A stretch of 64,000 nt of DNA from Pseudomonas sp. RC10. GTDB lineage: Bacteria > Pseudomonadota > Gammaproteobacteria > Pseudomonadales > Pseudomonadaceae. The stretch spans positions 2,542,001 through 2,606,000 of the forward strand of contig NZ_CP151650.1 in assembly GCF_038397775.1 (NCBI RefSeq), in the 5' to 3' direction. Positions 1 through 64,000 of this stretch are shown here, piece after piece. The notes under the pieces are model-generated. The model was not told where the DNA came from. It worked only from the letters and a program-made list of their open reading frames with translations, and searched no databases. The translations under genes and the position numbers were made by a program. Position 1 is the stretch's first letter, and each line of letters begins with the position of its first letter.

Positions 1-2
1 CT

Positions 3-371
3 CAACATTTTGGTCCGCTGTTGTCGAGGCACATCAATTTTCAAGAGGATCGGCTAATGCGTCGCCTGGACGGCACGCATTTCTGGGCAACGGTGAGAGG
101 CTACGGCTTCAACGCCCATGCTCCGTATGAATTGGCGACCTGGGTATTCACGGACGTCCCTGACGGTGAACAAACCCAACGGGACCAGCGGGTCATTCTC
201 ACCGCGCGCGAAAGGGACGTTGCAGCCCTCATGGTTGACGGGTTGACGAGCAAGGAGGCTGCCAGGCGCCTGGCTATCAGTCCCCGCACGGTGGACATTC
301 ACCGCTGTAATCTATTGAAAAAATACGGTGTGAACACAACGGCTGAATTAGTGAAGCGTGTCATCCGATAA
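3..371 (+). CDS. PAS-LuxR transcriptional regulator (3' part; start lies outside the window)
   Basis: The frame is open to the left window edge, so the TTG at 21 is not a real start and the N-terminus is missing. The first ~50 visible residues, with RRLDGTHFWATVRG and then an aliphatic strand ending FTDV, look like the end of a PAS sensor fold. After a short linker comes a LuxR/GerE helix-turn-helix: LTARERDVAALMVDGLTSKEA, then RLAISPRTVDIHR and KYGVNTTAELV. This is the layout of short one-domain-sensor LuxR regulators that answer small aromatic or phenolic signals in pseudomonads, but the signal cannot be read here. The next gene downstream is a small secreted protein followed by an OprD porin, possible targets. 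The family call is firm; the function is not. Confidence 0.85.
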   Translation, partial: QHFGPLLSRHINFQEDRLMRRLDGTHFWATVRGYGFNAHAPYELATWVFTDVPDGEQTQRDQRVILTARERDVAALMVDGLTSKEAARRLAISPRTVDIHRCNLLKKYGVNTTAELVKRVIR

Positions 372-583
372 CGCTTATACAGCAAGATTCGCAGGTCGCG
401 AGCCGAAGGCTTGACGACAGATGCCAAGGTTATAGTTCTCGCCTTTAGTTCAAGTCGATTCGCGTGTCAATATCAAATTTCGCAAGGATCATTCACCTCA
501 TTATCGTTTGATGCTGGGCGTGATTTCTTTTTAAAGTTGCGCACCGTTATCAGACTTGCTACTGCAAGAAGGTTCAGATCAAC

Positions 584-760
584 ATGTTTAAACTTCTCAG
601 TGTCACCGGTGCTGTTATTGCACTTACAGTGATGGCGTCCGTCAGTGTTCGCGCCGAAGAGTCACAAGCATTTGTCGCACGCAATGCCCAACTCGACGCC
701 GATCGCCACGACCATGCGCAAACCCTTGACGATAACGTCGCCAGTCGAGAACAAAAATAG
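584..760 (+). CDS. small secreted hypothetical protein, 58 aa
   Basis: ATG at 584 follows an AAGAAGG ribosome binding site by about 10 nt. The product starts with MFKLL, then a hydrophobic stretch (VTGAVIALTVMASVSV) ending in VRAEE, a clear Sec signal peptide with an A-X-A-like cleavage site near residue 24. The mature part is only ~34 residues, charged and rich in Asp and His (LDADRHDHAQTLDD), so it may sit in the periplasm and bind metal; that is inference. It is the first gene before the OprD porin at 954. I do not recognise a named family. Confidence 0.6.
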   Translation: MFKLLSVTGAVIALTVMASVSVRAEESQAFVARNAQLDADRHDHAQTLDDNVASREQK

Positions 761-783
761 CGCCGTTTTGCTATTGCCCTGTA

Positions 784-832
784 GACGGTATCAGCGCACG
801 TTCGCGCTTGACGCGAATGTCGCAGACTACCG
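784..832 (+). other. long imperfect hairpin upstream of the porin gene
   Basis: Nested complementary arms are present: ACGGT with ACCGT on the outside, GCG with CGC, and TTCGCG with CGCGAA around a short loop. It lies between the small secreted protein and the OprD gene and is not followed by a T-run, so it could be a processing or attenuation structure rather than a classical terminator. Confidence 0.35.
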
Positions 833-953
833 TCACCTGAAGTCCCCACCTTTCAAATTAAAGCCGCTGCAGATGCGGCGTGAAGTGCATCAATAATAAC
901 AATACGGCGACGGCACCCAAGCGTCGCCAGTCGAATCAAAGAGGATGTTCATT

Positions 954-2297
954 GTGAAAGTTCACTACCCGCTTCGTAAGCTGTTCGTGGCGATGTCCGC
1001 CACAGCGTCCGTGACGGCTTATGCCGGTGACGATCAAGCTGCGGAGGCTGGATTCGTTGAGGGTGCCTCACTGACCGTTGACTTGAAAAACTATTATTTC
1101 AATCACGATCGACACAATGGCCAACAGGACAGTAAAGAGTGGGCCCAAGGATTCATCGGCGTGTTCCAGTCAGGGTTTACCCAGGGACCTGTGGGTTTTG
1201 GCGTGGACGCTATCGCAACCCTGGGGGTGAAACTGGACGGTGGCGGTGGGAGCGGTGGTTCATCCATTCTGCCGACCACAGCCCCCAATCCTGCCAAAGA
1301 TAATCTCTACGGCAAAGCGCCGGACTCCTTCTCGTCGGCGGGTGGCGCAGTCAAGATGAAAGCGTTCGACACCGTGCTGAAGGCGGGTGACATGTTGCTC
1401 AACAATCCTGTGATTGCCGGTGGGGCTACGCGCATGCTGCCGATGACCTTTCGCGGGGTCAGTTTGACCAACAACAGCATCGACCATCTCATCCTGGACG
1501 CGGGTCAAGTGAGCTTCAACAAACTGTTCAATCAGAGTGGGAACAGTCGGCTGGGCACCTATTACGGTACGTTGCCCGACGGCCAAAAAAGCCAGCATAT
1601 GAGCTGGATGGGCGCCTCGTACAACGGTGTTCCGGGGATGACGACGAGCCTTTACGCTTCGCAACTCAAAGACATCTGGAGCCAGTACTACTACGACCTG
1701 GATTACGTCTGGCAGGTGAGCGAGCAACTGAGCCTGAATCCCGGCTTTCACTACTATCACACACAGGACAGCGGCAAGGCCCTCTACGGCAGTATCAACA
1801 ACAACACCTTCAGCGTGCATTTAGGCATGACGTTAGAAAACCAGACGCTGATCGCCTCGATGCAAAAGGTCAATGGCAATACCCCCTTCGACTACATTCT
1901 GGACGGCGACAGCATTTACCTGGACAACTCGCAGCAGTGGTCGGACTTCAACGCCCCCGGCGAAAAATCCTGGAAACTGCAATACATCTATGACTTCGCT
2001 GGCTGGGGGCTTTCAGGACTTACCTCATCGATTTCCTACATTCGCGGCACGATGGATCTGACCAAGGCAACCACCGCTGTCGATTCCGGCTACAGCTACT
2101 ACAACCCCGATGGCCGAGATGCCAAGCATTGGGAGCGTGACGCAGACATCAAATACACCGTGAAAGGGGGTGCCGCGAAAAATCTGTCAGTGCGTCTGCG
2201 CTGGGCGACTAACCGCGGCGGTGACGGGTATAAGGCGGTCGATCACAACGCGGATGAATACCGGGTGATCGTGGACTATCCCATTAATATCTTCTGA
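954..2297 (+). CDS. OprD-family outer-membrane porin
   Basis: An outer-membrane channel of the Pseudomonas OprD/Occ family, used for uptake of small carboxylates or basic amino acids. I prefer the GTG at 954 because GAGG at 941-944 is 9 nt away; the in-frame ATG at 945 would abut it. The product is ~447 aa, the usual size. Signal peptide ending TAYAG, then the family N-terminus with [14 protein letters not shown] and [24 protein letters not shown], repeated aromatic-rich beta strands ([21 protein letters not shown]), and the C-terminal strand [10 protein letters not shown]. Substrate class (OccD or OccK) cannot be fixed by eye. A second porin of the family is at 20034. Confidence 0.93.
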
Positions 2298-2360
2298 GTT
2301 GCCTCGGTTCGGTCTTTGCGCCACTGATTTTTTGCATGGCTGTTGTCCTGAGGTATCCCC

Positions 2361-2404
2361 GAGTGTTCGGACCGATAATCTCCTCGCATCCAATCCGAAC
2401 ACTC
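2361..2404. terminator. perfect 11-bp inverted repeat between convergent genes
   Basis: GAGTGTTCGGA and its exact reverse complement TCCGAACACTC enclose 22 nt. The repeat sits between the stop of the OprD gene and the stop of the convergent chemoreceptor gene. It has no T-run on either side, so a role in transcript 3' ends is inferred from position only. Confidence 0.4.
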
Positions 2405-2412
2405 ATGGGTGC

Positions 2413-4033
2413 CTAGACGCGAAACTGCTCAAGCAACTGGCTCAGTTGGCTGGAGACTTGATCGAGATGGTGACTGGCGACATTAGCCGCTTCGGCTGTC
2501 TGTGCAGTGTCACGCGCCAGGCCGGCGGTCTGGGAAATGTTCTGATTGATCTCCTCGACCACATTCGCCTGCTGCAATGTTGCGCTGGCGATCGAGACGT
2601 TCAGCCCACTGAGATTGCGCAGCGCCCCCGCTATCCGGTCCAGGCTCGCACCCGCCGCGCGGGATTGCTCCACGGTCAATCGGGCGGCCTCACTGCTTTG
2701 ATTGATGACGGTCACGGCGGCGCTCGATTTGGCCTGCAGCGACTCGATCATGGTCTGGATTTCAGACGTCGACTGCTGCGTTCGTTGGGCCAATAAGCGC
2801 ACCTCGTCCGCCACGACCGCGAAGCCTCGACCCTGTTCTCCTGCACGCGCGGCTTCGATCGCAGCATTGAGTGCCAACAGATTGGTCTGCTCCGCGATCG
2901 TACGAATCACCTCCAATACGCTCCCGATTTGCGTACTGCCCTCAGCCAGTGTCTGGATGTCTGCCACGGCTTGCACAATGATCGTGGACAGCTCTTCGAC
3001 CACCGATGCTGACCAGGCCGTGGTCAGCCTGCTGCTCAGCACTGCGCACTTCGCTTGAAGCTTGTTCTGCGTTTTTCGCGACGTCCTGGACGCTATAGGC
3101 GACCTCGTTGACTGCCGTTGCAACCCGTTCCATCTGCTGTGATTGCTGACCGAATTGCTGGCGTGCCGCACTGGAGCTTTCTTTCAACGAACGCGCCGAG
3201 TGCGTCAGGATTTGCGCAGACTCCAACATTTGCGCGATGACCTCGCGCAGCTTGGCCACAAACCCATTGAAGGAAATGGCCAATCCTGTCAGCTCGTCAT
3301 TGCCGCCTACTTCAAGCTGGGCCCTCAGGTCGCTTTCACCGCTGGCAATGTTCGCCATGGCCTGGACAGTCTGTCGAAGGGGGGGAGAAATACTTCGCAC
3401 GATCAAGCTGATCGTGGCCGTCAACAACAAAGCGATCAGCACACAGATCGCAACCGTCGTCATCAATTCCGCACGAAACTGCGCTTTGATGTCATCCATG
3501 TAAACGCCGGTACCCAACACCCAACCCCACGGTTCGAAAAGTGCGACATAGGAGACTTTTTCTACCGGCTCTTCGAATCCCTGTTTCTTCCATCTGTAGC
3601 CAACGGTTCCGGAACCGTGCTCTTTGATGACCCGCGACATTTCAACGTTGAACAGAAAGCCGTCGCTGTCTTTCAATCCAGTCAGGTCCTGTCCTTCCAG
3701 TTGGGTATTGACCGGATTCATTAACATGATCCGGTCCAGGGTCTGAATGAAAAAATATTCCTGGCCCGCATACCGCAAGCCGCGAACGACTTGCTTTGCC
3801 TGTTCCTGCGCTTGTTCACGGCTCAGCCCGGAAGCTTGCTCCAGGTCATGAAAGTATCTGAATACCCCTTGGGTGTTCTCTACGGCGTTGCGGATTTGCT
3901 GCACTCTTTCGGTGTAGAGATTGCTGTAACTCCTGACCAGCATCAGCGTTGCCAATGCAACCAACATCACCAGAGACACAACGAGAATCAACCAGAGTCG
4001 ACGGGTAATAGGGATATTTCGTAGCGTTCGCAT
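2413..4033 (-). pseudogene. methyl-accepting chemotaxis protein with sCache_2 sensor, frameshifted
   Basis: The 5' half (from ATG 4033, GGAG 6 nt upstream) encodes a TM helix (LWLILVVSLVMLVALATLML), a periplasmic single-Cache domain (YFFIQTLDRIMLMNP, WGWVLGTGVYMDDI), a second TM, HAMP, and the start of the signalling coiled coil to about residue 340. The 3' half, in the next frame, carries the hairpin core [21 protein letters not shown] and ends [10 protein letters not shown]. The frames change near 3000-3012; the arithmetic is one extra base (or two missing). No homopolymer is present there, so a true mutation is as likely as a sequencing error. If real, the receptor loses its CheA/CheW-contacting tip. 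Repaired length would be ~540 aa, normal for the family. Confidence 0.85.
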
Positions 4034-4880
4034 GATGAACTCCGCAGGATTCAGAAAGGCGATGCAAGGGGAGAGGGCTTCGAGAGGGCAAGCGCAACCT
4101 GAGTGGCTGACCAGTGCACATCCCGCGCGTCATGAACGGTTTAAGTGGATGCAGTGAGCGCCCCCCTTTTATTACTCAAAGCAAAGGGGCCCCGGTGCCA
4201 AGCAATGGAAAGCCTTGGCAGGCTTGTAGAGGCGTAGCTCTTTGAGAGGAAGACGCGGGCGCAGATCGATACCGATGAACCGCTCATGAGGGGCCTTATT
4301 ATTATGTTCGGTCATCTGACTCACCTGACGCACCGCAGAACGCATCAACTTGGTGAGGTGTTATGGGATAAGCGGGTGAATCGTTTCGAGGGGCCGTACA
4401 ACCCTTAATCCGACCCTGAAGACCTCTTTATTAAAAACGTTCAGGCGAATGTCGAGTAATGACATTTTGCGATTCAACCATGCCTGAATTCATATGCCTC
4501 TTTAAGCCCCGTCAGAACCCGACAGTGCAACGCTGTTGCTCGCCTTGGCATTGGATCAACGTAAAAGCTGAAATTGGTCATTTAATCCATCCATGGCTTC
4601 CACTAGCCTCGTGCGGCGTCCTGACGACCTGACGCATCGCCTTTATCTATACGCGGCCTCATCCCACGAACTTCCCCTCAGGCGACTAGGTATTCATGAC
4701 CTGCGGGCGGGTGATCGATCATGGTCAAAAAGACATAGAGCGTTGTCATTAGGACATTGTTTTGGCAAGTCAAAATGACTCTCAATGTTCGTAAGATTCT
4801 GATAATCAACGTTATTAATTTTTGGCACGGTATCTGTAATGCGTTGCTCGGTTTAAGGGCTAACACAAAAGGAAAACGAT
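4034..4880. other. 847-bp intergenic stretch without a convincing gene
   Basis: No reading frame here has a ribosome binding site or family-like sequence. A CCCCTTT / AAAGGGG hairpin lies at 4163-4189 in the leader side of the chemoreceptor. Just before the SDR gene, TTGGCACG at 4822-4829 followed by CTGTA gives a partial match to a sigma-54 -24/-12 promoter, with the -12 GC missing. The length and lack of content suggest gene decay, but I see no identifiable remnant. Confidence 0.4.
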
Positions 4881-5621
4881 ATGAGTGAGTTCGATAAACG
4901 ATTGGCTGTGGTCACAGGCGCAAGTTCCGGGATCGGCTTGGCGGTCACGGAGCGCCTGTTGGATGAAGGTTCGACGGTTATTGCCATGGCGCGGCGCGTC
5001 GGCGGACTTGAACTTTTGCAGGAAAAATATTCAACCCGCTTACACCGGCTAAAAGGGGATGTCACCCAGGCCAGTGATCTGGAGCGGTTGGCGGGAATGG
5101 CTCGGGAACTCGGGCCTGTGGACTTTATCGTCCCGAACGCCGGCATCGCGATGTTGGCTCAAGGGACCGATACGGCTGCGTTTGATCGATTGTGGGAGGT
5201 CAATGGCGCCGCTGCCTTGAACACGGTGGCGGCCTTGAGAGAGCAACTGACCAAGCCGGCGAGCGTTGTATTCATCGGCACGTTTCTGTCGCGATTGGCG
5301 TTCCCCGGACTTGCCGGATATATCGCGTCCAAAACAGCGTTGATCAGTCACGCACGGACCCTGGCGGTCGAACTGGCCGCCAGCGATATTCGCGTGAATA
5401 TCGTTTCTCCCGGCCCTACCGCGACGCCTATCTGGGGTTCCCTGGGGCTTGGCAATGTCGAGCTGTCGGAAGTCGCCAGTGCCGTGAATAGTCGGCTACT
5501 CGATGGGAAGTTTCTTGAGCCGCATGCGGTTGCTGATGTGATCCTGTGGCTGTTATCCGCCGGCTCGCGAAGCATTTACGGTCAAGAGATCGTGGTGGAC
5601 GGCGGATACACCCTGCGCTGA
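4881..5621 (+). CDS. SDR-family NAD(P)-dependent oxidoreductase
   Basis: A classical short-chain dehydrogenase/reductase of 246 aa. ATG 4881 has AAAGGA 8 nt upstream. It shows the cofactor motif TGASSGIG at residues ~13-20, the NAG motif (VPNAGIA, ~90), an active-site Ser region (FIGTFLSRL), the catalytic YIASK at ~150-154, and the typical end GGYTLR. Arg-Arg after the second strand (MARR) favours NADP(H); this is inference. The gene stands alone on this strand, followed by a strong hairpin, so its substrate cannot be inferred from neighbours. Confidence 0.92.
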   Translation: MSEFDKRLAVVTGASSGIGLAVTERLLDEGSTVIAMARRVGGLELLQEKYSTRLHRLKGDVTQASDLERLAGMARELGPVDFIVPNAGIAMLAQGTDTAAFDRLWEVNGAAALNTVAALREQLTKPASVVFIGTFLSRLAFPGLAGYIASKTALISHARTLAVELAASDIRVNIVSPGPTATPIWGSLGLGNVELSEVASAVNSRLLDGKFLEPHAVADVILWLLSAGSRSIYGQEIVVDGGYTLR

Positions 5622-5630
5622 AGGGCCTTG

Positions 5631-5652
5631 GGAGTCACCGCTCGGTGACTCC
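5631..5652 (+). terminator. hairpin after the SDR gene
   Basis: GGAGTCACC and GGTGACTCC form a perfect 9-bp stem with a 4-nt loop, 9 nt after the SDR stop codon. The tail (TCTCCCTC) is pyrimidine-rich with few Ts, so it is a plausible but not ideal intrinsic terminator. Confidence 0.6.
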
Positions 5653-5740
5653 TCTCCCTCAGAGGCCGAAGGCGCGCGATCTGCGCGTCAGCTGGGGCGC
5701 GGCGCCGATGAGCGCTACCGCAGATCACCCCATCTTTTGT

Positions 5741-6214
5741 TTACTTCATGCCTACAAGGCCCTTCGCCAAGGCCCGGTCTTTGGCATCGAGGTTGTGTGA
5801 GCTCATGCGCGTGTTGAGTGCGTTCTGGGCGTCGGACATCGCGGATTCCATGATCTGCAACTCGGCAATGGCGGCTTGCCGGCGAGACTTTTTAGTATCT
5901 TCGGACAGCGAGTCATCTTGCATGATCTGTTGAATCTCGCGCTGTTTTTCCGCCATGCGCTCCTGCAACTTGCGGATGTTTTTCAGCGCTTCTTTGACAT
6001 CTTCCGGCAGCGAGGCTTTGTCGATGTCGGCGTATTTGTCGTTCCCTGCCTTTCGCTTCCCGTCGCTGGAAATCTCGACCGTGAACGCTGGGCTGGCGCT
6101 ATTGCTGTTGACCTGTGCGCTTATCGTCGCGTCGGTCCCGGGTGGGTTGGGTGTTACCACGGGAGTCTGCGATCTTGTGGGGCTGAGAGGCGGTAATGGG
6201 TAAGAGATTTTCAT
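5741..6214 (-). CDS. hypothetical coiled-coil protein, 157 aa
   Basis: No known domain recognised. The first ~60 residues are a low-complexity Pro/Ser/Thr/Asn-rich segment without a signal peptide. From about residue 65 to 150 the sequence is strongly helical and heptad-like (VKEALKNIRKLQERMAEKQREIQQI, then SRRQAAIAELQIMESAMSDAQNAL), with a dense pattern of Glu, Lys, Gln and Met. This shape is common in secreted or surface-associated helper proteins and in chaperone-like proteins of pseudomonads, but I would not assign a role. Composition and codon use look like a real gene. The ribosome binding site is weak (GTGGTGACAGTGAC before ATG 6214). Confidence 0.7.
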   Translation of the reverse strand: MKISYPLPPLSPTRSQTPVVTPNPPGTDATISAQVNSNSASPAFTVEISSDGKRKAGNDKYADIDKASLPEDVKEALKNIRKLQERMAEKQREIQQIMQDDSLSEDTKKSRRQAAIAELQIMESAMSDAQNALNTRMSSHNLDAKDRALAKGLVGMK

Positions 6215-6308
6215 GTCACTGTCACCACGTATGATCAGTCGTTAATGAGTGGGTAAAGCAGCACTTCAAACTGTCACCTTTGCCCATACAGCCCGTTGTC
6301 CATGGGGA

Positions 6309-6608
6309 TCATTCGAGCGACGTTGTGCCGTTCCTCTGGATGCTCGAAGACGCCATTCTGTCGCCGCTCGCTTGATCCATGCGAGCACGCGCCTGATGTA
6401 CGCTCCCGTCCCATCCCAGCATCGTGACCCACAGCTCTTCGCCAACCTCGCGCGGGAACCTGAGCGTGACCGTTGCGCTCATCCGGTTGGGCGTTCCAGA
6501 AAATATTTCTGCAAGAGTGGGCGGGTCGCTGGATTTGCCGACATGAAGGTAAGTGGCCTTGACGTCATTGCGGCATTGTTCACCCAATGCCGCTGTGAAG
6601 CGTCTCAC
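6309..6608 (-). CDS. hypothetical protein, ~99 aa, after the PepSY gene
   Basis: The frame runs on in register after the TAA of the PepSY gene and looks protein-like (KATYLHVGKSSDPPTLAE, then SATVTLRFPREVGEELWVTMLGWDG). GTG at 6608 is the only usual start, with GGCGGA 4 nt upstream. No family recognised and no membrane segment. Because it shares the frame with the upstream stop it might also be a severed C-terminal tail of the PepSY protein, but the membrane protein already has a complete-looking end. Low certainty. Confidence 0.4.
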   Translation of the reverse strand: MRRFTAALGEQCRNDVKATYLHVGKSSDPPTLAEIFSGTPNRMSATVTLRFPREVGEELWVTMLGWDGSVHQARARMDQASGDRMASSSIQRNGTTSLE

Positions 6609-6674
6609 CTGTCCGCCGGAGACGTGTTCAGTCAGCGTCAGTGAGCAAAGGCCTGTGTCGATCTCCCCGAGGGT

Positions 6675-8031
6675 TTATCCGTCCGCGCGACCGTCGACGC
6701 GGTTCGCGAAGTCCGAAAAGTACGTCGGGATGAACGCCACAGGAATCAGTATCAACAGAACGTTCAGGTGAACGCGGTACGTGCGCCATGCTTGGCGCAG
6801 CGTCGAAAGCGGACGGCCTGACGCGTTGCTCGGAACAGAGTGGGTCATCGGGTTTCGTCCAATACGGGGGGGGGGCGCGATAGAAGGGCGGCGGAGGGCG
6901 CTGCGGTTGAGCAGGCTGGCTGTGGCTTTAACGGTACGTTTGCTCCAGATCAGCAGGCCGCTGAGTACCATCAGTGACAGAAGGATGCCAAAGAAACACC
7001 AAATCAGTTTGATCCACAGCCCACCGAAGTCGCCGGTATGAAGGGGTCGCATCATCTTGGCCAGGACTTCAAGGGGTGGGCGGTCACGCATGAGCCTGGA
7101 GATGGCGATTGCGCCGGTATAAGGGTTCATCGATACAGATTGGTAGATGAACGGGACCTTCCCCTGACCGCCAATGTCGAGGTAGTCGTACGCATGACGA
7201 GGCAGATTGATATAGCCGGGTTGAAAGCCTGGAATGCGTTTGCTGACGAGATGAATCGCCTGATCCGGGCTGAGCGGTTGGGGATAAGAACCGGCGGGCG
7301 TTTGAGGGACGTCGTTATCCGTCATCAGCGTCGATGCTGGCGGGTCGGGAAATTCAATGTGATGGTCACTCAGTACCGCCTGCACCAGAAACCAGGTCGC
7401 GGTGATTGCAATCAGCGCAACGAATCCCATCGACCACAGCCCGGCAAGCCGATGAAAGTCCCCCCAAAACACCCGCGCGCCATGGGCCAGCCGCGGCGCT
7501 TTGAAAAAAACCTCGCCAGAAGCGTTTGTAAACGACAACGCCTGTGACGACCGAGCCCATCAAGAGAACACCCAAGAATGAGACAGCGTACCAGCCCCAG
7601 CTGTAACCGTTGCTGAACGGAACCAGTAACCAGCCGTGCAGCGCTCGGGTGAATTTTTTGAAGTTGAAAGCCGGGCTTTCCCCCTGAATCAGACCTGTAT
7701 AGGGATTCACATAGACTTCCGCCAGGCGCCCGTCGGAGTAGGACACCTGCATCGTGGCGGCGAAATGGGGTTCGTTGTGCGGGCGGATGGACTGCACGAT
7801 CAGCCCGGGAGAGGCCTGCTTCATTTTTTCGATCATCTGGTCGTAGCTCATCAGCACCGCAGTGTCCGACGGCTTGGTGGCGCGGGCTTCCGGGTGCGTT
7901 AGCCAGACGATCTCCTCGCTGACGACAGCCAGCGTCCCAGTGACGCACACAAACAGTACGAAGAACCAGATCGGCAATGCCATCCAGCTGTGAATCAGAA
8001 ACCAACGTCTGGAGCGGGATTTATCAGGCAT
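6675..8031 (-). pseudogene. PepSY-associated TM-helix protein, frameshifted at a 7-T run
   Basis: An inner-membrane protein of the PepSY/DUF2149-like iron-reductase group (PiuB-like), often found with siderophore uptake. Start ATG 8031 has AAAGG upstream; the protein opens with RRWFLIHSWMALPIWFFVLFVCVTGTLAV, has a PepSY region (VSYSDGRLAEVYVNPYTGLI), then VVYKRFWRGFF. The frame breaks at a homopolymer of seven Ts (minus strand; 7504-7510). The rest continues in another frame: FFKAPRLAHGARVFWGDFHRLAGLWS, a second PepSY unit (VPFIYQSVSMNPYTGAIAISR) and two more TM helices to GRADG. Removing one T joins WRGFF to KAPR exactly. This may be a sequencing error, a null allele or a phase-variable tract. 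Confidence 0.85.
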
Positions 8032-8153
8032 TATCAGAAGCCTTTGCACGCGCAGGCCTGCAGCGACGCAACGATGCGTGAGTGATAACGTGGACACCCG
8101 GAACCGCGAGTGCCGGTACGGGAACGATCACGTGGTGGAGCCTGTCAGCGGAT

Positions 8154-8555
8154 TCATGGCGTACCGGATCGTTTCAGTACGTAAATGCCGTCACCCAGAA
8201 GGGCCAGTGCCAAGGCAGTCAGTGCCAGAAACACCGGGTATTCCCAGCCGCCTTTCGGATTCGAAAAACTCCAGCCGTTGCCGAAATGAACCGTGGAGGC
8301 TACGAGTAGCTGCATGAACGCGATAGCAGCGATCCAGCGGGCATAAATACCCAAGATGAGCATCACCCCCGCGCCAATCTCAAAAGCAATGATCGGATAC
8401 GCGAGAAACCCCGGAAAACCTACCCTTTGAAACAAGTCAGCGGTTCCGGCGGGGGTCAGCACCAAGAGCTTGGTCAAGCCGTGGGCAAGAAACATGGTGC
8501 CAAGAATCAAGCGCAGTAACAGTGCTGCGTACGGTCCACTACGGTTATCCATCAT
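8154..8555 (-). CDS. DoxX-family membrane protein
   Basis: A 133-aa four-helix membrane protein of the DoxX family. The hallmark opening LLLRLILGTMFLAHGLTKL is at residues 12-30, followed by VGFPGFLAYPIIAFEIGAGVMLILGIY and a C-terminal helix (FLALTALALALLGDGIY). GAAGGA precedes ATG 8555 at good spacing. DoxX proteins occur with redox or stress functions; no substrate is known here. It lies between the hydrolase at 8697 and the PepSY gene, all on the minus strand with short gaps, and could be co-transcribed with them. Confidence 0.92.
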   Translation of the reverse strand: MMDNRSGPYAALLLRLILGTMFLAHGLTKLLVLTPAGTADLFQRVGFPGFLAYPIIAFEIGAGVMLILGIYARWIAAIAFMQLLVASTVHFGNGWSFSNPKGGWEYPVFLALTALALALLGDGIYVLKRSGTP

Positions 8556-8696
8556 GACGTTCCTTCTATCGGTGAGTTCGGCTTTTCAGCGGCGGCACAT
8601 GGACGTCCGACGCTCGAAAGCGCCCACCTGCGTGGGTGGCGGTGGGCAGATGCTCCAGGCAATGGTGATGGGGTCATCGTGCCTGGAGCGCTGACT

Positions 8697-9947
8697 TCAG
8701 TGCGTCGACTTGTGGCTATCCAGCCATTTGATGACATCGGTAGACGATCCGCCGGCGCTGGCCGGGGCGAGCACTGAGTAGTGGTCTTTGCCAGGGTAGA
8801 GTCGAAACTCTGCCTGAGTACCCGCGGCCCTGGCATTGCGCACGGCTTGGGTGGTGACTGCCGCTTTGATCGAAGGGTCATGATCGCCTTGCAGCAACAA
8901 CATTGGCCCAGGGGTGTGCCCGCGCGGGACGCTCTGGGCATCCAACAGAGGCTGCAAGGCCAGCGCGGCTTCTGGACTCTGAGGGGTGAACTGGAAGTCG
9001 TTCAGCTTGTCACCGAGGTTCGCCGAGAAGTCTTGCCATATCTTGAACGTGCATTCCTTCTGGGTCTCAGGAAGCATCTTCAATGCCTGGCTCCCCAGGT
9101 AATCCTCGTATTTCAACTCCGGATGCTGGGTTTTCAGGCCTTGCAACGCCAGTAGGTAAAAGCCTCGGTCAACGGGTCCGGGCGAGCCGTAGTAGTAGGC
9201 CGCGCCGATATTTGTGACCGGAGCCAGGCCGACGGTCCCGCGGAAGTCGAGGCCTCGGCCCCAACTGCCGGACAATTCCCCGGCCGCGATGGCGGCTTGA
9301 CCGCCTTGAGAGTGGCCTACCGAAAACCACGATTTAGAGAGTGCAGGCTCGGCGTGAAGACCTGCACGTACCGCATCGATCATGCCGCGCGCTTCACTGT
9401 CGGCGATGATGTAAGGGTGCTCCCCGGGCGTACCCAAACCTTCGTAATCGGTTGCAACGACGGCGTACCCGGCCTTGAGCAGTTCGGCGATAAATCCTCC
9501 GTAACCATAAAGATCGATTTTGCCGTCTTTGTTTTGCACCATCGAAGGGGCGCATTGATCATTGGTCCCTGATGATCCGTGGCCCCAAGACACCACGGGC
9601 CAGCCACCCTTTGGTGCTTTGCCCTTAGGCGTAAACAGCGCGCCGCTGACGACGATAGGATCGCCTTTGAGCGAGAAGGATCGATAGGTCATCTGATCAG
9701 CGCGCCCCGCCACGGCTGCCAGCGCGGGATCAAGATTGCCGATGGCATTGGATGAGAGCAGGTTGCCAGCTTCTTTAGGGGCCATCACGCGTTGAGACGC
9801 GCTCAGGGCCGGGGATGTCGCGTTAGCAGAACTCGCAGCAGGTTGCGTTGCAGCCATGGCGGAACCGCTGGCGAGTATCGCCCCCGTGATCGCCACGGCA
9901 AGGATCGTTCGCACATTGAAGTGATGCATTTTGGTTTTGAAGGTCAT
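8697..9947 (-). CDS. secreted alpha/beta hydrolase (secretory-lipase-like)
   Basis: Start taken at ATG 9947, where GGAG stands 9 nt upstream; the longer frame back to 10007 has no such site. The 416-aa product has a signal peptide (VRTILAVAITGAILASGSAMA), an oxyanion region WGHGSSGTNDQCAPS, the nucleophile elbow GHSQGG at about residue 215, and a late acid/His pair (LLLQGDHDPSIK, YPGKDHYSVL). The pattern ADQMTYRS...PVVSWGHGSSG resembles secretory lipases and bacterial hydrolases of the LIP family. It would act in the periplasm or outside on esters. A Cys pair may form a disulfide. Confidence 0.88.
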   Translation of the reverse strand: MTFKTKMHHFNVRTILAVAITGAILASGSAMAATQPAASSANATSPALSASQRVMAPKEAGNLLSSNAIGNLDPALAAVAGRADQMTYRSFSLKGDPIVVSGALFTPKGKAPKGGWPVVSWGHGSSGTNDQCAPSMVQNKDGKIDLYGYGGFIAELLKAGYAVVATDYEGLGTPGEHPYIIADSEARGMIDAVRAGLHAEPALSKSWFSVGHSQGGQAAIAAGELSGSWGRGLDFRGTVGLAPVTNIGAAYYYGSPGPVDRGFYLLALQGLKTQHPELKYEDYLGSQALKMLPETQKECTFKIWQDFSANLGDKLNDFQFTPQSPEAALALQPLLDAQSVPRGHTPGPMLLLQGDHDPSIKAAVTTQAVRNARAAGTQAEFRLYPGKDHYSVLAPASAGGSSTDVIKWLDSHKSTH

Positions 9948-10158
9948 TTCAGTGGGTCTCCGTTTCCCACTAAATTGACCACTTAAAGGTTTAGAGAAAA
10001 GAACCAAAAAAAGCTTGAATCACTGTACTACCGAAAAACGCATCGACAGGCTGGGCGCGATACTGAGGCTCGCCCGAGGCGGTCAATCCATAAAATTGGC
10101 GCAATGCCGATATCTTTTGACTGTTTTCCAATGACGGCTTTTTGGAAATACGTCCCTA

Positions 10159-11562
10159 ATGACGCGAATTTCCACGCGCCCCATGCCGTGGACCACGTCA
10201 ACGAAAGACAAGCGAAGCGGGTCGGTGTGTATGCCGGGTATATCTAATGATCACGACATCAACAGCCTTGATCGTGGCGCACTCCCCAGAGAGGCAGGTG
10301 GCAGCGTGCAAGCCCCGCAGATGCAGGGTTCGAAGTCGATGCTGGACATGGGGCGACGGTCTGCGCATGCGCTGCAAAGCAGGCCACAAAGGGTTTGCGT
10401 ACTGGGTGCGACGGGGTCGGTAGGCGCCAGCACGCTCGATGTCATCGGTCTTCATCCAGGAAAATACGAAGTCTTTGCGCTGAGCGGATACAGCCGTCTG
10501 GCAGCACTTGAAAAACTCTGTGTACGCCACCGTCCCCAGTATGTGGTCATTCCCCGGGCCGAGGATCAGGAGAGCTTTCAGCGTCGGCTCGTTGAGGCAG
10601 GCCTGGATACCATGGTGTTGGCGGGTGCCGACAGCCTCGATTTCGTTGCGAGCCATCAAGACGTAGACACTGTGGTTGCTGCAATCGTAGGCAGCGCCGG
10701 TCTCTCCTCGACGTTGTCCGCCGTCCGCGCCGGCAAGAAAATACTGTTGGCAAATAAAGAAGCGCTCGTCATGTCGGGCGCATTGTTCATGCAATTAGTG
10801 CGTGAGAGCGGTGCGACGATCATGCCGATCGACAGTGAGCACAACGCGATTTTTCAGTGCCTTCCGTTCCGACCTCATGACGGTCTGTCGGCAGTGGGGG
10901 TGCGGCGGATCATCCTGACCGCCTCAGGCGGACCCTTGCGCAACACGCCCGCTCAATTGTTGCGCGAGGTCACTGTTGAGCAAGCCTGTGCGCACCCGAC
11001 CTGGTCGATGGGCAGAAAGATCTCGGTTGATTCTGCGACGCTCATGAACAAAGGACTGGAGCTGATTGAGGCCTGCTGGCTATTCAACGCTGCTCCCAGC
11101 AAGGTGGAAGTGGTCATTCATCCTCAAAGCGTTGTGCATTCGCTCGTTGACTATGTGGACGGCTCAATGCTGGCTCATCTCGGAAACCCTGACATGCGCG
11201 TTCCCATCAGTCACGCGCTTGCCTGGCCTCAGCGTATAGAGTCCGGAGTGGCGACGTTGGACCTGCTGAAGGTGGCTCGACTTGATTTTGAATCACCCGA
11301 CGAGGATCGATTTCCTTGTCTGAGGCTGGCACGCGAGGCTGCGACCGCCGGTGGCTCCGCACCTGCAATACTGAACGCAGCTAACGAAGTCGCAGTCCAG
11401 GCATTTTTGTCTGGGCACGTGGCGTTCACGCAAATCGCGGATATTGTGGATTGTACTTTACAGCACGTGGCGGAAGTTCGAGTGCGCACGCTAGAGCAGG
11501 TCATTGAAGCCGATGCTGTCGCAAGAAGAGAAGCAACAAGATGGTTGAAAGCAATAAGCTGA
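10159..11562 (+). CDS. dxr: 1-deoxy-D-xylulose 5-phosphate reductoisomerase (likely second copy)
   Basis: Converts DXP to 2-C-methylerythritol 4-phosphate with NADPH. Visible: [16 protein letters not shown] (NADPH), [25 protein letters not shown], the metal ligands in [13 protein letters not shown], the flexible loop [21 protein letters not shown], and [10 protein letters not shown]. All catalytic positions known from E. coli IspC appear intact. The normal Dxr begins a few residues before the NADPH motif; here the frame extends ~75 residues further, so the true start is probably ATG 10339 (AGGG 10 nt upstream) or 10321. It is not in the usual uppS-cdsA-dxr-rseP setting, which suggests an accessory paralogue. 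The closest neighbours share no isoprenoid role. Confidence 0.9.
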
Positions 11563-11577
11563 TACAGGGGTAATATT

Positions 11578-11606
11578 CCATGGGGGGTGCAAGGCACCTC
11601 CCATGG
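11578..11606. terminator. 13-bp hairpin between convergent genes
   Basis: CCATGGGGGGTGC pairs with GCACCTCCCATGG (one G-U pair) around a 3-nt loop. It sits between the dxr stop and the stop of the convergent DUF2790 gene, and has no T-run, so it may end transcripts from either side only weakly. Confidence 0.5.
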
Positions 11607-11620
11607 AGAGCGTACGGCCG

Positions 11621-11905
11621 TCAATTACCGCTATTGCAACCACCGCCCATCATCATATACCGCAGAATATGCGTTTTTCCTTGGCTGTCATCGTAAGTCA
11701 TTTTGACGGGCGTAATGCTGCAGATCGCAGACACGTCGTCAACATCTCTAACTTTTGCAATGTCTAAATGCGTCGAGTAGTTGTAGTCCTCCTCTAGGGG
11801 AGAGGCGCTCTGTTCCACAGAAGTTGTGGTGCTGGAATGGCTGGAAGTGTCAGCCAGTGCAAGAGTTGCGATGGGAAGGAGAGCAAGTAAAAAGGCGGTT
11901 CTCAT
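11621..11905 (-). CDS. DUF2790 small secreted protein
   Basis: A 94-aa periplasmic protein. It has a signal peptide (MRTAFLLALLPIATLALADT), a Ser/Thr-rich linker, and a compact domain with YNYSTHLDIAKV, two conserved cysteines (ICSITPVKMTYDDSQGKTH and GGGCNSGN) and an aromatic-containing strand LRYMMMGGGC. This fits the DUF2790 family, which is largely confined to Pseudomonas and has no settled function, though members are often induced with metal or stress regulons. Only one gene in the unit. Confidence 0.85.
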   Translation of the reverse strand: MRTAFLLALLPIATLALADTSSHSSTTTSVEQSASPLEEDYNYSTHLDIAKVRDVDDVSAICSITPVKMTYDDSQGKTHILRYMMMGGGCNSGN

Positions 11906-12194
11906 GAAAATGACCTGTGAAGGGTCCGGGCATCTCTAACTGATCCAAGAGTCAGGCGTGTCGGACGGGCTATTAAGCGATCAGCGTCACATCAGCGTTG
12001 CTGTGCGAGCCATCTGTAGAATATCCCTTTCTCCACTGTGTAAAATCTCCATCTCAACGATAGAGTATTTCATATTCGGTCACGATCAACGCTCAGCCCC
12101 TGACGCGATTAAGTGTCGGGCTATTCCTGCATCCATTCAAAAAGTAGCGACAAGACGTTAATACGTCAGGAGCGGGGGAGGTGTGATGAAGATT

Positions 12195-13142
12195 TCAGTC
12201 CAGCGTGACAAGATCTCTTATTTTTAAAACGGCCTTATGATCCGCCAGCACTTCGGGCAGCGAGCCACGCAGGTATTCAACCCATGTTTTTATTTTCGCA
12301 TCCAGGTATTGTCGGGAAGGATAAATGGCGTATAGGCCTAGCTCCTCCAAACGATATTTCGGCATGACACGAACGAGGCTCCCGTTGCGTAACCCCTTGA
12401 TTGCAGCGTGAATTGGCAGGATTCCAACACCCATGTCGTTGCTGATCGCGGCTTTCATGGCATCTACGGAATCGACAATGAACGGTGAGGTAGTGATCGT
12501 CACGTCTTCATGCCCGTCGGGCCCCTCGAATGCCCACTGCTCTAACGGAATAACAGCACTCACAAGTCGAAGGCACGCATGATGCAGTAAATCGGCAGGG
12601 GTCTGAGGGGCCCCAAATGTTTTCACATAAGAGGGGGATGCGCAGACAATGCTGTAAGTAGTACCCAGTTTTTGCGAAACGTGGCTAGAGTCCGGCAAAT
12701 CAATAGCGAGCATGATCGAAACATCGTAGCCCTCGGTCACGAGGTTAGGAATTCGATTATTCATGCTCAGATTGAATGAGACGTCCGGATAGTGCTTCCG
12801 ATATTTGGCAATGGCATCAATGATGTAGTGCTGTCCGATTCCCGTCATGGAGTGGACATTTAGCTGGCCGGTCGGACGACTGTGTGCATCGCCAATTTCA
12901 CGCTCGGCCTCGTCAACTGATCGCAGTATTTGTTCACACCTGAGCAGATATCGCTTTCCGGAATCGGTAAGCGAAGTGTGTCGTGTGGTGCGATTGAACA
13001 GTCGAGCTCTTAAATGAGTCTCAAGGTGCGAAATGGCCCTCGATATACTGGTCGTGGTGGTGTCGAGCCGTGTGGCGGCGCCCGTAAAACTGCCTGCTTC
13101 AGCAACGCATCTGAAAATGCGCATATTTTGTAAAATGTCCAT
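12195..13142 (-). CDS. LysR-type regulator, AaeR/DmlR-like, divergent from the efflux operon
   Basis: A 315-aa LTTR. ATG 13142 is chosen because GGAGG stands 6 nt upstream; a GTG one codon earlier is less likely. N-terminal winged HTH: FRCVAEAGSFTGAATRLDTTTTSISRAISHLETHLRARLFNRTTR; then a linker helix and a two-lobed effector domain with GQLNVHSMTG, DVSIML and DMGVGILP. The last is typical of the CrgA/DmlR subgroup. It is divergent from the NodT-FUSC-HlyD operon, the same arrangement as AaeR with aaeXAB in enterics, so it probably activates that pump in response to aromatic acids. This last step is inference. Confidence 0.88.
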   Translation of the reverse strand: MDILQNMRIFRCVAEAGSFTGAATRLDTTTTSISRAISHLETHLRARLFNRTTRHTSLTDSGKRYLLRCEQILRSVDEAEREIGDAHSRPTGQLNVHSMTGIGQHYIIDAIAKYRKHYPDVSFNLSMNNRIPNLVTEGYDVSIMLAIDLPDSSHVSQKLGTTYSIVCASPSYVKTFGAPQTPADLLHHACLRLVSAVIPLEQWAFEGPDGHEDVTITTSPFIVDSVDAMKAAISNDMGVGILPIHAAIKGLRNGSLVRVMPKYRLEELGLYAIYPSRQYLDAKIKTWVEYLRGSLPEVLADHKAVLKIRDLVTLD

Positions 13143-13317
13143 CACCTTCCTCCACGATGGTCAGACTGAAGTGTGACACAAAGTAACAATGTCCGACAAT
13201 GACATTAATTATCACGCGTTAGGTAACAAATATTCACGGCCTCAACGACTTAACAGAATGCCGACGGGTGTTTAGGGTGCCGCGTCCTCAGTCGCATTGA
13301 AGCCGGGAGTTTTCATA

Positions 13318-14844
13318 GTGTTACGTTTTATCCCTCAGAAACGAAAATTCCACGGCTTACTGTGTATTCTCACTCTGTTACACGGATGTGTCTCGACAGG
13401 CGGAATCGGGCCTCGCGAGCAGATGATCAGCACCGAAAAGGTGGCTGGCGGCCAAGACATTGCTCGGGCTGTGAAAGAGGCAGGTTGGCCCCGATCTCAA
13501 TGGTGGCTGGCCTATGGCGATCCACAACTTGACCGCTGGATCAGGGCGGCCGTGGGGTCCAACCCGGATGTCGCGATGGCCGCGGGTCGACTGCGCGAAG
13601 CGAAAGCCATCGCAGGCTTGGCGGAGTCGAAAGAGTCCCTGCAAATCACCGGTGAAGGGGCGATCAGACGCCGCAATTGGCCTGACGACCCTTTCTATGG
13701 ACCAGGCGGGCTGTCGGGTACGCAAACCTGGGATAACACGGCCTCCCTGGTGTTGAGCTACCCGCTGGATCTCTGGAACAGACACGAGAATGCCGCTGCC
13801 AGGTTTCTTGATTTGGCCCATATGAGCGCCGCGCAGGAGCGTATGGTTCGGCTGGACCTGCAGGGCGCGATCGTCCGGGTCTACGTTGAGTTTTCGTTGC
13901 ACTACGCCGAACGCGACGTGATGCAGGCAACGCTCAGCCAGCAAATGCAGATGCAACAGCTGGCCGAACAGCGGCTAAAGGGAGGTCTGGGGACGTATTT
14001 GGAGGTGTCTCAGACCGAGACGCCTATCGCCGAGACCAAGCGGCAAATCGAAGCCTTGGATGAGGCCATCGCTTTGAGCGCGAACCAGCTGGCTGCGCTG
14101 AGTGGCCGCGGGCCGGGTGCGGCGGCGGACCTGGTGCGGCCACACCTTTCGTTGGATCAACGCTTGGTCGTGCCGTCTGCACTGACGGCCGATCTGGTAG
14201 GACGACGACCCGACGTCGTTGCGAGTCGCTGGAATGTGGCCGCGCAGGCAAGAGGCATCGACGTCGCCCATGCCAATTTCTACCCTAACATCGACCTTGT
14301 GGGCAGCTTGGGCTACATCGCCAGCGGCGGCGACGTGCTGTCGTTCCTGGCGAACAACAAGCGTAACTACAGTGTAGGCCCGGCCCTGTCTTTGCCGATT
14401 TTTGACGGCGGGCGTTTGCGATCGGAGCTGGGTCAAGCGTCTGCGGAATACGACGTCGCCGTGGCCGGCTACAACCAGACACTGATTCAGGCCCTGCGCC
14501 AGATCAGCGAGCAACTCATACGAAGCCACTCAGTGGACAGGCAGAAGGTGTTTATCGAGGAGGGGCTGGTTTCAGCTCAACGGTCTTTCGACATCGCAAT
14601 GACCGCCTATCAACGAGGGCTGACAGGTTACCTCGAGGTATTGAACGCTCAAACTCGCCTCCTTCATGAGCGGCGTATACAACAGCGCAACCAGGCTGCG
14701 CATCTCGCTACTTACGCTGGACTGATGGTGGCGCTGGGGGGGGACGTTTCCGCTCAGACGGATGATGTAGGCAAAGACCGGCTGCTGCCTTCCGAGCCAC
14801 CCGTGGTGATGAAGGCGGTGAACCGTCTCATGGGGCAAGAATGA
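13318..14844 (+). CDS. NodT-family outer-membrane efflux lipoprotein
   Basis: Outer-membrane channel of a tripartite pump. GTG 13318 is preferred (GGGAG 9 nt upstream) over the TTG at 13297. The 508-aa product opens with a basic stretch and a lipoprotein signal ending LTLLHGC, so it is probably lipidated at that Cys. Two OEP repeats follow: WWLAYGDPQLDRWIRAAVGSNPDVAMAAGRLREA and later GRRPDVVASRWNVAAQARGIDVAHANFYPNIDLVGSLGY, with GPALSLPIFDGGRL, the family signature. The stop overlaps the next gene's start by 4 nt (ATGA), so it is translationally coupled to the FUSC pump. Usual aae operons lack their own outer-membrane factor; here it is built in. Confidence 0.92.
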   Translation: MLRFIPQKRKFHGLLCILTLLHGCVSTGGIGPREQMISTEKVAGGQDIARAVKEAGWPRSQWWLAYGDPQLDRWIRAAVGSNPDVAMAAGRLREAKAIAGLAESKESLQITGEGAIRRRNWPDDPFYGPGGLSGTQTWDNTASLVLSYPLDLWNRHENAAARFLDLAHMSAAQERMVRLDLQGAIVRVYVEFSLHYAERDVMQATLSQQMQMQQLAEQRLKGGLGTYLEVSQTETPIAETKRQIEALDEAIALSANQLAALSGRGPGAAADLVRPHLSLDQRLVVPSALTADLVGRRPDVVASRWNVAAQARGIDVAHANFYPNIDLVGSLGYIASGGDVLSFLANNKRNYSVGPALSLPIFDGGRLRSELGQASAEYDVAVAGYNQTLIQALRQISEQLIRSHSVDRQKVFIEEGLVSAQRSFDIAMTAYQRGLTGYLEVLNAQTRLLHERRIQQRNQAAHLATYAGLMVALGGDVSAQTDDVGKDRLLPSEPPVVMKAVNRLMGQE

Positions 14845-17036
14845 TCCGCACAGGCGGGGCTGCCCGCACCGGCATTGGTTCTCCGTTGAAGCATGCGCTA
14901 AAGGATTGGGCGCAGACGGATGCCGTCACCTGGATTTACCTTTTCAAGGCATTGATTGCCTCCTGCCTCACCCTATGGCTCTCGATGCGCTTCGAATTGC
15001 CACAGCCGGCCACGGCGATCACGACCGTGTTTATCGTGATGCAACCCCTGAGCGGTCACGTTCTCGCCAAAAGCATTTACCGGTTCATCGGCACGTTGGC
15101 CGGGTCCGCATTCAGCGTACTGCTCATGGCTGTCTTTCCTCAAAACAACGAGCTTTTTTTGGGTGGTTTGGCGCTTTGGGTATTCGTGTGTTCAACGGGA
15201 GCGGCAAGACAACGAAACTTCCGGGCGTATGGCTTCGTCCTGGCTGGTTACACCGCAGTGATGATCGCCTTGCCGGTGGTGGATCATCCCAACAGGGTAT
15301 TTATGGCCGCAGTATGGCGGGTACTGGAAATTTCACTCGGCATTGGCTGTGCCTCCTTGATCAGTGCGACGGTTTTTCCACTCACCACAAGCTCGGCGCT
15401 GCTCAAGTCAGTCAACGTACGCTTTGGTAGCTTCGCTGATTTCGCGGTCACCGGTCTGCGCCAAACCGGGAAAAACGATGAGTTCGAGCGTGTCAATCTG
15501 CGCTTCTTCTCAGAAGCGGTCGGGCTTGAGGTGCTGCGCAGTATCACCACGTTCGAAGATCCCGAAATGCGCCGTCGCTCCGGGCGGTTGAATAGGCTGA
15601 ACAGTGAGTTCATGGCCGTTACCACACGCTTCAACGCCCTGCATCAGCTGTTGGAACGAAGAGGGGATGTGGGGGCGGGCGCTCATGCCTCGGGTACGAA
15701 TGCTGAATGGGTCGCACTGGCCGCGTTGATCGAGCCCTATGCTGGTCGGTCTCTTTTGGAAGACGACGCCAACCGTCTAGCGGCCCAGCTCGAAACCTTC
15801 AAGGAAGGGCTCCCTGCTGCGATCCGGATCAAGCGATCGATTTTTGAACGTGGCGAACCCTCTAGAGACGAGTTGCTGGATTTCAATACCGCGTACGAAT
15901 TGCTGTATCGCTTTGTCGAGGAATTGCGTGAATACGCCCTCACGCATGCTTCCCTGGCTGATCATTCGCACGCTCGCGAAGATTGGAGCGAGCCCTTCGT
16001 CGCGCAGACGAACTGGTGGGCGTCTATCGCCGCGGGATTGCGTTCGGCCTGCGTACTGCTGGTGCTCAGTTGGTTATGGATCGTCACCACGTGGCCAAGT
16101 GGTGCAGCGATGACGCTGGTCTCCGCGTTAACGGTGGGGCTTTCGGCGTTCTCCACCAACCCGAAACGCATGTCATTTCAGATTGCGTGTGGGACAGCGG
16201 CGACGGCTGCGATTGGCGTGTTCGAAGTGTTTTTCGTGTACCCACTCATTGATGGCTTTCCGCTGCTCTGCCTAGTCATCGCACCGGTCATCATGCTCGG
16301 TACTTATCTTCTGGCTCGTCCACAATGGGCCGGTTACGGGCTCGGGATGCTGGTGTTCTTCGGGACTAACTCCGTGCCCGCGAACCTCACGATTTATAAC
16401 CCCTACGGCCTTATCAACGACTATCTGGCCATGGTGTTTGGAATGCTGGTTTGCGCCGTTGCGGGGGCGGTCATTCTGCCACCTAACAGTCCATGGTTAT
16501 GGCGGCGCCTTGAGCGGGACCTGAGGCGCCAGGTCGTGTTTGCAATACGTGCACCGTTGCAGGCGTTGGCTTCCGGGTTCGATAGTGGCACCCGGGATCT
16601 GATGCATCAGGCGAACGGTTTCGCCACGGGCCATCCCGATGTCCAACGGTCGCTGTTGAGATGGACGTTGGTTGTACTCGATGTAGGGCACGCAATCATC
16701 GAATTGCGTCGCGAAGAGGCAAAACTCCCCGATTTCCCCTGCTATCGGGAATCCGAGCCATGGCGCCAGTCATTGCGCCTGATGAGCCGCGCTCTGATGA
16801 GGCTCTTCGTCAAACCAGGTGCCGGAAATTTACGGCGGTGCCTGGCGGCAGTGGAGCGCTCGATCAACTGCGTTCAAGAAACCACCGAACCCTTCGCTTC
16901 ACATTTCCAAACGTCGCCCCTGCGCAGAGTTGAAAGCTATCTGCACTTTGTCCGGACCTCGTTGCTTGCGCCGAACACCCCGCTTTCGATCCATCTTCCA
17001 GCTCACCCATCGCGAGGAAACCATTATGTTTCATGA
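14841..17036 (+). CDS. FUSC-family inner-membrane efflux pump (AaeB-like)
   Basis: A 731-aa pump of the aromatic acid exporter family. Two blocks of membrane helices are visible: residues ~30-180 (WIYLFKALIASCLTLWLSMRFELPQPATAITTVFIVMQPLSG, with the conserved PATA and QP positions) and ~400-550 (ASIAAGLRSACVLLVLSWLWIVTTWPSGAAMTLV and onward), each followed by a soluble helical part. This duplicated layout is that of AaeB, YccS and plant ALMT-like FUSC proteins. It would export substituted aromatic carboxylates such as p-hydroxybenzoate with the HlyD and NodT partners. It overlaps the following DUF1656 gene by 11 nt. Confidence 0.92.
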   Translation: MIRTGGAARTGIGSPLKHALKDWAQTDAVTWIYLFKALIASCLTLWLSMRFELPQPATAITTVFIVMQPLSGHVLAKSIYRFIGTLAGSAFSVLLMAVFPQNNELFLGGLALWVFVCSTGAARQRNFRAYGFVLAGYTAVMIALPVVDHPNRVFMAAVWRVLEISLGIGCASLISATVFPLTTSSALLKSVNVRFGSFADFAVTGLRQTGKNDEFERVNLRFFSEAVGLEVLRSITTFEDPEMRRRSGRLNRLNSEFMAVTTRFNALHQLLERRGDVGAGAHASGTNAEWVALAALIEPYAGRSLLEDDANRLAAQLETFKEGLPAAIRIKRSIFERGEPSRDELLDFNTAYELLYRFVEELREYALTHASLADHSHAREDWSEPFVAQTNWWASIAAGLRSACVLLVLSWLWIVTTWPSGAAMTLVSALTVGLSAFSTNPKRMSFQIACGTAATAAIGVFEVFFVYPLIDGFPLLCLVIAPVIMLGTYLLARPQWAGYGLGMLVFFGTNSVPANLTIYNPYGLINDYLAMVFGMLVCAVAGAVILPPNSPWLWRRLERDLRRQVVFAIRAPLQALASGFDSGTRDLMHQANGFATGHPDVQRSLLRWTLVVLDVGHAIIELRREEAKLPDFPCYRESEPWRQSLRLMSRALMRLFVKPGAGNLRRCLAAVERSINCVQETTEPFASHFQTSPLRRVESYLHFVRTSLLAPNTPLSIHLPAHPSRGNHYVS

Positions 17037-17226
17037 ACTGGCTATCGGTGGCGTCTACGTCCCGACCTTGACGCTGACCTTTTTCATCGCGGTGGCGATT
17101 GCATGGGCGCTGGGAGCAATGGTTGCCCGAAGCAACGTGTACAGATTGTTTTGGCATCCCGCGCTCATGCGGGTGTGTGTATTCACCTGCATTTTCGGCG
17201 CTTTGGCGCTCGGCATTTATCGTTGA
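17026..17226 (+). CDS. DUF1656 small membrane protein (AaeX-like)
   Basis: Start at ATG 17026, with GAGG 8 nt upstream. The 66-aa product begins MFHELAIGGVYVPTLTLTFFIAVAIAWALG and has a second hydrophobic segment (LMRVCVFTCIFGALALGIYR), so two membrane helices. DUF1656 peptides sit between the FUSC and HlyD genes in nearly all such operons, as here; their role in the pump is not defined. Longer upstream starts would lie inside the FUSC gene and are not needed. Confidence 0.9.
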   Translation: MFHELAIGGVYVPTLTLTFFIAVAIAWALGAMVARSNVYRLFWHPALMRVCVFTCIFGALALGIYR

Positions 17227-17235
17227 GATTTTCGC

Positions 17236-18126
17236 ATGAAAAAAATCGTTAGTCTGATCGCAACGCTCATCGTCGTTGCGTTAGCGTTCTGTTTTGGGCG
17301 CGTGGTGTGGGTTCACTATGTGGACTCTCCATGGACACGCGACGGGCGTGTCAGGGCGGACGTCATCAGCGTCGCGGCCGATGTGTCTGGTGTTGTCGTG
17401 GATGTTCCGGTGCGAGACAACCAACTCGTTCACAAGGGCGATTTGTTGATGCAAATCGATACCGAACATTACCAAATGACGGTCAGGCAGGCTCAGGCAT
17501 TGGTGTCATCGCGCAAGGCTACATGGGAGATGCGCAAGCTCAACGCCAAGCGCCGCGCTGACATGGACAATCTGGTGATATCGAGCGAAAACCGCGAAGA
17601 CGCGGGGAGTATTGCGAGTGCGGCAGAGGCGGAATATCGACAGGCCCTGGCCGAGTTGGACGCCGCGCAACTCAATTTGAGCCGCACCAAGGTGGTGGCG
17701 GCCGTCGACGGGTATGTGACCAACCTGAATGTGCATCGGGGTGACTACGCAAAAATCGGGGAGGCCAAGATGGCTGTCGTCGATATGAACTCCTTTTGGG
17801 TTTACGGTTTTTTTGAGGAAACCAAACTTCCCTACATTCGGGTGGGAGACCCTACCGATATGCAGCTTATGAGCGGAGAGATCATCAAGGGGCATGTGGA
17901 AGGTATCGCGCGTGGAATATTTGATCGGGATAACCCACAGAGCCGCGAACTGATCGCGGATGTGAACCCCACGTTCAACTGGGTCCGCCTCGCGCAACGT
18001 GTGCCCGTGCGCATTCATCTGGATGACGTTCCCGAGGGTTTGATACTCGCTGCGGGCCTGACCTGTACCGTCATCGTCAACCCAGACGAGACCCGGGGAA
18101 GGTGGCGGGATTGGAATAGTTTTTGA
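17236..18126 (+). CDS. HlyD-family periplasmic adaptor (AaeA-like)
   Basis: Periplasmic membrane fusion protein of the same pump, 296 aa. One N-terminal membrane anchor (VSLIATLIVVALAFCFGRVVWVHYV), then SPWTRDGRVRADVISVAADVSG, the hallmark opening of the AaeA/EmrA type, a first lipoyl half (VVVDVPVRDNQLVHKGDLLMQID), an alpha-helical hairpin of ~80 residues, the second lipoyl half (VVAAVDGYVTNLNVHRGDY), and a beta-barrel part. It ends the efflux operon: the next gene starts 111 nt downstream. Confidence 0.92.
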   Translation: MKKIVSLIATLIVVALAFCFGRVVWVHYVDSPWTRDGRVRADVISVAADVSGVVVDVPVRDNQLVHKGDLLMQIDTEHYQMTVRQAQALVSSRKATWEMRKLNAKRRADMDNLVISSENREDAGSIASAAEAEYRQALAELDAAQLNLSRTKVVAAVDGYVTNLNVHRGDYAKIGEAKMAVVDMNSFWVYGFFEETKLPYIRVGDPTDMQLMSGEIIKGHVEGIARGIFDRDNPQSRELIADVNPTFNWVRLAQRVPVRIHLDDVPEGLILAAGLTCTVIVNPDETRGRWRDWNSF

Positions 18127-18237
18127 CCCAATCCAGAGAGTGTTCTTGAGAATGAGTCTACATACTATCGGCAAGAGATGGCCTGACGTGTTTGCCATCC
18201 TGATGCCTATGGATACTCAAGTTTCGGGAGTCACCCT

Positions 18238-18831
18238 ATGAGCGTTTTCCAATATAACCTGGCCAAAACAGAACTCCTGACCCAACTCTTGAGTCGCCGA
18301 TCGTACTGGCCTCTTGTGGGACCTGTCCCCACAGAAGACGAGTTGCATCAGGTATTTGAGGCGACGATGCGCGCGCCGGACCACAGCAACCTCAAGCCTT
18401 GGCGTTTTTTCACGATTCAGGGAGAGGCGCTGTCGGCGCTGGGCGATATTTTCGCAGCGGCAGCGGTCAAGCGTGGCGATGACGACAATGGTGACCGTTC
18501 GCGGCGTCAGGCTGTCGCTGCACCGATGATCATCGCAGTGGGAGCACGGATTTATGATGATGAGCGAGTGCCCGAGGTGGAGCAGATCCTCTCGGTAGGC
18601 GCTGCGGCGATGAATCTGCTTAACGCGCTGCATCTTTTCGGCTATGGCGCTTATTGGGCGACGGGACCCAATGCCTATGACCCTGATGTGCGCAACGCCT
18701 TGGGGTTGAAAGAAGCGTCTGACCAGTTGCTGGGCTTCATTTATGTGGGTTCTCCTTCCAAGCAACGGGCGCCGAAGGTTCGTCCTTCATCTGAGACGCT
18801 CGTGACGCCATGGAGCCACTCATTGGCATGA
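18238..18831 (+). CDS. nitroreductase family protein (YdjA-like)
   Basis: A 197-aa FMN-dependent oxidoreductase. Visible features: the short-form N-terminus LLSRRSYWPLVGPVPTEDEL, the FMN-contact loop APDHSNLKPWRFFTIQG, AAPMIIAVGARI, and GAAAMNLLNALHLFGYGAYWATGP, which match the minimal YdjA subgroup. Such enzymes use NAD(P)H to reduce nitroaromatics or other electron-poor compounds in vitro; the natural substrate is unknown. It follows the efflux operon on the same strand (111 nt gap), so a link with aromatic compounds is possible. Confidence 0.9.
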   Translation: MSVFQYNLAKTELLTQLLSRRSYWPLVGPVPTEDELHQVFEATMRAPDHSNLKPWRFFTIQGEALSALGDIFAAAAVKRGDDDNGDRSRRQAVAAPMIIAVGARIYDDERVPEVEQILSVGAAAMNLLNALHLFGYGAYWATGPNAYDPDVRNALGLKEASDQLLGFIYVGSPSKQRAPKVRPSSETLVTPWSHSLA

Positions 18832-18844
18832 ATCGCATGCCACG

Positions 18845-19357
18845 GTGGCAAAAAACACTGCGTGCACCCGGAGGGTTGCCGAGATGATGTCCGATGAAGG
18901 TATAACAATAAGATCTACACTTCGCGATTACCTTGAAGTGCATTTTCTTCTAGAGGTCCAGACAGCACGTCTGGCTGCTCGTCGGCGAACGATGAGCGAT
19001 ATCCGGGACTTGTGGTTCGCTTTGGCGAGACGAGGTGAGTACAGCGAAAGCGATGATCTTGCCTGTTTCTCGGATCGTGACCAGGCGGTGCATGAAGCCG
19101 TGGCCGCGGCTTCTCACAATGACGTGTTATGGTCCGTGTACAGGTCGCTGAATGCAGCATTCCACCGACCGTATCTTTCTATATATGCAGATCATGCGTT
19201 ATTTGAGCCGAGCCTTGCTGCACACGCGAAGATCATCGAGGCAATCATTTATGGAGACGAGGAGGCGGCCGTTGGAGCAGTGCGAGCGATGTTCACCCCA
19301 CTGCTCGAGCGAGTGGCCTTGTTGCCGGAAGTGATACCGACGAAGTTCATTAACTGA
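18845..19357 (+). CDS. orphan FCD ligand-binding domain (GntR regulator without its HTH)
   Basis: 170 aa that match only the C-terminal FCD half of FadR/VanR-type GntR regulators: LRDYLEVHFLLEVQTARLAARR, the metal/ligand motif VHEAVAAASHN (~80), LNAAFHRPYLSIYADH, and HAKIIEAIIYGDEEAAVGAVRAMF. The ~70-residue winged HTH that should precede it is absent: 13 nt upstream is the nitroreductase stop. The frame is clean, so it may be a decaying remnant or a free sensor domain. No convincing ribosome binding site supports ATG 18845; an in-frame ATG at 18884 or 18887 is also possible. Confidence 0.75.
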   Translation: MAKNTACTRRVAEMMSDEGITIRSTLRDYLEVHFLLEVQTARLAARRRTMSDIRDLWFALARRGEYSESDDLACFSDRDQAVHEAVAAASHNDVLWSVYRSLNAAFHRPYLSIYADHALFEPSLAAHAKIIEAIIYGDEEAAVGAVRAMFTPLLERVALLPEVIPTKFIN

Positions 19358-19381
19358 GACCGCTATTAGAGGGAGACGACG

Positions 19382-19801
19382 ATGTCTCGCATTTTGCATT
19401 GTGCCCGGCATTGCTCCCCTGCGGAGCAATGTCTGCTGAAAGGGATGCGCGCGGTCTGCGATGTCACCGAAGGGCTCAACGTTGCAGCGGCGAACTTTTT
19501 CAAGCTGGGTTTGAATGCCGAGCTTGCGGAGAGTTTTATTCGGCTCATTCAGCAAATTCGACAGGATTGCCCCCGTTTCGAATTACTCCAATCTTCCTCC
19601 CCGTTCATCAGTGCTGATGAGCTTAGCTTGTTGGCGGTCCTGGCACTGGAGTCGAAGTCCATACCACGGCGAGCGGATGAGGGCCCCGATTTTCAACCGG
19701 ACATCGCACGTCATTTAGAAAAATGCGGAAAGATTATTGCTGTCAGCAATATAGTGCTGAAGGCCCGTCCGTTGCGTAAGCGTCTCCTCAAGGTCTCCTG
19801 A
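19382..19801 (+). CDS. hypothetical protein, 139 aa, Cys-rich N-terminus
   Basis: ATG 19382 has a good GAGGGAG site just upstream, 24 nt after the FCD gene, so the two may be co-expressed. The N-terminus has four cysteines in a tight cluster (C-X3-C at residues 7 and 11, then C17 and C26), followed by an all-helical stretch (AANFFKLGLNAELAESFIRLIQQIRQ). No signal peptide or membrane helix. The second half (LSLLAVLALESKSIPRR, then CGKIIAVSNIVL) is also helical. I do not recognise a family; a metal or iron-sulfur site at the N-terminus is only a possibility. Confidence 0.65.
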   Translation: MSRILHCARHCSPAEQCLLKGMRAVCDVTEGLNVAAANFFKLGLNAELAESFIRLIQQIRQDCPRFELLQSSSPFISADELSLLAVLALESKSIPRRADEGPDFQPDIARHLEKCGKIIAVSNIVLKARPLRKRLLKVS

Positions 19802-19896
19802 GCGTTGGCCAGGATTCCATATCCTCCCTGTCTCCAGACAGCACATTGTTGCGGTTTTTGTCATAGATAATATCAGTCCGTTTACTGTTTGAAGTG

Positions 19897-19924
19897 GTCC
19901 GAACTCGTTATCTTTAGTTCGGAC
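19897..19924. promoter_or_regulatory. perfect 9-bp inverted repeat upstream of the second porin
   Basis: GTCCGAACT and AGTTCGGAC enclose 10 nt, about 110 nt before the OprD start. A second element, TTCGT-N6-ACGAA, follows near 19948-19963. Either could be an operator or a leader hairpin. Confidence 0.4.
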
Positions 19925-20033
19925 TCGTCTGCGTTGACGAACCGGTATTCGTTTTTTACGAACCGCACAGTCCTCCCTATAAAAATTATTTGCCAATGCC
20001 TTGGGCGAAGGTGTTCGCCTTTCTGGAGCACAT

Positions 20034-21350
20034 ATGAAAAATTCATCGCGGGTGGCGTTGGTGGTCACACTCGGCTGTATTCAACACAGCTATGCATCGG
20101 GTTTTATCGAAGACAGTAAAGCGAGCCTTGATCTTCGAAATTTTTACTTTAATCAGGACACCCGGAATCAGAAGGCGCCTACAGACCAAGAGTGGGGGCA
20201 AGCGTTTATGCTCAACTACCAGTCCGGCTTTACTGAGGGGTTGGTCGGCGTGGGGCTTGATCTGCAAATGCTGTATGGGGTTCGGCTTGATGCGTCTGGG
20301 CGTGCGGGCAAAGCGGGTGAAAGTAATACGCCCGGTAGTGTATTTCCCTTGGACGACGGTAAGGCCGCTAACGACTTCAGCAAACCGGGAGCTACCGCCA
20401 AGTTTCGCATTTCGCAGACCCAACTGAAGGTCGGCACGTTAACACCGAAAATTCCCGTCCTGGTTTACGAGGATGGGCGATTGCTGCCCGAGACCTTCCG
20501 CGGCTGGCAGGTCGACTCGAAAGAACTGGATAAATTCAACTTCATGGCGGGGCGCATCGAACAAGTGCTGGACCGGAACTCCACAAACGGTCAAGGCATG
20601 TCGATTGCGGGTGCCAACGACCCTGTAAAAGGAAAATTCAGTAACCAATTTTATTACACCGGCGTCGACTACAACCCCACTAAGAACCTACAGCTCCAGT
20701 ACTACTACGGCAGCCTGGAAGATTTTTATCAGCAGCACTTTTTGGGGCTGATCCATAACTGGCAGCTTCCCGTGGGGACGCTCAAGACCGATCTCCGGTA
20801 TTTCTACAGCACGTCTGACGGAAAGAATGGCAGCCAGTCGGGACGAAACGAGGGCTACGTCAGCGCGGGCTACTACGGTAATGGGGTCAACGTCGGAAAA
20901 GTTGACAACAAACTATGGAGTGGTCTGTTTACCTATAGCCTTCAAGGCCATTCGTTGAGCCTCGGGTATCAGAAAACCACTGGCGAAAGTGACTTTCCCC
21001 ATATCAACCAGGGGCAAGGTCGTTCTGTGTATTTGATTACCAACTCTCAGTCGCTGAAGTTTGTCAATGCTGGGGAGGAGGCGACGGTCGGCACGTACGC
21101 CTATGATTTTTCGACGATCGGGCTGACGGGGCTGAAGTCGAGTGTGACCTACATCAGCGGTCGGCATATCGATACGCCCACTCAAAGTAACAAAGAGTGG
21201 GAACGAGATATGAGGATCGATTACGTCGTGCCTTCGGGGACGTTCAAGGGGCTTGGCCTGATGTGGAGAGGGGCGGTGTTCCGGGGTAACGACAGCGCCG
21301 ACAAGGATGAAACACGTCTGATGGTGAGCTACAGCATCCCGCTCATGTGA
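20034..21350 (+). CDS. OprD-family outer-membrane porin (second copy)
   Basis: 438 aa from ATG 20034, with GGAG about 7 nt upstream. Signal peptide ends around YASGF; then ASLDLRNFYFNQDTRN and WGQAFMLNYQSGFTEGLVGVGLDLQMLYGVRLD, the OprD opening, aromatic strands (QLQYYYGSLEDFY, LKTDLRYFYSTSDG), the family loop YISGRHID and the terminal strand ETRLMVSYSIPLM. It clearly differs from the porin at 954, so these are not recent duplicates. A strong terminator follows at once. Confidence 0.93.
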   Translation: MKNSSRVALVVTLGCIQHSYASGFIEDSKASLDLRNFYFNQDTRNQKAPTDQEWGQAFMLNYQSGFTEGLVGVGLDLQMLYGVRLDASGRAGKAGESNTPGSVFPLDDGKAANDFSKPGATAKFRISQTQLKVGTLTPKIPVLVYEDGRLLPETFRGWQVDSKELDKFNFMAGRIEQVLDRNSTNGQGMSIAGANDPVKGKFSNQFYYTGVDYNPTKNLQLQYYYGSLEDFYQQHFLGLIHNWQLPVGTLKTDLRYFYSTSDGKNGSQSGRNEGYVSAGYYGNGVNVGKVDNKLWSGLFTYSLQGHSLSLGYQKTTGESDFPHINQGQGRSVYLITNSQSLKFVNAGEEATVGTYAYDFSTIGLTGLKSSVTYISGRHIDTPTQSNKEWERDMRIDYVVPSGTFKGLGLMWRGAVFRGNDSADKDETRLMVSYSIPLM

Positions 21351-21369
21351 AGTCAGTGTTTGATCCAGG

Positions 21370-21395
21370 AAAGACCCCGATCGGGGTCTTTTTGT
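21370..21395. terminator. intrinsic terminator between convergent porin and AraC genes
   Basis: A perfect AAAGACCCCGA/TCGGGGTCTTT stem followed by TTTTTG on the plus strand. Since it is palindromic, it should also serve the AraC gene reading towards it on the minus strand. Confidence 0.9.
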
Positions 21396-21398
21396 GTT

Positions 21399-22166
21399 TC
21401 AGGTCCTGGCGAAATATTTGGTAGGGCTACAGCCAAACACCGATCGAAATACCGCGATGAAACTGCTGGAGCTTTCATACCCGATCGCTGCGGCTGTACT
21501 GGTCACGGACTCACCGGCCGCCAGATTTTCCAGCGCTACCATCAAGCGCAGCCGCAAGCGCCACGCACCAAAACCCATGCCCGTTTCAGTTGAAAACAGT
21601 CGCTCCAAGGTTCGCGGGCTGGCGCCGACGTGATGGGCAATATCTTTCAGGGGTCTCGTGTCGTTCGGGTTTTTCTTGATCAGATTAGCGGCCTTGACCG
21701 CTCGCTTGTCGACAGGCTCAGGAAGAAAAAACGCTTCCTGTTCGAGAAGCGCCAAATGATCAAGCAACACAGTGCCCAATCTAAACTCTCGGGTGTCGCC
21801 TTCGTACGATGCTGGCAATTGAGCGCACGCCAGTATCAACTCGCGGACCAGGTTTGAGATGTTTAAAACGGAACACCGTTTCCAGTCGGGTATCCCAGGA
21901 GTGTCCTCTCGAACATAGACAGCCCTTAAAGAGATCGGGCGGGAGTGTTTGAACGTGTGTGAGATGCCTGCCGGAATCCAGAGTGCGCGGTGCGGCGGCA
22001 ATACCCAGATGCCTTGGGGCGTCTCGACGGTCATGGAACCGTTGACGGCATACATGACCTGCGCGTGATGATCGTGCCTGTGTTCGGCTTCGAATCCTGG
22101 GGGGTATTCGCGTTCGACCCCTTGCACGGGAGCGTCGCCGAAGACGGGCAGCGGAAATATGGACAT
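21399..22166 (-). CDS. AraC-family regulator with N-terminal cupin
   Basis: 255 aa. An N-terminal AraC-binding cupin (residues ~20-95: HRHDHHAQVMYAVNGSMTVETPQG, PPHRALWIPAGISHTF, with metal-type histidines), then a C-terminal pair of HTHs (~160-255: LKDIAHHVGASPRTLERLFSTETGMGFGAWRLRLRL and STAAAIGYESSSSFIAVFRSVFGCSPTKYF). This is the short AraC type common in proteobacteria, often self-standing next to transporters. It converges on the OprD porin; the 388-bp region upstream of it faces the panB gene. Confidence 0.92.
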   Translation of the reverse strand: MSIFPLPVFGDAPVQGVEREYPPGFEAEHRHDHHAQVMYAVNGSMTVETPQGIWVLPPHRALWIPAGISHTFKHSRPISLRAVYVREDTPGIPDWKRCSVLNISNLVRELILACAQLPASYEGDTREFRLGTVLLDHLALLEQEAFFLPEPVDKRAVKAANLIKKNPNDTRPLKDIAHHVGASPRTLERLFSTETGMGFGAWRLRLRLMVALENLAAGESVTSTAAAIGYESSSSFIAVFRSVFGCSPTKYFART

Positions 22167-22554
22167 GGCGCGATCGCACTATTCAGGATCTTCCTGTCAG
22201 TATCGTGCCATCCATTTGCAGTGTAAATCCGGCGCTGCGCTTTTTGTTGCAGCGCGAACGAAGTGAATGTCTGGACAGCACGGCCGATCAGAGCCGGGAG
22301 CCGCTACCTTGTGGGACGTGGCGGGATCGGACAAGTATTTGACTTGATTCCGAGAGTCTCGCCGAGACTGGATCGCCATACTCCTGCCACCTGTTGGCGA
22401 AAACCGAAACGCTCCAGAAGGAGTTGATTTCGGGTGTTCGTCAGCCAGAAGCCCGCGCCACACATTAGCCCCACGTCATGGACGCGGGTAGCCCCGACGC
22501 ACACAGTCGCTTGCCTTGTAGCGACGCTCCCACTTCCAGGATGCTCGACCTTAC
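22167..22554. other. 388-bp intergenic region between AraC and panB-like genes
   Basis: Must hold divergent promoters for the AraC gene and the panB-like gene. I see no coding frame with a ribosome binding site, no REP palindrome and no striking inverted repeat. Confidence 0.4.
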
Positions 22555-23379
22555 ATGTCCGCCCAACGTGAGTTTAAAAGAATAACGGTGCCCGATATCG
22601 TCCGGCGCAAAGGTCAGGAAAAGATTGTCTGCCTGACCGCTTACACAGCACCGATCGCTGAATTACTCGACCCCATGGTTGATTTGCTGTTGGTGGGTGA
22701 TTCGGTCGGGATGGTCATTCATGGGTTGCCCAGCACGTTGGGTGTCTCCGTGGAGATGATGATCATGCATGGCCAAGCGGTGATGAGGGGGGCGTCGCGG
22801 GCTTTGGTGGTCGTCGATTTGCCGTTCGGAAGCTACGAGCGGAGCGCTGACCAGGCATATGACACCGCTGTTCGCATCATGCAGGAGACCGGTTGCCAGG
22901 CGGTCAAGCTGGAGTCCAATCCCGGTTGTGCCCGTACCGTGGAATTTCTGACTGGCAGGGGCATCCCGGTCATGGGGCATGTCGGCCTGACGCCGCAGTC
23001 TGTCAACCTTGATGGGGGCTTCAAGACCAAAGGGCGCTCAGCAGTCGAGCGAGCGCGAATTGTGAAAGAGGCAGAGGAGATAGCCAATGCCGGTGCTTTC
23101 GCGGTAGTCGTTGAGGGCGTTTTTGAAGACGTTGCCGAGGAGGTGACGCGGACGTTATCAATCCCCACGATTGGCATCGGCGCATCCTCCTCCTGTGATG
23201 GGCAAATCCTGGTCGTTGACGACATGCTTGGATTATTCGAAAGGGTTCCGAAGTTTGTTCGCCGCTACGGCGCTCTGCGGGAACACATAGAAGCGGCGGT
23301 AAAACGGTACTCACAAGACGTTAAGGGCAGTGTGTTTCCAAGTAGCGATGAATGTTACCAGTGTGAGAGCCAAGGTTGA
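22555..23379 (+). CDS. panB: 3-methyl-2-oxobutanoate hydroxymethyltransferase (PanB family, likely second copy)
   Basis: 274 aa, the usual PanB length. The enzyme transfers a hydroxymethyl group from methylene-THF to a 2-oxo acid (ketopantoate synthesis). Residues matching the E. coli metal and catalytic positions are present: VGDSVGMV (Asp), VVDLPFGSY (Asp), AVKLES (Lys, Glu), VVVEGV (Glu), plus GHVGLTPQSVNLDGGFKTKGR and IPTIGIGASSSCDGQILV. No panC is nearby, while most pseudomonads carry panB next to panC elsewhere. The tail (SSDECYQCESQG) is longer and Cys-containing. It is 44 nt upstream of the 2OG-Fe(II) oxygenase, so it may act on a related 2-oxo acid in an accessory pathway. Confidence 0.88.
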   Translation: MSAQREFKRITVPDIVRRKGQEKIVCLTAYTAPIAELLDPMVDLLLVGDSVGMVIHGLPSTLGVSVEMMIMHGQAVMRGASRALVVVDLPFGSYERSADQAYDTAVRIMQETGCQAVKLESNPGCARTVEFLTGRGIPVMGHVGLTPQSVNLDGGFKTKGRSAVERARIVKEAEEIANAGAFAVVVEGVFEDVAEEVTRTLSIPTIGIGASSSCDGQILVVDDMLGLFERVPKFVRRYGALREHIEAAVKRYSQDVKGSVFPSSDECYQCESQG

Positions 23380-23423
23380 GTTGCCGGGTGCGCTGTGCGG
23401 ATGGTGTCCTTTGAGACGCCGTC

Positions 23424-24170
23424 TTGAATAACTGTCTGATCACAACAGGTTCTGCGTCGTTCCTGTTCGAGGTTCCGGATTTCACTACGTCCCGGCAGAC
23501 CAGCTCCACAAGGGCAAAGCGGGATATCAACGACGTTTACGAAGAGCTGGACCGTCGAGGGTGGGCGACACTTCCGGGCGTTATGGCCGAGCCGGAAATT
23601 GACCAGCTTTTATCAGCCCTTCAGGGGGTTTCCGAGGGGGGGAGCGAGGAGCAACTGCGCGCGCTGAGCCCTTGCGAGCAATGTTTGACTGGCCCGCTAC
23701 CTGAACCTTTGGAAAGCTGGGGTCGAGCGCTGCGTTCAGCGTTAACCCCGATTGCACACCGCTGGAAATCCGATGTCGGCCATTCACGTCTGTTCTCATC
23801 GAGCGCCAGTGTGAAAAGTGTTTGCGAGCCCCCGGCATTGCACGCGCGATTATCGTACTTGTTCGCCGATCAAATGCAGGCGCTCGGACATGACGCTGCG
23901 CGGGGTGAAGCCTTTCCCATCCAAATGGTGGTCCTGCTTTCTGAACCAGACCGAGATTTTGTGGGAGGTGAGTTCGTGATCGCAGACCAACGCCCTCGCA
24001 TGCATTCGAGGCCGATGGTGATTCCTCTCAACAAAGGGGACGCTGCCCTGATTGCGGCATCCCAGAGGCCAGTGAAGGGACGGAGCGGTGTTTGCCACAT
24101 GACGCTGCGACACGGCGTGAGCCGAGTACGATCAGGCAGCCGTATAGGGTTGGAACTGTTTCTTGGATAA
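23424..24170 (+). CDS. 2OG-Fe(II) oxygenase family protein (DUF2086-like)
   Basis: Opening YEELDRRGWATLPGVM and the core FPIQMVVLLSEPDRDFVGGEFVIADQRPRMHSRPMVIPLNKGDAALI, with RHGVSRVRSGSR near the end, match the COG3826-type 2-oxoglutarate/Fe(II) oxygenases. Two family marks look altered: the Tyr-Gly before the FPxQ strand reads AARGEA, and the usual terminal FHDA is replaced by FLG. So a changed metal site or loss of activity cannot be excluded. The start is uncertain: TTG 23424 has only a weak GAGA-type site. Predicted 248 aa. Closely follows panB. Confidence 0.75.
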   Translation: MNNCLITTGSASFLFEVPDFTTSRQTSSTRAKRDINDVYEELDRRGWATLPGVMAEPEIDQLLSALQGVSEGGSEEQLRALSPCEQCLTGPLPEPLESWGRALRSALTPIAHRWKSDVGHSRLFSSSASVKSVCEPPALHARLSYLFADQMQALGHDAARGEAFPIQMVVLLSEPDRDFVGGEFVIADQRPRMHSRPMVIPLNKGDAALIAASQRPVKGRSGVCHMTLRHGVSRVRSGSRIGLELFLG

Positions 24171-24381
24171 GCCCTTGTGTCCTGGCTAGCGCCCCTGAAT
24201 CCAAGGCGGTGCGGGCATCTGCTCATTGAGCACATTCGCTGTATATGTTGGCGGTTTTGCGATGCCAGCCTTGGTGGGCCTTGGCCGATGATCTGTTCCA
24301 GTGTGGAACGCTGGCGTTCGCCTTCCAGCAAGAGATTGCCCCATTCATCCCTGTCGAAGTCATGAGTGATCTGACGCCATC

Positions 24382-24909
24382 ATGCACAAACCTCACAAGA
24401 CGCTTCGGCTCGTCGCTGATCATCTCAAACGTGTCGGTGCTTCTAAAGCGTCCAGCCCCTCTCGGGTTTGGGATGAGCTGGAACAGGTGTCAGCGTCGGG
24501 CGACCTGCCTGCCTTCGGCCATCAAGGCTACTGTGATCAGCAAAAACGCTTTGGTGCGGTCCGGCACTACCACGGCCGATTGATTTATGTGGTGTCCGGT
24601 GAGTTGCATGCAGAACTGGCCGCAGAGGTCATACGTGTGAGATCGAAATCTGCGTTTTGGATACCCCCTTTGGTTCGGCATGAACTAAGCGTCAGCGCTG
24701 GAACAAAGTTTTACACGGTGTACGTTCATGTGTTGCTTGTGTCTCACATGCCTCCGAGATGTTGGCGTTTCGGGGCGTCTCGTTTATTGGAGCAGGTCGC
24801 GCACACGCTTTCCAATACGCCGCTGGGTTCCCGCGTGACCAAACAAAATAAGCTGCTCGCTGCGGTGTTGATCGACGAAATCAATAACGGTCGGCTCACC
24901 GGTATCTAG
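24382..24909 (+). CDS. orphan cupin (AraC sensor-like, no HTH), paralogue A
   Basis: 175 aa resembling the ligand-binding cupin half of AraC regulators: FGHQGYCDQQKRFGAVRHYHGRLIYVVSGELHAEL with the HYHGRLIYVVSG cupin motif at ~62-74, then SAFWIPPLVRHEL, and a C-terminal helical stretch (LLEQVAHTLSNTP, then KLLAAVLIDEI). There is no DNA-binding domain after it. It is clearly homologous to the protein at 26728. It lies directly upstream of pcaHG, so it may sense protocatechuate-related ligands, or be an enzyme-like cupin. Start ATG 24382 lacks a strong ribosome binding site. Confidence 0.75.
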   Translation: MHKPHKTLRLVADHLKRVGASKASSPSRVWDELEQVSASGDLPAFGHQGYCDQQKRFGAVRHYHGRLIYVVSGELHAELAAEVIRVRSKSAFWIPPLVRHELSVSAGTKFYTVYVHVLLVSHMPPRCWRFGASRLLEQVAHTLSNTPLGSRVTKQNKLLAAVLIDEINNGRLTGI

Positions 24910-25063
24910 TCCGTGGGTATTCGAAAGGTTTCGATTGGCCCCCGTTTAAGCTGTTCCTCCCACTTATAACTTCGTCACTGTGCGCAGATAAAGAGTGTGG
25001 CTGCTTTCGATTTAAAGGAACGTCCTGATCCCATTGAATAAGCGATCGTTATGACGGCGCGGT

Positions 25064-25085
25064 TTCATAATCATTTGGTTATGAA
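25064..25085. promoter_or_regulatory. PcaQ-like LysR operator upstream of pcaHG
   Basis: TTCATAA and TTATGAA form a perfect 7-bp inverted repeat with 8-nt spacer. The inner part, ATAATC-ATTT-GGTTAT, is close to the PcaQ recognition pattern ATAACC-N4-GGTTAA reported for rhizobial pca genes. It is ~110 nt before pcaH, where a LysR activator would bind. Confidence 0.55.
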
Positions 25086-25195
25086 TACCGTCGTTAATTT
25101 CAGTTTTAGCAGGGGGGAGGGCGGAGGAAACTGAATCATCGCCTGCTGATGCATGAAACAGGCGCGACCTCCAATAATGACAGCAGGAGACTGGC

Positions 25196-25915
25196 ATGTC
25201 TGACGCATCCAACAGTCGTTTCGCCATTCGCGATCGTAATTGGCATCCTAAAGCGCTGAACCCCAACTACAAGACCTCGATCCTGCGCTCGCCGCGCCAG
25301 GCGTTGGTCGGTATCCCTCAATCGGTATCTGAAACCACCGGTCCGGATTTTTCTCACCTGCAAATGGGTCGTCACGACAGTGATCTGCTCCTGAATTTCA
25401 ACAACGGTGGCCTCCCCATCGGCGAGCGCATCATTCTTGCCGGGCGGGTCACTGATCAGTATGGCAAGCCCGTTGCACATACCTTGGTGGAGATGTGGCA
25501 GGCGAATGCGGGCGGACGCTATCGCCACTACAAAGACACCTATTTTGCGCCACTGGACCCGAACTTCGGCGGCGTTGGTCGCTGCCTCACTGACCGAGAC
25601 GGCAACTATATCTTCCGGACCATCAAGCCCGGCCCATATCCCTGGCGAAACGGTCCTAATGACTGGCGCCCGGCGCATATTCATTTTTCCATCAGCGGTC
25701 CGTCGATTTCCGCCAAGCTGATCACCCAGATGTATTTCGAGGGCGACCCGCTGATCCCGATGTGCCCGGTCGTCAAGTCCATCGCTGACCCGGACGCCGT
25801 GCAGAGCCTGATCGCTCGATTCGACCTGAGCATGGCCAATCCAATGGATTGCCTGGCTTACCGCTTTGATATCGTCCTGCGCGGTCAGCGCAAGACTCAC
25901 TTCGAAAACGCTTGA
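25196..25915 (+). CDS. pcaH: protocatechuate 3,4-dioxygenase beta subunit
   Basis: Iron-bearing subunit of the intradiol dioxygenase that opens protocatechuate to 3-carboxy-cis,cis-muconate, the first step of the beta-ketoadipate branch. 239 aa; ATG 25196 with AGGAG 7 nt upstream. The four Fe(III) ligands are visible and one residue offset from the P. putida numbering: Tyr109 (GGRYRHY), Tyr148 (PGPYPW), His161 and His163 (RPAHIHFS). [13 protein letters not shown] is the classic fingerprint. Overlaps nothing; pcaG follows 11 nt later, as one transcript. Confidence 0.97.
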
Positions 25916-25926
25916 GGAAGGCTGTC

Positions 25927-26529
25927 ATGCCCGTTCAACTTCTGCCGGAAACCCCGTCCCAGACCGCTGGTCCTTACGTGCACATTGGCCTCGCACTGGA
26001 AGCCGCAGGTAACCCGGCCCGAGAGCAGGAAATCTGGAATGAAATGGCCAAACCCGGCGCCCCCGGCGAACACATCCTGCTGCTTGGACACGTCTATGAC
26101 GGCAACGGCCACCTGATTCGCGATTCGTTTCTGGAGTTTTGGCAGGCCAATGCCGACGGCGAGTACGACACCGACTACGACCTCAATAAGTCCTTTAACA
26201 GCTTTGGCCGCAGTGCCACGGCTGACGAGGGCGAATGGGTGATCAAGACCGTCAAACCAGGCGTAGTACGCAACGCTGCGGGTGTCCCGATGGCGCCTCA
26301 CGTCAACGTGTCGCTCTTTGCCCGGGGCATCAACATTCATTTACAGACACGCCTCTATTTCAACGATGAAGCTCAAAGCAATGCGGTTGACCCCGTACTG
26401 AACCTGATTGAGCAACCTGCTCGCAGGCAAACGCTGGTGGCCCAACGTTGCATGGTGGAGGGCAACGTTGCCTATCGTTTCGACATCCGGGTGCAGGGCG
26501 CAGACGAAACCGTCTTCTTCGACTTTTGA
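25927..26529 (+). CDS. pcaG: protocatechuate 3,4-dioxygenase alpha subunit
   Basis: Non-catalytic partner of PcaH, 200 aa, that forms half of the substrate pocket. ATG 25927 with AGGAAGG 5 nt upstream is preferred to the TTG at 25912. Visible: LLPETPSQTAGPYVHIGL, ILLLGHVYDGNGHLIRDSFLEFWQANADGEY, and PHVNVSLFARGINIHLQTRLYF. As expected, the iron-liganding Tyr/His set is not complete here. No pcaBDC, pcaIJ or pcaQ gene is adjacent, so the rest of the pathway must be elsewhere in the genome. Confidence 0.97.
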   Translation: MPVQLLPETPSQTAGPYVHIGLALEAAGNPAREQEIWNEMAKPGAPGEHILLLGHVYDGNGHLIRDSFLEFWQANADGEYDTDYDLNKSFNSFGRSATADEGEWVIKTVKPGVVRNAAGVPMAPHVNVSLFARGINIHLQTRLYFNDEAQSNAVDPVLNLIEQPARRQTLVAQRCMVEGNVAYRFDIRVQGADETVFFDF

Positions 26530-26691
26530 CCTGACATTTTGCCCCGCAGGCCATGCTGCAAATCTGACTCAGACACAGAATTGCCGAAGCGTTATCTGGG
26601 CACATTTGCAGGATATTTTGGCGGATTAGCGATGCCGGGTTTAACCCAATTAGCTGATGATCCGAGTCGGTAATCCGTCATGCCTCGGTCG

Positions 26692-26709
26692 ATAAACCTG
26701 CGCGGTTAA
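26692..26709. promoter_or_regulatory. second PcaQ-like box upstream of cupin paralogue B
   Basis: ATAAACC-TGCG-CGGTTAA contains AACC-N5-GGTT, nearly the same pattern as the box before pcaH, and lies ~20 nt before the start of the cupin gene at 26728. If functional at that distance it would be a repressor site or sit at the -10/ribosome site edge. Confidence 0.35.
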
Positions 26710-26727
26710 TAAACGAAGAAATACACT

Positions 26728-27252
26728 ATGAGCGAAAAGTATCAGGCCTTGAGGCTTGTCATTAATAACGGCCAGTCCCCAAGCGCGCCGAGTAGCCCGT
26801 TGTGGAATCGCATGGAAGATATGTCTACTGCTGGGCATTTACCGGCGTTTGGGCATCAGTACTATTGCGATGACCCTAAACGTTTCGCAAAAACCCGGCA
26901 TTACCACGGCCGGCTCATTTATGTCCTCTCCGGCGAGCTGAACGTTGATTTGAACGTCGAGTCGTTATGTGTGGAAGCAAAGTCAGCCATATGGATTCCC
27001 GCTTGGCTGTCTCATGGGCTCCGCGTCAGTGAGAAGACCATGTTCAATGCTGTCTATGTGCATACGCTACTCATGGATTACCTGCCCGTTTCGGCCCGCA
27101 GGTTTGGGGCATCTCCCTTGCTCGAACAGATCACAAACGCATTGGCAGAGGTTCCGATGGGGGCAAAGATCACAAAACGTTCACGGCTCCTGGCCGCCGT
27201 CATGATCGATGAAATACATGCGTCAGAGATAACGGTGGGCGAGTCCGTTTAG
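26728..27252 (+). CDS. orphan cupin (AraC sensor-like, no HTH), paralogue B
   Basis: 174 aa, homologous over most of its length to the cupin at 24382: FGHQYYCDDPKRFAKTRHYHGRLIYVLSGEL, SAIWIPAWLSHGL, RFGASPLLEQITNALAEVPMG, and LLAAVMIDEI. Again the AraC-type HTH is absent. It lies between pcaG and a LysR gene. The pair brackets pcaHG, which suggests a local duplication with the dioxygenase genes in the middle, or capture of pcaHG into an existing tandem. Function unknown. Confidence 0.8.
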   Translation: MSEKYQALRLVINNGQSPSAPSSPLWNRMEDMSTAGHLPAFGHQYYCDDPKRFAKTRHYHGRLIYVLSGELNVDLNVESLCVEAKSAIWIPAWLSHGLRVSEKTMFNAVYVHTLLMDYLPVSARRFGASPLLEQITNALAEVPMGAKITKRSRLLAAVMIDEIHASEITVGESV

Positions 27253-27408
27253 CGGTCAGGGCTTGCCGACTCTTTTTGTTTTTTTGGAGATGACTTATTC
27301 ATTGAGTGTTTAACCTGCCAAGGGGTACCATCTCGACACTTCTTATGCTGCGCAGCACATTCAGGCGCTGCCCCCCGCGTCGACCCCTTCGTACAACAAT
27401 AACCACAC

Positions 27409-28344
27409 GTGAAAAGCCTGATGAAACTGCACCCGTTGCCCCCTCTCAATAGCCTTGTCGCGTTTGAGGCCTCCGCGCGGCACCTGAGCTTCACCCTTGC
27501 TGCCCGTGAACTGAATGTCACCCAGGGAGCGGTAAGCCGCCAGATTCGTCTGCTTGAGGAGTATCTCGGTAAGCCGCTTTTTAGCCGCACGACCCGGGAG
27601 ATCGTGCTGACGACGACAGGGCGGGACTATTGTGAGGTCGTGCGCGAGTCGCTTCAAAAGGTTGCGCATGCGACCGCAGGTGTTCGTCACTGGCAGGGGA
27701 CCGAACAGGTCACCGTTGTCACCAGTACCGCCATGGCGTCACTCTGGTTGCTGCCGAGAGTGTCTGTTTTCAAGAACCTGAACGACGAAATCGACTTGCG
27801 CATCATTGCGACCGACGCCATGCACGAGTTCTCCCGGCTTGACTGTGATCTGGCCCTCTATTACTGCCGCTCTCAGCCCAGCAATGCCAAGGTTACCCCG
27901 TTGTTTGCCGAAGAGATCTTTCCTGTCTGCAGCCCTGCTTACCTGGCTCGTCATCCCCAGTTGGCCAATCCGCAGCAGCTTGGAGAAGCCACCTGGTTAT
28001 GGCTGGAGGATCCTCAGAGTGACTGGATTGGATGGCACGAGTGGTTTCACAAGAGTGGCCTAAAGGCGACTGAACCTCGCAACCGGATCAACATCAACAG
28101 TTACTCGATGCTGATCCAGTCGGCTTTGGCTGGCCAGGGCGTGGCACTGGCATGGTCCAACCTTGTGGATGATCATTTGTCGAACGGCACACTGGTGCGC
28201 CCCGTTGACATGGTGCTGCGTACCGATGCTCGTTTCTGTCTGTTGGAACCGGCTGGACGCTCCGCCAATCGCCAGAGCGTCAACCGTTTCAGGCAGTGGC
28301 TGCTTACCCAGATCAGCGATTCTCAACTAGCCGCTGTCAGCTAG
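27409..28344 (+). CDS. LysR-type regulator (GcvA-like)
   Basis: 311 aa. The N-terminus LPPLNSLVAFEASARHLSFTLAARELNVTQGAVSRQIRLLEEYLGKPLFSRTTREI is the wHTH of the GcvA/AmpR subgroup; then QVTVVTSTAMASLWLLPR, DLALYYC, and a C-terminal lobe with LIQSALAGQGVALAW. Start may be GTG 27409 or ATG 27421; neither has an obvious ribosome site. It follows the cupin gene on the same strand by 156 nt. It could regulate pcaHG or the divergent-facing betaine-type locus downstream; the sequence does not say which. Confidence 0.9.
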   Translation: MKSLMKLHPLPPLNSLVAFEASARHLSFTLAARELNVTQGAVSRQIRLLEEYLGKPLFSRTTREIVLTTTGRDYCEVVRESLQKVAHATAGVRHWQGTEQVTVVTSTAMASLWLLPRVSVFKNLNDEIDLRIIATDAMHEFSRLDCDLALYYCRSQPSNAKVTPLFAEEIFPVCSPAYLARHPQLANPQQLGEATWLWLEDPQSDWIGWHEWFHKSGLKATEPRNRININSYSMLIQSALAGQGVALAWSNLVDDHLSNGTLVRPVDMVLRTDARFCLLEPAGRSANRQSVNRFRQWLLTQISDSQLAAVS

Positions 28345-28703
28345 GGCAGAAGTTCAGCCGCAGCGGATTCGATGACGAGCATCACGCACCCCGAAGGGGA
28401 GTGGAGGTGGTGCTCCGAGTCCGACGTATAGACCAGGCTTGAGCCTGCCTTGAAGCAACACCCATCGCTGTCCTGAACCTCCCCCTCCCAGATGACAATC
28501 AGCTCCTCGCCTGTGTGGCGATGGGGCGGCGACTGGCTTCCGGGTGCCATCTTCATCCAGTATCCATGCCAGGTGTGAGCGTTCGCCAACTCGGCATATT
28601 CCAATCCTGGCAGCGGCATGTCCCCTATGATCAGCGGCTGCCAGACCAGGCTGGACAGGTCAGCCTGGTCTCGATCACTCGAAAGGGGAAACCTGGAGCT
28701 CAC
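28341..28703 (-). CDS. cupin-domain protein (ChrR-like), coupled to the BCCT gene
   Basis: A single-domain cupin of 120 aa with motif 1 PPHRHTGEELIVIWEGEVQD (His-X-His, Glu) at ~60-80 and motif 2 HHLHSPSGCVMLVI at ~97-110. A metal is therefore likely. Its ATG overlaps the stop of the BCCT transporter gene by 4 nt (ATGA), so the two are co-expressed. The family includes ChrR-like sensors and small metabolic isomerase-like cupins; a role linked to the transporter's substrate is inferred from coupling alone. Converges with the LysR gene, stops overlapping by 4 nt. Confidence 0.85.
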   Translation of the reverse strand: MSSRFPLSSDRDQADLSSLVWQPLIIGDMPLPGLEYAELANAHTWHGYWMKMAPGSQSPPHRHTGEELIVIWEGEVQDSDGCCFKAGSSLVYTSDSEHHLHSPSGCVMLVIESAAAELLP

Positions 28704-30367
28704 GCCATTTCCCGGTGGGTGGGTTGAGTCAACAGCTGCCCGGTTTCAGGTCGAAGCGATACGTCGTTGATCGCGGGTCGCATCATCAGGGTCTGGACCG
28801 GCCAAACCGTATCCTCTCGTAAGCTACGCAACAGGCTGTAGGCCGTCACGAGCAAGAAGAGGGCGATGGGAAGCCCGATCACGATGCTCGCCAATTGAAT
28901 GGCCGCCAGGCCCCCAGCTAACAAAAGACCGCCAGCAATCGCCCCTTCAAGGAAACACCAAAGGACGCGTATCCAGTTAGGCGGGTTGATGCTGCCCACC
29001 GAATTGAGCATACACAGCACTTGAGTGCCCGCATCTGCCGTCGTCACAAAGTGCACGGCCAGAAGAAGACAAACCAGCACACACAACAGCCCACCTATCG
29101 TCGGCCCGTCAAGGCGCTCAAGCAGCGTGAACATGGCTGACGTTGTTTCTTTCTGCGTGGCTTGCAGAATGACACCGCCTTGAAACGGCGCGGTTGCGTT
29201 GTCCTGTGAGCTGACCTGCTGAGCACTGGCGATACGGGCGTTCTGCTCATCCTTCAGCGCAGAGCCACCGAACACTGACATCCACAGGATGGTGACCAGT
29301 GTGGGTACCAGCAGCGCGCCAATGATCAGTTCCCGGATTGTGCGGCCGCGGGAAATGCGCGCAATGAACAGTCCTACGAACGGGCCCCAGGTCATCCACC
29401 ACGGCCAGTAGAAGGCCGTCCAGCTTTTTTGCCAGGACGAGTTAGACTGTGTATCCGTCCAGAAGCTCAAGCCGACCAAATGCTGGAGATAGTCGCCAGT
29501 AGATTCGAACAGGAAATTCATGACATAGCGGGTTGGGCCCAGTGCCAGAACCACCAGCATCAAACCGAACGACATCCACATGTTCAAGATCGACAAGCGC
29601 TTCATCCCTCGCGAAACACCCGCCACGAGAGACACTGCGGCGATGAGGCTCACCAGCGCGATGATGCCCAGTTGCAGGCCCATGCTGACGGGAATTTGAA
29701 ACACCTGATTGAGGCCGGTGTTGATTTGTACCACGCCCAACCCCAGCGATTGAGACACGCCAAACGCCGTGATGCAGACCCCCATGATGTCCACTGCGTG
29801 TCCAATCGGCCCGTAGATGCGCTGACCGATCAGGGGGTAAAGAACCGAGCGAAGCGCCAGTGGCAGGCCTTTGCAGTAGGCGAAATAAGCAAGCCCGAGC
29901 CCAATGGTCGTGAAGATAGCCCACGGATGCAGGCCCCAATGGAACAGCGTCAGACGCATGGCCGTGGTGGCGGACTCATCCGTCAGCCCTTTGCTAAACG
30001 GGTTTGACGAGTAGTGCAGCACGGGTTCGGCCACGGACCAGAAGATCAGGCCGATCCCCATCCCTGCACTGAAGAGCATCGAGATCCAGGCAGGGAAGCT
30101 GAATTCGGGTTTGTCCCCTTCACGCCCGAGCTTGAGCGTGCCGTAGCGGCTGACAGCGATGAGGATCAATGCGCCCAACAGGCCGCTTACTAACGCAAGA
30201 TAAAACCATTTGAAGTTGTCGAGGATTGCATCCGATGCAATTTTGAAAGCGTGAGCGGCCTGATCTCCAAGCGTCGCGCACAGCACGACGAACGCAAGAA
30301 CAATAGCCACGGAAACGATCGTTACGGTTGGATTGAGGCCTTTGAACAGGCCACTTTTGGCACGCAT
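28700..30367 (-). CDS. BCCT-family (betaine/carnitine/choline) transporter
   Basis: 555 aa with ~12 predicted membrane helices. Family signature around residues 300-340: WTAFYWPWWMTWGPFVGLFIARISRGRTIRELI; also FSAGMGIGLIFWSVAEPVLHYSSNPF, where the Gly-Met-Gly-Ile-Gly sodium-site motif of sodium-coupled members is visible (AGMGIGLIFW). So it imports a quaternary ammonium solute, probably with sodium. The C-terminal tail is short, unlike the osmosensing BetP type, which fits a catabolic rather than an osmotic role. It is divergent from the Rieske operon across a 297-bp space, so transporter and enzymes probably share control and substrate. Confidence 0.95.
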   Translation of the reverse strand: MRAKSGLFKGLNPTVTIVSVAIVLAFVVLCATLGDQAAHAFKIASDAILDNFKWFYLALVSGLLGALILIAVSRYGTLKLGREGDKPEFSFPAWISMLFSAGMGIGLIFWSVAEPVLHYSSNPFSKGLTDESATTAMRLTLFHWGLHPWAIFTTIGLGLAYFAYCKGLPLALRSVLYPLIGQRIYGPIGHAVDIMGVCITAFGVSQSLGLGVVQINTGLNQVFQIPVSMGLQLGIIALVSLIAAVSLVAGVSRGMKRLSILNMWMSFGLMLVVLALGPTRYVMNFLFESTGDYLQHLVGLSFWTDTQSNSSWQKSWTAFYWPWWMTWGPFVGLFIARISRGRTIRELIIGALLVPTLVTILWMSVFGGSALKDEQNARIASAQQVSSQDNATAPFQGGVILQATQKETTSAMFTLLERLDGPTIGGLLCVLVCLLLAVHFVTTADAGTQVLCMLNSVGSINPPNWIRVLWCFLEGAIAGGLLLAGGLAAIQLASIVIGLPIALFLLVTAYSLLRSLREDTVWPVQTLMMRPAINDVSLRPETGQLLTQPTHREMA

Positions 30368-30538
30368 TGGGATTCTCCCCTTTTTGTTTTAGTACGCCAT
30401 CGTATGACGCCGATACGCGACTGGGATTGATAGCGCCGCCAATTTGCGCGAGGCCGAAGCGCTCAACAAACTATTTAAACTCATCGACTTATGAGATTTA
30501 CGCATGCGAGAAAAAGGCAGATAAGACGAAAAATAATA

Positions 30539-30555
30539 AATGAGAATTTCTCATT
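30539..30555. promoter_or_regulatory. 17-bp palindrome in the BCCT/Rieske intergenic region
   Basis: AATGAGAA-T-TTCTCATT is a perfect inverted repeat with a 1-nt centre. A second, related repeat CTCAT-N6-ATGAG lies at 30479-30494. The two share the ATGAG core, lie 44 nt apart and between divergent genes, as expected for the operators of one repressor or activator. The cognate regulator was not identified. Confidence 0.5.
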
Positions 30556-30664
30556 AATAGCGTTGAAAAAATCGTTTGTGACGCGGGGCGTGAAATCGAA
30601 AGAATCCGCCGGGCCAAGGCCTGACCCTGACGGCCTCGAACAAGCGATTTTGGAGATAACAATA

Positions 30665-31846
30665 ATGGGCACCGCGAATCTCATCCCCGTGCAAAGTCTG
30701 GAAACCGTGCTTTCTCCTATCGAGCAAGCTCATGGTTTGACCAACCCTTTCTATACCGATCAACGTTACTTCGAGCTTGATCGTGACCGTGTGCTGGGCC
30801 GCAACTGGGCATGCATCGGCTTTGCATCCGACCTGCCGAGGAACGCCTACGTGAAGCCGGTTGATTTCATGGGCCTGCCTTTGCTCATGATGCGTAACCG
30901 CGAAGGGACCGTTCAGGTCTTCCACAACGTGTGCAGTCACCGCGGGGTTAAGTTGGTGCAGGCTGCAGGCGAAGTGCAGGGCGTTATCCGATGCCCGTAC
31001 CACTCCTGGACGTACGACCTGAACGGCGCTCTGCGAGGCACCCCGCATGTGGGGGGTATCAACCAGCACAAAGATGACCGCTTCGCTTGCGAGAAGCACG
31101 GCCTGAAGGCACTGCGCAGCGAAATCTGGATGGACATGGTCTTCGTCAACCTGTCGGGTGATGCCCCGGATTTGCAGGAGTCCCTGGCGCCGCTGACAGA
31201 GCGCTGGGCTCAGTTCCTGGGTGCTGACGGGATGGGGCTGATGCGCCGCGAATCGAACAGCGGCGCCATGGCCATCGAGGTCAAGTGCAACTGGAAACTG
31301 GCAGTGGAGAACTACTGTGAGGCGTACCATCTGCCGTGGGTCCATCCGAGCCTGAACACGTATTCTCGCCTCGAAGACCACTACAACATCATGTTTGATC
31401 AGTTCGCCGGACAAGGCAGCTATGCCTACAACCTGTCCGATGTTGCGGGCACCCATCTTCCGACATTCCCGTCGTGGCCTGCGGATCGCATGCGCAACGC
31501 TGAGTACGTGGCGTTCTTCCCCAACGTCTTGCTGGGCATCCAGGCCGACCACGCGTTTGCCATGATGCTGGAACCTATCGAGCCAGGAAAAACCGTTGAG
31601 CATCTGCGCCTGTTCTACGTCGGCGATCAAGCGCTCGATGCGAAATACGAAGCTGCCCGCAAGGCGGTCATGGACTCGTGGCGTGTGGTGTTTGCTGAAG
31701 ACATTGCTTCGGTAGAAGGCATGCAGATGGGGCGCAGCTCGCCAGGTTACAACGGCGGCGCTTTCTCCCCTGAAATGGATCTTCCAACCCATTACTTTCA
31801 CAAGTGGACGGCTCGGCAACTGCTCGATACCGCCCAGCAAGGTTGA
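30665..31846 (+). CDS. Rieske non-heme iron oxygenase, quaternary-ammonium type
   Basis: 393 aa from ATG 30665 (GGAG 9 nt upstream). Rieske centre Cys90-X-His92 and Cys110-X2-His113 (CSHRG, CPYHSW); mononuclear iron set in NWKLAVENYCEAYHLPWVH (His222, His227) and Asp346 (AEDIASVEGMQMG). The bridging residue, Asp in classic ring hydroxylases, is Glu219 here; Glu at this place is a known mark of carnitine oxygenase CntA and is also found in glycine-betaine oxygenases. With the divergent BCCT carrier this points to C-N bond oxidation of a betaine-like substrate. Related names, such as GbcA or stachydrine demethylase, are not safe to apply. No ferredoxin-reductase (GbcB/CntB) gene is adjacent. 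Confidence 0.9.
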   Translation: MGTANLIPVQSLETVLSPIEQAHGLTNPFYTDQRYFELDRDRVLGRNWACIGFASDLPRNAYVKPVDFMGLPLLMMRNREGTVQVFHNVCSHRGVKLVQAAGEVQGVIRCPYHSWTYDLNGALRGTPHVGGINQHKDDRFACEKHGLKALRSEIWMDMVFVNLSGDAPDLQESLAPLTERWAQFLGADGMGLMRRESNSGAMAIEVKCNWKLAVENYCEAYHLPWVHPSLNTYSRLEDHYNIMFDQFAGQGSYAYNLSDVAGTHLPTFPSWPADRMRNAEYVAFFPNVLLGIQADHAFAMMLEPIEPGKTVEHLRLFYVGDQALDAKYEAARKAVMDSWRVVFAEDIASVEGMQMGRSSPGYNGGAFSPEMDLPTHYFHKWTARQLLDTAQQG

Positions 31847-31860
31847 GCCAGGAGAACATC

Positions 31861-33300
31861 ATGAATTCCAGACACTGGCTTAATTACATTGATGGGCAAT
31901 GGGTCGACAGCGAGCAACGATTGACCATCCTTGCACCTGCGACCAACCAACCTGTTGCGACCATCGCCCAAGCCAGCGAGGGTGATGCCGAACGAGCCCT
32001 CAATGCTGCTCGCCGCTGTGCCGACAGCGGCGAGCTCACCCATGCGCGTCCGGCGCATCGCGTGACGTGGTTGCTCAGAATTGCGGAAGAGATCCGCGCC
32101 ATCGCCGATGAAGGTGCTCGTATCCTGTGCGCGGAAAATGGCAAGACGCTGCGCGATGCAAAAGGCGAGTTCGATGAAGCGGCCCGCTATTTCGAATATT
32201 ACGCGGGCATGGCCGACAAGATCGAAGGCACGTCGATCCCGTTGGGCAACGGGTACATGGACTTCACTCTGTACGACCCAATGGGCGTCTCGCTGCAGAT
32301 CGTGCCGTGGAATTTTCCTGTCTCGATTTGTGCGCGTTCATTGGCTCCGGCACTCGCCGCCGGCAACGCCGTGATCGTCAAATCCCCGGAGCTTTCGCCG
32401 CTCGGGCTGTGCGTGTTGGTAGAAGCCATCGAACGTGCGGGCACGCCACCAGGGGCCGTGAATCTCCTGTGTGGACGTGGTCGAGAAGTCGGGGCGTACA
32501 TGGCGTCCAGTAACAAAGTCGATCAGATCGTGTTCACAGGATCGGTACCCACAGGCCAAACCATCCTGCGATCGGCCGCCGAGAACGCCGTGCCGTGCGT
32601 GATGGAGTTGGGGGGCAAGTCAGCGGCGTTGGTGTTCCCGGATGCTGATCGTGAGCAGATCCTGACCAGCGTTCGCGATGGCATTTTCTTCAACGCCGGG
32701 CAGGTCTGCTCGGCTATGTCGCGAATCCTCATCCATCGCTCGATCTACGATGAAATCGTGAATTCGATCGTTGAAATGGTGGACGGCTTCAGCATCGGTG
32801 CCGGGGAAGAGAACCCTGTCATCACTCCCGTGATCTCTGCGGGGCAGCTCACCGGGATCGACGTGCTTTGCCACTCGGCTCAGGAGGAGGGCGCAGTGGT
32901 CGCCACTGGAGGCGAGCGCCTGTCAGGCATGGCAGGGAACTTCATGGCGCCCACCGTTTTTCGGGACGTTACTCCCGAGATGAGCATCGCTCAAATTGAG
33001 GTGTTCGGCCCTGTGCTGGCAGCCATTGCTTTTGACACGGAAGAAGAAGCCATCGCCATTGCCAACGGCACAGAGTTCGGCCTGGTGGCAGGCGTCTTCA
33101 CTCAGGATCTCAACCGAGCCTTGCGTTGTTCGCGGCGTCTGCGTGCTGGCCAGGTCTTCGTGAACGAGTGGTACGCCGGCGGGATCGAGACGCCTTTTGG
33201 GGGCGTTGGGCTTTCCGGTTACGGACGCGAAAAAGGGCAAGAAGCGTTGTACAGCTACGTGCGCACCAAGAACCTCGCTATTCGCATCAAGGGGGAGTGA
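31861..33300 (+). CDS. NAD(P)-dependent aldehyde dehydrogenase
   Basis: 479 aa from ATG 31861, AGGAG 6 nt upstream, 14 nt after the Rieske stop. Catalytic set visible: Asn151 (VPWNFP), Lys174 ([10 protein letters not shown]), Glu249 (MELGGKS) and Cys283 (FNAGQVCSA). It is close to the betaine-aldehyde and succinate-semialdehyde dehydrogenase group. Rieske enzymes that cut a C-N bond release an aldehyde, formaldehyde on demethylation or malic semialdehyde from carnitine; this gene would oxidise it. The C-terminal end overlaps the next start by 1 nt, so the operon is tightly packed. Confidence 0.94.
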
Positions 33301-34694
33301 TGAGCGTCGCACTGAAAAAGTGGCTCTGCATCGTGTGTGGATGGATCTACGACGAAGCACTGGGCTGGCCGGACGATGGGATCGCCCCCGGTACGCGCTG
33401 GGAGGACATCCCGGATGATTGGCTGTGCCCTGAATGCAAAGTCGGGAAAGCTGATTTTGAGATGATCGAAATCAGCGAGGCGGTCATAGCGGTCGCTCAA
33501 ACGCCACCCCTCAAAACCCCGGAAACGTTCCTCCCACCTGCGCAACCCGTCGTCATCATTGGCAGCGGCTATGCCGGTTATGGCTTGGCCCAGGCACTTC
33601 GCAAAGCCGATCCAGCCATTGAAATCAGGGTTCTGACTCAAGAGGACGGGCACAATTACTCCAAGCCGGCCCTCTCTATCGCCCTTGCGCAAGGGCGTGC
33701 GCCCTCATCGCTGGCCACGGAAAGTCCGATGGCCATCGAAGAGCGGTTGGGCATACGTGTCTACCCGCACTGTCGTGTTGAGCGTATCGATACGGATGCC
33801 CGCCGACTGTTCACCAACCTGGGTGAAATGGTTTACGGGCAACTCATTCTGGCCAGTGGCGCGTCGCCGGTGAGGGTGCCGGTCGAAGGCGCGAGTGAGG
33901 CCCTGATCAGCGTCAACAACCTGCATGACTACCATGGGTTTCGGGCGCGTCTTGTCGGGGTGAAGCGAGTCGCTATTTTAGGAGACGGGCTTATCGGTTG
34001 TGAGTTCGCCAACGACCTGGCTGCCAGCGGATATGAAGTCCAGGTGATCGGATTGGGCGCTTGGCCAATGGAGCGCTTGCTGCCCAGGCCGGTCGGCATC
34101 CAGCTTCAGGACGTTCTGTCCAACTTGGGTGTTCGGTGGCACTTGGGGACGACACTGCAACGTGTCGAGCCCCGTGCATCCGGTTTCGAGCTGACCCTCG
34201 CCAATGGCGAAAACCTTGAAGCGGACATCGTGTTGTCAGCTATCGGCCTGCGCCCGAATCTGGAGCTCGCTCGTGCGGCAGGAATCAAATGCGACAGAGG
34301 CATCCTGACCGACGCCTACCTGCAAACGTCCCAGCCGGGCGTGTATGCGTTGGGCGATTGCATTGAAGTCGACGGGCAGTTGCTGCCGTACCTCGCTCCG
34401 ATCAATCAAGGTATCCAGGCGCTCGTGAAGACAATCACAGGCGCCCCGACAACCGTGAGTTACCCCTTGATGCCCGTCATGGTGAAAACGCCCGCTGCGC
34501 CGCTCAGCCTGCTGATTCCACCTCCAGGGACTGCGGGCCAATGGCGATGTGATGCAACCGAGGATGGGTTGAGTGCGGCGTTTCACGATGAGGCGGGGGC
34601 CGTACGAGGGTTCGTCCTCCTGGGGCGTCAGGCGCAGGGGCACCGATCCACTTGGCTGCAACGTTGCCAAGACACACAACAGAGCGTGGCTTGA
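33300..34694 (+). CDS. rubredoxin-FAD/NAD(P) reductase fusion
   Basis: 464 aa. Residues 1-55 are a complete rubredoxin, with iron ligands Cys10, Cys13, Cys43 and Cys46 ([40 protein letters not shown]). After a Pro-rich linker (~60-82) comes a pyridine-nucleotide disulfide-family FAD reductase: [17 protein letters not shown] for [21 protein letters not shown] for NAD(P), and [11 protein letters not shown]. So one chain can pass electrons from NAD(P)H by FAD to a rubredoxin iron. In this operon it is the obvious electron donor for the Rieske oxygenase, replacing the usual 2Fe-2S reductase. ATG at 33300 overlaps the ALDH stop by 1 nt; longer upstream starts would lie inside that gene. Confidence 0.93.
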
Positions 34695-34704
34695 GGGCCG
34701 ACAA

Positions 34705-36033
34705 ATGAACAGTATTGTCAAACTGCCGTACGACGACAGCACCTGCGGTTGGTACGAAGCCTTGCCTCCACCGGCTGCGAGCCATCGCCTCCAGGGCCAA
34801 CAATCCGCAGATCATGTTGTCATCGGTGCAGGCTTCGCAGGGCTCAGCGCGGCACGGCGGTTAGCCGAACATCTGCCTGACGCACGGATCCTGTTGGTGG
34901 ATGCTCAGCGTGTGGGCTATGGCGCGTCCGGGCGCAACTCCGGTTTCGTGATCGACCTGCCTCATAAATTCGCGCTGGAACATCCGGACCCCCAGCATAA
35001 ACAACGGCTGCTCGGTCTTAACCGCTCTGCAATCGCCCAGCTTGAGTCTTTGATCAATCAGCACGGGATTCAGTGCCAGTGGTCCCATGCCGGAAAGTAT
35101 CAAGGCGCGGTAGGTGACCGGGGCTTGGCTTACCTTGATCACTTTCAGGGTTTGCTCGACAACCTGGGCGAAACCTACAGCGTGGTGGAACGCCGGGAGC
35201 TTGCTTCAGTACTGGGGACCGAGCACTACAGCCGAGCGATCTTCACACCGGGCTGCTACCTCATGCAGCCTGCCGCCCTGGTTCGTGGCCTTAGAGATTC
35301 GCTTCCGGCAAACGTCGAGGTGCTTGAGGAGTCACCGATCAGAGGGCTTGAGCGTGACGCTTCCGGTCTGTGGGTTCTGAACGGTGATAACGGAGCGATT
35401 CGGACGCCAAGCGTTCTGTTGAGCACAAGCATTTTCACCCAAGAGTTTGGGTACCTGCGTAACCGGTTGTTGCCCGTCATGACATTTGCCAGCTGGACGC
35501 GACCGTTGACCGATGAGGAAATGGCCTCTGTGGGTATCCAGCCGGACTGGGGCCTGACGCCCGCCGATCATGCAGGTACCACGGTGCGCATGACTCAAGA
35601 CCGGCGATTGATCATCCGCAACACGTACAAACATGTGCCTCGGTACGGGCGCAGCGTGAGCGGGGGCACGCGGGACAAGATTCGTGAAGACCACCGCAAG
35701 GCGTTCCTTGACCGTTACCCGACATTGTCGCGTGTCCCGTTCACCCATACGTGGGGAGGCACCTACGCGATCTCTCGAAACTTCACGAACTTTTTCGGCA
35801 AAGTGAACGAGGGGGTTCACGTCACCGCCTGCGACAACGGCGTAGGTGCAGCATGGGGAACCGTGTCTGGCCGATTGCTCGCAGACAAGGTGCTGGGCGC
35901 CGACTCCCAGCAGCTCCAGGACATTCAGGCCGTTACCGGAATGCCGTCGCTGAACCCTCCCGAGCCGTTTCTGGGGATGGGGGTGCGGACGCGCATTCGC
36001 TGGGCCGCCTGGAACAGCAGGAGTGAGTTGTGA
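34705..36033 (+). CDS. FAD-dependent amine/amino-acid oxidoreductase (DAO family)
   Basis: 442 aa from ATG 34705, GAGGG upstream, 10 nt after the reductase gene. Rossmann FAD motif VIGAGFAGLSAARRLAEH at ~35-53, then the VGYGASGRNSGFVIDLPHK motif of the glycine-oxidase/PuuB-type D-amino-acid-oxidase family and a C-terminal FAD contact THTWGGTYAIS and ACDNGVGAAWGTVSGRLLADKV. Such enzymes oxidise secondary or tertiary amines, for example demethylating N-methyl amino acids. It could act after the Rieske step on a partly demethylated amine. It overlaps the cupin start by 4 nt. The exact substrate is open. Confidence 0.9.
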   Translation: MNSIVKLPYDDSTCGWYEALPPPAASHRLQGQQSADHVVIGAGFAGLSAARRLAEHLPDARILLVDAQRVGYGASGRNSGFVIDLPHKFALEHPDPQHKQRLLGLNRSAIAQLESLINQHGIQCQWSHAGKYQGAVGDRGLAYLDHFQGLLDNLGETYSVVERRELASVLGTEHYSRAIFTPGCYLMQPAALVRGLRDSLPANVEVLEESPIRGLERDASGLWVLNGDNGAIRTPSVLLSTSIFTQEFGYLRNRLLPVMTFASWTRPLTDEEMASVGIQPDWGLTPADHAGTTVRMTQDRRLIIRNTYKHVPRYGRSVSGGTRDKIREDHRKAFLDRYPTLSRVPFTHTWGGTYAISRNFTNFFGKVNEGVHVTACDNGVGAAWGTVSGRLLADKVLGADSQQLQDIQAVTGMPSLNPPEPFLGMGVRTRIRWAAWNSRSEL

Positions 36034-36404
36034 CCAGCCAACGCTGTACCGGCAAGGGCCCGGTCGTTCTGGTCGACCACCGTGACCTGACGTTTAGTCA
36101 TCGCGGTGGCCCACCGGGAGGTGCCAGCGTCGCACGGGCTCTCACTGACGAGGTCTCACCGAACATGGGGGTTGGCTTCGCGCGGTGGGAGGGCGCAGAG
36201 GTGTCGTGGACACTTTTGTACGACGAAGTCATCTTTGTGATTGAAGGCCGTTTCGAGCTGTCCGCTAACGGAGTGGCGTACTCAGTCGAGCCGGGTCAGG
36301 TGCTCTGGATTCCGGATGGCACCGAGGTGACCTACGCAGGTCATGCGTTGTTCGGTTACGTGGTGTATCCCGGGAACTGGAAAGAGCGGCAGCTCGGAAA
36401 GTAG
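36030..36404 (+). CDS. cupin-domain protein (EutQ-like fold) ending the Rieske operon
   Basis: 124 aa starting with GTG 36030, overlapping the previous stop by 4 nt (GTGA). A single cupin barrel: VGFARWEGAEVSWTLLYDEVIFVIEGRFELSANGVAYSVEPGQVLWIPDGTEVTY. The motif resembles ethanolamine-utilisation EutQ cupins. The classical metal-binding His pair in motif 1 is not evident, so metal binding is unsure. Its place as the last gene of a catabolic operon suggests substrate handling or sensing. It is not similar to the cupin at 28341 in its active-site motif. Confidence 0.85.
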   Translation: MTSQRCTGKGPVVLVDHRDLTFSHRGGPPGGASVARALTDEVSPNMGVGFARWEGAEVSWTLLYDEVIFVIEGRFELSANGVAYSVEPGQVLWIPDGTEVTYAGHALFGYVVYPGNWKERQLGK

Positions 36405-36493
36405 AGCGTCACTGCGCTGAGATGTCGTGATCGACTCGCGGCATTTCAGCTCACTGAATACGTAGTTTTCTCATTGGCCTTGAACCCGAGGCA

Positions 36494-36925
36494 GTGATAC
36501 CTTTCGCCGCCATGGACGGGACCCGCTCTTATCTCAGATATCTAGCTCCAGCCTTGCTGATCCTTGTGCTGCTTAACGGCATGGCATGCAGCATCGGGCA
36601 CGGGCAGATGTTGCAGAAGATGTTTGCGCCGAGTGTGCCGTCCCCATCAAGCCAGGCAATGGCGACAGGGCACGCCATGGGGATGGATCACTCCCATCAC
36701 CACATGGGCAAGCCGGTCGCCAATCAGGACATGCCGCCAATGCCAGGCATGGACTCTCCCTTCAGCGACTGCTTTTTTGCCGCGTCACTGCCGCTGGGCC
36801 TTATTCTGTTCGCGGTGTTGGGCTGGCTGCTTCGGCGCCGGCCTATGCGGCCAATTGCGCGTCGCCTGACGCTACTGACCCATCCCGCCGCGCTATTACT
36901 GAGCCTGCAACCCCGCGCACCTTGA
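36494..36925 (+). CDS. DUF2946-like His/Met-rich membrane protein
   Basis: 143 aa. One hydrophobic N-terminal segment (LAPALLILVLLNGMACSIGHG), a periplasmic loop rich in Met and His (GHAMGMDHSHHHMGKPV, then MPPMPGMDSP), and a second helix (SLPLGLILFAVLGWLL) followed by Arg-rich cytoplasmic residues. This organisation fits the DUF2946 family, found beside copper-linked TonB receptors; a copper role is inferred from the Met/His loop. Start GTG 36494 has little spacing to GAGG; ATG 36512 is an alternative. It precedes the TonB receptor on the same strand. Confidence 0.75.
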   Translation: MIPFAAMDGTRSYLRYLAPALLILVLLNGMACSIGHGQMLQKMFAPSVPSPSSQAMATGHAMGMDHSHHHMGKPVANQDMPPMPGMDSPFSDCFFAASLPLGLILFAVLGWLLRRRPMRPIARRLTLLTHPAALLLSLQPRAP

Positions 36926-37086
36926 GTGCAGCTTGTTCTCTTTAGCCCCATCACGTTTGAACGCTTGGCCCTGAACAGAGCCGAGTGCGCTTCTGTGCAG
37001 GGTGCATAGGGAAACTGCCGAAATCCTGAAGTGCTGGCCTAAGGGACCAGCGCCATTCGTTGCTGCCTACTCGAAAGAAATTGATC

Positions 37087-39303
37087 ATGAACCGTACCCC
37101 CATTCGCAGGCCTCTGCGCCCGCTTCCTTGTGCCTTTTACCTGACGGCAATCTGCGCGCCAGGGCTTGCCTTGGCTTCAAATGCCCACGTAGAAAATGGG
37201 TCCGAGCTGACTCCGCTCACCCAGGCGAGAGAAGAACAAACCACGCCCCCCCATGCTCCAGCGGCGCCGAACTCGGCCTTGGCGTCCCGGACGGTCGATC
37301 TCCCAAGTACCACCGTGTCGGACACGTCCATCTCGGGCTATATCACTCCGACGTCAACCAACACCACCCGAACCGATACCCCTCTCAAGGAGTATCCGGC
37401 CTCCATTCAGGTCGTGCCCAATGAGCTGCTGAAGGACCGGGGCGTCACCCGCATCGACCAAGTGGCTGAAACCGTCAGCGGCGTGCATGCCGAGGCGAAC
37501 TACGGCGGGAACGGCGCCACCTTCTTCAACATCCGGGGCTTTAGTGAAAGCAACGGCCTGCGCGATGGCTTTCGTAACTACGGCTATTACGCATTCCGCG
37601 ACGTGCAGAACATCGATCAAGTCGAAATATTCAAAGGCCCCGCGGGTGCGTTGTACGGGGGGATCGGTGCGATTGGTGGCTACCTTAACACCGTCTCGAA
37701 AAGACCTGAGTGGAATGATTTTGGTGAGGTGAGCGGCACGGTAGGTAGCCACGACTTGGCGCGATCCACCCTGGACGTGAACCGCGTGTTGAACGAAGAC
37801 CTGAGCGTGCGTCTCAATGCGTCCGCCGAACATGATTCGACTTTCCGAGACGACACCCGCGACCACTCATGGTCCTTCGCGCCCGCGATCACTTGGGACA
37901 ATCACGAAGGCACGTCTTTGACGCTGCTGAGTGAGTACAACCACCTCAACCGAGACGGATTCGACTTCGGCGTGCCGGCAGTGGCCAACTACCGCGAATT
38001 GTCCAAAACCCGATATTACGGACTCAGCAGCAAAGCGTACGCGGGCATTGATGGCGACTACGGGAAGAACGATACCCTCTCTGAAACCCTGCTGTTCGAG
38101 CACTCACTATCTGACAACTGGAAGCTGCGGCTGGCAGGCCAATATGCTTATGCACGGCAGCGTTCGACCCAGTCATTCCCTAACAGCACCGCGACTGTGG
38201 GTAATCTGCTCGACTACTCCGTTTACAGCGATGCGGATGAGTCTTCTCGACAGTTCGGGACGCGTGCGGAGCTGGTGGGGGAGGTTTTTACAGGCGACAT
38301 CAAACACCAGTTGCTGATCGGTACTGACTACAGCGTCCAGAAAATTTCAAGCGCTGGCTCACAGATCTCCACGATGACGTTGGATCTGAGCAATCCGGAT
38401 TACCTTTCAGGTTTGACACCCGCCGGTTCGCTGGATGGCCACGAATCGCAAGGGAAGGATTACGGTGCGTATGTACAAGACCTTATCGAGCTGACACCGA
38501 CCCTTAAACTCCAGGCCGCGTTACGTGCCGACCGATTCGTCAACCGCGCCAAGGCGTCAGGTGGTGACTCAGCCCAGGGACAGCAATCGACGCTGTCTCC
38601 GCGTTTGGGCATCGTTTGGCAGGCCACTGACAGCACGTCGTACTTCGCGGATTGGAGCCTCAGCCATTCACCGAATGTCGGTCACAGCGGCAGTAACGTC
38701 ACCTATGAGGCTGAGGTTGCGGAGCAGTTTGAGGTGGGGCTCAAGCACGAGCTGATCAAAGACCGGCTCGACGCCAATCTGGCGGTGTTCAGTCTTGATC
38801 GTAACCATATCTTGACCACGGATCCGGATGATCCGTTGCTCCAAGTGCTGACGGGAAAACAGCGAAGTCAGGGCGTAGAGCTGGACATCACGGGCAACAT
38901 CAATCCCCAGTGGAAGACGGCTGCGAGTTACACCTACACCGTCGCGAAGGTGCGCAGCGATAGCAACTACCCAACAGGGGATGTCTTGAGCAATGCGCCT
39001 CGTCACAGTGCCAGCCTATGGACGGCCTACCAACTGAAGTCAGTGGAAGGCCTGCAGATCGGCGGCGGTGTTTACTATGAGGGCTCGCGCGAGGCAACGC
39101 TGCCTAACACCTTCAAACTCTCCAGTTACGTTCGAACAGATGCGATGGCCTCCTACAAGGTCGGCGCATGGACGACGCAAATGAACGTCTTCAACGTGTT
39201 CGACCGCAGGTACTACACCGGAGGTACTGCTGCGACGTTTGACTACACGCTGATGCCAAGTCCGCCAAGAACGATTCAGCTTTCTGAGACCTATCGGTTC
39301 TGA
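37087..39303 (+). CDS. TonB-dependent siderophore/metal receptor
   Basis: 738 aa from ATG 37087. Signal peptide to about ALAS, a TonB-box-like region (STTVSDTSISG), then the plug: PLKEYPASIQVVPNELLKDRGVTRIDQVAETVSGVH, FFNIRGFSESNGLRDGF, VEIFKGPAGALYGGIGAIGGYLNTVSKRP. The 22-strand barrel ends SPPRTIQLSETYRF with a terminal Phe. The plug motifs are those of ferric-siderophore receptors, but the preceding His/Met-rich DUF2946 gene is typical of copper-associated receptors such as OprC, so the metal is open. I see no Fur box upstream. Transcript probably ends at the hairpin at 39638. Confidence 0.94.
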   Translation: MNRTPIRRPLRPLPCAFYLTAICAPGLALASNAHVENGSELTPLTQAREEQTTPPHAPAAPNSALASRTVDLPSTTVSDTSISGYITPTSTNTTRTDTPLKEYPASIQVVPNELLKDRGVTRIDQVAETVSGVHAEANYGGNGATFFNIRGFSESNGLRDGFRNYGYYAFRDVQNIDQVEIFKGPAGALYGGIGAIGGYLNTVSKRPEWNDFGEVSGTVGSHDLARSTLDVNRVLNEDLSVRLNASAEHDSTFRDDTRDHSWSFAPAITWDNHEGTSLTLLSEYNHLNRDGFDFGVPAVANYRELSKTRYYGLSSKAYAGIDGDYGKNDTLSETLLFEHSLSDNWKLRLAGQYAYARQRSTQSFPNSTATVGNLLDYSVYSDADESSRQFGTRAELVGEVFTGDIKHQLLIGTDYSVQKISSAGSQISTMTLDLSNPDYLSGLTPAGSLDGHESQGKDYGAYVQDLIELTPTLKLQAALRADRFVNRAKASGGDSAQGQQSTLSPRLGIVWQATDSTSYFADWSLSHSPNVGHSGSNVTYEAEVAEQFEVGLKHELIKDRLDANLAVFSLDRNHILTTDPDDPLLQVLTGKQRSQGVELDITGNINPQWKTAASYTYTVAKVRSDSNYPTGDVLSNAPRHSASLWTAYQLKSVEGLQIGGGVYYEGSREATLPNTFKLSSYVRTDAMASYKVGAWTTQMNVFNVFDRRYYTGGTAATFDYTLMPSPPRTIQLSETYRF

Positions 39304-39721
39304 TCGTCACGTGACATCGTCCAGCCCCCGTAGCCGATACCTTGCAGTCTGTGGCAACGAGGGCTGGCGATGGCTAGGACAGAAGGTCCGACCCGTCGGC
39401 GAGTCGATATCGATGCATGTGTGTGGCAGCGATGGCGATCTGGTTGATGAATATCGTTTTGCTGTATCGCCTGAAGGGAGATGCACTGCCAATCCCTGCT
39501 TCAGCCCACAGGCGATAGGGGAGGCGTCATAGCAGCACCCCGTGCAAAATCCTCTGAATCATCCAATCGCAAACGATTGCGACCACCGGCTGTCTGAATC
39601 TATCAGCAGCCTCAACCTCTCTAAATCCGGGCTTTCAACGGGTCAGGCAGCAATGCCTGGCCCGTTTTTGCGTGTGGTCGGTGAAAGCCCCACAAAATAG
39701 AGGTTGAATAGTCACAACAAA
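39304..39721. other. non-coding stretch at the left/right boundary
   Basis: No convincing gene in ~420 bp; a short frame at 39311-39532 has no ribosome site or family-like sequence. A strong intrinsic terminator is present near its end (39638-39669). GC-rich codon use begins just after this stretch and REP palindromes appear from 43.2 kb on, so an acquisition junction may lie here; no direct repeat or integrase supports that. Confidence 0.45.
39638..39669 (+). terminator. intrinsic terminator before the deoxyribose genes
   Basis: ACGGGTCAGGCA and TGCCTGGCCCGT form a long stem with a 4-nt loop, followed by TTTT. It would end rightward transcripts from the TonB receptor gene before the deo operon promoter. 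Confidence 0.85.
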
Positions 39722-39737
39722 TGTTATTTAAATAACA
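39722..39737. promoter_or_regulatory. DeoR-type operator upstream of the kinase gene
   Basis: TGTTATTTAAATAACA is a perfect 16-bp palindrome with TGTTA-N6-TAACA arms, the same as the E. coli DeoR operator (TGTTAGAATTCTAACA). It is 64 nt before the kinase start. A related site lies in the divergent regulator/deoC region. Confidence 0.75.
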
Positions 39738-39801
39738 AAAATAATATCGCGTCGGCGGTTCGGTTTTGCGATCCCTGCGCGTACACAAGGTAATGACACA
39801 C

Positions 39802-40740
39802 ATGAACAAGATCGCGGTCATCGGCAGCAACATGGTGGATTTGATCACCTACATCGACCGGATGCCGGCTCAGGGCGAAACCCTCGAAGCGCCGAACTTC
39901 GCCATGGGGTGCGGCGGCAAGGGTGCCAATCAAGCCGTCGCGGCCGCCAAGCTAGGCGCCGACGTGCTGATGCTGACCAGGGTCGGCGACGACATGTTCG
40001 CCGACAACACCCTCGCCAATTTCCAGCGCCACGGTATCGACACCCAGTTCGTGCAGCGGGTGCCCGGCGTCTCCAGTGGCGTCGCACCGATCTTTGTGCA
40101 GAGCGATTCCCACAACAGCATCCTCATCGTCAAAGGCGCCAACGCGCACCTCAAACCCGCTGACATTGACGCCGCTCAAGCTGCCTTGCGCGACTGCACG
40201 CTGATCGTCCTGCAGCTGGAAATCGAACTGGAAACGGTCTACCACGCCATCGATTTCGCCAAGGCCAACGGTATTCCTGTACTGCTCAACCCGGCGCCTG
40301 CGGTCAAGGGTCTGAGTCGTGAACACCTGCTGAAACTCGACTTTTTCATCCCCAACGAAAGCGAACTGGCCCTGATCACCGGGCAGGTCGTCGACTCCCT
40401 CGAATCCGCCCGCTCCGCTGCCTTGAAGCTGGTGCAGGACGGCATTCGCCACGTGATCGTGACCCTCGGCGAACAGGGCGCGCTGTACGTGGGCGAGGAG
40501 GGCGAATTCCGCGTCGAGGGCCTGAAAGTCGATGCCCGCGACACCACCGGCGCAGGCGATGCCTTCATCGGCTGCTTCGCCCGGCACTGGAGCGAAGACG
40601 GCGACATGCGCCGGGCGATGACCCAGGCGGTGGCCTATTCCGCCTGCTCGGTCACGGGCCTCGGCACCCAGAGTTCCTACCCGGACGCTGCCACGTTCGG
40701 GCGTTTTCTCGACACCTGCTCTTCAAAAAATACGCAATAA
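39802..40740 (+). CDS. deoK: PfkB-family sugar kinase, probable deoxyribokinase
   Basis: 312 aa from ATG 39802 (AAGG 11 nt upstream; ATG 39793 is too near). PfkB signatures: VIGSNMVDLITYIDRMP, FAMGCGGKGANQAVAAAKLGADV near residue 40, and the C-terminal catalytic motif ARDTTGAGDAFIGCFA with the Asp base. It reads as ribokinase family. Because permease, mutarotase-like gene, DeoR regulator and deoC surround it, I take deoxyribose rather than ribose as substrate, giving deoxyribose 5-phosphate for DeoC. Ribokinase activity cannot be excluded. Confidence 0.85.
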   Translation: MNKIAVIGSNMVDLITYIDRMPAQGETLEAPNFAMGCGGKGANQAVAAAKLGADVLMLTRVGDDMFADNTLANFQRHGIDTQFVQRVPGVSSGVAPIFVQSDSHNSILIVKGANAHLKPADIDAAQAALRDCTLIVLQLEIELETVYHAIDFAKANGIPVLLNPAPAVKGLSREHLLKLDFFIPNESELALITGQVVDSLESARSAALKLVQDGIRHVIVTLGEQGALYVGEEGEFRVEGLKVDARDTTGAGDAFIGCFARHWSEDGDMRRAMTQAVAYSACSVTGLGTQSSYPDAATFGRFLDTCSSKNTQ

Positions 40741-40818
40741 GTCACCCCTGAGCCGCCGCACCTTGCCCGGTCACGCTGACGGCCCGGCGCGGTATCCCGC
40801 ACTTCACGGAGAACAACA

Positions 40819-42150
40819 ATGACAAAGCCCGCGCTCCAACAATCACCGGACGGGTTCTACCTGAACCGCACGCCCTGGTTCGCCTTTATCCTGCTGTGCT
40901 GCTGCTTCGCGCTCTGGGCCGCAGCGGCGAGCATGAATGACGTGCTGATCGCGCACTTCAAGAAGGCCTTTCTGCTCAGCGATTTCCAGACCGCCTTCGT
41001 GCAGTCGGCGTTTTACCTGGGCTACTTCTTCGTGGCGATTCCGGCGGCGATGGTCGTCCGGCATTTCAGCTACAAGACCACGATTCTGATCGGCCTGCTG
41101 CTGTACATGGTGGGCTGCTCGCTGTTCTTCCCGGCTGCCTCGATGGCCACGTACGGCATGTTCCTGCTGGCGCTGTTCGTCATCGCGGCGGGCCTGTCGT
41201 TCCTCGAAACCGCGTGTAACACCTATTCCACGTTGATGGGCCCTCGCGAAACCGGCACACGTCGCCTGAACATTTCGCAGACCTTCCACCCGTTCGGCGC
41301 CATGGCCGGGGTGTACGTCGGCAGTTTCGTGATGTTCAAGGACACCGACGCCACCCGCGAACAACTGACCCAGATGAGCGCGTTCGACGCGGCGATTCAG
41401 CAGCTGCAAATGATCCAGTCCACGTTGCTGCCGTACAAATGGATGATCGCGGTGCTGATCCTGATGTTCGTGCTCATCGCTTTCACCAAATTCCCGGCGT
41501 GCAAGGGCAACGTCAAAGAGAACGTGAAGAAGAGCAGCATTGGTCAGAGCCTGTCCCGCCTGTGGCGCAACCCGCGTTTCACGTTTGGCGTGGTAGCACA
41601 GTTTCTCTACGTCGGCGCGCAAGTGGGCGTGTGGAGCTTCACCATTCGCCTGGCCATGCAGATGGGCGGGATGAACGAGCGCAGCGCCTCGTGGTTCCTG
41701 CTGACCACCTTTGCCGCGTACTTCGTCGGCAAGATGATCGCCAACCTGCTGATGCGCAAACTGCACCCGGCCAAAGTCCTCGCGATTTACGGCGTGCTGA
41801 CCATCGTCCTGCTGGCTTACACCATTCTTGTGCCGAACATCAGCGCCGTGTACGCCGCCGTGGGCGTGAGCATTTTCCTCGGCCCGTGCTGGCCGACCAT
41901 TTATGGCCTGACCATCGACGGCCTGGGCGAAGACACCGGTGTCGGCGGTTCGCTGCTGGTGATGAGCATCGTCGGCGGCGGTGTCATGCCGATCTTCCAG
42001 GGCCTGCTGTCCGACGCGACCCACGGCAACATGCAGATCGCCTACAGCGTGCCGCTGCTGTGCTTCGTGGTCATCGTCGCGTACGCCATCAAATGCCTGC
42101 GTGACCCGAGCAGCGAAACGGCGCCGGTCGGTGCGGTGACCGCCTCATGA
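40819..42150 (+). CDS. MFS sugar permease, FucP-like (probable deoxyribose permease)
   Basis: 443 aa with about 12 membrane helices, of the fucose:H+ symporter branch of the MFS: AAASMNDVLIAHFKKAFLLSDFQTAFVQSAFYLGYFFVAIPAA at residues ~30-75 and ETACNTYSTLMGPRETGTRRLNISQTFHPFGAMAG, characteristic of FucP. Salmonella DeoP belongs to the same branch. Starts 78 nt after the kinase; its stop overlaps the next gene by 4 nt. With the kinase and mutarotase-like genes it forms one uptake operon. Confidence 0.9.
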   Translation: MTKPALQQSPDGFYLNRTPWFAFILLCCCFALWAAAASMNDVLIAHFKKAFLLSDFQTAFVQSAFYLGYFFVAIPAAMVVRHFSYKTTILIGLLLYMVGCSLFFPAASMATYGMFLLALFVIAAGLSFLETACNTYSTLMGPRETGTRRLNISQTFHPFGAMAGVYVGSFVMFKDTDATREQLTQMSAFDAAIQQLQMIQSTLLPYKWMIAVLILMFVLIAFTKFPACKGNVKENVKKSSIGQSLSRLWRNPRFTFGVVAQFLYVGAQVGVWSFTIRLAMQMGGMNERSASWFLLTTFAAYFVGKMIANLLMRKLHPAKVLAIYGVLTIVLLAYTILVPNISAVYAAVGVSIFLGPCWPTIYGLTIDGLGEDTGVGGSLLVMSIVGGGVMPIFQGLLSDATHGNMQIAYSVPLLCFVVIVAYAIKCLRDPSSETAPVGAVTAS

Positions 42151-43217
42151 ACACGACTGTCGCGCTGTTTCCCGAGCTGTTTGCAGGGGATGAGAAGACC
42201 CTGCTGGAGTCCGCCGACTTCCGCGTGCTGGCTTGGACCTACCCCAGCGGCGTGAAGGCGCTCGCGCTGGAGAACAACCGTGGCCGCGTCGTGGTGCTGC
42301 CGTATCAGGGGCAGATGATCTGGTCGGCGGTGTTCGACGGCTGTGATCTGACCATGCGCAACATGTTCGAACAGCCGCGCCCGAGTCCGACGGTGATCGG
42401 CACTTATGGCTGCTTCATGTTTCACAGCGGCATGCTGCGCAACGGCTGCCCGACACCACAGGACGACCATCCGCTGCACGGCGAAATGCCCTGCGCGCCG
42501 ATGGACCGCGCCTGGCTGGAAGTGGGTACGGATGCGGCGGGCGCCTTTTTGCGCCTCGGCGGCGAGTACGAATACGTGATGGGCTTCGGCGATCACTACC
42601 GCGCCCGGCCCAGCGTGACCGTGCGTCCGGGCTCGGCGCTGTTCGACATCGGCATGGACGTGCAGAACCTCGCAGGCAAGGCGATGGAGCTGATGTACAT
42701 GGCGCACATGAACTACGCGTATGTGGCTGGCGGGCAGTTCGTCGAGCCGCTGGGTGTCGAGCGGACGCGGGTGCGCAGCAGCGTGCCGGCTCATGTGAAG
42801 CCGACCCCGGCATGGACTTCGTACATGGCCGAGCTGACCGACGATCCGTCGCGCTTGCAGACGTTGAACACGCCCGAGCTGTACGACCCGGAAATCGTGT
42901 GTTTCTTCGATGGCGTGCAGACGGACGCAATGGGCGACGCGCATTTTCTGCTCAAGCACCCGGACGGCCCGGCGTTCTACACCCGCTACCCACCGGCGCA
43001 GTTCGACCGTGCGGCGCGCTGGATTTTGCACAATGCCGATCAGCAGGTCGCGGCGTTCGTGCTGCCTGCGACGTGCGAGCCGGAGGGGTATCTGGCGGAA
43101 AAGGCCAAGGGCAATGTGCGGGAATTGGGGGCGGGGGAGAGGGCGTCGTTCAGCGTGACGACGGGGTATCTGGCGGCCGGGGAAGTGCGGCAGTTGGAAG
43201 GGGATCTGAAACGCTGA
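42147..43217 (+). CDS. DUF4432 / aldose-1-epimerase-like protein (DeoX-like)
   Basis: 356 aa, translationally coupled to the permease. A galactose-mutarotase-type beta-sandwich: VKALALENNRGRVVVLPYQGQMIWSAVFDG, MRNMFEQPRPSPTVIGTYGCFMFHSGMLRNGCPT, DDHPLHGEMPCAPM with the conserved His-Gly-Glu, and AHMNYAYV. The DUF4432 family includes the DeoX of deoxyribose operons. It probably interconverts sugar anomers or assists uptake. Downstream follows a REP-rich non-coding space. Confidence 0.88.
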   Translation: MNTTVALFPELFAGDEKTLLESADFRVLAWTYPSGVKALALENNRGRVVVLPYQGQMIWSAVFDGCDLTMRNMFEQPRPSPTVIGTYGCFMFHSGMLRNGCPTPQDDHPLHGEMPCAPMDRAWLEVGTDAAGAFLRLGGEYEYVMGFGDHYRARPSVTVRPGSALFDIGMDVQNLAGKAMELMYMAHMNYAYVAGGQFVEPLGVERTRVRSSVPAHVKPTPAWTSYMAELTDDPSRLQTLNTPELYDPEIVCFFDGVQTDAMGDAHFLLKHPDGPAFYTRYPPAQFDRAARWILHNADQQVAAFVLPATCEPEGYLAEKAKGNVRELGAGERASFSVTTGYLAAGEVRQLEGDLKR

Positions 43218-43220
43218 AGG

Positions 43221-43463
43221 CCCTATCGCGAGCAAGCTCACTCCTACAGGTTCAACCGCGTTTTACCAGGTAAACACGGTTCACCTGTAGGAGCGTGGCT
43301 TGTCCCGCGATCTGTCGGGCACCGGCAGCAAACCGGCGAATGCGTTCTGTCTGGTGCAACGCGTTTGCCGATCTTACGACTGCTTTGCAGCTGATCGCGG
43401 GACAAGCCACGCTCCTACAGAAGGAAACCGCGATCGACCTGTAGGAGTGAGCTTGCTCGCGAT
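43221..43463. repeat. cluster of four REP palindromes in nested inverted order
   Basis: REPs at 43224-43250 (minus) and 43438-43463 (plus) form the outer pair with a TAGGAGTGAGCTTGCTCGC core; REPs at 43284-43312 (plus) and 43393-43420 (minus) form the inner pair with a GTAGGAGCGTGGCTTGTCCC core. It fills the space between the deoX-like and DeoR genes. Confidence 0.9.
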
Positions 43464-43499
43464 GACGCCAGCGCACACAGCATCGTTCTCGAGAATTGA

Positions 43500-44270
43500 T
43501 CACACCACCAGTTGCGCCCCATACCCCTGAATCAAGTCGCGGTACGGCTTGGGCAGTTTCTTGTCGCTGACCACCACCTGGAAATGCTCCAGCGTGGCGA
43601 AATGCGCGGTGCGTACGGCGTCGAATTTGGAGTGGTCGGCCAGCAGCATGCAGTGCCGGGCCTGACGCAGCACCTTCTGCTTGACTTCAACCTCATTGAA
43701 GTTGAAGCAGGTGACGCCGAATTCGTCGCTGACCCCGGCGGCCGAGACAAACGCCCATGTGAGGCGAATGCCATCGAGGATGCTGGCTTCGCTGTGGTGT
43801 TCGAACACCTGGTTCTTGCGGTGGAAACTGCCGCCGCACAGGACGATGTGGCAGTTGGGTTTTTGTTGCAGTTTCAGCAGCACGTTGAGGGAGTTGCACA
43901 CGGCGGTGAACTCCAGCTCCTCGGGAATGAAGTCGATGACGAAGGGAATCGTCGTCCCGCAATCGAAAAACACCGTGTCGCCGGGTTTGATGAACGCGGC
44001 AGCCAGTTTACCGATGCGGCGCTTTTCCTCGACGTGGCGCGTGCCTTGCTCGGTGACTTTGTAATCGCTGGCTTCCGACGGATCGAACGCCAGCGTGATG
44101 TGCCCGCCCAGCAAGTGGAATTTCTCCGGATGACGGCCCAGGTCGCGACGCAGGGTCATCTCCGAGACATCCAGCAGCGCAGCCATTTCGCGCAGGTGAA
44201 TGGCTTTCTGGTCCTGCAGGGCTTGCTGAATCAGTTTGATGCGGTCGGATTTCTTGTTGTCCACGGTCAT
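43500..44270 (-). CDS. DeoR-family transcriptional repressor
   Basis: 256 aa. N-terminal DeoR HTH (SDRIKLIQQALQDQKAIHLREMAALLDVSEMTLRRDL) and the phosphosugar-binding C-terminal domain: KRRIGKLAAAFIKPGDTVFFDCGTT, LEFTAVCNSLNVLLKL, VLCGGSFHRKNQVFEHHSEA, FVSAAGVSDEFGVTCFNFNEVEVK. The CGTT loop with the following phosphate-binding residues is typical. It is divergent from deoC, with TGTTA/TAACA elements between them, and probably represses both halves of the deo cluster until deoxyribose 5-phosphate accumulates. It resembles E. coli DeoR/Salmonella DeoQ in context. Confidence 0.93.
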   Translation of the reverse strand: MTVDNKKSDRIKLIQQALQDQKAIHLREMAALLDVSEMTLRRDLGRHPEKFHLLGGHITLAFDPSEASDYKVTEQGTRHVEEKRRIGKLAAAFIKPGDTVFFDCGTTIPFVIDFIPEELEFTAVCNSLNVLLKLQQKPNCHIVLCGGSFHRKNQVFEHHSEASILDGIRLTWAFVSAAGVSDEFGVTCFNFNEVEVKQKVLRQARHCMLLADHSKFDAVRTAHFATLEHFQVVVSDKKLPKPYRDLIQGYGAQLVV

Positions 44271-44299
44271 CCCGGCTGTCGATTATCGTGATATAAAAG

Positions 44300-44325
44300 T
44301 AACATAGTCTGTTATATTTCAAACA
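44300..44325. promoter_or_regulatory. DeoR-type operators in the regulator/deoC divergent region
   Basis: Two overlapping candidates: TAACA-TAGTC-TGTTA (44300-44314) and TGTTATATTTCAAACA (44310-44325). The second matches 11 of 16 positions of the palindrome before the kinase, including both arms TGTTAT and AACA. It lies between the divergent starts, so it may control both. Confidence 0.65.
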
Positions 44326-44408
44326 TTGTGACGAGCGAGTGAACACCCTTTGCGTGTCGCTCGAAGCTTACCGCTTATCGCTAACCACTGCTTCTGAAGG
44401 AAGAGTCA

Positions 44409-45089
44409 ATGAAGATCGAACCCGCCGCGCTCGCGCAGTATATCGACCACACCTTGCTGGCCGCCGATGCCTCCCGCGCGCAGATCGCCACCTTGTGCCG
44501 TGAAGCGCAGGAACATGGATTCTATTCGGTGTGCGTCAACTCTGGACAGGTGCCGTACGCGGCGTCGCTGCTGACCGGGCAGAAGGTCAAGGTCTGCGCC
44601 GTGGTCGGCTTCCCATTGGGCGCCGGCCTGAGCGACACCAAGGCATTCGAAGCGAAGCAGGCGATTGCCGCCGGTGCGGGCGAAATCGACATGGTGCTGA
44701 ACGTCGGCGCGCTGAAGGACGGCTTGCTGGATGTCGTGCGGGATGACATTGCAGCGGTCAAAACTGCCTGTGGCACGGTGCCGTTGAAGGTGATTCTGGA
44801 AACTTGCCTGCTGGATGACGCGCAGAAAACCGCCGCGTGCGAGATCTGCCGTGAGCTGGACGTGGCATTCGTCAAAACCTCCACCGGCTTCAGCCGCAGC
44901 GGCGCGACGCTGGAAGACGTGGTCCTGATGCGCAAGGTGGTCGGTGCAGGCGTGGGCGTCAAAGCCTCGGGCGGCGTGCGGGATTACGCGACGGCCGTGG
45001 CGATGATCGAAGCGGGTGCGACGCGTCTGGGCACCAGTTCCGGCATTGCGATTGTCAGCGGCGCGCCTGCGTCGGGGTCGGGGTACTGA
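44409..45089 (+). CDS. deoC: deoxyribose-phosphate aldolase
   Basis: 226 aa, cleaving 2-deoxyribose 5-phosphate to acetaldehyde and glyceraldehyde 3-phosphate. Start ATG 44409, preceded by GAAGGAAGAG. Catalytic residues: Asp94 (EIDMVLNVG), Schiff-base Lys156 (FVKTSTGF) and Lys185 ([10 protein letters not shown]). DHTLLAADA and [21 protein letters not shown] are family marks. It completes the deo pathway started by the kinase cluster at 39.8 kb. Confidence 0.97.
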
Positions 45090-45207
45090 CTGTTCGAACT
45101 CACTCGAACCTGTAGGAGCCGGGGGCGCGTTTCGTCAGGGGGCTATCGGTAACCGGACGCGCGCACCCGCCGCTCCATTCGGCTGAAGGGCATGACCGAC
45201 CTCACCA

Positions 45208-46212
45208 ATGAATGGCAAACTGCCGGAGGTCTCACTCGATCTCCGGAATTTACCCCTCATGCCGCAATTCTTCCTGGCGCATTTCAAGGCCCGCTGGATC
45301 TTCTGGCTGTGCATGCTGTTGATCGTCGTCGGCCTGCCGGTCGGCTGCGCGGCGTTGCAGCACAAGGAGCGTGAGCTGGTGTTCATGATCGAACCCGGCA
45401 CCGCCAGTTGGTACCACGGCATTCCGGCCGATGTGCAGGAGCTGGAACTCAAGGCGCCGTCGTTCGGCGTGTCGCAGAACATTCACGCGTGGTGGTGGCT
45501 GGCCGAGAAGAGAGACGCGCCCGCGATTCTTTATCTGCACGGCTCGCGCTGGAACCTCACCGGGCAATTTTTCCGCATCGAGCAACTGCACGCGCTGGGC
45601 TTTTCCGTGTTGGCCATCGACTACCGCGGCTTTGGCGAAAGCAAAGGGCAACTGCCGTCCGAAGCGTCGGTGTATGAAGACGCGCGCATCGCGTGGGCGC
45701 GTTTGAAACAGCTGCAACCCGACCCCCGCAAACGTCTGATCTATGGGCATTCCCTAGGTGGTGCAGTGGCCGTGGACCTGGCCTCGGAGCTGGGCCGCGA
45801 TGCGCTGAAGAGTGACGAACCGATCCAGGCGAGGGGGCTGATCATCGAATCCACCTTCACCAACCTCGCCGACGTCGCGGCGTCTGTCGCCAGTACACGC
45901 ACGTCATTGCCGGTGCGCTGGCTGGTGTCGCAGAAATTCGATTCCATCGACAAAATCGCCGACATTCACATGCCGCTGCTGATCGTGCACGGTGCGGCAG
46001 ATCAGTTCGTCTCGCCACGCTTCAGCGAGCAGCTGTTTCAGGCCGCGCAAGAACCGAAGAACCTGCTGATGGTGCCGGGCGGCAATCACAACAACAGCAT
46101 GAACCTCGGGCGTCAGGCTTATGGTCAGGCGATTCAGACGCTGCTCAACGAACAAGCGCCACCGGTGCATGCGTCCAACGATTCCGCAGCGCCAGCTAAA
46201 CAGGCGGGTTGA
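45208..46212 (+). CDS. alpha/beta hydrolase (BEM46-like), membrane anchored
   Basis: Up to 334 aa; the true start may be ATG 45259 (no good ribosome site for either). One N-terminal helix (IFWLCMLLIVVGLPVGCAALQ), possibly a lipobox with Cys at GLPVGC. Then the hydrolase fold: LYLHGSRWNLTG, YRGFGESKGQLPSEAS, nucleophile GHSLGG at ~180, and VHGAADQFVSPR with a terminal His in GGNHNNS. The Ser-Asp-His triad is intact. The BEM46 family has no agreed substrate. Two REP pairs follow. Confidence 0.85.
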   Translation: MNGKLPEVSLDLRNLPLMPQFFLAHFKARWIFWLCMLLIVVGLPVGCAALQHKERELVFMIEPGTASWYHGIPADVQELELKAPSFGVSQNIHAWWWLAEKRDAPAILYLHGSRWNLTGQFFRIEQLHALGFSVLAIDYRGFGESKGQLPSEASVYEDARIAWARLKQLQPDPRKRLIYGHSLGGAVAVDLASELGRDALKSDEPIQARGLIIESTFTNLADVAASVASTRTSLPVRWLVSQKFDSIDKIADIHMPLLIVHGAADQFVSPRFSEQLFQAAQEPKNLLMVPGGNHNNSMNLGRQAYGQAIQTLLNEQAPPVHASNDSAAPAKQAG

Positions 46213-46237
46213 AGCCAAAGGGGGCACGCGTTCTAGA

Positions 46238-46330
46238 CCTGTAGGAGCGAATTCATTCGCGAAGGGCCGGTAAGGCTGACACCTCTCTGCCGGATGCACC
46301 AACGTCTCGCGAATAAATTTGCTCCTACAG
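46238..46330. repeat. REPIN pair 1
   Basis: GTAGGAGCGAATTCATTCGC at the left end and its inverted copy (with A-to-T changes, GAATAAATTTGCTCCTAC) at the right end, about 40 nt apart, form one REP doublet. Confidence 0.9.
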
Positions 46331-46373
46331 AGGTCCCATAGCGCCGCCGATTCGGGAGCGTGACGCGTTCAAA

Positions 46374-46462
46374 CTGTGGGAGCGAATTCATTCGTGAAGA
46401 GGGAGTACATCCGACGCATATCATCGACTGTACGCTTTTCGCGAATAAATTCGCTCCCACAG
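46374..46462. repeat. REPIN pair 2
   Basis: GTGGGAGCGAATTCATTCGT and an inverted copy GAATAAATTCGCTCCCAC form a second doublet immediately after the first, just before the acetyltransferase stop. The GTGGG rather than GTAGG variant is used at both ends. Confidence 0.9.
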
Positions 46463-46483
46463 ATCGATCTCAACATGGCTGAA

Positions 46484-47221
46484 TCACTGCGCAGCCTGGT
46501 GGCTCACCGAGAACGGTTTGTTGCGCACCACGACCTTGCCGGGATGGCTGTCCGGCACGACAAAACCCTTCAATGCTTCCAGCAGTTTTTCGGGGGCTTC
46601 GATGGGCAGTTCGGCCAATTGGTGCGGCGTCAGGTTCCACCACTGGCTCGCCAGCAACCCTTCGATGATGTGCGGCTCGAAACGATAACGCTGCACTTTG
46701 GCCGGGGAGCCGACGACGATGGCGTAGGGCGGCACGTCCTTCGTGATCAAGGATTGCGCGCCGATCACCGCGCCGGTGCCGATGGTGATGCCTTCCAGAA
46801 TCAACACGTCCATGCCGATCCACACGTCGTGGCCGATCACGGTCTGCTTGACCGCTTCATGCTGCGTCAGCCCCGCCTGCTGCTGACGCAACCCGCCCAG
46901 CGCGCTGTGGGTGCTCAGCCATTCCAGCGGGTGGGATTTGCGGTTCTGGCCGATGGTCACGTCGCGGGCGATCGAGCAATAGCGGCCAATGCTCGCGACG
47001 TTCTGCAGCTCGGTGCCGCTGACGATGTCGGTGTAGGCGCCGATGCTCAGGCGCTCCGCGTTGATTTTCACCTGATGCAATTTCACGCCATGCTCCAGCG
47101 TCAGCTCCATGTCCCGCCGCAGGCCACGGATGCCACTGTCCAGACGGCATTTGTTCTGGGCCAGCCCCTGTTTGAGTTGACGATCGAGGAGTACGCGGCG
47201 CAGGAAATTCATGAAAGGCAC
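46484..47221 (-). CDS. CatB-related O-acetyltransferase (left-handed beta-helix)
   Basis: 245 aa. Hexapeptide repeats are visible: INAERLSIGAYTDIV, SIGRYCSIARDVTIGQ, TVIGHDVWIGMDVLILEGITIGTGAVIGAQSLITKDVPPYAIVVGSPAKVQRYRF, the signature of the CatB/xenobiotic and sugar O-acetyltransferases. An antibiotic-resistance function is not implied: the family also modifies lipopolysaccharide and other sugars. Possible internal start at ATG 47212. Divergent from the AraC-family gene that follows. Confidence 0.9.
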   Translation of the reverse strand: MPFMNFLRRVLLDRQLKQGLAQNKCRLDSGIRGLRRDMELTLEHGVKLHQVKINAERLSIGAYTDIVSGTELQNVASIGRYCSIARDVTIGQNRKSHPLEWLSTHSALGGLRQQQAGLTQHEAVKQTVIGHDVWIGMDVLILEGITIGTGAVIGAQSLITKDVPPYAIVVGSPAKVQRYRFEPHIIEGLLASQWWNLTPHQLAELPIEAPEKLLEALKGFVVPDSHPGKVVVRNKPFSVSHQAAQ

Positions 47222-47436
47222 GTCCGTTTGAAGGCAATGAGAGGGGCGCTTTTGCAGATCATTGGCGAGGCTGCGTTACCGATGCGCGTCTCTTTTTGAG
47301 AAAGACTGGTGTAGGAAAAGTCGGGAATAGTCGCATATCTCGCCCTTCATCGACAGTCAGGCTGCTGCCATTCCCAAGCACCTCGCCAAGTGGTATCTGT
47401 GTTCGCCTGTGTCAGTTGTCGATCACGAGCCGCGCC

Positions 47437-48312
47437 ATGGATAAGTATTCAAACGGAGAAGCCCACCTCGCGCATTCCGAGCGGGATTGGGTCGTGCGCG
47501 CCCAGCCGTTGCCGAACCTGGAGCGCATCGAAGCGTATTTCCACGGCCACGGTTTCGAGATGCACCGCCACGACACCTACGCCATTGGCCACACCCTGTC
47601 GGGGGTGCAGAGTTTTCAGTACGGCAAGGACAAGGTGAACAACCTGCCGGGGCAGACCATCGTTCTGCACCCCGACGAACCCCACGACGGCCACGCAGGC
47701 ACCGAAGACGGCTTTCGCTACCGGATGTTTTACCTGGAACCGGCGATGATCCAGCAGGTGTTGGGTGGCAAGCCGTTGCCGTTCATCAAGGGCGGCGTGT
47801 CCCGTGATCCACGCCTTTTCAGAGCGAGCCAGGCGCTGTTGAAAGACTTGCACAACCCGTTCGAACCGCTGGAACTGGACGACGCTGTGTTTGATTTGAC
47901 CGTCGCGTTGCAAGACGCTGCAGGCGTGAGAAGAGGGCGGCAATCCACCGACTACGCCGCCGCCGAACGCGCCCGCGAACTGCTGATGGCCAGCCTTGAA
48001 CAGGGCGTCAGTCTGGAAGCACTCGAACAGGCCAGCGACACCGACCGCTGGCGCCTGTCCCGGGATTTTCGCGCACTCTTCGGCACCAGCCCCCACCGCT
48101 ATTTGACCCTGAGACGCCTCGACCTCGTGCGCCATTCGATTGCGTGCGGCGTGTCATTGAGCGATGCATCGGTGATGGCGGGGTTTGCCGACCAGAGCCA
48201 CATGACGCGGCATTTCGTGAAGACGTTTGGGTATCCGCCGGGGAAGTGGCTGAAAATGCTGGGAGTCCGACAAGAAGCACTCGCCGATAGGCCTTCTTCG
48301 CTGCCGTCGTAA
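47437..48312 (+). CDS. AraC-family regulator with cupin sensor
   Basis: 291 aa from ATG 47437, preferred because the cupin domain begins soon after. N-terminal AraC-type sensor: ERIEAYFHGHGFEMHRHDTYAIGHTLSGVQSFQYG, then LPGQTIVLHPDEPHDGHAGTEDGFRYRMFYLEP. C-terminal double HTH: ARELLMASLEQGVSLEALEQASDTDRWRLSRDFRALFGTSPHRYLTLRRLDL and SLSDASVMAGFADQSHMTRHFVKTFGYPPGKW. Such regulators often control an adjacent exporter; here only the divergent acetyltransferase is near. A REP overlaps its 3' end. Confidence 0.9.
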   Translation: MDKYSNGEAHLAHSERDWVVRAQPLPNLERIEAYFHGHGFEMHRHDTYAIGHTLSGVQSFQYGKDKVNNLPGQTIVLHPDEPHDGHAGTEDGFRYRMFYLEPAMIQQVLGGKPLPFIKGGVSRDPRLFRASQALLKDLHNPFEPLELDDAVFDLTVALQDAAGVRRGRQSTDYAAAERARELLMASLEQGVSLEALEQASDTDRWRLSRDFRALFGTSPHRYLTLRRLDLVRHSIACGVSLSDASVMAGFADQSHMTRHFVKTFGYPPGKWLKMLGVRQEALADRPSSLPS

Positions 48313-48401
48313 CCTCCGGCGGCTCCCACACGTTTTTGTGCCGATCATCGATCCTCGGTTCGCCCCGAATCCTGTGGGAGCAGCCGGAGGTTACGACGGC
48401 C
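48303..48401. repeat. REPIN of a different type overlapping the AraC 3' end
   Basis: GCCGTCGTAACCTCCGGCGG and its inverse CCGGAGGTTACGACGGC, each beside a GTGGGAG/CTCCCAC end, flank 42 nt. The left arm includes the AraC stop codon. Confidence 0.85.
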
Positions 48402-48461
48402 GCGAAAGCGGCCTTTCAGCCACCCATAGCCTGACTGACACCCTGCTTTGCAAAATTCACC

Positions 48462-49361
48462 TCAAACCGCCACCTGCCCACTCGGCATCAACACCGCAAT
48501 CAACGCCCTGACCACCCCTGGCAGGGCGTCCAATTCCCTCACCAGAATGCTGCGCTCGCGCACCGCCCACGGCTCGTCCAGTTGAACAGTGACCAGCTTC
48601 ATTGTCCGGCTATGCCGCAACGCGGCGGACTCGGGAATGACGCCGATCCCGACCCCCGCTTCGACCATCCGGCAGATCGCTTCGAAGCTCGACACCTGAA
48701 TCCGCAATGACAGGTTCAACCCCAGTCGCTCCACGTGATCGCGCAGAAAACTCAACAACGTGCTGCCTTCGTGCAGGCCTATGTGCTGAAACGCCAGGGT
48801 TTGCTTCAACGTGACTGTTTTCTGCGTCGCCAGTTCGTGACCTTCCGGCACGGTCAGGACGAGGCGGTCGGTGCTGAAGTGGATCACCTGCAACCCGGCC
48901 GCTTCCACAGGCCCGGCAATGATGCCCATGTCCGAGCTGCCGTCCAGCACGCCGCGCACGATGTCCCGCGACAAACGCTCTTGCAGGTCCACCGTCACGC
49001 CGGGGCGCTGGGCGAGAAAGCCTGCCAGCACTTCGGGGAGGAATTCGGTCACCGCCGTGGTGTTGGCGAAGATGCGGATGTGCCCAGCGGAATCGGTGCC
49101 GTAGGTGGTGAATTCGCTTTTCAGGTAATCGACCTGACTCATGATCAGCCGGGCGTGCTTGAGCAGGCGCTGACCGGCGGGGGTCAGTTCGACGCCACGG
49201 CTGTCGCGGTACAGCAGGCGGGTGTCGAGTTGGCTTTCCAGTGCCTTGATCCGGGCGCTGGCGGCGGCTGGGGAGAGGAAGGCGCGGCGGGCGCCCTGGG
49301 TCAGGCTTGGGGATTCGCCAATGTGGATGAAGAGGCGCAGGTCAGCCAGGTCGAAGTGCAT
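48462..49361 (-). CDS. LysR-type regulator, divergent from the itaconate cluster
   Basis: 299 aa from ATG 49361 (49394 is an in-frame alternative). wHTH: LADLRLFIHIGESPSLTQGARRAFLSPAAASARIKALESQLDTRLLYRDSRG; effector domain with GHIRIFANTTAVTEFLPEVLAGFLAQRPGV, and EAGVGIGVIPESAA. It is divergent from ich and occupies the place of P. aeruginosa PA0877, next to the itaconate genes, so an itaconate-responsive activator is the likely role. I see no clear T-N11-A operator by eye in the ~100-bp space. Confidence 0.9.
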   Translation of the reverse strand: MHFDLADLRLFIHIGESPSLTQGARRAFLSPAAASARIKALESQLDTRLLYRDSRGVELTPAGQRLLKHARLIMSQVDYLKSEFTTYGTDSAGHIRIFANTTAVTEFLPEVLAGFLAQRPGVTVDLQERLSRDIVRGVLDGSSDMGIIAGPVEAAGLQVIHFSTDRLVLTVPEGHELATQKTVTLKQTLAFQHIGLHEGSTLLSFLRDHVERLGLNLSLRIQVSSFEAICRMVEAGVGIGVIPESAALRHSRTMKLVTVQLDEPWAVRERSILVRELDALPGVVRALIAVLMPSGQVAV

Positions 49362-49488
49362 GGGGATGTCCGGACGGGTGAAGGCGTTCAGCATATATGA
49401 ACGCCGGTATACGCAAATGCAAATTCACAGAATGCCGATAGGCTCTCATGATCCGCTCATAACAACAAATTGCGGAGGGTTCTCTCAC

Positions 49489-50328
49489 ATGAGTGCTTCA
49501 GAGTCGCCGGTGGATTTCAGTGCCTGGATCGGTCGGACCGAAGAGGCTCGGGATCACCTGAGCCACAACCTGATCAAGCGCATCGCCGCCACGTTCGGTG
49601 AGCCGGTGCCTGCCGATGGCGACGCGTTGCCGCCGCTGTGGCAATGGTGTTTCTTTCAGGACCCGGTGTTCGAATCGCAACTCGGCGCAGACGGCCATCC
49701 CGCTCGCGGCGGGTTTCTGCCCCCCGCTGACAACCGCAACCGCATGTGGGCCGGTGGCCGGGTCGAGTTCATCCGGCCGCTGACCGTCGGCGCCGATGCC
49801 CATCGCCTCTCGACCATCCTGCACATCGAAGAAAAGCATGGCCGCACCGGCTCGCTGCTGTTCGTCACCCTGCGTCACGACTATTCGCAAAACGGCGAGC
49901 TGTGTGTGCGCGAAGAGCAGGACATCGTCTACCGCGAGCCCAATCCGCCCAAGCTCAACAGCGGTGAAGCGCCGGAGCAGGGGCACTGGAGCGAGACCAT
50001 CGAGCCGACGCCGACCCTCTTGTTCCGCTATTCCGCCGTGACCTTCAACGGCCATCGCATCCATTACGACTACCCGTACGTCACCGAAACCGAGGGCTAT
50101 CCGGGGCTGGTGGTGCACGGTCCGATGATCGCCACCTTCAACCTGCGGGCGTTCATCCGTGCCAACCCCGAGGCGCGCGTGCGCCATTTCGCCTATCGCG
50201 GCGTGCGCCCACTGAACGTGCCGACGCCGTTCCGCGTGGGTGGCCGCATCAGCGAGCCAGGTAAGGCGCAGTTGTGGGCCGGTAATGAAGCGGGCGTTGC
50301 CCAGAGCGCCGAAGTGGTTTTTGACTGA
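49489..50328 (+). CDS. ich: itaconyl-CoA hydratase / FAS1-like dehydratase-domain protein
   Basis: 279 aa, GGAGGG 9 nt before ATG 49489. Double hot-dog hydratase of the mesaconyl-C4-CoA hydratase type: an N-terminal FAS1-like dehydratase half (WQWCFFQDPVFESQLGADGHP, RMWAGGRVEFIRPLTVG) and a C-terminal MaoC-like half with RYSAVTFNGHRIHYDYPY at 180-197 and EGYPGLVVHGPM. The last motif carries the His/Asp catalytic residues of the family. It would hydrate itaconyl-CoA to citramalyl-CoA for the lyase ccl. Function by similarity and cluster order with P. aeruginosa PA0878. Confidence 0.88.
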   Translation: MSASESPVDFSAWIGRTEEARDHLSHNLIKRIAATFGEPVPADGDALPPLWQWCFFQDPVFESQLGADGHPARGGFLPPADNRNRMWAGGRVEFIRPLTVGADAHRLSTILHIEEKHGRTGSLLFVTLRHDYSQNGELCVREEQDIVYREPNPPKLNSGEAPEQGHWSETIEPTPTLLFRYSAVTFNGHRIHYDYPYVTETEGYPGLVVHGPMIATFNLRAFIRANPEARVRHFAYRGVRPLNVPTPFRVGGRISEPGKAQLWAGNEAGVAQSAEVVFD

Positions 50329-50397
50329 GCCGCCTTCGACTGAATCTCTTCCTTTATATAAGCCGGCCCTCGCGCCGCTGCCAGATGAGCACAGACC

Positions 50398-51561
50398 ATG
50401 AGTCCATACGATAACGAAGACCTCAATGCCATCCGCGAAGGCGTGCGCGCCCTGTGCGCCGAATTTCCGGCCGAGTACTGGCGCAAGATCGACGAGGAGA
50501 AGGGCTTCCCGGAAGCCTTCGTCAAGGCGTTGACCGATGCGGGCTGGTTGTCGGCGATGATACCGACCGAATACGGCGGCTCGGGTCTGGGCCTGGCGGA
50601 AGCCTCGGTGATTCTCGAAGAAGTGAACGCCTGCGGCGGCAACTCCGGCACCGTGCATGGCCAGATGTACAACATGTTCACCCTTCTGCGTCACGGCAGC
50701 GACGCGCAGAAAAGCTACTACCTGCCCAAACTCGCCAGCGGCGAACTGCGCCTGCAATCGATGGGCGTGACCGAGCCGACCACCGGGACCGACACCACCA
50801 AGATCAAGACCACCGCCGTGAAGCAGGGCGACAAGTACGTGATCAACGGCCAGAAGGTCTGGATCTCGCGCATTCAGCACTCGGACCTGATGATCCTACT
50901 GGCCCGCACCACGCCGCTGGCCGAGGTGAAAAAGAAATCCGAAGGCATGTCGATTTTTCTCGTCGACCTGCGCGAAGCCGTCGGCAACGGCCTGACCGTC
51001 CAGCCGATTGCCAACATGGTCAATCACGAAACCAACGAGCTGTTCTTCGACAACCTCGAACTGCCCGCTGACAGCCTGATCGGCGAAGAGGGCAAAGGCT
51101 TCAAATACATCCTCGATGGCCTGAACGCCGAGCGCACCCTGATCGCCGCCGAGTGCATTGGCGACGGCCGCTGGTTCACCGAAAAGTCCGCCGCCTATGC
51201 CCGCGACCGCGTGGTGTTCGGCCGCCCGATCGGACAGAACCAGGGCGTGCAATTCCCGATTGCCGAAGCCCACATCGAAATCGAAGCCGCCGACCTGATG
51301 CGCTGGCGCGCTTGCGAAGAATACGACAGCGGCAAGAACGCGGGCGCAGCGGCCAACATGGCCAAGTACCTCGCGGCCAAGGCGTCGTGGGAAGCGGCCA
51401 ACGCCTGCCTGCAAACCCACGGCGGCTTCGGTTTCGCCAACGAATACGACGTCGAACGCAAATTCCGCGAGACCCGTCTGTATCAGGTCGCGCCGATCTC
51501 CACCAACCTGATTCTTTCCTACGTTGCCGAGCATTTGCTCGAACTGCCACGCAGCTTCTGA
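50398..51561 (+). CDS. acyl-CoA dehydrogenase family protein
   Basis: 387 aa. Family marks: MIPTEYGGSGLGLAEASVILEE, QSMGVTEPTTGTDTTKIKTTAVKQGDKYVINGQKVWISR, ERTLIAAECIGDGRWFTEKSAAYARDRVVFGRPIGQNQGVQFPIA, LQTHGGFGFANEYDVERKFRETRLYQVAPISTNLILSYVAEH. The usual YEGTSEI-type catalytic Glu near the end reads LYQVAPIS, so the base must be elsewhere, as in some subgroups. In itaconate clusters this gene is present but its step is not settled; reducing or oxidising a methylsuccinyl-CoA-like intermediate is a fair guess. Lies 69 nt after ich. Confidence 0.9.
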   Translation: MSPYDNEDLNAIREGVRALCAEFPAEYWRKIDEEKGFPEAFVKALTDAGWLSAMIPTEYGGSGLGLAEASVILEEVNACGGNSGTVHGQMYNMFTLLRHGSDAQKSYYLPKLASGELRLQSMGVTEPTTGTDTTKIKTTAVKQGDKYVINGQKVWISRIQHSDLMILLARTTPLAEVKKKSEGMSIFLVDLREAVGNGLTVQPIANMVNHETNELFFDNLELPADSLIGEEGKGFKYILDGLNAERTLIAAECIGDGRWFTEKSAAYARDRVVFGRPIGQNQGVQFPIAEAHIEIEAADLMRWRACEEYDSGKNAGAAANMAKYLAAKASWEAANACLQTHGGFGFANEYDVERKFRETRLYQVAPISTNLILSYVAEHLLELPRSF

Positions 51562-51571
51562 GGACACCGAG

Positions 51572-52921
51572 ATGAGTCATACCCAAGCCTTGGCGACATT
51601 TCTCGCCGAGCTGAAATACGAACAGATCCCCGGCCACGTGCTGGATCGCACCGAAGACCTGTTCCTCGACTGGATCGGTTCGGCGCTGGCCAGCAAAGGC
51701 GCCCGTCCGATTCCCGTTTTCGAGCGTTACGCCGAACGGGTCGGCCCGGCCAGCGGCAAGGCGAAAATGCTGGTGAACGGTCGCGGTACGTCGGCGTATT
51801 TCGCGGCGCTGGTCAATGGCGCGGCGTCGCACCTGGTCGAGCAGGACGACCTTCACAACAGCTCGGTATTGCACCCGGCGACCGTGGTGTTTTCGGCGGT
51901 GTTGGCGGTGGCGCAGGACCTGGACAAATCCGGGCAAGACCTGCTGCTGGCGTCGGTGGCGGGTTACGAGGCGGGGATTCGCATCGGCGAATTCATGGGC
52001 CGTTCGCACTACCGCATCTTCCACACCACGGCCACTGTCGGCACCCTCGCCGCCGCCGTGGCGGTGGGCAAGCTGCTGAACTTCAATCAGGAGCAGTTCA
52101 TCAATCTGCTGGGCACCGCAGGCACGCAAGCGGCGGGCCTGTGGGAATTCCTGCGTGACGCGGCGGATTCGAAACAGCTGCACACCGCCAAGGCAGCGGC
52201 TGACGGTGTGCTGTCGGCGTACCTGACCGAAGACGGCCTGACCGGCGCGCGCAATATTCTGGAAGGTGATCAAGGCATGGCGGCGGGGATGTCCACGGAC
52301 AGCGATCCGTCGAAGTTGTCGGACCGTCTGGGCTCCCGTTGGGCGCTGGTCGAGACCTCGTTCAAGTTCCACGCCTCGTGCCGCCATACCCATCCGGCCG
52401 CCGATGCGCTGTTGCACCTGATGCAGCGCGAAGGCCTGCGCCATGAGCAGATCGCCAAGGTCGTGACCCGTGTTCACCAAGGCGCGATTGACGTGCTGGG
52501 CCGGGTCGATGTGCCGCAGACCGTGCACCAGGCGAAGTTTTCCATGGGCGCGGTGCTGGGGCTGATTGCCGTGCATGGCAGCGCGCAGTTGATCGAATTC
52601 CGCGACCTGGCGCTGGTGGATGCCGACGTCGCGGCCTTCCGCGAGAAGGTGACGATGGAGCTGGACCCTGAAGTCGACGGCGCTTACCCGGCGCGCTGGC
52701 TGGGGCGCGTGATCGTCACCACCACCGACGGCCGCACCCTGACCGCCGCCATCGACGACCCGAAGGGCGACCCGGGTAACACCCTGTCGCGGCCTGAGCT
52801 GGAAGACAAGGTGCAGCGTCTGCTGGCGTTCTCCGGCGCCCGCTCGGTGGAGCAGGGCAAGGCGTTGATCGAACGGGTCTGGCAGCTGCGTGATGCGCAG
52901 TCGTTGAGCGACCTGATTTAA
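51572..52921 (+). CDS. MmgE/PrpD-family protein
   Basis: 449 aa, starting 10 nt after the acyl-CoA dehydrogenase stop; GAGG before ATG 51572. The family contains 2-methylcitrate dehydratase, cis-aconitate decarboxylase and tautomerase-like members. Motifs: DWIGSALASKGARPIPVF, LVNGAASHLVEQDDLHNSSVLHPATVVFSAVLAVAQ, YEAGIRIGEFMGRSHYRIFHTTATVGTLAAAVAVGKLLN, FKFHASCRHTHPAADALLHLM, AKFSMGAVLGLIAVHG. Because cis-aconitate decarboxylase makes itaconate and belongs here, the gene could either produce or help consume C5 dicarboxylates; in P. aeruginosa (PA0881) it sits in the degradation operon. Confidence 0.9.
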   Translation: MSHTQALATFLAELKYEQIPGHVLDRTEDLFLDWIGSALASKGARPIPVFERYAERVGPASGKAKMLVNGRGTSAYFAALVNGAASHLVEQDDLHNSSVLHPATVVFSAVLAVAQDLDKSGQDLLLASVAGYEAGIRIGEFMGRSHYRIFHTTATVGTLAAAVAVGKLLNFNQEQFINLLGTAGTQAAGLWEFLRDAADSKQLHTAKAAADGVLSAYLTEDGLTGARNILEGDQGMAAGMSTDSDPSKLSDRLGSRWALVETSFKFHASCRHTHPAADALLHLMQREGLRHEQIAKVVTRVHQGAIDVLGRVDVPQTVHQAKFSMGAVLGLIAVHGSAQLIEFRDLALVDADVAAFREKVTMELDPEVDGAYPARWLGRVIVTTTDGRTLTAAIDDPKGDPGNTLSRPELEDKVQRLLAFSGARSVEQGKALIERVWQLRDAQSLSDLI

Positions 52922-52934
52922 GGCATGCGCCGAA

Positions 52935-53027
52935 CCTGTAGGAGTGAGCTTGCTCGCGATAGCGGTGTGTCAGTTTGAGTATTCGGCACAGGCAGATCGC
53001 AATCGCGAGCAAGCTCACTCCTACAGG
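52935..53027. repeat. REPIN between MmgE and ict genes
   Basis: TAGGAGTGAGCTTGCTCGCG and its inverted copy CGCGAGCAAGCTCACTCCTA flank 42 nt inside the itaconate operon. It is the same type as the outer REPs at 43.2 kb. Confidence 0.9.
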
Positions 53028-53048
53028 GATGCGTGAGAGGTGGAAAAC

Positions 53049-54248
53049 ATGACTCAAAACAACCCCCGTCCTCTGGACGGCATCACCGTCGTCAGCCTGG
53101 AACACGCCATTGCGGCGCCGTTCTGCACGCGTCAACTCGCTGACCTCGGTGCCCGCGTGATCAAGGTCGAGCGCCCTGGCGTCGGCGATTTCGCCCGTGG
53201 CTATGACCAGCGCGTCGACGGCCTGGCCTCGCACTTCGTCTGGACCAACCGCTCCAAGGAAAGCCTGACCCTTGACCTCAAACAGGGCGAGGCGGGCGAC
53301 ATTCTGGAATCGCTGCTGGGCCAGGCCGATGTGCTGGTGCAGAACCTTGCGCCCGGCGCCGCCGCACGCATGGGCCTGTCGTTCGAGGCCCTGCACGAAC
53401 GCTTCCCGCGACTGATCGTCTGCGACATTTCCGGCTATGGCGAAGGCGGCCCGTATGAAAAGAAGAAGGCCTACGACCTGCTGATCCAGAGCGAAGGTGG
53501 CTTTCTGTCGGTGACCGGCGGCCCCGGTGAAAACGACATGGCCAAGGCCGGTTGCTCCATCGCCGACATCGCCGCTGGCATGTACGCCTACACCGGCATC
53601 CTCTCGGCACTGATGCTGCGGGACAAGACCGGCGAGGGCAGCCGCATCGACGTCAGCATGCTGGAAAGCCTGGTGGAGTGGATGGGCTACCCGATGTACT
53701 ACGCCTACAACGGCGCGCCGCAACCGCCTCGGGCCGGAGCATCGCACTCGACGATCTACCCGTATGGCCCGTTCCCGACCGGGGGCGGTGGCACGATCAT
53801 GCTCGGGCTGCAAAACGAGCGGGAGTGGGCGCTGTTTTGCGAGAAGGTGCTGCTGGACAAGGCGCTGGCCACCGACGAGCGTTTCTCGGCCAACTTCAAG
53901 CGTTCGGAAAACCGCGAGGTGCTGCGGCAGATCATCGTCGAAGGCTTTGCCACGCTGAGTGTGGATGAAGTGGTCGCGCGGCTTGAAGACGCGCAGATCG
54001 CCAACGCCCGGGTCAACGACATGCAAGGCGTGTGGGATCACCCGCAACTCAAGGCCCGCGACAGCTGGCGCGAAGTGGACAGCCCGTCCGGCCCGTTGCC
54101 GTCGTTGCTGCCACCGGGTCGCAACGCCGCTTTCACCCCGCGCATGGACGGCGTGCCGGGGCTGGGGCAGCACACGGCGAGCATTCTGGGCGAACTGGGT
54201 TTCAGCGCCGACGACCAGGCGCGGATGGCGAAGGCCGGGGTGGTTTAG
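53049..54248 (+). CDS. ict: CaiB/BaiF CoA-transferase (probable itaconate CoA-transferase)
   Basis: 399 aa from ATG 53049 (GAGAGG upstream); an in-frame GTG at 53040 is the alternative. Class III CoA-transferase: LDGITVVSLEHAIAAPFCTRQLADLGARVIKVERP, NRSKESLTLDLKQG, GYGEGGPYEKKKAYDLLIQSEGG with the catalytic Asp143, and GMYAYTGILSALMLRDKTGEG. It would activate itaconate with succinyl-CoA. Position and order match P. aeruginosa Ict (PA0882). Confidence 0.9.
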   Translation: MTQNNPRPLDGITVVSLEHAIAAPFCTRQLADLGARVIKVERPGVGDFARGYDQRVDGLASHFVWTNRSKESLTLDLKQGEAGDILESLLGQADVLVQNLAPGAAARMGLSFEALHERFPRLIVCDISGYGEGGPYEKKKAYDLLIQSEGGFLSVTGGPGENDMAKAGCSIADIAAGMYAYTGILSALMLRDKTGEGSRIDVSMLESLVEWMGYPMYYAYNGAPQPPRAGASHSTIYPYGPFPTGGGGTIMLGLQNEREWALFCEKVLLDKALATDERFSANFKRSENREVLRQIIVEGFATLSVDEVVARLEDAQIANARVNDMQGVWDHPQLKARDSWREVDSPSGPLPSLLPPGRNAAFTPRMDGVPGLGQHTASILGELGFSADDQARMAKAGVV

Positions 54249-54288
54249 GTCGCCGTCTGGCCGCGATTTTATGGCGGACCCGGTTTCA

Positions 54289-54380
54289 CTGTGGGAGCGA
54301 ATTCATTCGCGATTGGCCGGTACATCCGACGCATTTCCATCGGTCTCAACGACGTCTCGCGAATGAATTCGCTCCCACAG
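54289..54380. repeat. REPIN between ict and ccl
   Basis: GTGGGAGCGAATTCATTCGC and an inverted GCGAATGAATTCGCTCCCAC enclose 42 nt (arms 54289-54313 and 54355-54380). Same class as the pair near 46.4 kb. It ends just before the ccl ribosome site. Confidence 0.9.
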
Positions 54381-54405
54381 AACACATTTCACAAGGATAT
54401 AGACC

Positions 54406-55230
54406 ATGCCCCAAACCATCATCCGCTCCGCGCTGTTCGTGCCCGGCAGCCGACCCGAGCGCTTCGCCAAGGCGTTGGCCGCCGGGGCCGACGCGGTGAT
54501 CGTCGACTTTGAAGACGCCGTGGAAGAGCCGCTCAAGCGTGAGGCCCGGGACAACCTCGGCGTGTTTCTTCGGGTTAATCCAGAAGCGGCAGTCTGGGTG
54601 CGGGTCAATGCACCGGATCATGCCGAACACGCGGCGGACCTGGCGTTCTGCAAACAGCACTCAGGCGTTGCCGGGGTGCTATTGCCCAAAGTCGAAAGCG
54701 CCGCCCACGTGGCCGCTGTTCACGCTATAGGCAAGCCGGTGCTGCCGATCATCGAAAGCGCCAAGGGGCTGTTGGCCCTCGCGGAAATCGCCCGTGCGCC
54801 GGGGGTCGAGCGTCTGTCGTTCGGTGGCCTGGACCTGGCGCTGGACCTGAACCTCAACACCGGCACCCCGGCCGCCCAGCTGTTTCTCGATCAGGCGCGC
54901 ATGTCGGTGCAATTGCATTCCCGGGGGGCCGGCTTGTTGCCTCCGTTGGACGGCGTGCACCCCGCCATCGGCGACCCCGACGGTCTGCACTGTGTGATTC
55001 GTCACGCCTATGACATGGGCTATGGCGGCGCCCTGTGCATCCACCCCAAACAAGTGCCGGTGATCCACGCCGCTCTCGCGCCCAGTGCCGATGACCTGGC
55101 CTGGGCCGGGCGCGTGGTGGAAGCCAGCACAGCGGCGGGTGGGGCCGGGGCGTTTCAGCTGGACGGGCAGATGGTCGATGCGCCGGTGCTGCAACGGGCA
55201 CAGCGGTTGTTGGCGTTGGCCGCTGGTTGA
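54406..55230 (+). CDS. ccl: CitE-like (3S)-citramalyl-CoA lyase
   Basis: 274 aa, AAGGA 8 nt before ATG 54406. HpcH/HpaI aldolase/CitE fold: RSALFVPGSRPERFAKALAAGADAVIVDFEDAVEEPLKREAR, VWVRVNAPDH, GVLLPKVES, LPIIESAKGLLALAEIARAPGVERLSFGGLDLALDL, CIHPKQVPVIHAALAPS. The EDAV and GLDLALDL metal-binding acidic residues are visible. It splits citramalyl-CoA to acetyl-CoA and pyruvate, finishing itaconate breakdown. Matches PA0883 in cluster order. Confidence 0.92.
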   Translation: MPQTIIRSALFVPGSRPERFAKALAAGADAVIVDFEDAVEEPLKREARDNLGVFLRVNPEAAVWVRVNAPDHAEHAADLAFCKQHSGVAGVLLPKVESAAHVAAVHAIGKPVLPIIESAKGLLALAEIARAPGVERLSFGGLDLALDLNLNTGTPAAQLFLDQARMSVQLHSRGAGLLPPLDGVHPAIGDPDGLHCVIRHAYDMGYGGALCIHPKQVPVIHAALAPSADDLAWAGRVVEASTAAGGAGAFQLDGQMVDAPVLQRAQRLLALAAG

Positions 55231-55240
55231 CGCAAGACCT

Positions 55241-55333
55241 CTGTAGGAGCGAATTCATTCGCGAGGCTGCATTCCAGGCGACAATCGTTCATCGACTGTA
55301 ACGACGTCTCGCGAATGAATTCGCTCCTACAGA
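55241..55333. repeat. REPIN between ccl and the TRAP genes
   Basis: GTAGGAGCGAATTCATTCGC and inverse GCGAATGAATTCGCTCCTAC (arms 55241-55265 and 55307-55333) enclose 41 nt. It separates the enzyme genes from the transporter genes. Confidence 0.9.
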
Positions 55334-56632
<1,299 letters not shown>

Positions 56633-56735
56633 TCGCCCGCATGACGGTTTGATCGATACAGGTCCCCGAGACCTGCGTGGCCGCCCGCTTCTTTGAAGAG
56701 GGGGTGGCCGCTCTCTCTATGTGCGGAGATTTCTT

Positions 56736-57368
56736 ATGCAATCGCTGACGCGACTCTGGGAGCACCTGGAGGAGGGCATGATCGCCTTTCTGCTGGCTGC
56801 CATGACGCTCGTGACGTTCGTCTACGTGGCGCTCAACAACATCTACACCTTGTTTTACACGCTGAGTGACAAATGGACCGTCACCAGCGATTTCTTCTCG
56901 TTCCTCGGCGACCACACCATGGGGTACGCCCAGGAAATGACCTGGAGCGTGGCGCTGACCAAAGCCCTGTTCGGCTGGCTGATCTTTTTCGGCGTGTCCT
57001 ACGGCGTTCGCACGGCGGGTCACCTGGGCGTCGACGCGCTGGTGAAAAAAACCAGCAAACCGGTGCAGCGCCTTCTTGCGATGCTCGCGTGCGCCTGCTG
57101 CCTGGCCTATGCCGGCCTGTTCCTCATCGCCAGCTACAAATGGGTGTCGGCGCTGTTCGTGGCGGGCATCGGGGCCGAAGACCTCGACCGCTACGGCGTC
57201 AAGGTCGCCTACATCACGGTCATCGTGCCCATCGGTTTCGCGCTGGTGATCGCCCGGTATCTGGAAATCCTCTACCGCATCTGGACCCATCGTCAGACCG
57301 GCCTGGGCCTGGCCGATGAAGCGGCAGAAGCCAGCAAACTGGCCAACCCCAATGAGGAGCAACACTGA
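56736..57368 (+). CDS. dctQ: TRAP transporter small permease (DctQ)
   Basis: 210 aa with four membrane helices (MIAFLLAAMTLVTFVYVALNNI, LTKALFGWLIFFGVSYGVRTAGHLGVDALVKKTS, LAMLACACCLAYAGLFLIAS, AYITVIVPIGFALVIARYLEILYRIW). The GHLGVDAL element is typical of TRAP-T small subunits. ATG 56736 with GGAGA upstream is preferred to GTG 56721. The stop overlaps the DctM start by 1 nt. Confidence 0.92.
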   Translation: MQSLTRLWEHLEEGMIAFLLAAMTLVTFVYVALNNIYTLFYTLSDKWTVTSDFFSFLGDHTMGYAQEMTWSVALTKALFGWLIFFGVSYGVRTAGHLGVDALVKKTSKPVQRLLAMLACACCLAYAGLFLIASYKWVSALFVAGIGAEDLDRYGVKVAYITVIVPIGFALVIARYLEILYRIWTHRQTGLGLADEAAEASKLANPNEEQH

Positions 57369-58651
57369 TGACGGTTATCTGTTTGTTCCTGTTGCTGTTC
57401 GTGTTCATGTTCCTGGGCGTGCCGATCGCGATCTCCCTGGGGCTCGCCGGTGCCACCTCGATCCTGCTGTTCAGCCCGGACTCGTTGAGCTCGTTGGCGA
57501 TCAAGCTGTTCGAGACGTCCGACAGCTACACCTTTCTTGCGATTCCGTTCTTCCTGCTGTCCGGCGCGTTCATGACCACCGGCGGTGTGGCGCAACGTCT
57601 GATCGACTTCGCCAACGCCTGCGTCGGCCACATTCGCGGCGGTCTGGCGATTGCGGCGGTGTTGGCGTGCATGCTGTTCGCGGCACTGTCGGGTTCTTCG
57701 CCCGCGACGGTGGCAGCGGTGGGGTCGATTGCCGTGGCGGGGATGGTGCGCTCGGGCTATCCGAAGGAATTCGGCGCCGGGATCATCTGTAACGCCGGTA
57801 CGCTGGGGATTCTGATTCCGCCGTCCATCGTGATGGTGGTGTACTCGGCCGCGACCGAAACCTCGGTGGGCAAACTGTTCATCGCCGGTGTCGTGCCGGG
57901 GATTCTGCTGGGCGTGATCCTGATGGTGGTGATTTACATCGTCGCCCGGGTCAAGAAACTGCCTGCGCAACCGCGCGTGTCGTTCCGTCAGTGGCTGGCC
58001 ACGGCACGTCGGGCGTTCTGGGGGCTGTTGTTGCTGGTGATCATCCTCGGCGGGATCTACAGCGGCATGTTCACCCCGACCGAAGCCGCGGCCGTGGCGG
58101 CGGTGTACTCAGCCTTCATCGCGCTGTTCGTCTACAAAGACATGCGCATCAGCGATTGCCCGAAAGTGCTGCTGGAGTCGGGTCGGTTGTCGATCATGCT
58201 GATGTTCATCATCGCCAACGCAATGCTGTTCGCCCACGTGCTGACCACCGAGCAGATCCCGCAGCAGATCACCAACTGGGTGATCTCCGAAGGGCTGACG
58301 CCGATTGGTTTCCTGATCATGGTCAACGTGGTGTTGCTGGTGGCCGGGAGCTTCATGGAGCCTTCGGCGATCGTGCTGATCCTGGCGCCGATCTTCTTCC
58401 CGATCGCCACGAAGCTTGGGATCGATCCGATTCACCTCGGCATCGTGATGGTGGTGAACATGGAGATCGGTCTGGTGCATCCACCGGTGGGTCTGAACCT
58501 GTTCGTGACCTCGGCGGTGACGGGCCTGACCTTGGGACAAACGATCCGCGCAGCCTTGCCGTGGTTGTCTATCCTGTTGTTGTTCCTGATTCTGGTGACG
58601 TACGTGCCGTTCATTTCGCTGGCGTTGCCGAACTGGCTGGGGATGCCGTAA
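57368..58651 (+). CDS. dctM: TRAP transporter large permease (DctM)
   Basis: 427 aa, about 12 helices. Family marks: FMFLGVPIAISLGLAGATSILL, IPFFLLSGAFMTTGGVAQRLIDFANACVGHIRGGLAIAAVLACMLFAALSGSSPATVAAVGSIAVAGMVRSGYPKEFGAGIICNAGTLGILIPPSIVMVVYS, and MVVNMEIGLVHPPVGLNLFVTS. With DctP and DctQ it forms a sodium-coupled secondary carrier for the organic acid feeding the itaconate enzymes. A terminator follows. Confidence 0.94.
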   Translation: MTVICLFLLLFVFMFLGVPIAISLGLAGATSILLFSPDSLSSLAIKLFETSDSYTFLAIPFFLLSGAFMTTGGVAQRLIDFANACVGHIRGGLAIAAVLACMLFAALSGSSPATVAAVGSIAVAGMVRSGYPKEFGAGIICNAGTLGILIPPSIVMVVYSAATETSVGKLFIAGVVPGILLGVILMVVIYIVARVKKLPAQPRVSFRQWLATARRAFWGLLLLVIILGGIYSGMFTPTEAAAVAAVYSAFIALFVYKDMRISDCPKVLLESGRLSIMLMFIIANAMLFAHVLTTEQIPQQITNWVISEGLTPIGFLIMVNVVLLVAGSFMEPSAIVLILAPIFFPIATKLGIDPIHLGIVMVVNMEIGLVHPPVGLNLFVTSAVTGLTLGQTIRAALPWLSILLLFLILVTYVPFISLALPNWLGMP

Positions 58652-58693
58652 CGACGTGCTGAACCTGTAACCGAACTGTGAGCGCAGTGCCTT

Positions 58694-58731
58694 GGCCCTC
58701 GTCGATTCCTTGAATCTTCGGGGGCCTTTTT
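58694..58731 (+). terminator. intrinsic terminator after dctM
   Basis: GGCCCTCG pairs with CGGGGGCC, with an inner GATTC/GAATC helix in the loop, followed by TTTTT. It ends the itaconate/TRAP transcript. Confidence 0.85.
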
Positions 58732-58807
58732 CGTTTGGGGCGTCGAACAATTAACGTCTGGACGCCGCCCCTCTTGTGGGAGACGCCGGGGGGCAGACAC
58801 GGACTCC

Positions 58808-58899
58808 CTGTAGGAGCGAATTCATTCGCGAGGCGGGGGTACATCCAACACATCTTCTTCGGATGTACCCCTGCCTCGCGAATGAATTCGCTCCTACAG
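58808..58899. repeat. REPIN forming a ~92-bp near-perfect palindrome
   Basis: CTGTAGGAGCGAATTCATTC at one end and its exact inverse at the other, with the inner flank GGTACATCC matched by GGATGTACC, so nearly the whole element folds as one ~39-bp stem around a ~14-nt loop. The loop is unpaired. Confidence 0.9.
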
Positions 58900-58945
58900 A
58901 GTTAGTGCTGTGCCGGAATTGGGCGCATGACACTGCAACGATCAT

Positions 58946-59731
58946 TCAATCTGCAAAATCCGGCTCGTGCCGCGCCAGTACTCGCTTCACGCTCTCCAGA
59001 TGCGCCCGCGCACTGTCGGGGTCTTCCTCGCTCATCTGTCGGGCTGTGCGCAGCAACACCTCAGGCTCGATCGGCTTGAGCGGTCGCCCGCTGCTCATCG
59101 CCTTGAGCTGCACCTCCGCCGCGCGTTCCAGGTAGTACAGATCGTCCCACGCCTGGGCGATGCTCGGCGCGGTGACCATCACCCCGTGATTCTTCAGAAA
59201 CACGATGTCGGCCTGGCCCATCGACGCTGCGATCCGGTCGCCTTCCCGGTTGTCCAGCGCCAGGCCGTTGTAATCCTCGTCCACCGCCACTCGCCCGTAG
59301 AACTTCAGCGCGGTCTGCCCGGCCCACGCCAACGGTTCGCCTTCAAGCATTGCCAGCGCTGTCGCATTGGGCATGTGCGTGTGAAAGGCCGCCATCGCAC
59401 GGGGCTTGTGCAGGTGCAGGCGGGCGTGGATGTAGAACGCCGTCGCTTCGGGTTTGCCGTCGCCCATGATCACGTTGCCGTCGAAGTCGCAGATCAACAG
59501 ATTCGACGCCGTGATCTCCTCGAATGACAGGCCATACGCGTTGACCAGAAACAGCTCCGGATGCCCCGGCACCAACGCCGAGAAATGATTGCAAATGCCC
59601 TCGCTCAACCCCAGACGCGCCGCCATGCGCAGGCTTGCGGCCAGATCGACGCGGGCTGCCTTGACGGCAGGGGCATCGAGGTCGTGGTAGTGCTGTTCAT
59701 TGAACTGACTGATACGCAAGTCGTGCGCCAT
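58946..59731 (-). CDS. class II aldolase/adducin-family protein
   Basis: 261 aa from ATG 59731 with AAGGAG at 7 nt, far better than longer upstream starts. Zn-dependent aldolase-type fold: LRMAARLGLSEGICNHFSALVPGHPELFLVNAYGLSFEEITASNLLICD, AAFHTHMPNATALA (the His-X-His zinc ligands) and FLKNHGVMVTAPSIAQAWDDLYYLERAAEVQ with the third His. Family members act as sugar-phosphate aldolases or epimerases or decarboxylases. It pairs with the HAD gene just upstream (same strand) and divergent LysR gene. Confidence 0.9.
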   Translation of the reverse strand: MAHDLRISQFNEQHYHDLDAPAVKAARVDLAASLRMAARLGLSEGICNHFSALVPGHPELFLVNAYGLSFEEITASNLLICDFDGNVIMGDGKPEATAFYIHARLHLHKPRAMAAFHTHMPNATALAMLEGEPLAWAGQTALKFYGRVAVDEDYNGLALDNREGDRIAASMGQADIVFLKNHGVMVTAPSIAQAWDDLYYLERAAEVQLKAMSSGRPLKPIEPEVLLRTARQMSEEDPDSARAHLESVKRVLARHEPDFAD

Positions 59732-59742
59732 GCCTCGTCTCC

Positions 59743-60456
59743 TTATACGTTGGCCCAGCCCTTGCCGCGCAGATAGTCCGGCACACGGGACAGGTCCGGC
59801 AGCGTCGCGTCTGGAGTGTAGTCCGTCAACGGTTTGCGTTTCGTCCCGCGGTCGATCCACACGCAACGAAAGCCCATGCCCTTGGCCGCTTCGAGGTCCA
59901 GGTGAGGGCTGGCGCAGATATGCAACACCTCGTCGATGCCGACGCCCAATTGCTGATGCGCATGCCGGAACAACTGATGGTTCGGTTTATAGGCCTGCGC
60001 CTGTTGTGCGGTGATAACCCGGTCGATGTGGCCGCCCAGTTGCGCAACGTTGCCCGCGATGATGTCGTCGTCGGTGTTGGAGACGATGCACAGCTGAAAG
60101 CCTTGGTCTTTGAGCCATTTCAGCGTGGCCTGCACTTCCGGGAACGGCGGCATCTGGCCGATGCGACGGATCAGCCCCTCGGCGTCTTCGGGCTCACACG
60201 GCAGGCCGAGCTCATCCAGCGTGAGCGCCATCGACTGCCGCGAGATGTCGGCGAACGATTGGTGCGGTGGGGTCTGCTCCAGACGGTGTTCGTGACGGTC
60301 ATAAATCGTGATGAACGCGTCGGTGTCCAGCGTCGCGCTGCCTTTGCGTTCCAGCAGTTCGCGGACATAGCTCAGCAAGCCTTCGTCCCATTGAATCAAC
60401 GTGCCGTAGCAGTCGAAGGTGATCCAGCGCGGGCGAGTGTAAGTGGAAAGGATCAT
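59743..60456 (-). CDS. HAD-type haloacid dehalogenase-like hydrolase
   Basis: 237 aa. HAD motifs: I, WITFDCYGTLIQW (Asp nucleophile; the second Asp replaced by Tyr as in dehalogenases); II, QLCIVSNTDDD; III/IV, AYKPNHQLFRHAHQQLGV and HICASPHLDLEAAKGMGFRCVWIDRG. It reads like the type II 2-haloacid dehalogenase branch of HAD, and the second motif-I Asp of phosphatases is missing, so a dehalogenase or other C-X hydrolase is more likely than a phosphatase; unconfirmed. Co-directional with the aldolase, 11 nt apart. Confidence 0.88.
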   Translation of the reverse strand: MILSTYTRPRWITFDCYGTLIQWDEGLLSYVRELLERKGSATLDTDAFITIYDRHEHRLEQTPPHQSFADISRQSMALTLDELGLPCEPEDAEGLIRRIGQMPPFPEVQATLKWLKDQGFQLCIVSNTDDDIIAGNVAQLGGHIDRVITAQQAQAYKPNHQLFRHAHQQLGVGIDEVLHICASPHLDLEAAKGMGFRCVWIDRGTKRKPLTDYTPDATLPDLSRVPDYLRGKGWANV

Positions 60457-60520
60457 GGTCGGCTCCGTGAACGGGTGTGTACGTCCACCTTAAAAGCCAT
60501 GGTCATAATCGTAAAATTAA

Positions 60521-60539
60521 ATTAAATTGCGAAATTAAT
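60521..60539. promoter_or_regulatory. LysR-type operator candidate (T-N11-A)
   Basis: ATTAA-N9-TTAAT lies 28 nt before the LysR start in the space divergent from the HAD gene, fitting the usual T-N11-A LTTR pattern. Confidence 0.5.
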
Positions 60540-60566
60540 TCGCTAATCAAATGTTAGAGGTTTGCC

Positions 60567-61424
60567 ATGTTCGACCTCGAATTGTTGCGCACCTTTGTCT
60601 CAGTGGTCGATTCCGGCGGCTTCACCAAAGCAGGCGAGCGGGTCAATCGCACGCAGTCCACGGTCAGCCAGCAGATTCGCAAACTCGAAGAGCATCTGGG
60701 GCGGCCATTGCTGCTGCGCCAGCGCGCCAGCAAGCACATCGAACTCACGGAAGACGGCGAGCGCCTGATTGGCTATGCACGGCGTCTGGTGTCGCTGGCG
60801 CTCGAAGCCCACAGCGTGTTGTGCGGCGGCGACGACTCCGGGGTGGTCAAGCTTGGGGTCCCGGAGGATTTTGACGTGCAACGGCTGATGACGTTGCTGT
60901 CCGGCTTCGCGCAGGCTTTTCCGCGGATTCGCCTCGACACCGTCAACGGCCTGAGCGTCGATCTGCACGCCCGGCTGGAGAACAGGGACATCGACCTGGC
61001 GCTGATCAAGCGTGATCGCTCACCGAAACAGGAGCCCGCACTGGCCAGTTGGCCGGAACAGGTAAATTGGGTGGCGGGGCGTGGTGTGCAGGTCATCGAT
61101 GACCCGGTGCCGTTGGTGGTCTATCCGCAGGGCTGCATCTACCGCAACCGCATCGTGCACGCGCTGGAGTCGTCCGGGCGGCGTTGGCGAGTGGCGTTCG
61201 CCAGTCAGAGTCTGGTGGGTATTCAGGCGGCCGTGTCGGCGGGGTTAGGCATCAGCCTGCTGCCATCGTCGGCCATGCTCGACGATCATCGGCTGTTGAG
61301 CGTGGAGGAGGGGTTTGCGCCCGTGCCACCGAGCGAGCTGGCGCTGGTGAGTGGCAACCGGTTGTTGACCAATGTGCAGCGAACGCTGGTGGATTACATG
61401 AAGGCGCAGATGTCCGGCAACTGA
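60567..61424 (+). CDS. LysR-type regulator (aldolase/HAD locus)
   Basis: 285 aa. wHTH: MFDLELLRTFVSVVDSGGFTKAGERVNRTQSTVSQQIRKLEEHLGRPLLLRQ, then a short effector part: GVVKLGVPEDFDVQRLMTLLSGFAQAFPRI, VWAGLGISLLPSSAM-like GLGISLLPSSAMLDD. Slightly shorter than average. Divergent from the HAD and class II aldolase genes, so it most likely controls them. Confidence 0.92.
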   Translation: MFDLELLRTFVSVVDSGGFTKAGERVNRTQSTVSQQIRKLEEHLGRPLLLRQRASKHIELTEDGERLIGYARRLVSLALEAHSVLCGGDDSGVVKLGVPEDFDVQRLMTLLSGFAQAFPRIRLDTVNGLSVDLHARLENRDIDLALIKRDRSPKQEPALASWPEQVNWVAGRGVQVIDDPVPLVVYPQGCIYRNRIVHALESSGRRWRVAFASQSLVGIQAAVSAGLGISLLPSSAMLDDHRLLSVEEGFAPVPPSELALVSGNRLLTNVQRTLVDYMKAQMSGN

Positions 61425-61446
61425 GAGGGATCGCTTTTCGTCAGAC

Positions 61447-61494
61447 GAAAAAAATCCGCGCAGGCCCTGTGTTGCGAAGGGCGCCGCGCGGATT
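61447..61494 (-). terminator. strong intrinsic terminator (minus strand)
   Basis: AATCCGCGC and GCGCGGATT arms bracket a GC-rich loop; on the minus strand the second arm is followed by TTTTTTT. It ends the transcript of the membrane protein and the 24-residue peptide gene, and may also serve the LysR gene converging on it. Confidence 0.9.
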
Positions 61495-61521
61495 GTCTAC
61501 GACTCTGTCAGTGCATCAGTG

Positions 61522-61596
61522 TCAGTGCATGAACAGTGCGATCAGAATGATCACTGGAATAGGCACACCCAGGAACCACAGAAGTAATGAGCGCAT
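61522..61596 (-). CDS. 24-residue hydrophobic membrane peptide
   Basis: ATG 61596 preceded by AAGGAG at 8 nt, one of the best ribosome sites in the window. Product begins MRSLLLWFLGVPIPVIILIA and ends LFMH. One membrane helix with a Pro-Ile-Pro kink. It is 15 nt downstream of the membrane protein gene on the same strand and before a shared terminator. The strong ribosome site makes a real gene likely; function unknown. Similar short peptides are annotated in other pseudomonads. Confidence 0.75.
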   Translation of the reverse strand: MRSLLLWFLGVPIPVIILIALFMH

Positions 61597-61611
61597 GATG
61601 GATCTCCTTGA

Positions 61612-62532
61612 TCAGCGAATGTTGGCAGTGTTGGTATAGGCACGGGTTTCAACGTAGGTCACGGCGTCACGACGACGGCCACCCCAGATCGCGGCGAGGC
61701 TCGCGACGAAGGCGCCGCACAGCAGCGCAACGAAGGTCCACAGGGCGCTGGCAGCCGCGACTTTCGCAGCGGTTTCAGCAGCCTGTTGGGTTTTCAGCTT
61801 GGCATCGGCAACGGCCTGTTTGGCCTGACCGTACACTTGGTCAACGCGGGCCTGGGCATCGGCCTGGCTCAGGTTGGTGCGTTGAGCGACCAGTTGCGCG
61901 AGGTAGGTACGGTCTTCGGGGGCCAGCTGGCCGTCGTTGGCCAGGGTCTTGGTGAAGATGCGCACCACGACGCCACGGGCTGCGTCGTCGCTGACGGCGG
62001 CAGGGCGGTCATCACGGAACAGGTTGTCGACAAAGTAGCCGTACTGGTCACTGCTGGTGTTACCCGCTGCAACCGCTGCAGTACCGGCCACACCGGCTAC
62101 CGCGCTGGCACCAGCCTTGACACCGCTGCCCACCAGACCGCTGACGGAACCGACGATCAATACTGCCGCCACCAGGGTCGCGATGGCCCAGGACAGGAAA
62201 CCATGAGCGGTGTCGCGGAAATACACTTCGTCGCCGTGCATGTTCGACCATTTCACGCGCAAACGGCCCGCGATGTAGCCGCCGAGGCCTGAGGCGACGA
62301 TCTGGGTGAAGGCCAGCCAGACCACAGTGGAAATACCGAGGGTCTTGGCGCTGGCGCCTTCGTTGGCCCACGGCGACATGGCCGAGAAGCCCAGACCCGA
62401 GCCCAGCAAGACGAGAATCAGTGATAACGCAGCGGCGCCAGCGGCACCGGCAAGGAGGGCGCCCCAGGACACACCTGAGACGGAGGAGGGTTCTTCTACG
62501 GCGGCAGGATAAGAATCAGGCGTGACGTTCAT
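61612..62532 (-). CDS. conserved membrane protein of unknown function
   Basis: 306 aa from ATG 62532; GGAG 9 nt upstream (ATG 62547 has none). Hydrophobic segments: SWGALLAGAAGAAALSLILVLLGSGLGF, STVVWLAFTQIVASGLGGYIAGRL, a long glycine-rich stretch FLSWAIATLVAAVLIVGSVSGLVGSGVKAGA, then a helical region, and a C-terminal helix LWTFVALLCGAFVASLAAIWGG. A central soluble part (YLAQLVAQRTNLSQADAQARVDQVYGQAKQAVADAK) is coiled-coil-like. No family that I can name; common in Pseudomonas. Confidence 0.85.
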   Translation of the reverse strand: MNVTPDSYPAAVEEPSSVSGVSWGALLAGAAGAAALSLILVLLGSGLGFSAMSPWANEGASAKTLGISTVVWLAFTQIVASGLGGYIAGRLRVKWSNMHGDEVYFRDTAHGFLSWAIATLVAAVLIVGSVSGLVGSGVKAGASAVAGVAGTAAVAAGNTSSDQYGYFVDNLFRDDRPAAVSDDAARGVVVRIFTKTLANDGQLAPEDRTYLAQLVAQRTNLSQADAQARVDQVYGQAKQAVADAKLKTQQAAETAAKVAAASALWTFVALLCGAFVASLAAIWGGRRRDAVTYVETRAYTNTANIR

Positions 62533-62944
62533 GTTGTGCTGCTCCATGCGAATAATGTGGTACTTCGCTGGTGATCATTGCAGCGGTTGTGCCAGTCGGT
62601 CTTGTGCGGATAAGTCGTTATTTATCAATGGGTTGAAAATGTTTAAATATCCGACGTTCATGCAAATTGCATGAAGGGGCGGTACAGCGCGGGCGTTCTG
62701 CCCGGTTGCAATAAGTTCAGTCGGATCAGGGGGTTGCAGCGGGTTGTTCGCGTGTTCGGGCAATTCATCGAAACACTCGGGCACATTTTTCCGGAAAAAG
62801 TGTCCTATGGACTCAGCCTGGCGCGGGTCGGCATCATCGGAATGACATCTATATGTGCGCTTACGACCTTTCGGTGATGTCTTGATGCCAGTGTTTGGCC
62901 TATAGTTTCCGCTCAGCTCCTGTTTCTTCAAGAGGTTAACCGTC
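62533..62944. other. 412-bp region between the membrane protein and GNAT genes
   Basis: Divergent promoter space for the membrane-protein and GNAT genes. Frames on both strands here lack ribosome sites and family-like sequence. No REP is found in it. Confidence 0.4.
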
Positions 62945-63421
62945 ATGTTCATACATCGCCCCCTGGAAGAAAAAGACATCCCGGCTATCTGTGACATGCC
63001 CCAGAGTGTCGACGAGCTCTTCTACATGTTTCCCAAGGCGGTGTTTCCGCTGACTCCTGCACAATTGAGCGACGCCATCGAGCAGCGTTCGGACAACACC
63101 GTCATCGAGCTCAACGGCGAGGTGGTCGGGTTTGCCAATTTCTCCAAATACGATTTTCGAGGTCGCTGCTCTATGGGCAACGTCATCATCGCGCCTCACG
63201 CTCGCTCGAAGGGCGTGGGCCGCTACATGATCGGCTGCATGATGGAGCTGGCGTTCGGCAAACACGAAGCCAAAGAGCTGACGGCGTCCTGTTTCAACCA
63301 TAACGTGCCTGGCCTGCTGTTTTACCCCAAGCTCGGTTTCAAGCCATTTGCCATCGAAGAACGGCTGGACAAGCGCGGCAATCGCGTGGCGCTGATTCAC
63401 TTGCGCCTGCCTCACGCGTGA
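62945..63421 (+). CDS. GNAT-family acetyltransferase
   Basis: 158 aa. GNAT fold: MFIHRPLEEKDIPAICDM, ELNGEVVGFANFSKYDFRGRCSMGNVIIAPHARSKGVGRYMIGCMMELAF (acetyl-CoA pyrophosphate loop RSKGVGRYM), and FNHNVPGLLFYPKLGFKPFAIEER with the typical ALxxYxKxGF equivalent. The acceptor is unknown. AAGAGG precedes the ATG. Single gene unit. Confidence 0.93.
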   Translation: MFIHRPLEEKDIPAICDMPQSVDELFYMFPKAVFPLTPAQLSDAIEQRSDNTVIELNGEVVGFANFSKYDFRGRCSMGNVIIAPHARSKGVGRYMIGCMMELAFGKHEAKELTASCFNHNVPGLLFYPKLGFKPFAIEERLDKRGNRVALIHLRLPHA

Positions 63422-63787
63422 TCGCGATCAGCGTCATTCGTCGGTACGCTTTCGGGCGACCGACGAATGGCCGGTTTAAAAACCCTTCATCTCAGCACTC
63501 ACTTCGACCGCACGCCGCGCATGTTCGAGGTAAACCCCGTCAGTATTCCGCTTGTTCGCACCAGTGAAACGTTTTTTCTTTTTCCGCCCTATGCAGTTCC
63601 CCAATAGGGTGCACTTTTTTGGCCGGTTGCTTCACTTTTGGGCGAGGCGTATAACTGGGTTATTCGCCAAAAACCCTGAGGTTTAAATGACGAATTGGAG
63701 GAAGTAAGCCTCGGCAGACTTTCGGCCGTTAGTTAGGCGGACCACTGTTCATGTGGTAACAGGGAGCGCCTCTGGAGGATATCGCCA
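63422..63787. other. 366-bp intergenic region with a hairpin
   Basis: CATTCGTCGGT and ACCGACGAATG form an 11-bp stem at 63435-63469 right after the GNAT stop, a possible terminator without a T-run. ACCAC-N7-GTGGT at ~63739-63755 is a small leader hairpin before the next gene's ribosome site. No coding sequence seen. Confidence 0.5.
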
Positions 63788-64000
63788 ATGATTGCATGCA
63801 CCCTCTCGAACCTTGAATTGCGTAGCATCATAGAAAGTGCGTTTCTGCCCAAGCGTTGCAATTGCACCGTCCTGGACGACACCATGACCGTTGAAGTCAT
63901 TGACCCCCTCACAGAGCGGGTTGAGCTGCTGGCCAGCGGTATCAAGCTGGACAAGCTGGACACGAGTCGTGCGCTCTGCGAGCTGATTTCTGAATTGCGG
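63788..64000 (+). CDS. DUF1652 protein (cut by the window end)
   Basis: ATG 63788 has GGAGG 9 nt upstream. The 71 visible residues include LSNLELRSIIESAFLPKRCNCTVLDDTMTVEVIDP and VELLASGIKLDKLDTSRALCELISELR, the DUF1652 pattern found almost only in Pseudomonas. No stop codon lies within the window, so the 3' end is outside. Function unknown. Confidence 0.9.
   Translation, partial: MIACTLSNLELRSIIESAFLPKRCNCTVLDDTMTVEVIDPLTERVELLASGIKLDKLDTSRALCELISELR

Follow-up and report, generated by a model that had tools for sequence, protein, structure and literature searches.

Within the window analysed here, a 64,000-nucleotide stretch of the Pseudomonas sp. RC10 genome, lies a compact gene cluster with two divergent arms. 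The reverse strand encodes a small cupin (cupin 1, 28341-28703, PF12973/PF07883) and a BCCT-family carrier (28700-30367, PF02028 with 579.8 bits), which overlap by 4 nt. On the forward strand are the alpha subunit of a Rieske oxygenase with conserved Rieske and iron ligands (ROX, 393 aa, 30665-31846), an aldehyde dehydrogenase that is BADH-like but below the BADH cut-off (ALDH, 31861-33300, PF00171), a fusion of rubredoxin and rubredoxin reductase (RdxR, 464 aa, 33300-34694, PF00301, PF07992 and PF18113), a DAO-family FAD amine/amino-acid oxidoreductase (DAO, 34705-36033, PF01266) and a EutQ-like cupin (cupin 2, 36030-36404, PF06249). ROX and ALDH are separated by 14 nt and RdxR and DAO by 10 nt, while ALDH and RdxR overlap by 1 nt and DAO and cupin 2 by 4 nt; co-transcription is probable. 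All the genes named in the original prediction at 28341-36404, together with their tight junctions, were recovered. That list did not contain the LysR-type regulator (27409-28344, forward strand, PF00126 and PF03466), which meets cupin 1 end to end and is conserved beside the cluster.

Conservation was assessed in 80 related loci, which are the best 80 of at least 585 matches and so represent the nearest relatives rather than a random sample, samples at order and phylum level being the fairer test; the same sequences were fetched twice as L070/L085, L072/L093, L073/L094 and L081/L086. Where the sequence extends 4 kb or more upstream of ROX (73 loci), 64 loci have a LysR homologue within 5 kb on that side. 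ALDH follows ROX within 400 nt in 67 of 70 loci, and among the 70 that extend 6 kb or more downstream, cupin 2 is found within 8 kb in 57. Where both flanks reach 9 kb or more (55 loci), 48 contain a homologue of the BCCT carrier. Among the matches kept, cupin 1 occurs beside the cluster elsewhere only in L011 and L018.

ROX is best read, from its residues, as an alpha-only Rieske oxygenase of CntA type (group Va), and a Pfam scan found no beta-subunit gene among the genes next to it. The Rieske ligands C90, H92, C110 and H113 (Cys-X-His ... Cys-X2-His) and the iron ligands H222 and H227, aligned to CntA, are invariant in 40 homologues, as is the bridging E219 that matches CntA E205; D346 is the likely third iron ligand. 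Y217, which matches CntA Y203, occurs in at least 90% of these homologues. According to PMC7948474, an aromatic residue at CntA position 203 marks group Va and an Asn group Vb, so that ROX with its Tyr differs from the group Vb enzymes GbcA and Stc2. The GbcA equivalog score of ROX is also far from the cut-off (133.8 bits vs 670), and besides ROX the genome encodes two GbcA-like enzymes; these were the only outgroups of the ROX tree, from which the short L091 was left out. The nearest fold is that of CntA, tied with Stc2 (within 1 Z).

The Cys pair 206/209 of CntA is replaced by A220 and L223 in ROX. This does not exclude group Va, because the pair is present in only some group V members, being “unique to some Group V” according to PMC10952381. 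CntA Tyr225 aligns with the invariant His239 of ROX; with Ala220 and Leu223 this indicates a pocket different from that of CntA, and the downstream enzymes differ as well. Homologues of ROX are labelled “choline monooxygenase” in some databases.

RdxR comprises a rubredoxin domain (residues ~7-53), a FAD/NAD(P)H reductase domain (~84-360) and a rubredoxin-binding C-terminal domain (~386-455), all three Pfam models scoring above their cut-offs. Its PDB matches are the rubredoxin reductase 2v3a (300.4 bits) and rubredoxin 2 (2v3b_B, 88.5 bits), both presumably from P. aeruginosa. It has the same domains as this rubredoxin-NAD(+) reductase/rubredoxin pair but is a single chain and is tied to a Rieske oxygenase. 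In 76 of the 80 loci the match spans the four rubredoxin cysteines, and every one of these loci has all four. The ROX-linked fusions form a single clade (100/100), apart from 11 unlinked fusions or reductases, the strain's own included, which were hand-picked from a longer list and do not represent all matches. No residue signature divides 79 linked from 19 unlinked rubredoxin domains, which were found by a pattern requiring the four Cys, their conservation being checked separately.

Among near relatives the pairing of oxygenase and rubredoxin is conserved. Of the 70 loci whose sequence continues for 6 kb or more downstream of ROX, 68 encode a rubredoxin domain there, on the same strand; over all 80 there are 73 full fusions, 2 cases of rubredoxin only, 1 fusion interrupted where its contig ends and 4 loci without a match, two of them truncated (L030 and L076). 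The linkage extends over Pseudomonadaceae, Burkholderiaceae, Zoogloeaceae, Halomonadaceae, Moraxellaceae, Aeromonadaceae, Vibrionaceae and others. Three loci point to rubredoxin as the constant partner of ROX: L083 has ROX and a 56-aa rubredoxin but no reductase, ALDH or DAO, L054 has a stand-alone rubredoxin beside ROX with the reductase domain absent, and L067 has ROX and RdxR without ALDH or DAO. In three genomes (G278, G198 and G131) the ROX-linked rubredoxin is the sole rubredoxin match. ROX occurs alone in L066 (60-61%), and L084 (63% ROX identity) has ROX, ALDH, DAO and cupin without rubredoxin in the cluster, its BCCT gene being damaged too.

Of 249 Pseudomonas genomes, the same 19 have both ROX (one a partial match) and a close fusion, adjoining on one contig in every case, and 230 have neither at the thresholds used (1e-100 for ROX and 1e-130 for RdxR, chosen to exclude housekeeping rubredoxin reductases, which reach ~1e-120 or weaker in the Pseudomonas genomes examined). 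A rubredoxin gene without the oxygenase in most relatives, which the original prediction had named as evidence against itself, was thus not seen for the close fusion within the genus, an outcome that favours the prediction.

The wider samples give a more restricted picture. At order level, ROX was found in 12 of 293 genomes, with the fusion adjacent in 4 (one cut by a contig end), absent in 7, and ROX itself cut in 1. At phylum level, ROX occurs in 22 of 398 genomes and the fusion in 1 of 20 newly fetched. From this rarity we conclude that the link belongs to a gamma/beta branch; most of the distant ROX homologues sampled are without linked rubredoxin. Counted genome-wide in the order sample, a rubredoxin is present in 11 of 12 ROX carriers and in 211 of 281 other genomes, which tells little given a base rate of 222/293; the twelfth carrier (G228), in which the contig ends within ROX, is not among the rubredoxin matches listed.

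Taking together the gene content, domains, conserved ligands, linkage, co-inheritance and rubredoxin-alone loci observed, we think it quite probable that ROX is fed by the rubredoxin fusion of its own operon, and that this operon serves the catabolism of a compound of quaternary-ammonium type imported by the BCCT carrier. We infer the substrate class, the order of steps and the electron flow as follows. The BCCT carrier would import the compound, ROX would hydroxylate it next to the nitrogen to yield an aldehyde, ALDH would oxidise this aldehyde, and the DAO enzyme would then oxidise the remaining amine. Electrons would pass within RdxR from NAD(P)H to FAD and on to the tethered Fe(Cys)4 rubredoxin, from there to the Rieske [2Fe-2S] cluster of ROX and, by way of Glu219, to the mononuclear iron in the adjacent subunit. 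A point against this route is that the potential of rubredoxins is as a rule less negative than that of oxygenase Rieske clusters, so the step from rubredoxin to Rieske cluster may be slightly uphill.

Of several possible alternatives, one concerns the electron donor: a GbcB/CntB-type flavin-[2Fe-2S] reductase encoded elsewhere could supply ROX in trans, with the fusion serving, say, the electrons of the DAO step or protection against oxygen species. The flavin/[2Fe-2S] reductase partner characteristic of CntAB and GbcAB is absent from the locus, and none of the genome's 14 Fer2 (PF00111) matches falls in the window, so that the claim of the rubredoxin fusion as the only electron carrier here holds as far as Fer2-type reductases are concerned. 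Outside the locus, the strain has two GbcA/GbcB-like pairs, with GbcB-type reductases among its 14 Fer2 proteins, and these may be donors to ROX. Distant homologues also favour a donor in trans. In another class, probably Alphaproteobacteria, genomes with a ROX homologue of 41-52% identity are without a rubredoxin match in 17 of 19 cases. Next door to the homologue in two of these 17 (L122 and L126), and in Phaeobacter (L114), there is a divergent VanB-type reductase, and L089, an order-sample locus without linked fusion, has a GbcB-like gene (42%) ~3 kb downstream of ROX on the same strand. Such reductases can therefore serve related oxygenases.

Against this, the stretches of L114, L122 and L126 that bear the VanB-type reductase contain no rubredoxin motif, which fits the two being alternative partners. 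In L016 a VanB-type reductase and a rubredoxin occur together, but with a second Rieske ORF beside the VanB gene which, judged by eye, is its VanA-type partner. Only 2 of the 80 loci have a GbcB/VanB-type reductase near ROX; in L062 a GbcB-like gene lies ~9 kb from ROX on the other strand. The co-occurrence in Pseudomonas also speaks against a donor in trans, as do L083 and L067, which keep the ROX-rubredoxin pair without DAO or ALDH, and we regard such a donor as unlikely.

The Phaeobacter inhibens plasmid pPGA1_262 carries a homologue with 48% ROX identity that shares the order LysR-ROX-ALDH but, unlike our locus, has a divergent PDR/VanB reductase, and the stretch is without a rubredoxin motif. 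The redox partner has likely been swapped within one oxygenase family, to judge from these sequences. The apparent natural swaps, with the fusion in gamma- and betaproteobacteria and the VanB-type reductase in Phaeobacter and two further genomes, make the docking surface and the potential gap testable.

Rieske oxygenases are classed partly by redox partner, and the rubredoxin-linked aromatic dioxygenases of Rhodococcus have a beta subunit and a separate rubredoxin. ROX resembles the latter in being a Rieske oxygenase with rubredoxin, but it has no beta subunit, its reductase is fused and it belongs to the quaternary-amine branch; from CntA/CntB it differs in its partner, since CntB is a flavin/[2Fe-2S] reductase. 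PMC5209329, which cites Maruyama et al. 2005, and PMC9361823 describe rubredoxin with the naphthalene (Rub1) and o-xylene (strain TKN14) dioxygenases of Rhodococcus. The passages of PMC4988695 on rubredoxin concern only alkane/alkene monooxygenases. Among the matches listed from the open-licence literature, there was no paper on rubredoxin with a quaternary-amine Rieske enzyme. The idea of a Rieske oxygenase fed through a one-iron rubredoxin thus gains from the conserved neighbour, the 19/19 co-occurrence in 249 Pseudomonas genomes and the two loci that keep rubredoxin alone; the further claim that this pairing is not known from described members fails for Rhodococcus and can hold, in the literature searched, only for the quaternary-amine branch. 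The apparent novelty is a fused rubredoxin donor for an oxygenase of quaternary-amine type. Should a CntA-like enzyme be driven by a one-iron rubredoxin, the Rieske class would gain a further electron route. A bolder version, which we consider rather doubtful, is that a group Va lineage swapped its flavin/[2Fe-2S] reductase for the NAD(P)H-FAD-Fe(Cys)4 fusion as an undescribed Rieske class, with the role of using a trimethylammonium amino compound (trimethyl-lysine, for instance) aerobically.

The label “betaine-type” is suggested by the BCCT carrier, the Tyr217/Glu219 signature and the fold similarity, and the cluster points to an uncharacterised catabolic route, also present on plasmids, for a nutrient of quaternary-amine type. 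One weak candidate for this nutrient is trimethyl-lysine: ROX would convert N6-trimethyl-lysine to trimethylamine and 2-aminoadipate semialdehyde, ALDH would form 2-aminoadipate and DAO 2-oxoadipate, the substrate of HglS (2-oxoadipate dioxygenase/decarboxylase). An HglS gene lies 3' of the cluster in L011 (700.5 bits) and L018 (680.1 bits; cut-off 550), genomes which each hold another copy, and the best named family for DAO, which reaches no curated NCBIfam cut-off, is the pipecolate oxidase AmaA, though far below its cut-off (123.8/600 bits). HglS, however, is found in only 2 of the 80 loci, its model detected none in the window's own genome nor in 3 of 7 others tested, and other neighbours differ, with a DddP-like M24 homologue in 18 of the 80 loci and a DMGDH-like enzyme in Phaeobacter, so this route appears improbable. 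There is similarly little to be said for a known-type choline or carnitine route with an odd redox partner, suggested by the database names, the BCCT carrier (which passes TIGR00842 bcct), the BADH-like ALDH and the CntA/Stc2 fold, in view of the GbcA score and altered pocket of ROX, of ALDH with 407.1 bits against 668.6 for TIGR01804, and of a carrier below the cut-offs for glycine betaine (538.2/650), choline (BetT, 447.4/695) and carnitine (228/541 bits).

Because the neighbours (HglS, DddP-like M24, MFS, DMGDH-like) disagree, deriving a substrate from them was abandoned and none is claimed. DAO was likewise dropped as a guide: a single-sequence search of the PDB gave no match, a profile search gave only a short stretch of glycine oxidase 7cyx, and the names of its relatives are annotation only. 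Some of these are called gamma-glutamylputrescine oxidoreductase in the source annotation, and the DMGDH-like FAD enzyme of the Phaeobacter locus is named by its length and start. An MFS carrier is present where BCCT is missing in L011, L018 and L037.

The cluster belongs to a single-contig genome of 6.7 Mb, of which bases 2542001-2606000 form the window; among named organisms, Pseudomonas is the closest. Cupin 1 and the BCCT carrier are encoded on the minus strand. The plus strand encodes, in this order, the Rieske oxygenase alpha subunit (ROX), an aldehyde dehydrogenase (ALDH), a rubredoxin-rubredoxin reductase fusion, an FAD oxidoreductase (DAO) and the EutQ-like cupin 2; from ROX onwards, successive genes are 14 nt apart, overlap by 1 nt, are 10 nt apart and overlap by 4 nt. 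Gene content and spacing had been given correctly in the original prediction, which omitted only a LysR gene (27409-28344). The ROX open frame opens at 30491; because homologues have about 390-405 residues, the ATG at 30665 is suggested as the start. Just 5' of the cluster are pcaHG (25196-26529), encoding the beta and alpha subunits of protocatechuate 3,4-dioxygenase by matches above the NCBIfam cut-offs, and these are flanked by two similar frames of about 175 aa (24382-24909 and 26728-27252). Both frames resemble AraC-type sensor halves by eye, are too short to hold a DNA-binding domain, and are possibly truncated regulators; only the second has a cupin match, which is weak and below cut-off. 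Past the cluster, and probably unrelated to it, a small ORF of no assigned family precedes a TonB-dependent receptor gene (37060-39303).

The arrangement of ROX and fusion is widespread in gamma- and betaproteobacteria. GTDB species genomes were scanned and the 80 nearest loci of a longer list taken (ROX identity 55-89%), the ROX tree comprising Pseudomonadaceae, Burkholderiaceae, Zoogloeaceae, Halomonadaceae, Moraxellaceae, Aeromonadaceae, Vibrionaceae, Pseudoalteromonadaceae, Colwelliaceae and Oceanospirillaceae. Among the 70 loci with at least 6 kb downstream, a rubredoxin domain was found on the same strand within 6 kb 3' of ROX in 68 (all except L066 and L081), ALDH within 400 nt of ROX in 67, DAO within 6 kb in 58 and cupin 2 within 8 kb in 57. 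A divergent BCCT gene lies within 3 kb in 41 of the 73 loci with 4 kb upstream, and a BCCT homologue occurs anywhere in 48 of the 55 with 9 kb on either side. Over all 80 loci, 73 have the full fusion, two have rubredoxin only, one has a fusion cut by a contig end and four have no match, two of these four being cut short. Each of the 76 loci whose match covers the four rubredoxin cysteines retains them. In the tree the linked fusions, 76 in number, group together to the exclusion of 11 unlinked ones (support 100/100); comparison of linked with unlinked rubredoxin domains revealed no signature confined to the former. A GbcB/VanB-like reductase is present in two of the 80 loci, adjoining a second Rieske ORF in L016 and about 9 kb away on the opposite strand in L062.

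Three loci separate rubredoxin from the remaining neighbours. L083 has a 56-residue rubredoxin directly 3' of ROX, and neither ALDH nor DAO was matched there; L054 has the order ROX-ALDH-rubredoxin-DAO, its rubredoxin being without a reductase domain; L067 has ROX and the fusion without ALDH or DAO. Judged by gene content, the invariant pair is thus ROX and rubredoxin. The fusion is missing from L084, which is sister in the ROX tree to a fusion-bearing locus. This cluster may be decaying, as its BCCT gene (8651-10135) is also damaged by loss of an internal stretch; its ROX may also be served by the separate rubredoxin that this genome encodes.

Within Pseudomonas, with E limits of 1e-100 for ROX and 1e-130 for the close fusion, both genes occur in the same 19 of 249 genomes, about 3 kb or less apart on one contig in every case, and neither was found in the other 230 at these thresholds; in one of the 19 (G528) the ROX match covers residues 202-391 only. 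As neighbouring genes are co-inherited, this agreement reflects linkage rather than many independent events, and conservation across families weighs more. The patchiness fits an accessory catabolic island. ROX clusters can also be plasmid-borne: the plasmid concerned is typed as conjugative in Pseudomonas sp. MPC6, as mobilizable in Cupriavidus pauculus and as non-mobilizable in Oceanisphaera sp. IT1-181. All three clusters include ALDH, fusion, DAO and cupin 2; the fusions are 54-68% identical over almost their entire length, that of MPC6 having its rubredoxin part 5' of the annotated start. The MPC6 locus (L115) is an enlarged catabolic island, with a DUF3726 gene cut by the locus start, a 573-aa protein of no named family, a second ALDH and an M19 dipeptidase ahead of the ROX cluster (1-5613).

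Other results count against the rubredoxin reading, and not every member of the ROX family needs a rubredoxin. In a sample of 293 genomes of the order, 12 carry ROX (E up to 1e-60); the fusion adjoins it in four (G000, G278, G198 and G131, the last cut by a contig end) and does not in seven (G019, G241, G047, G010, G208, G159, G280), while in G228 ROX itself is cut. That 11 of these 12 contain a rubredoxin is not telling, given its presence in 222 of the 293. The locus of G208 (L089), with a 56% ROX homologue and no linked rubredoxin, has a 42% identical GbcB-like gene (384-1490) about 3 kb downstream of ROX, possibly another partner swap. In the phylum sample (398 genomes, E up to 1e-80) ROX was found in 22, of which 20 were newly fetched; one of these (G704) has the fusion and the other 19, all of another class, inferred to be alphaproteobacterial, do not. 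A rubredoxin match is absent genome-wide from 17 of the 19, hence the conclusion for the family. Nearly all 19 are nearer to the homologue of a Phaeobacter inhibens plasmid (L114, 6910-14393), a related catabolic cluster with a different redox partner: a 48% ROX homologue, ALDH, a VanB-type reductase and a long FAD-dependent oxidoreductase. A divergent VanB-type reductase likewise occurs in L122 and L126, two of the 19 loci. We read the distribution of VanB-type reductase versus rubredoxin as a partner swap, but the same distribution shows that the oxygenase fold can also be served by other partners. The genome under study itself encodes 14 Fer2 proteins, some of GbcB type.

The observation behind the original prediction is confirmed and its interpretation partly supported: a rubredoxin-fed oxygenase agrees with the linkage and with the retention of rubredoxin in minimal loci, but not as a family-wide rule. 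The original prediction knew of no such pairing among described members. As such it is already known: a rubredoxin is associated with naphthalene dioxygenase in Rhodococcus (PMC5209329), and some three-component Rieske systems contain one (PMC9361823). Among the matches listed in the open-licence literature there was neither a quaternary-amine Rieske enzyme with rubredoxin nor a Rieske-rubredoxin pairing with a fused reductase. The variant is testable, and what looks new is the use of rubredoxin with a quaternary-amine-type enzyme, its reductase fused.

The BCCT carrier, the signature of the Va (CntA-type) group and the ALDH directly 3' of ROX suggest a quaternary amine as substrate, which would be cut or oxidised to an aldehyde. 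That this amine is trimethyl-lysine seems unlikely. A second gene for HglS (2-oxoadipate dioxygenase/decarboxylase), passing the curated cut-off, follows the cluster in L011 and L018, whose genomes each have another copy, and DAO is weakly similar to pipecolate oxidase; together these would fit trimethyl-lysine, with 2-oxoadipate as end product. However, HglS accompanies just these two of the 80 loci, its model has no match in the genome under study or in three of the other seven tested, and the neighbours differ in other loci. Beyond the cluster in L013, an M24 protein (17133-18434) closely similar to the DMSP lyase DddP (413.9 of 600 bits) adjoins an MFS and a BCCT carrier, and a homologue of it is present in 18 of the 80 loci.
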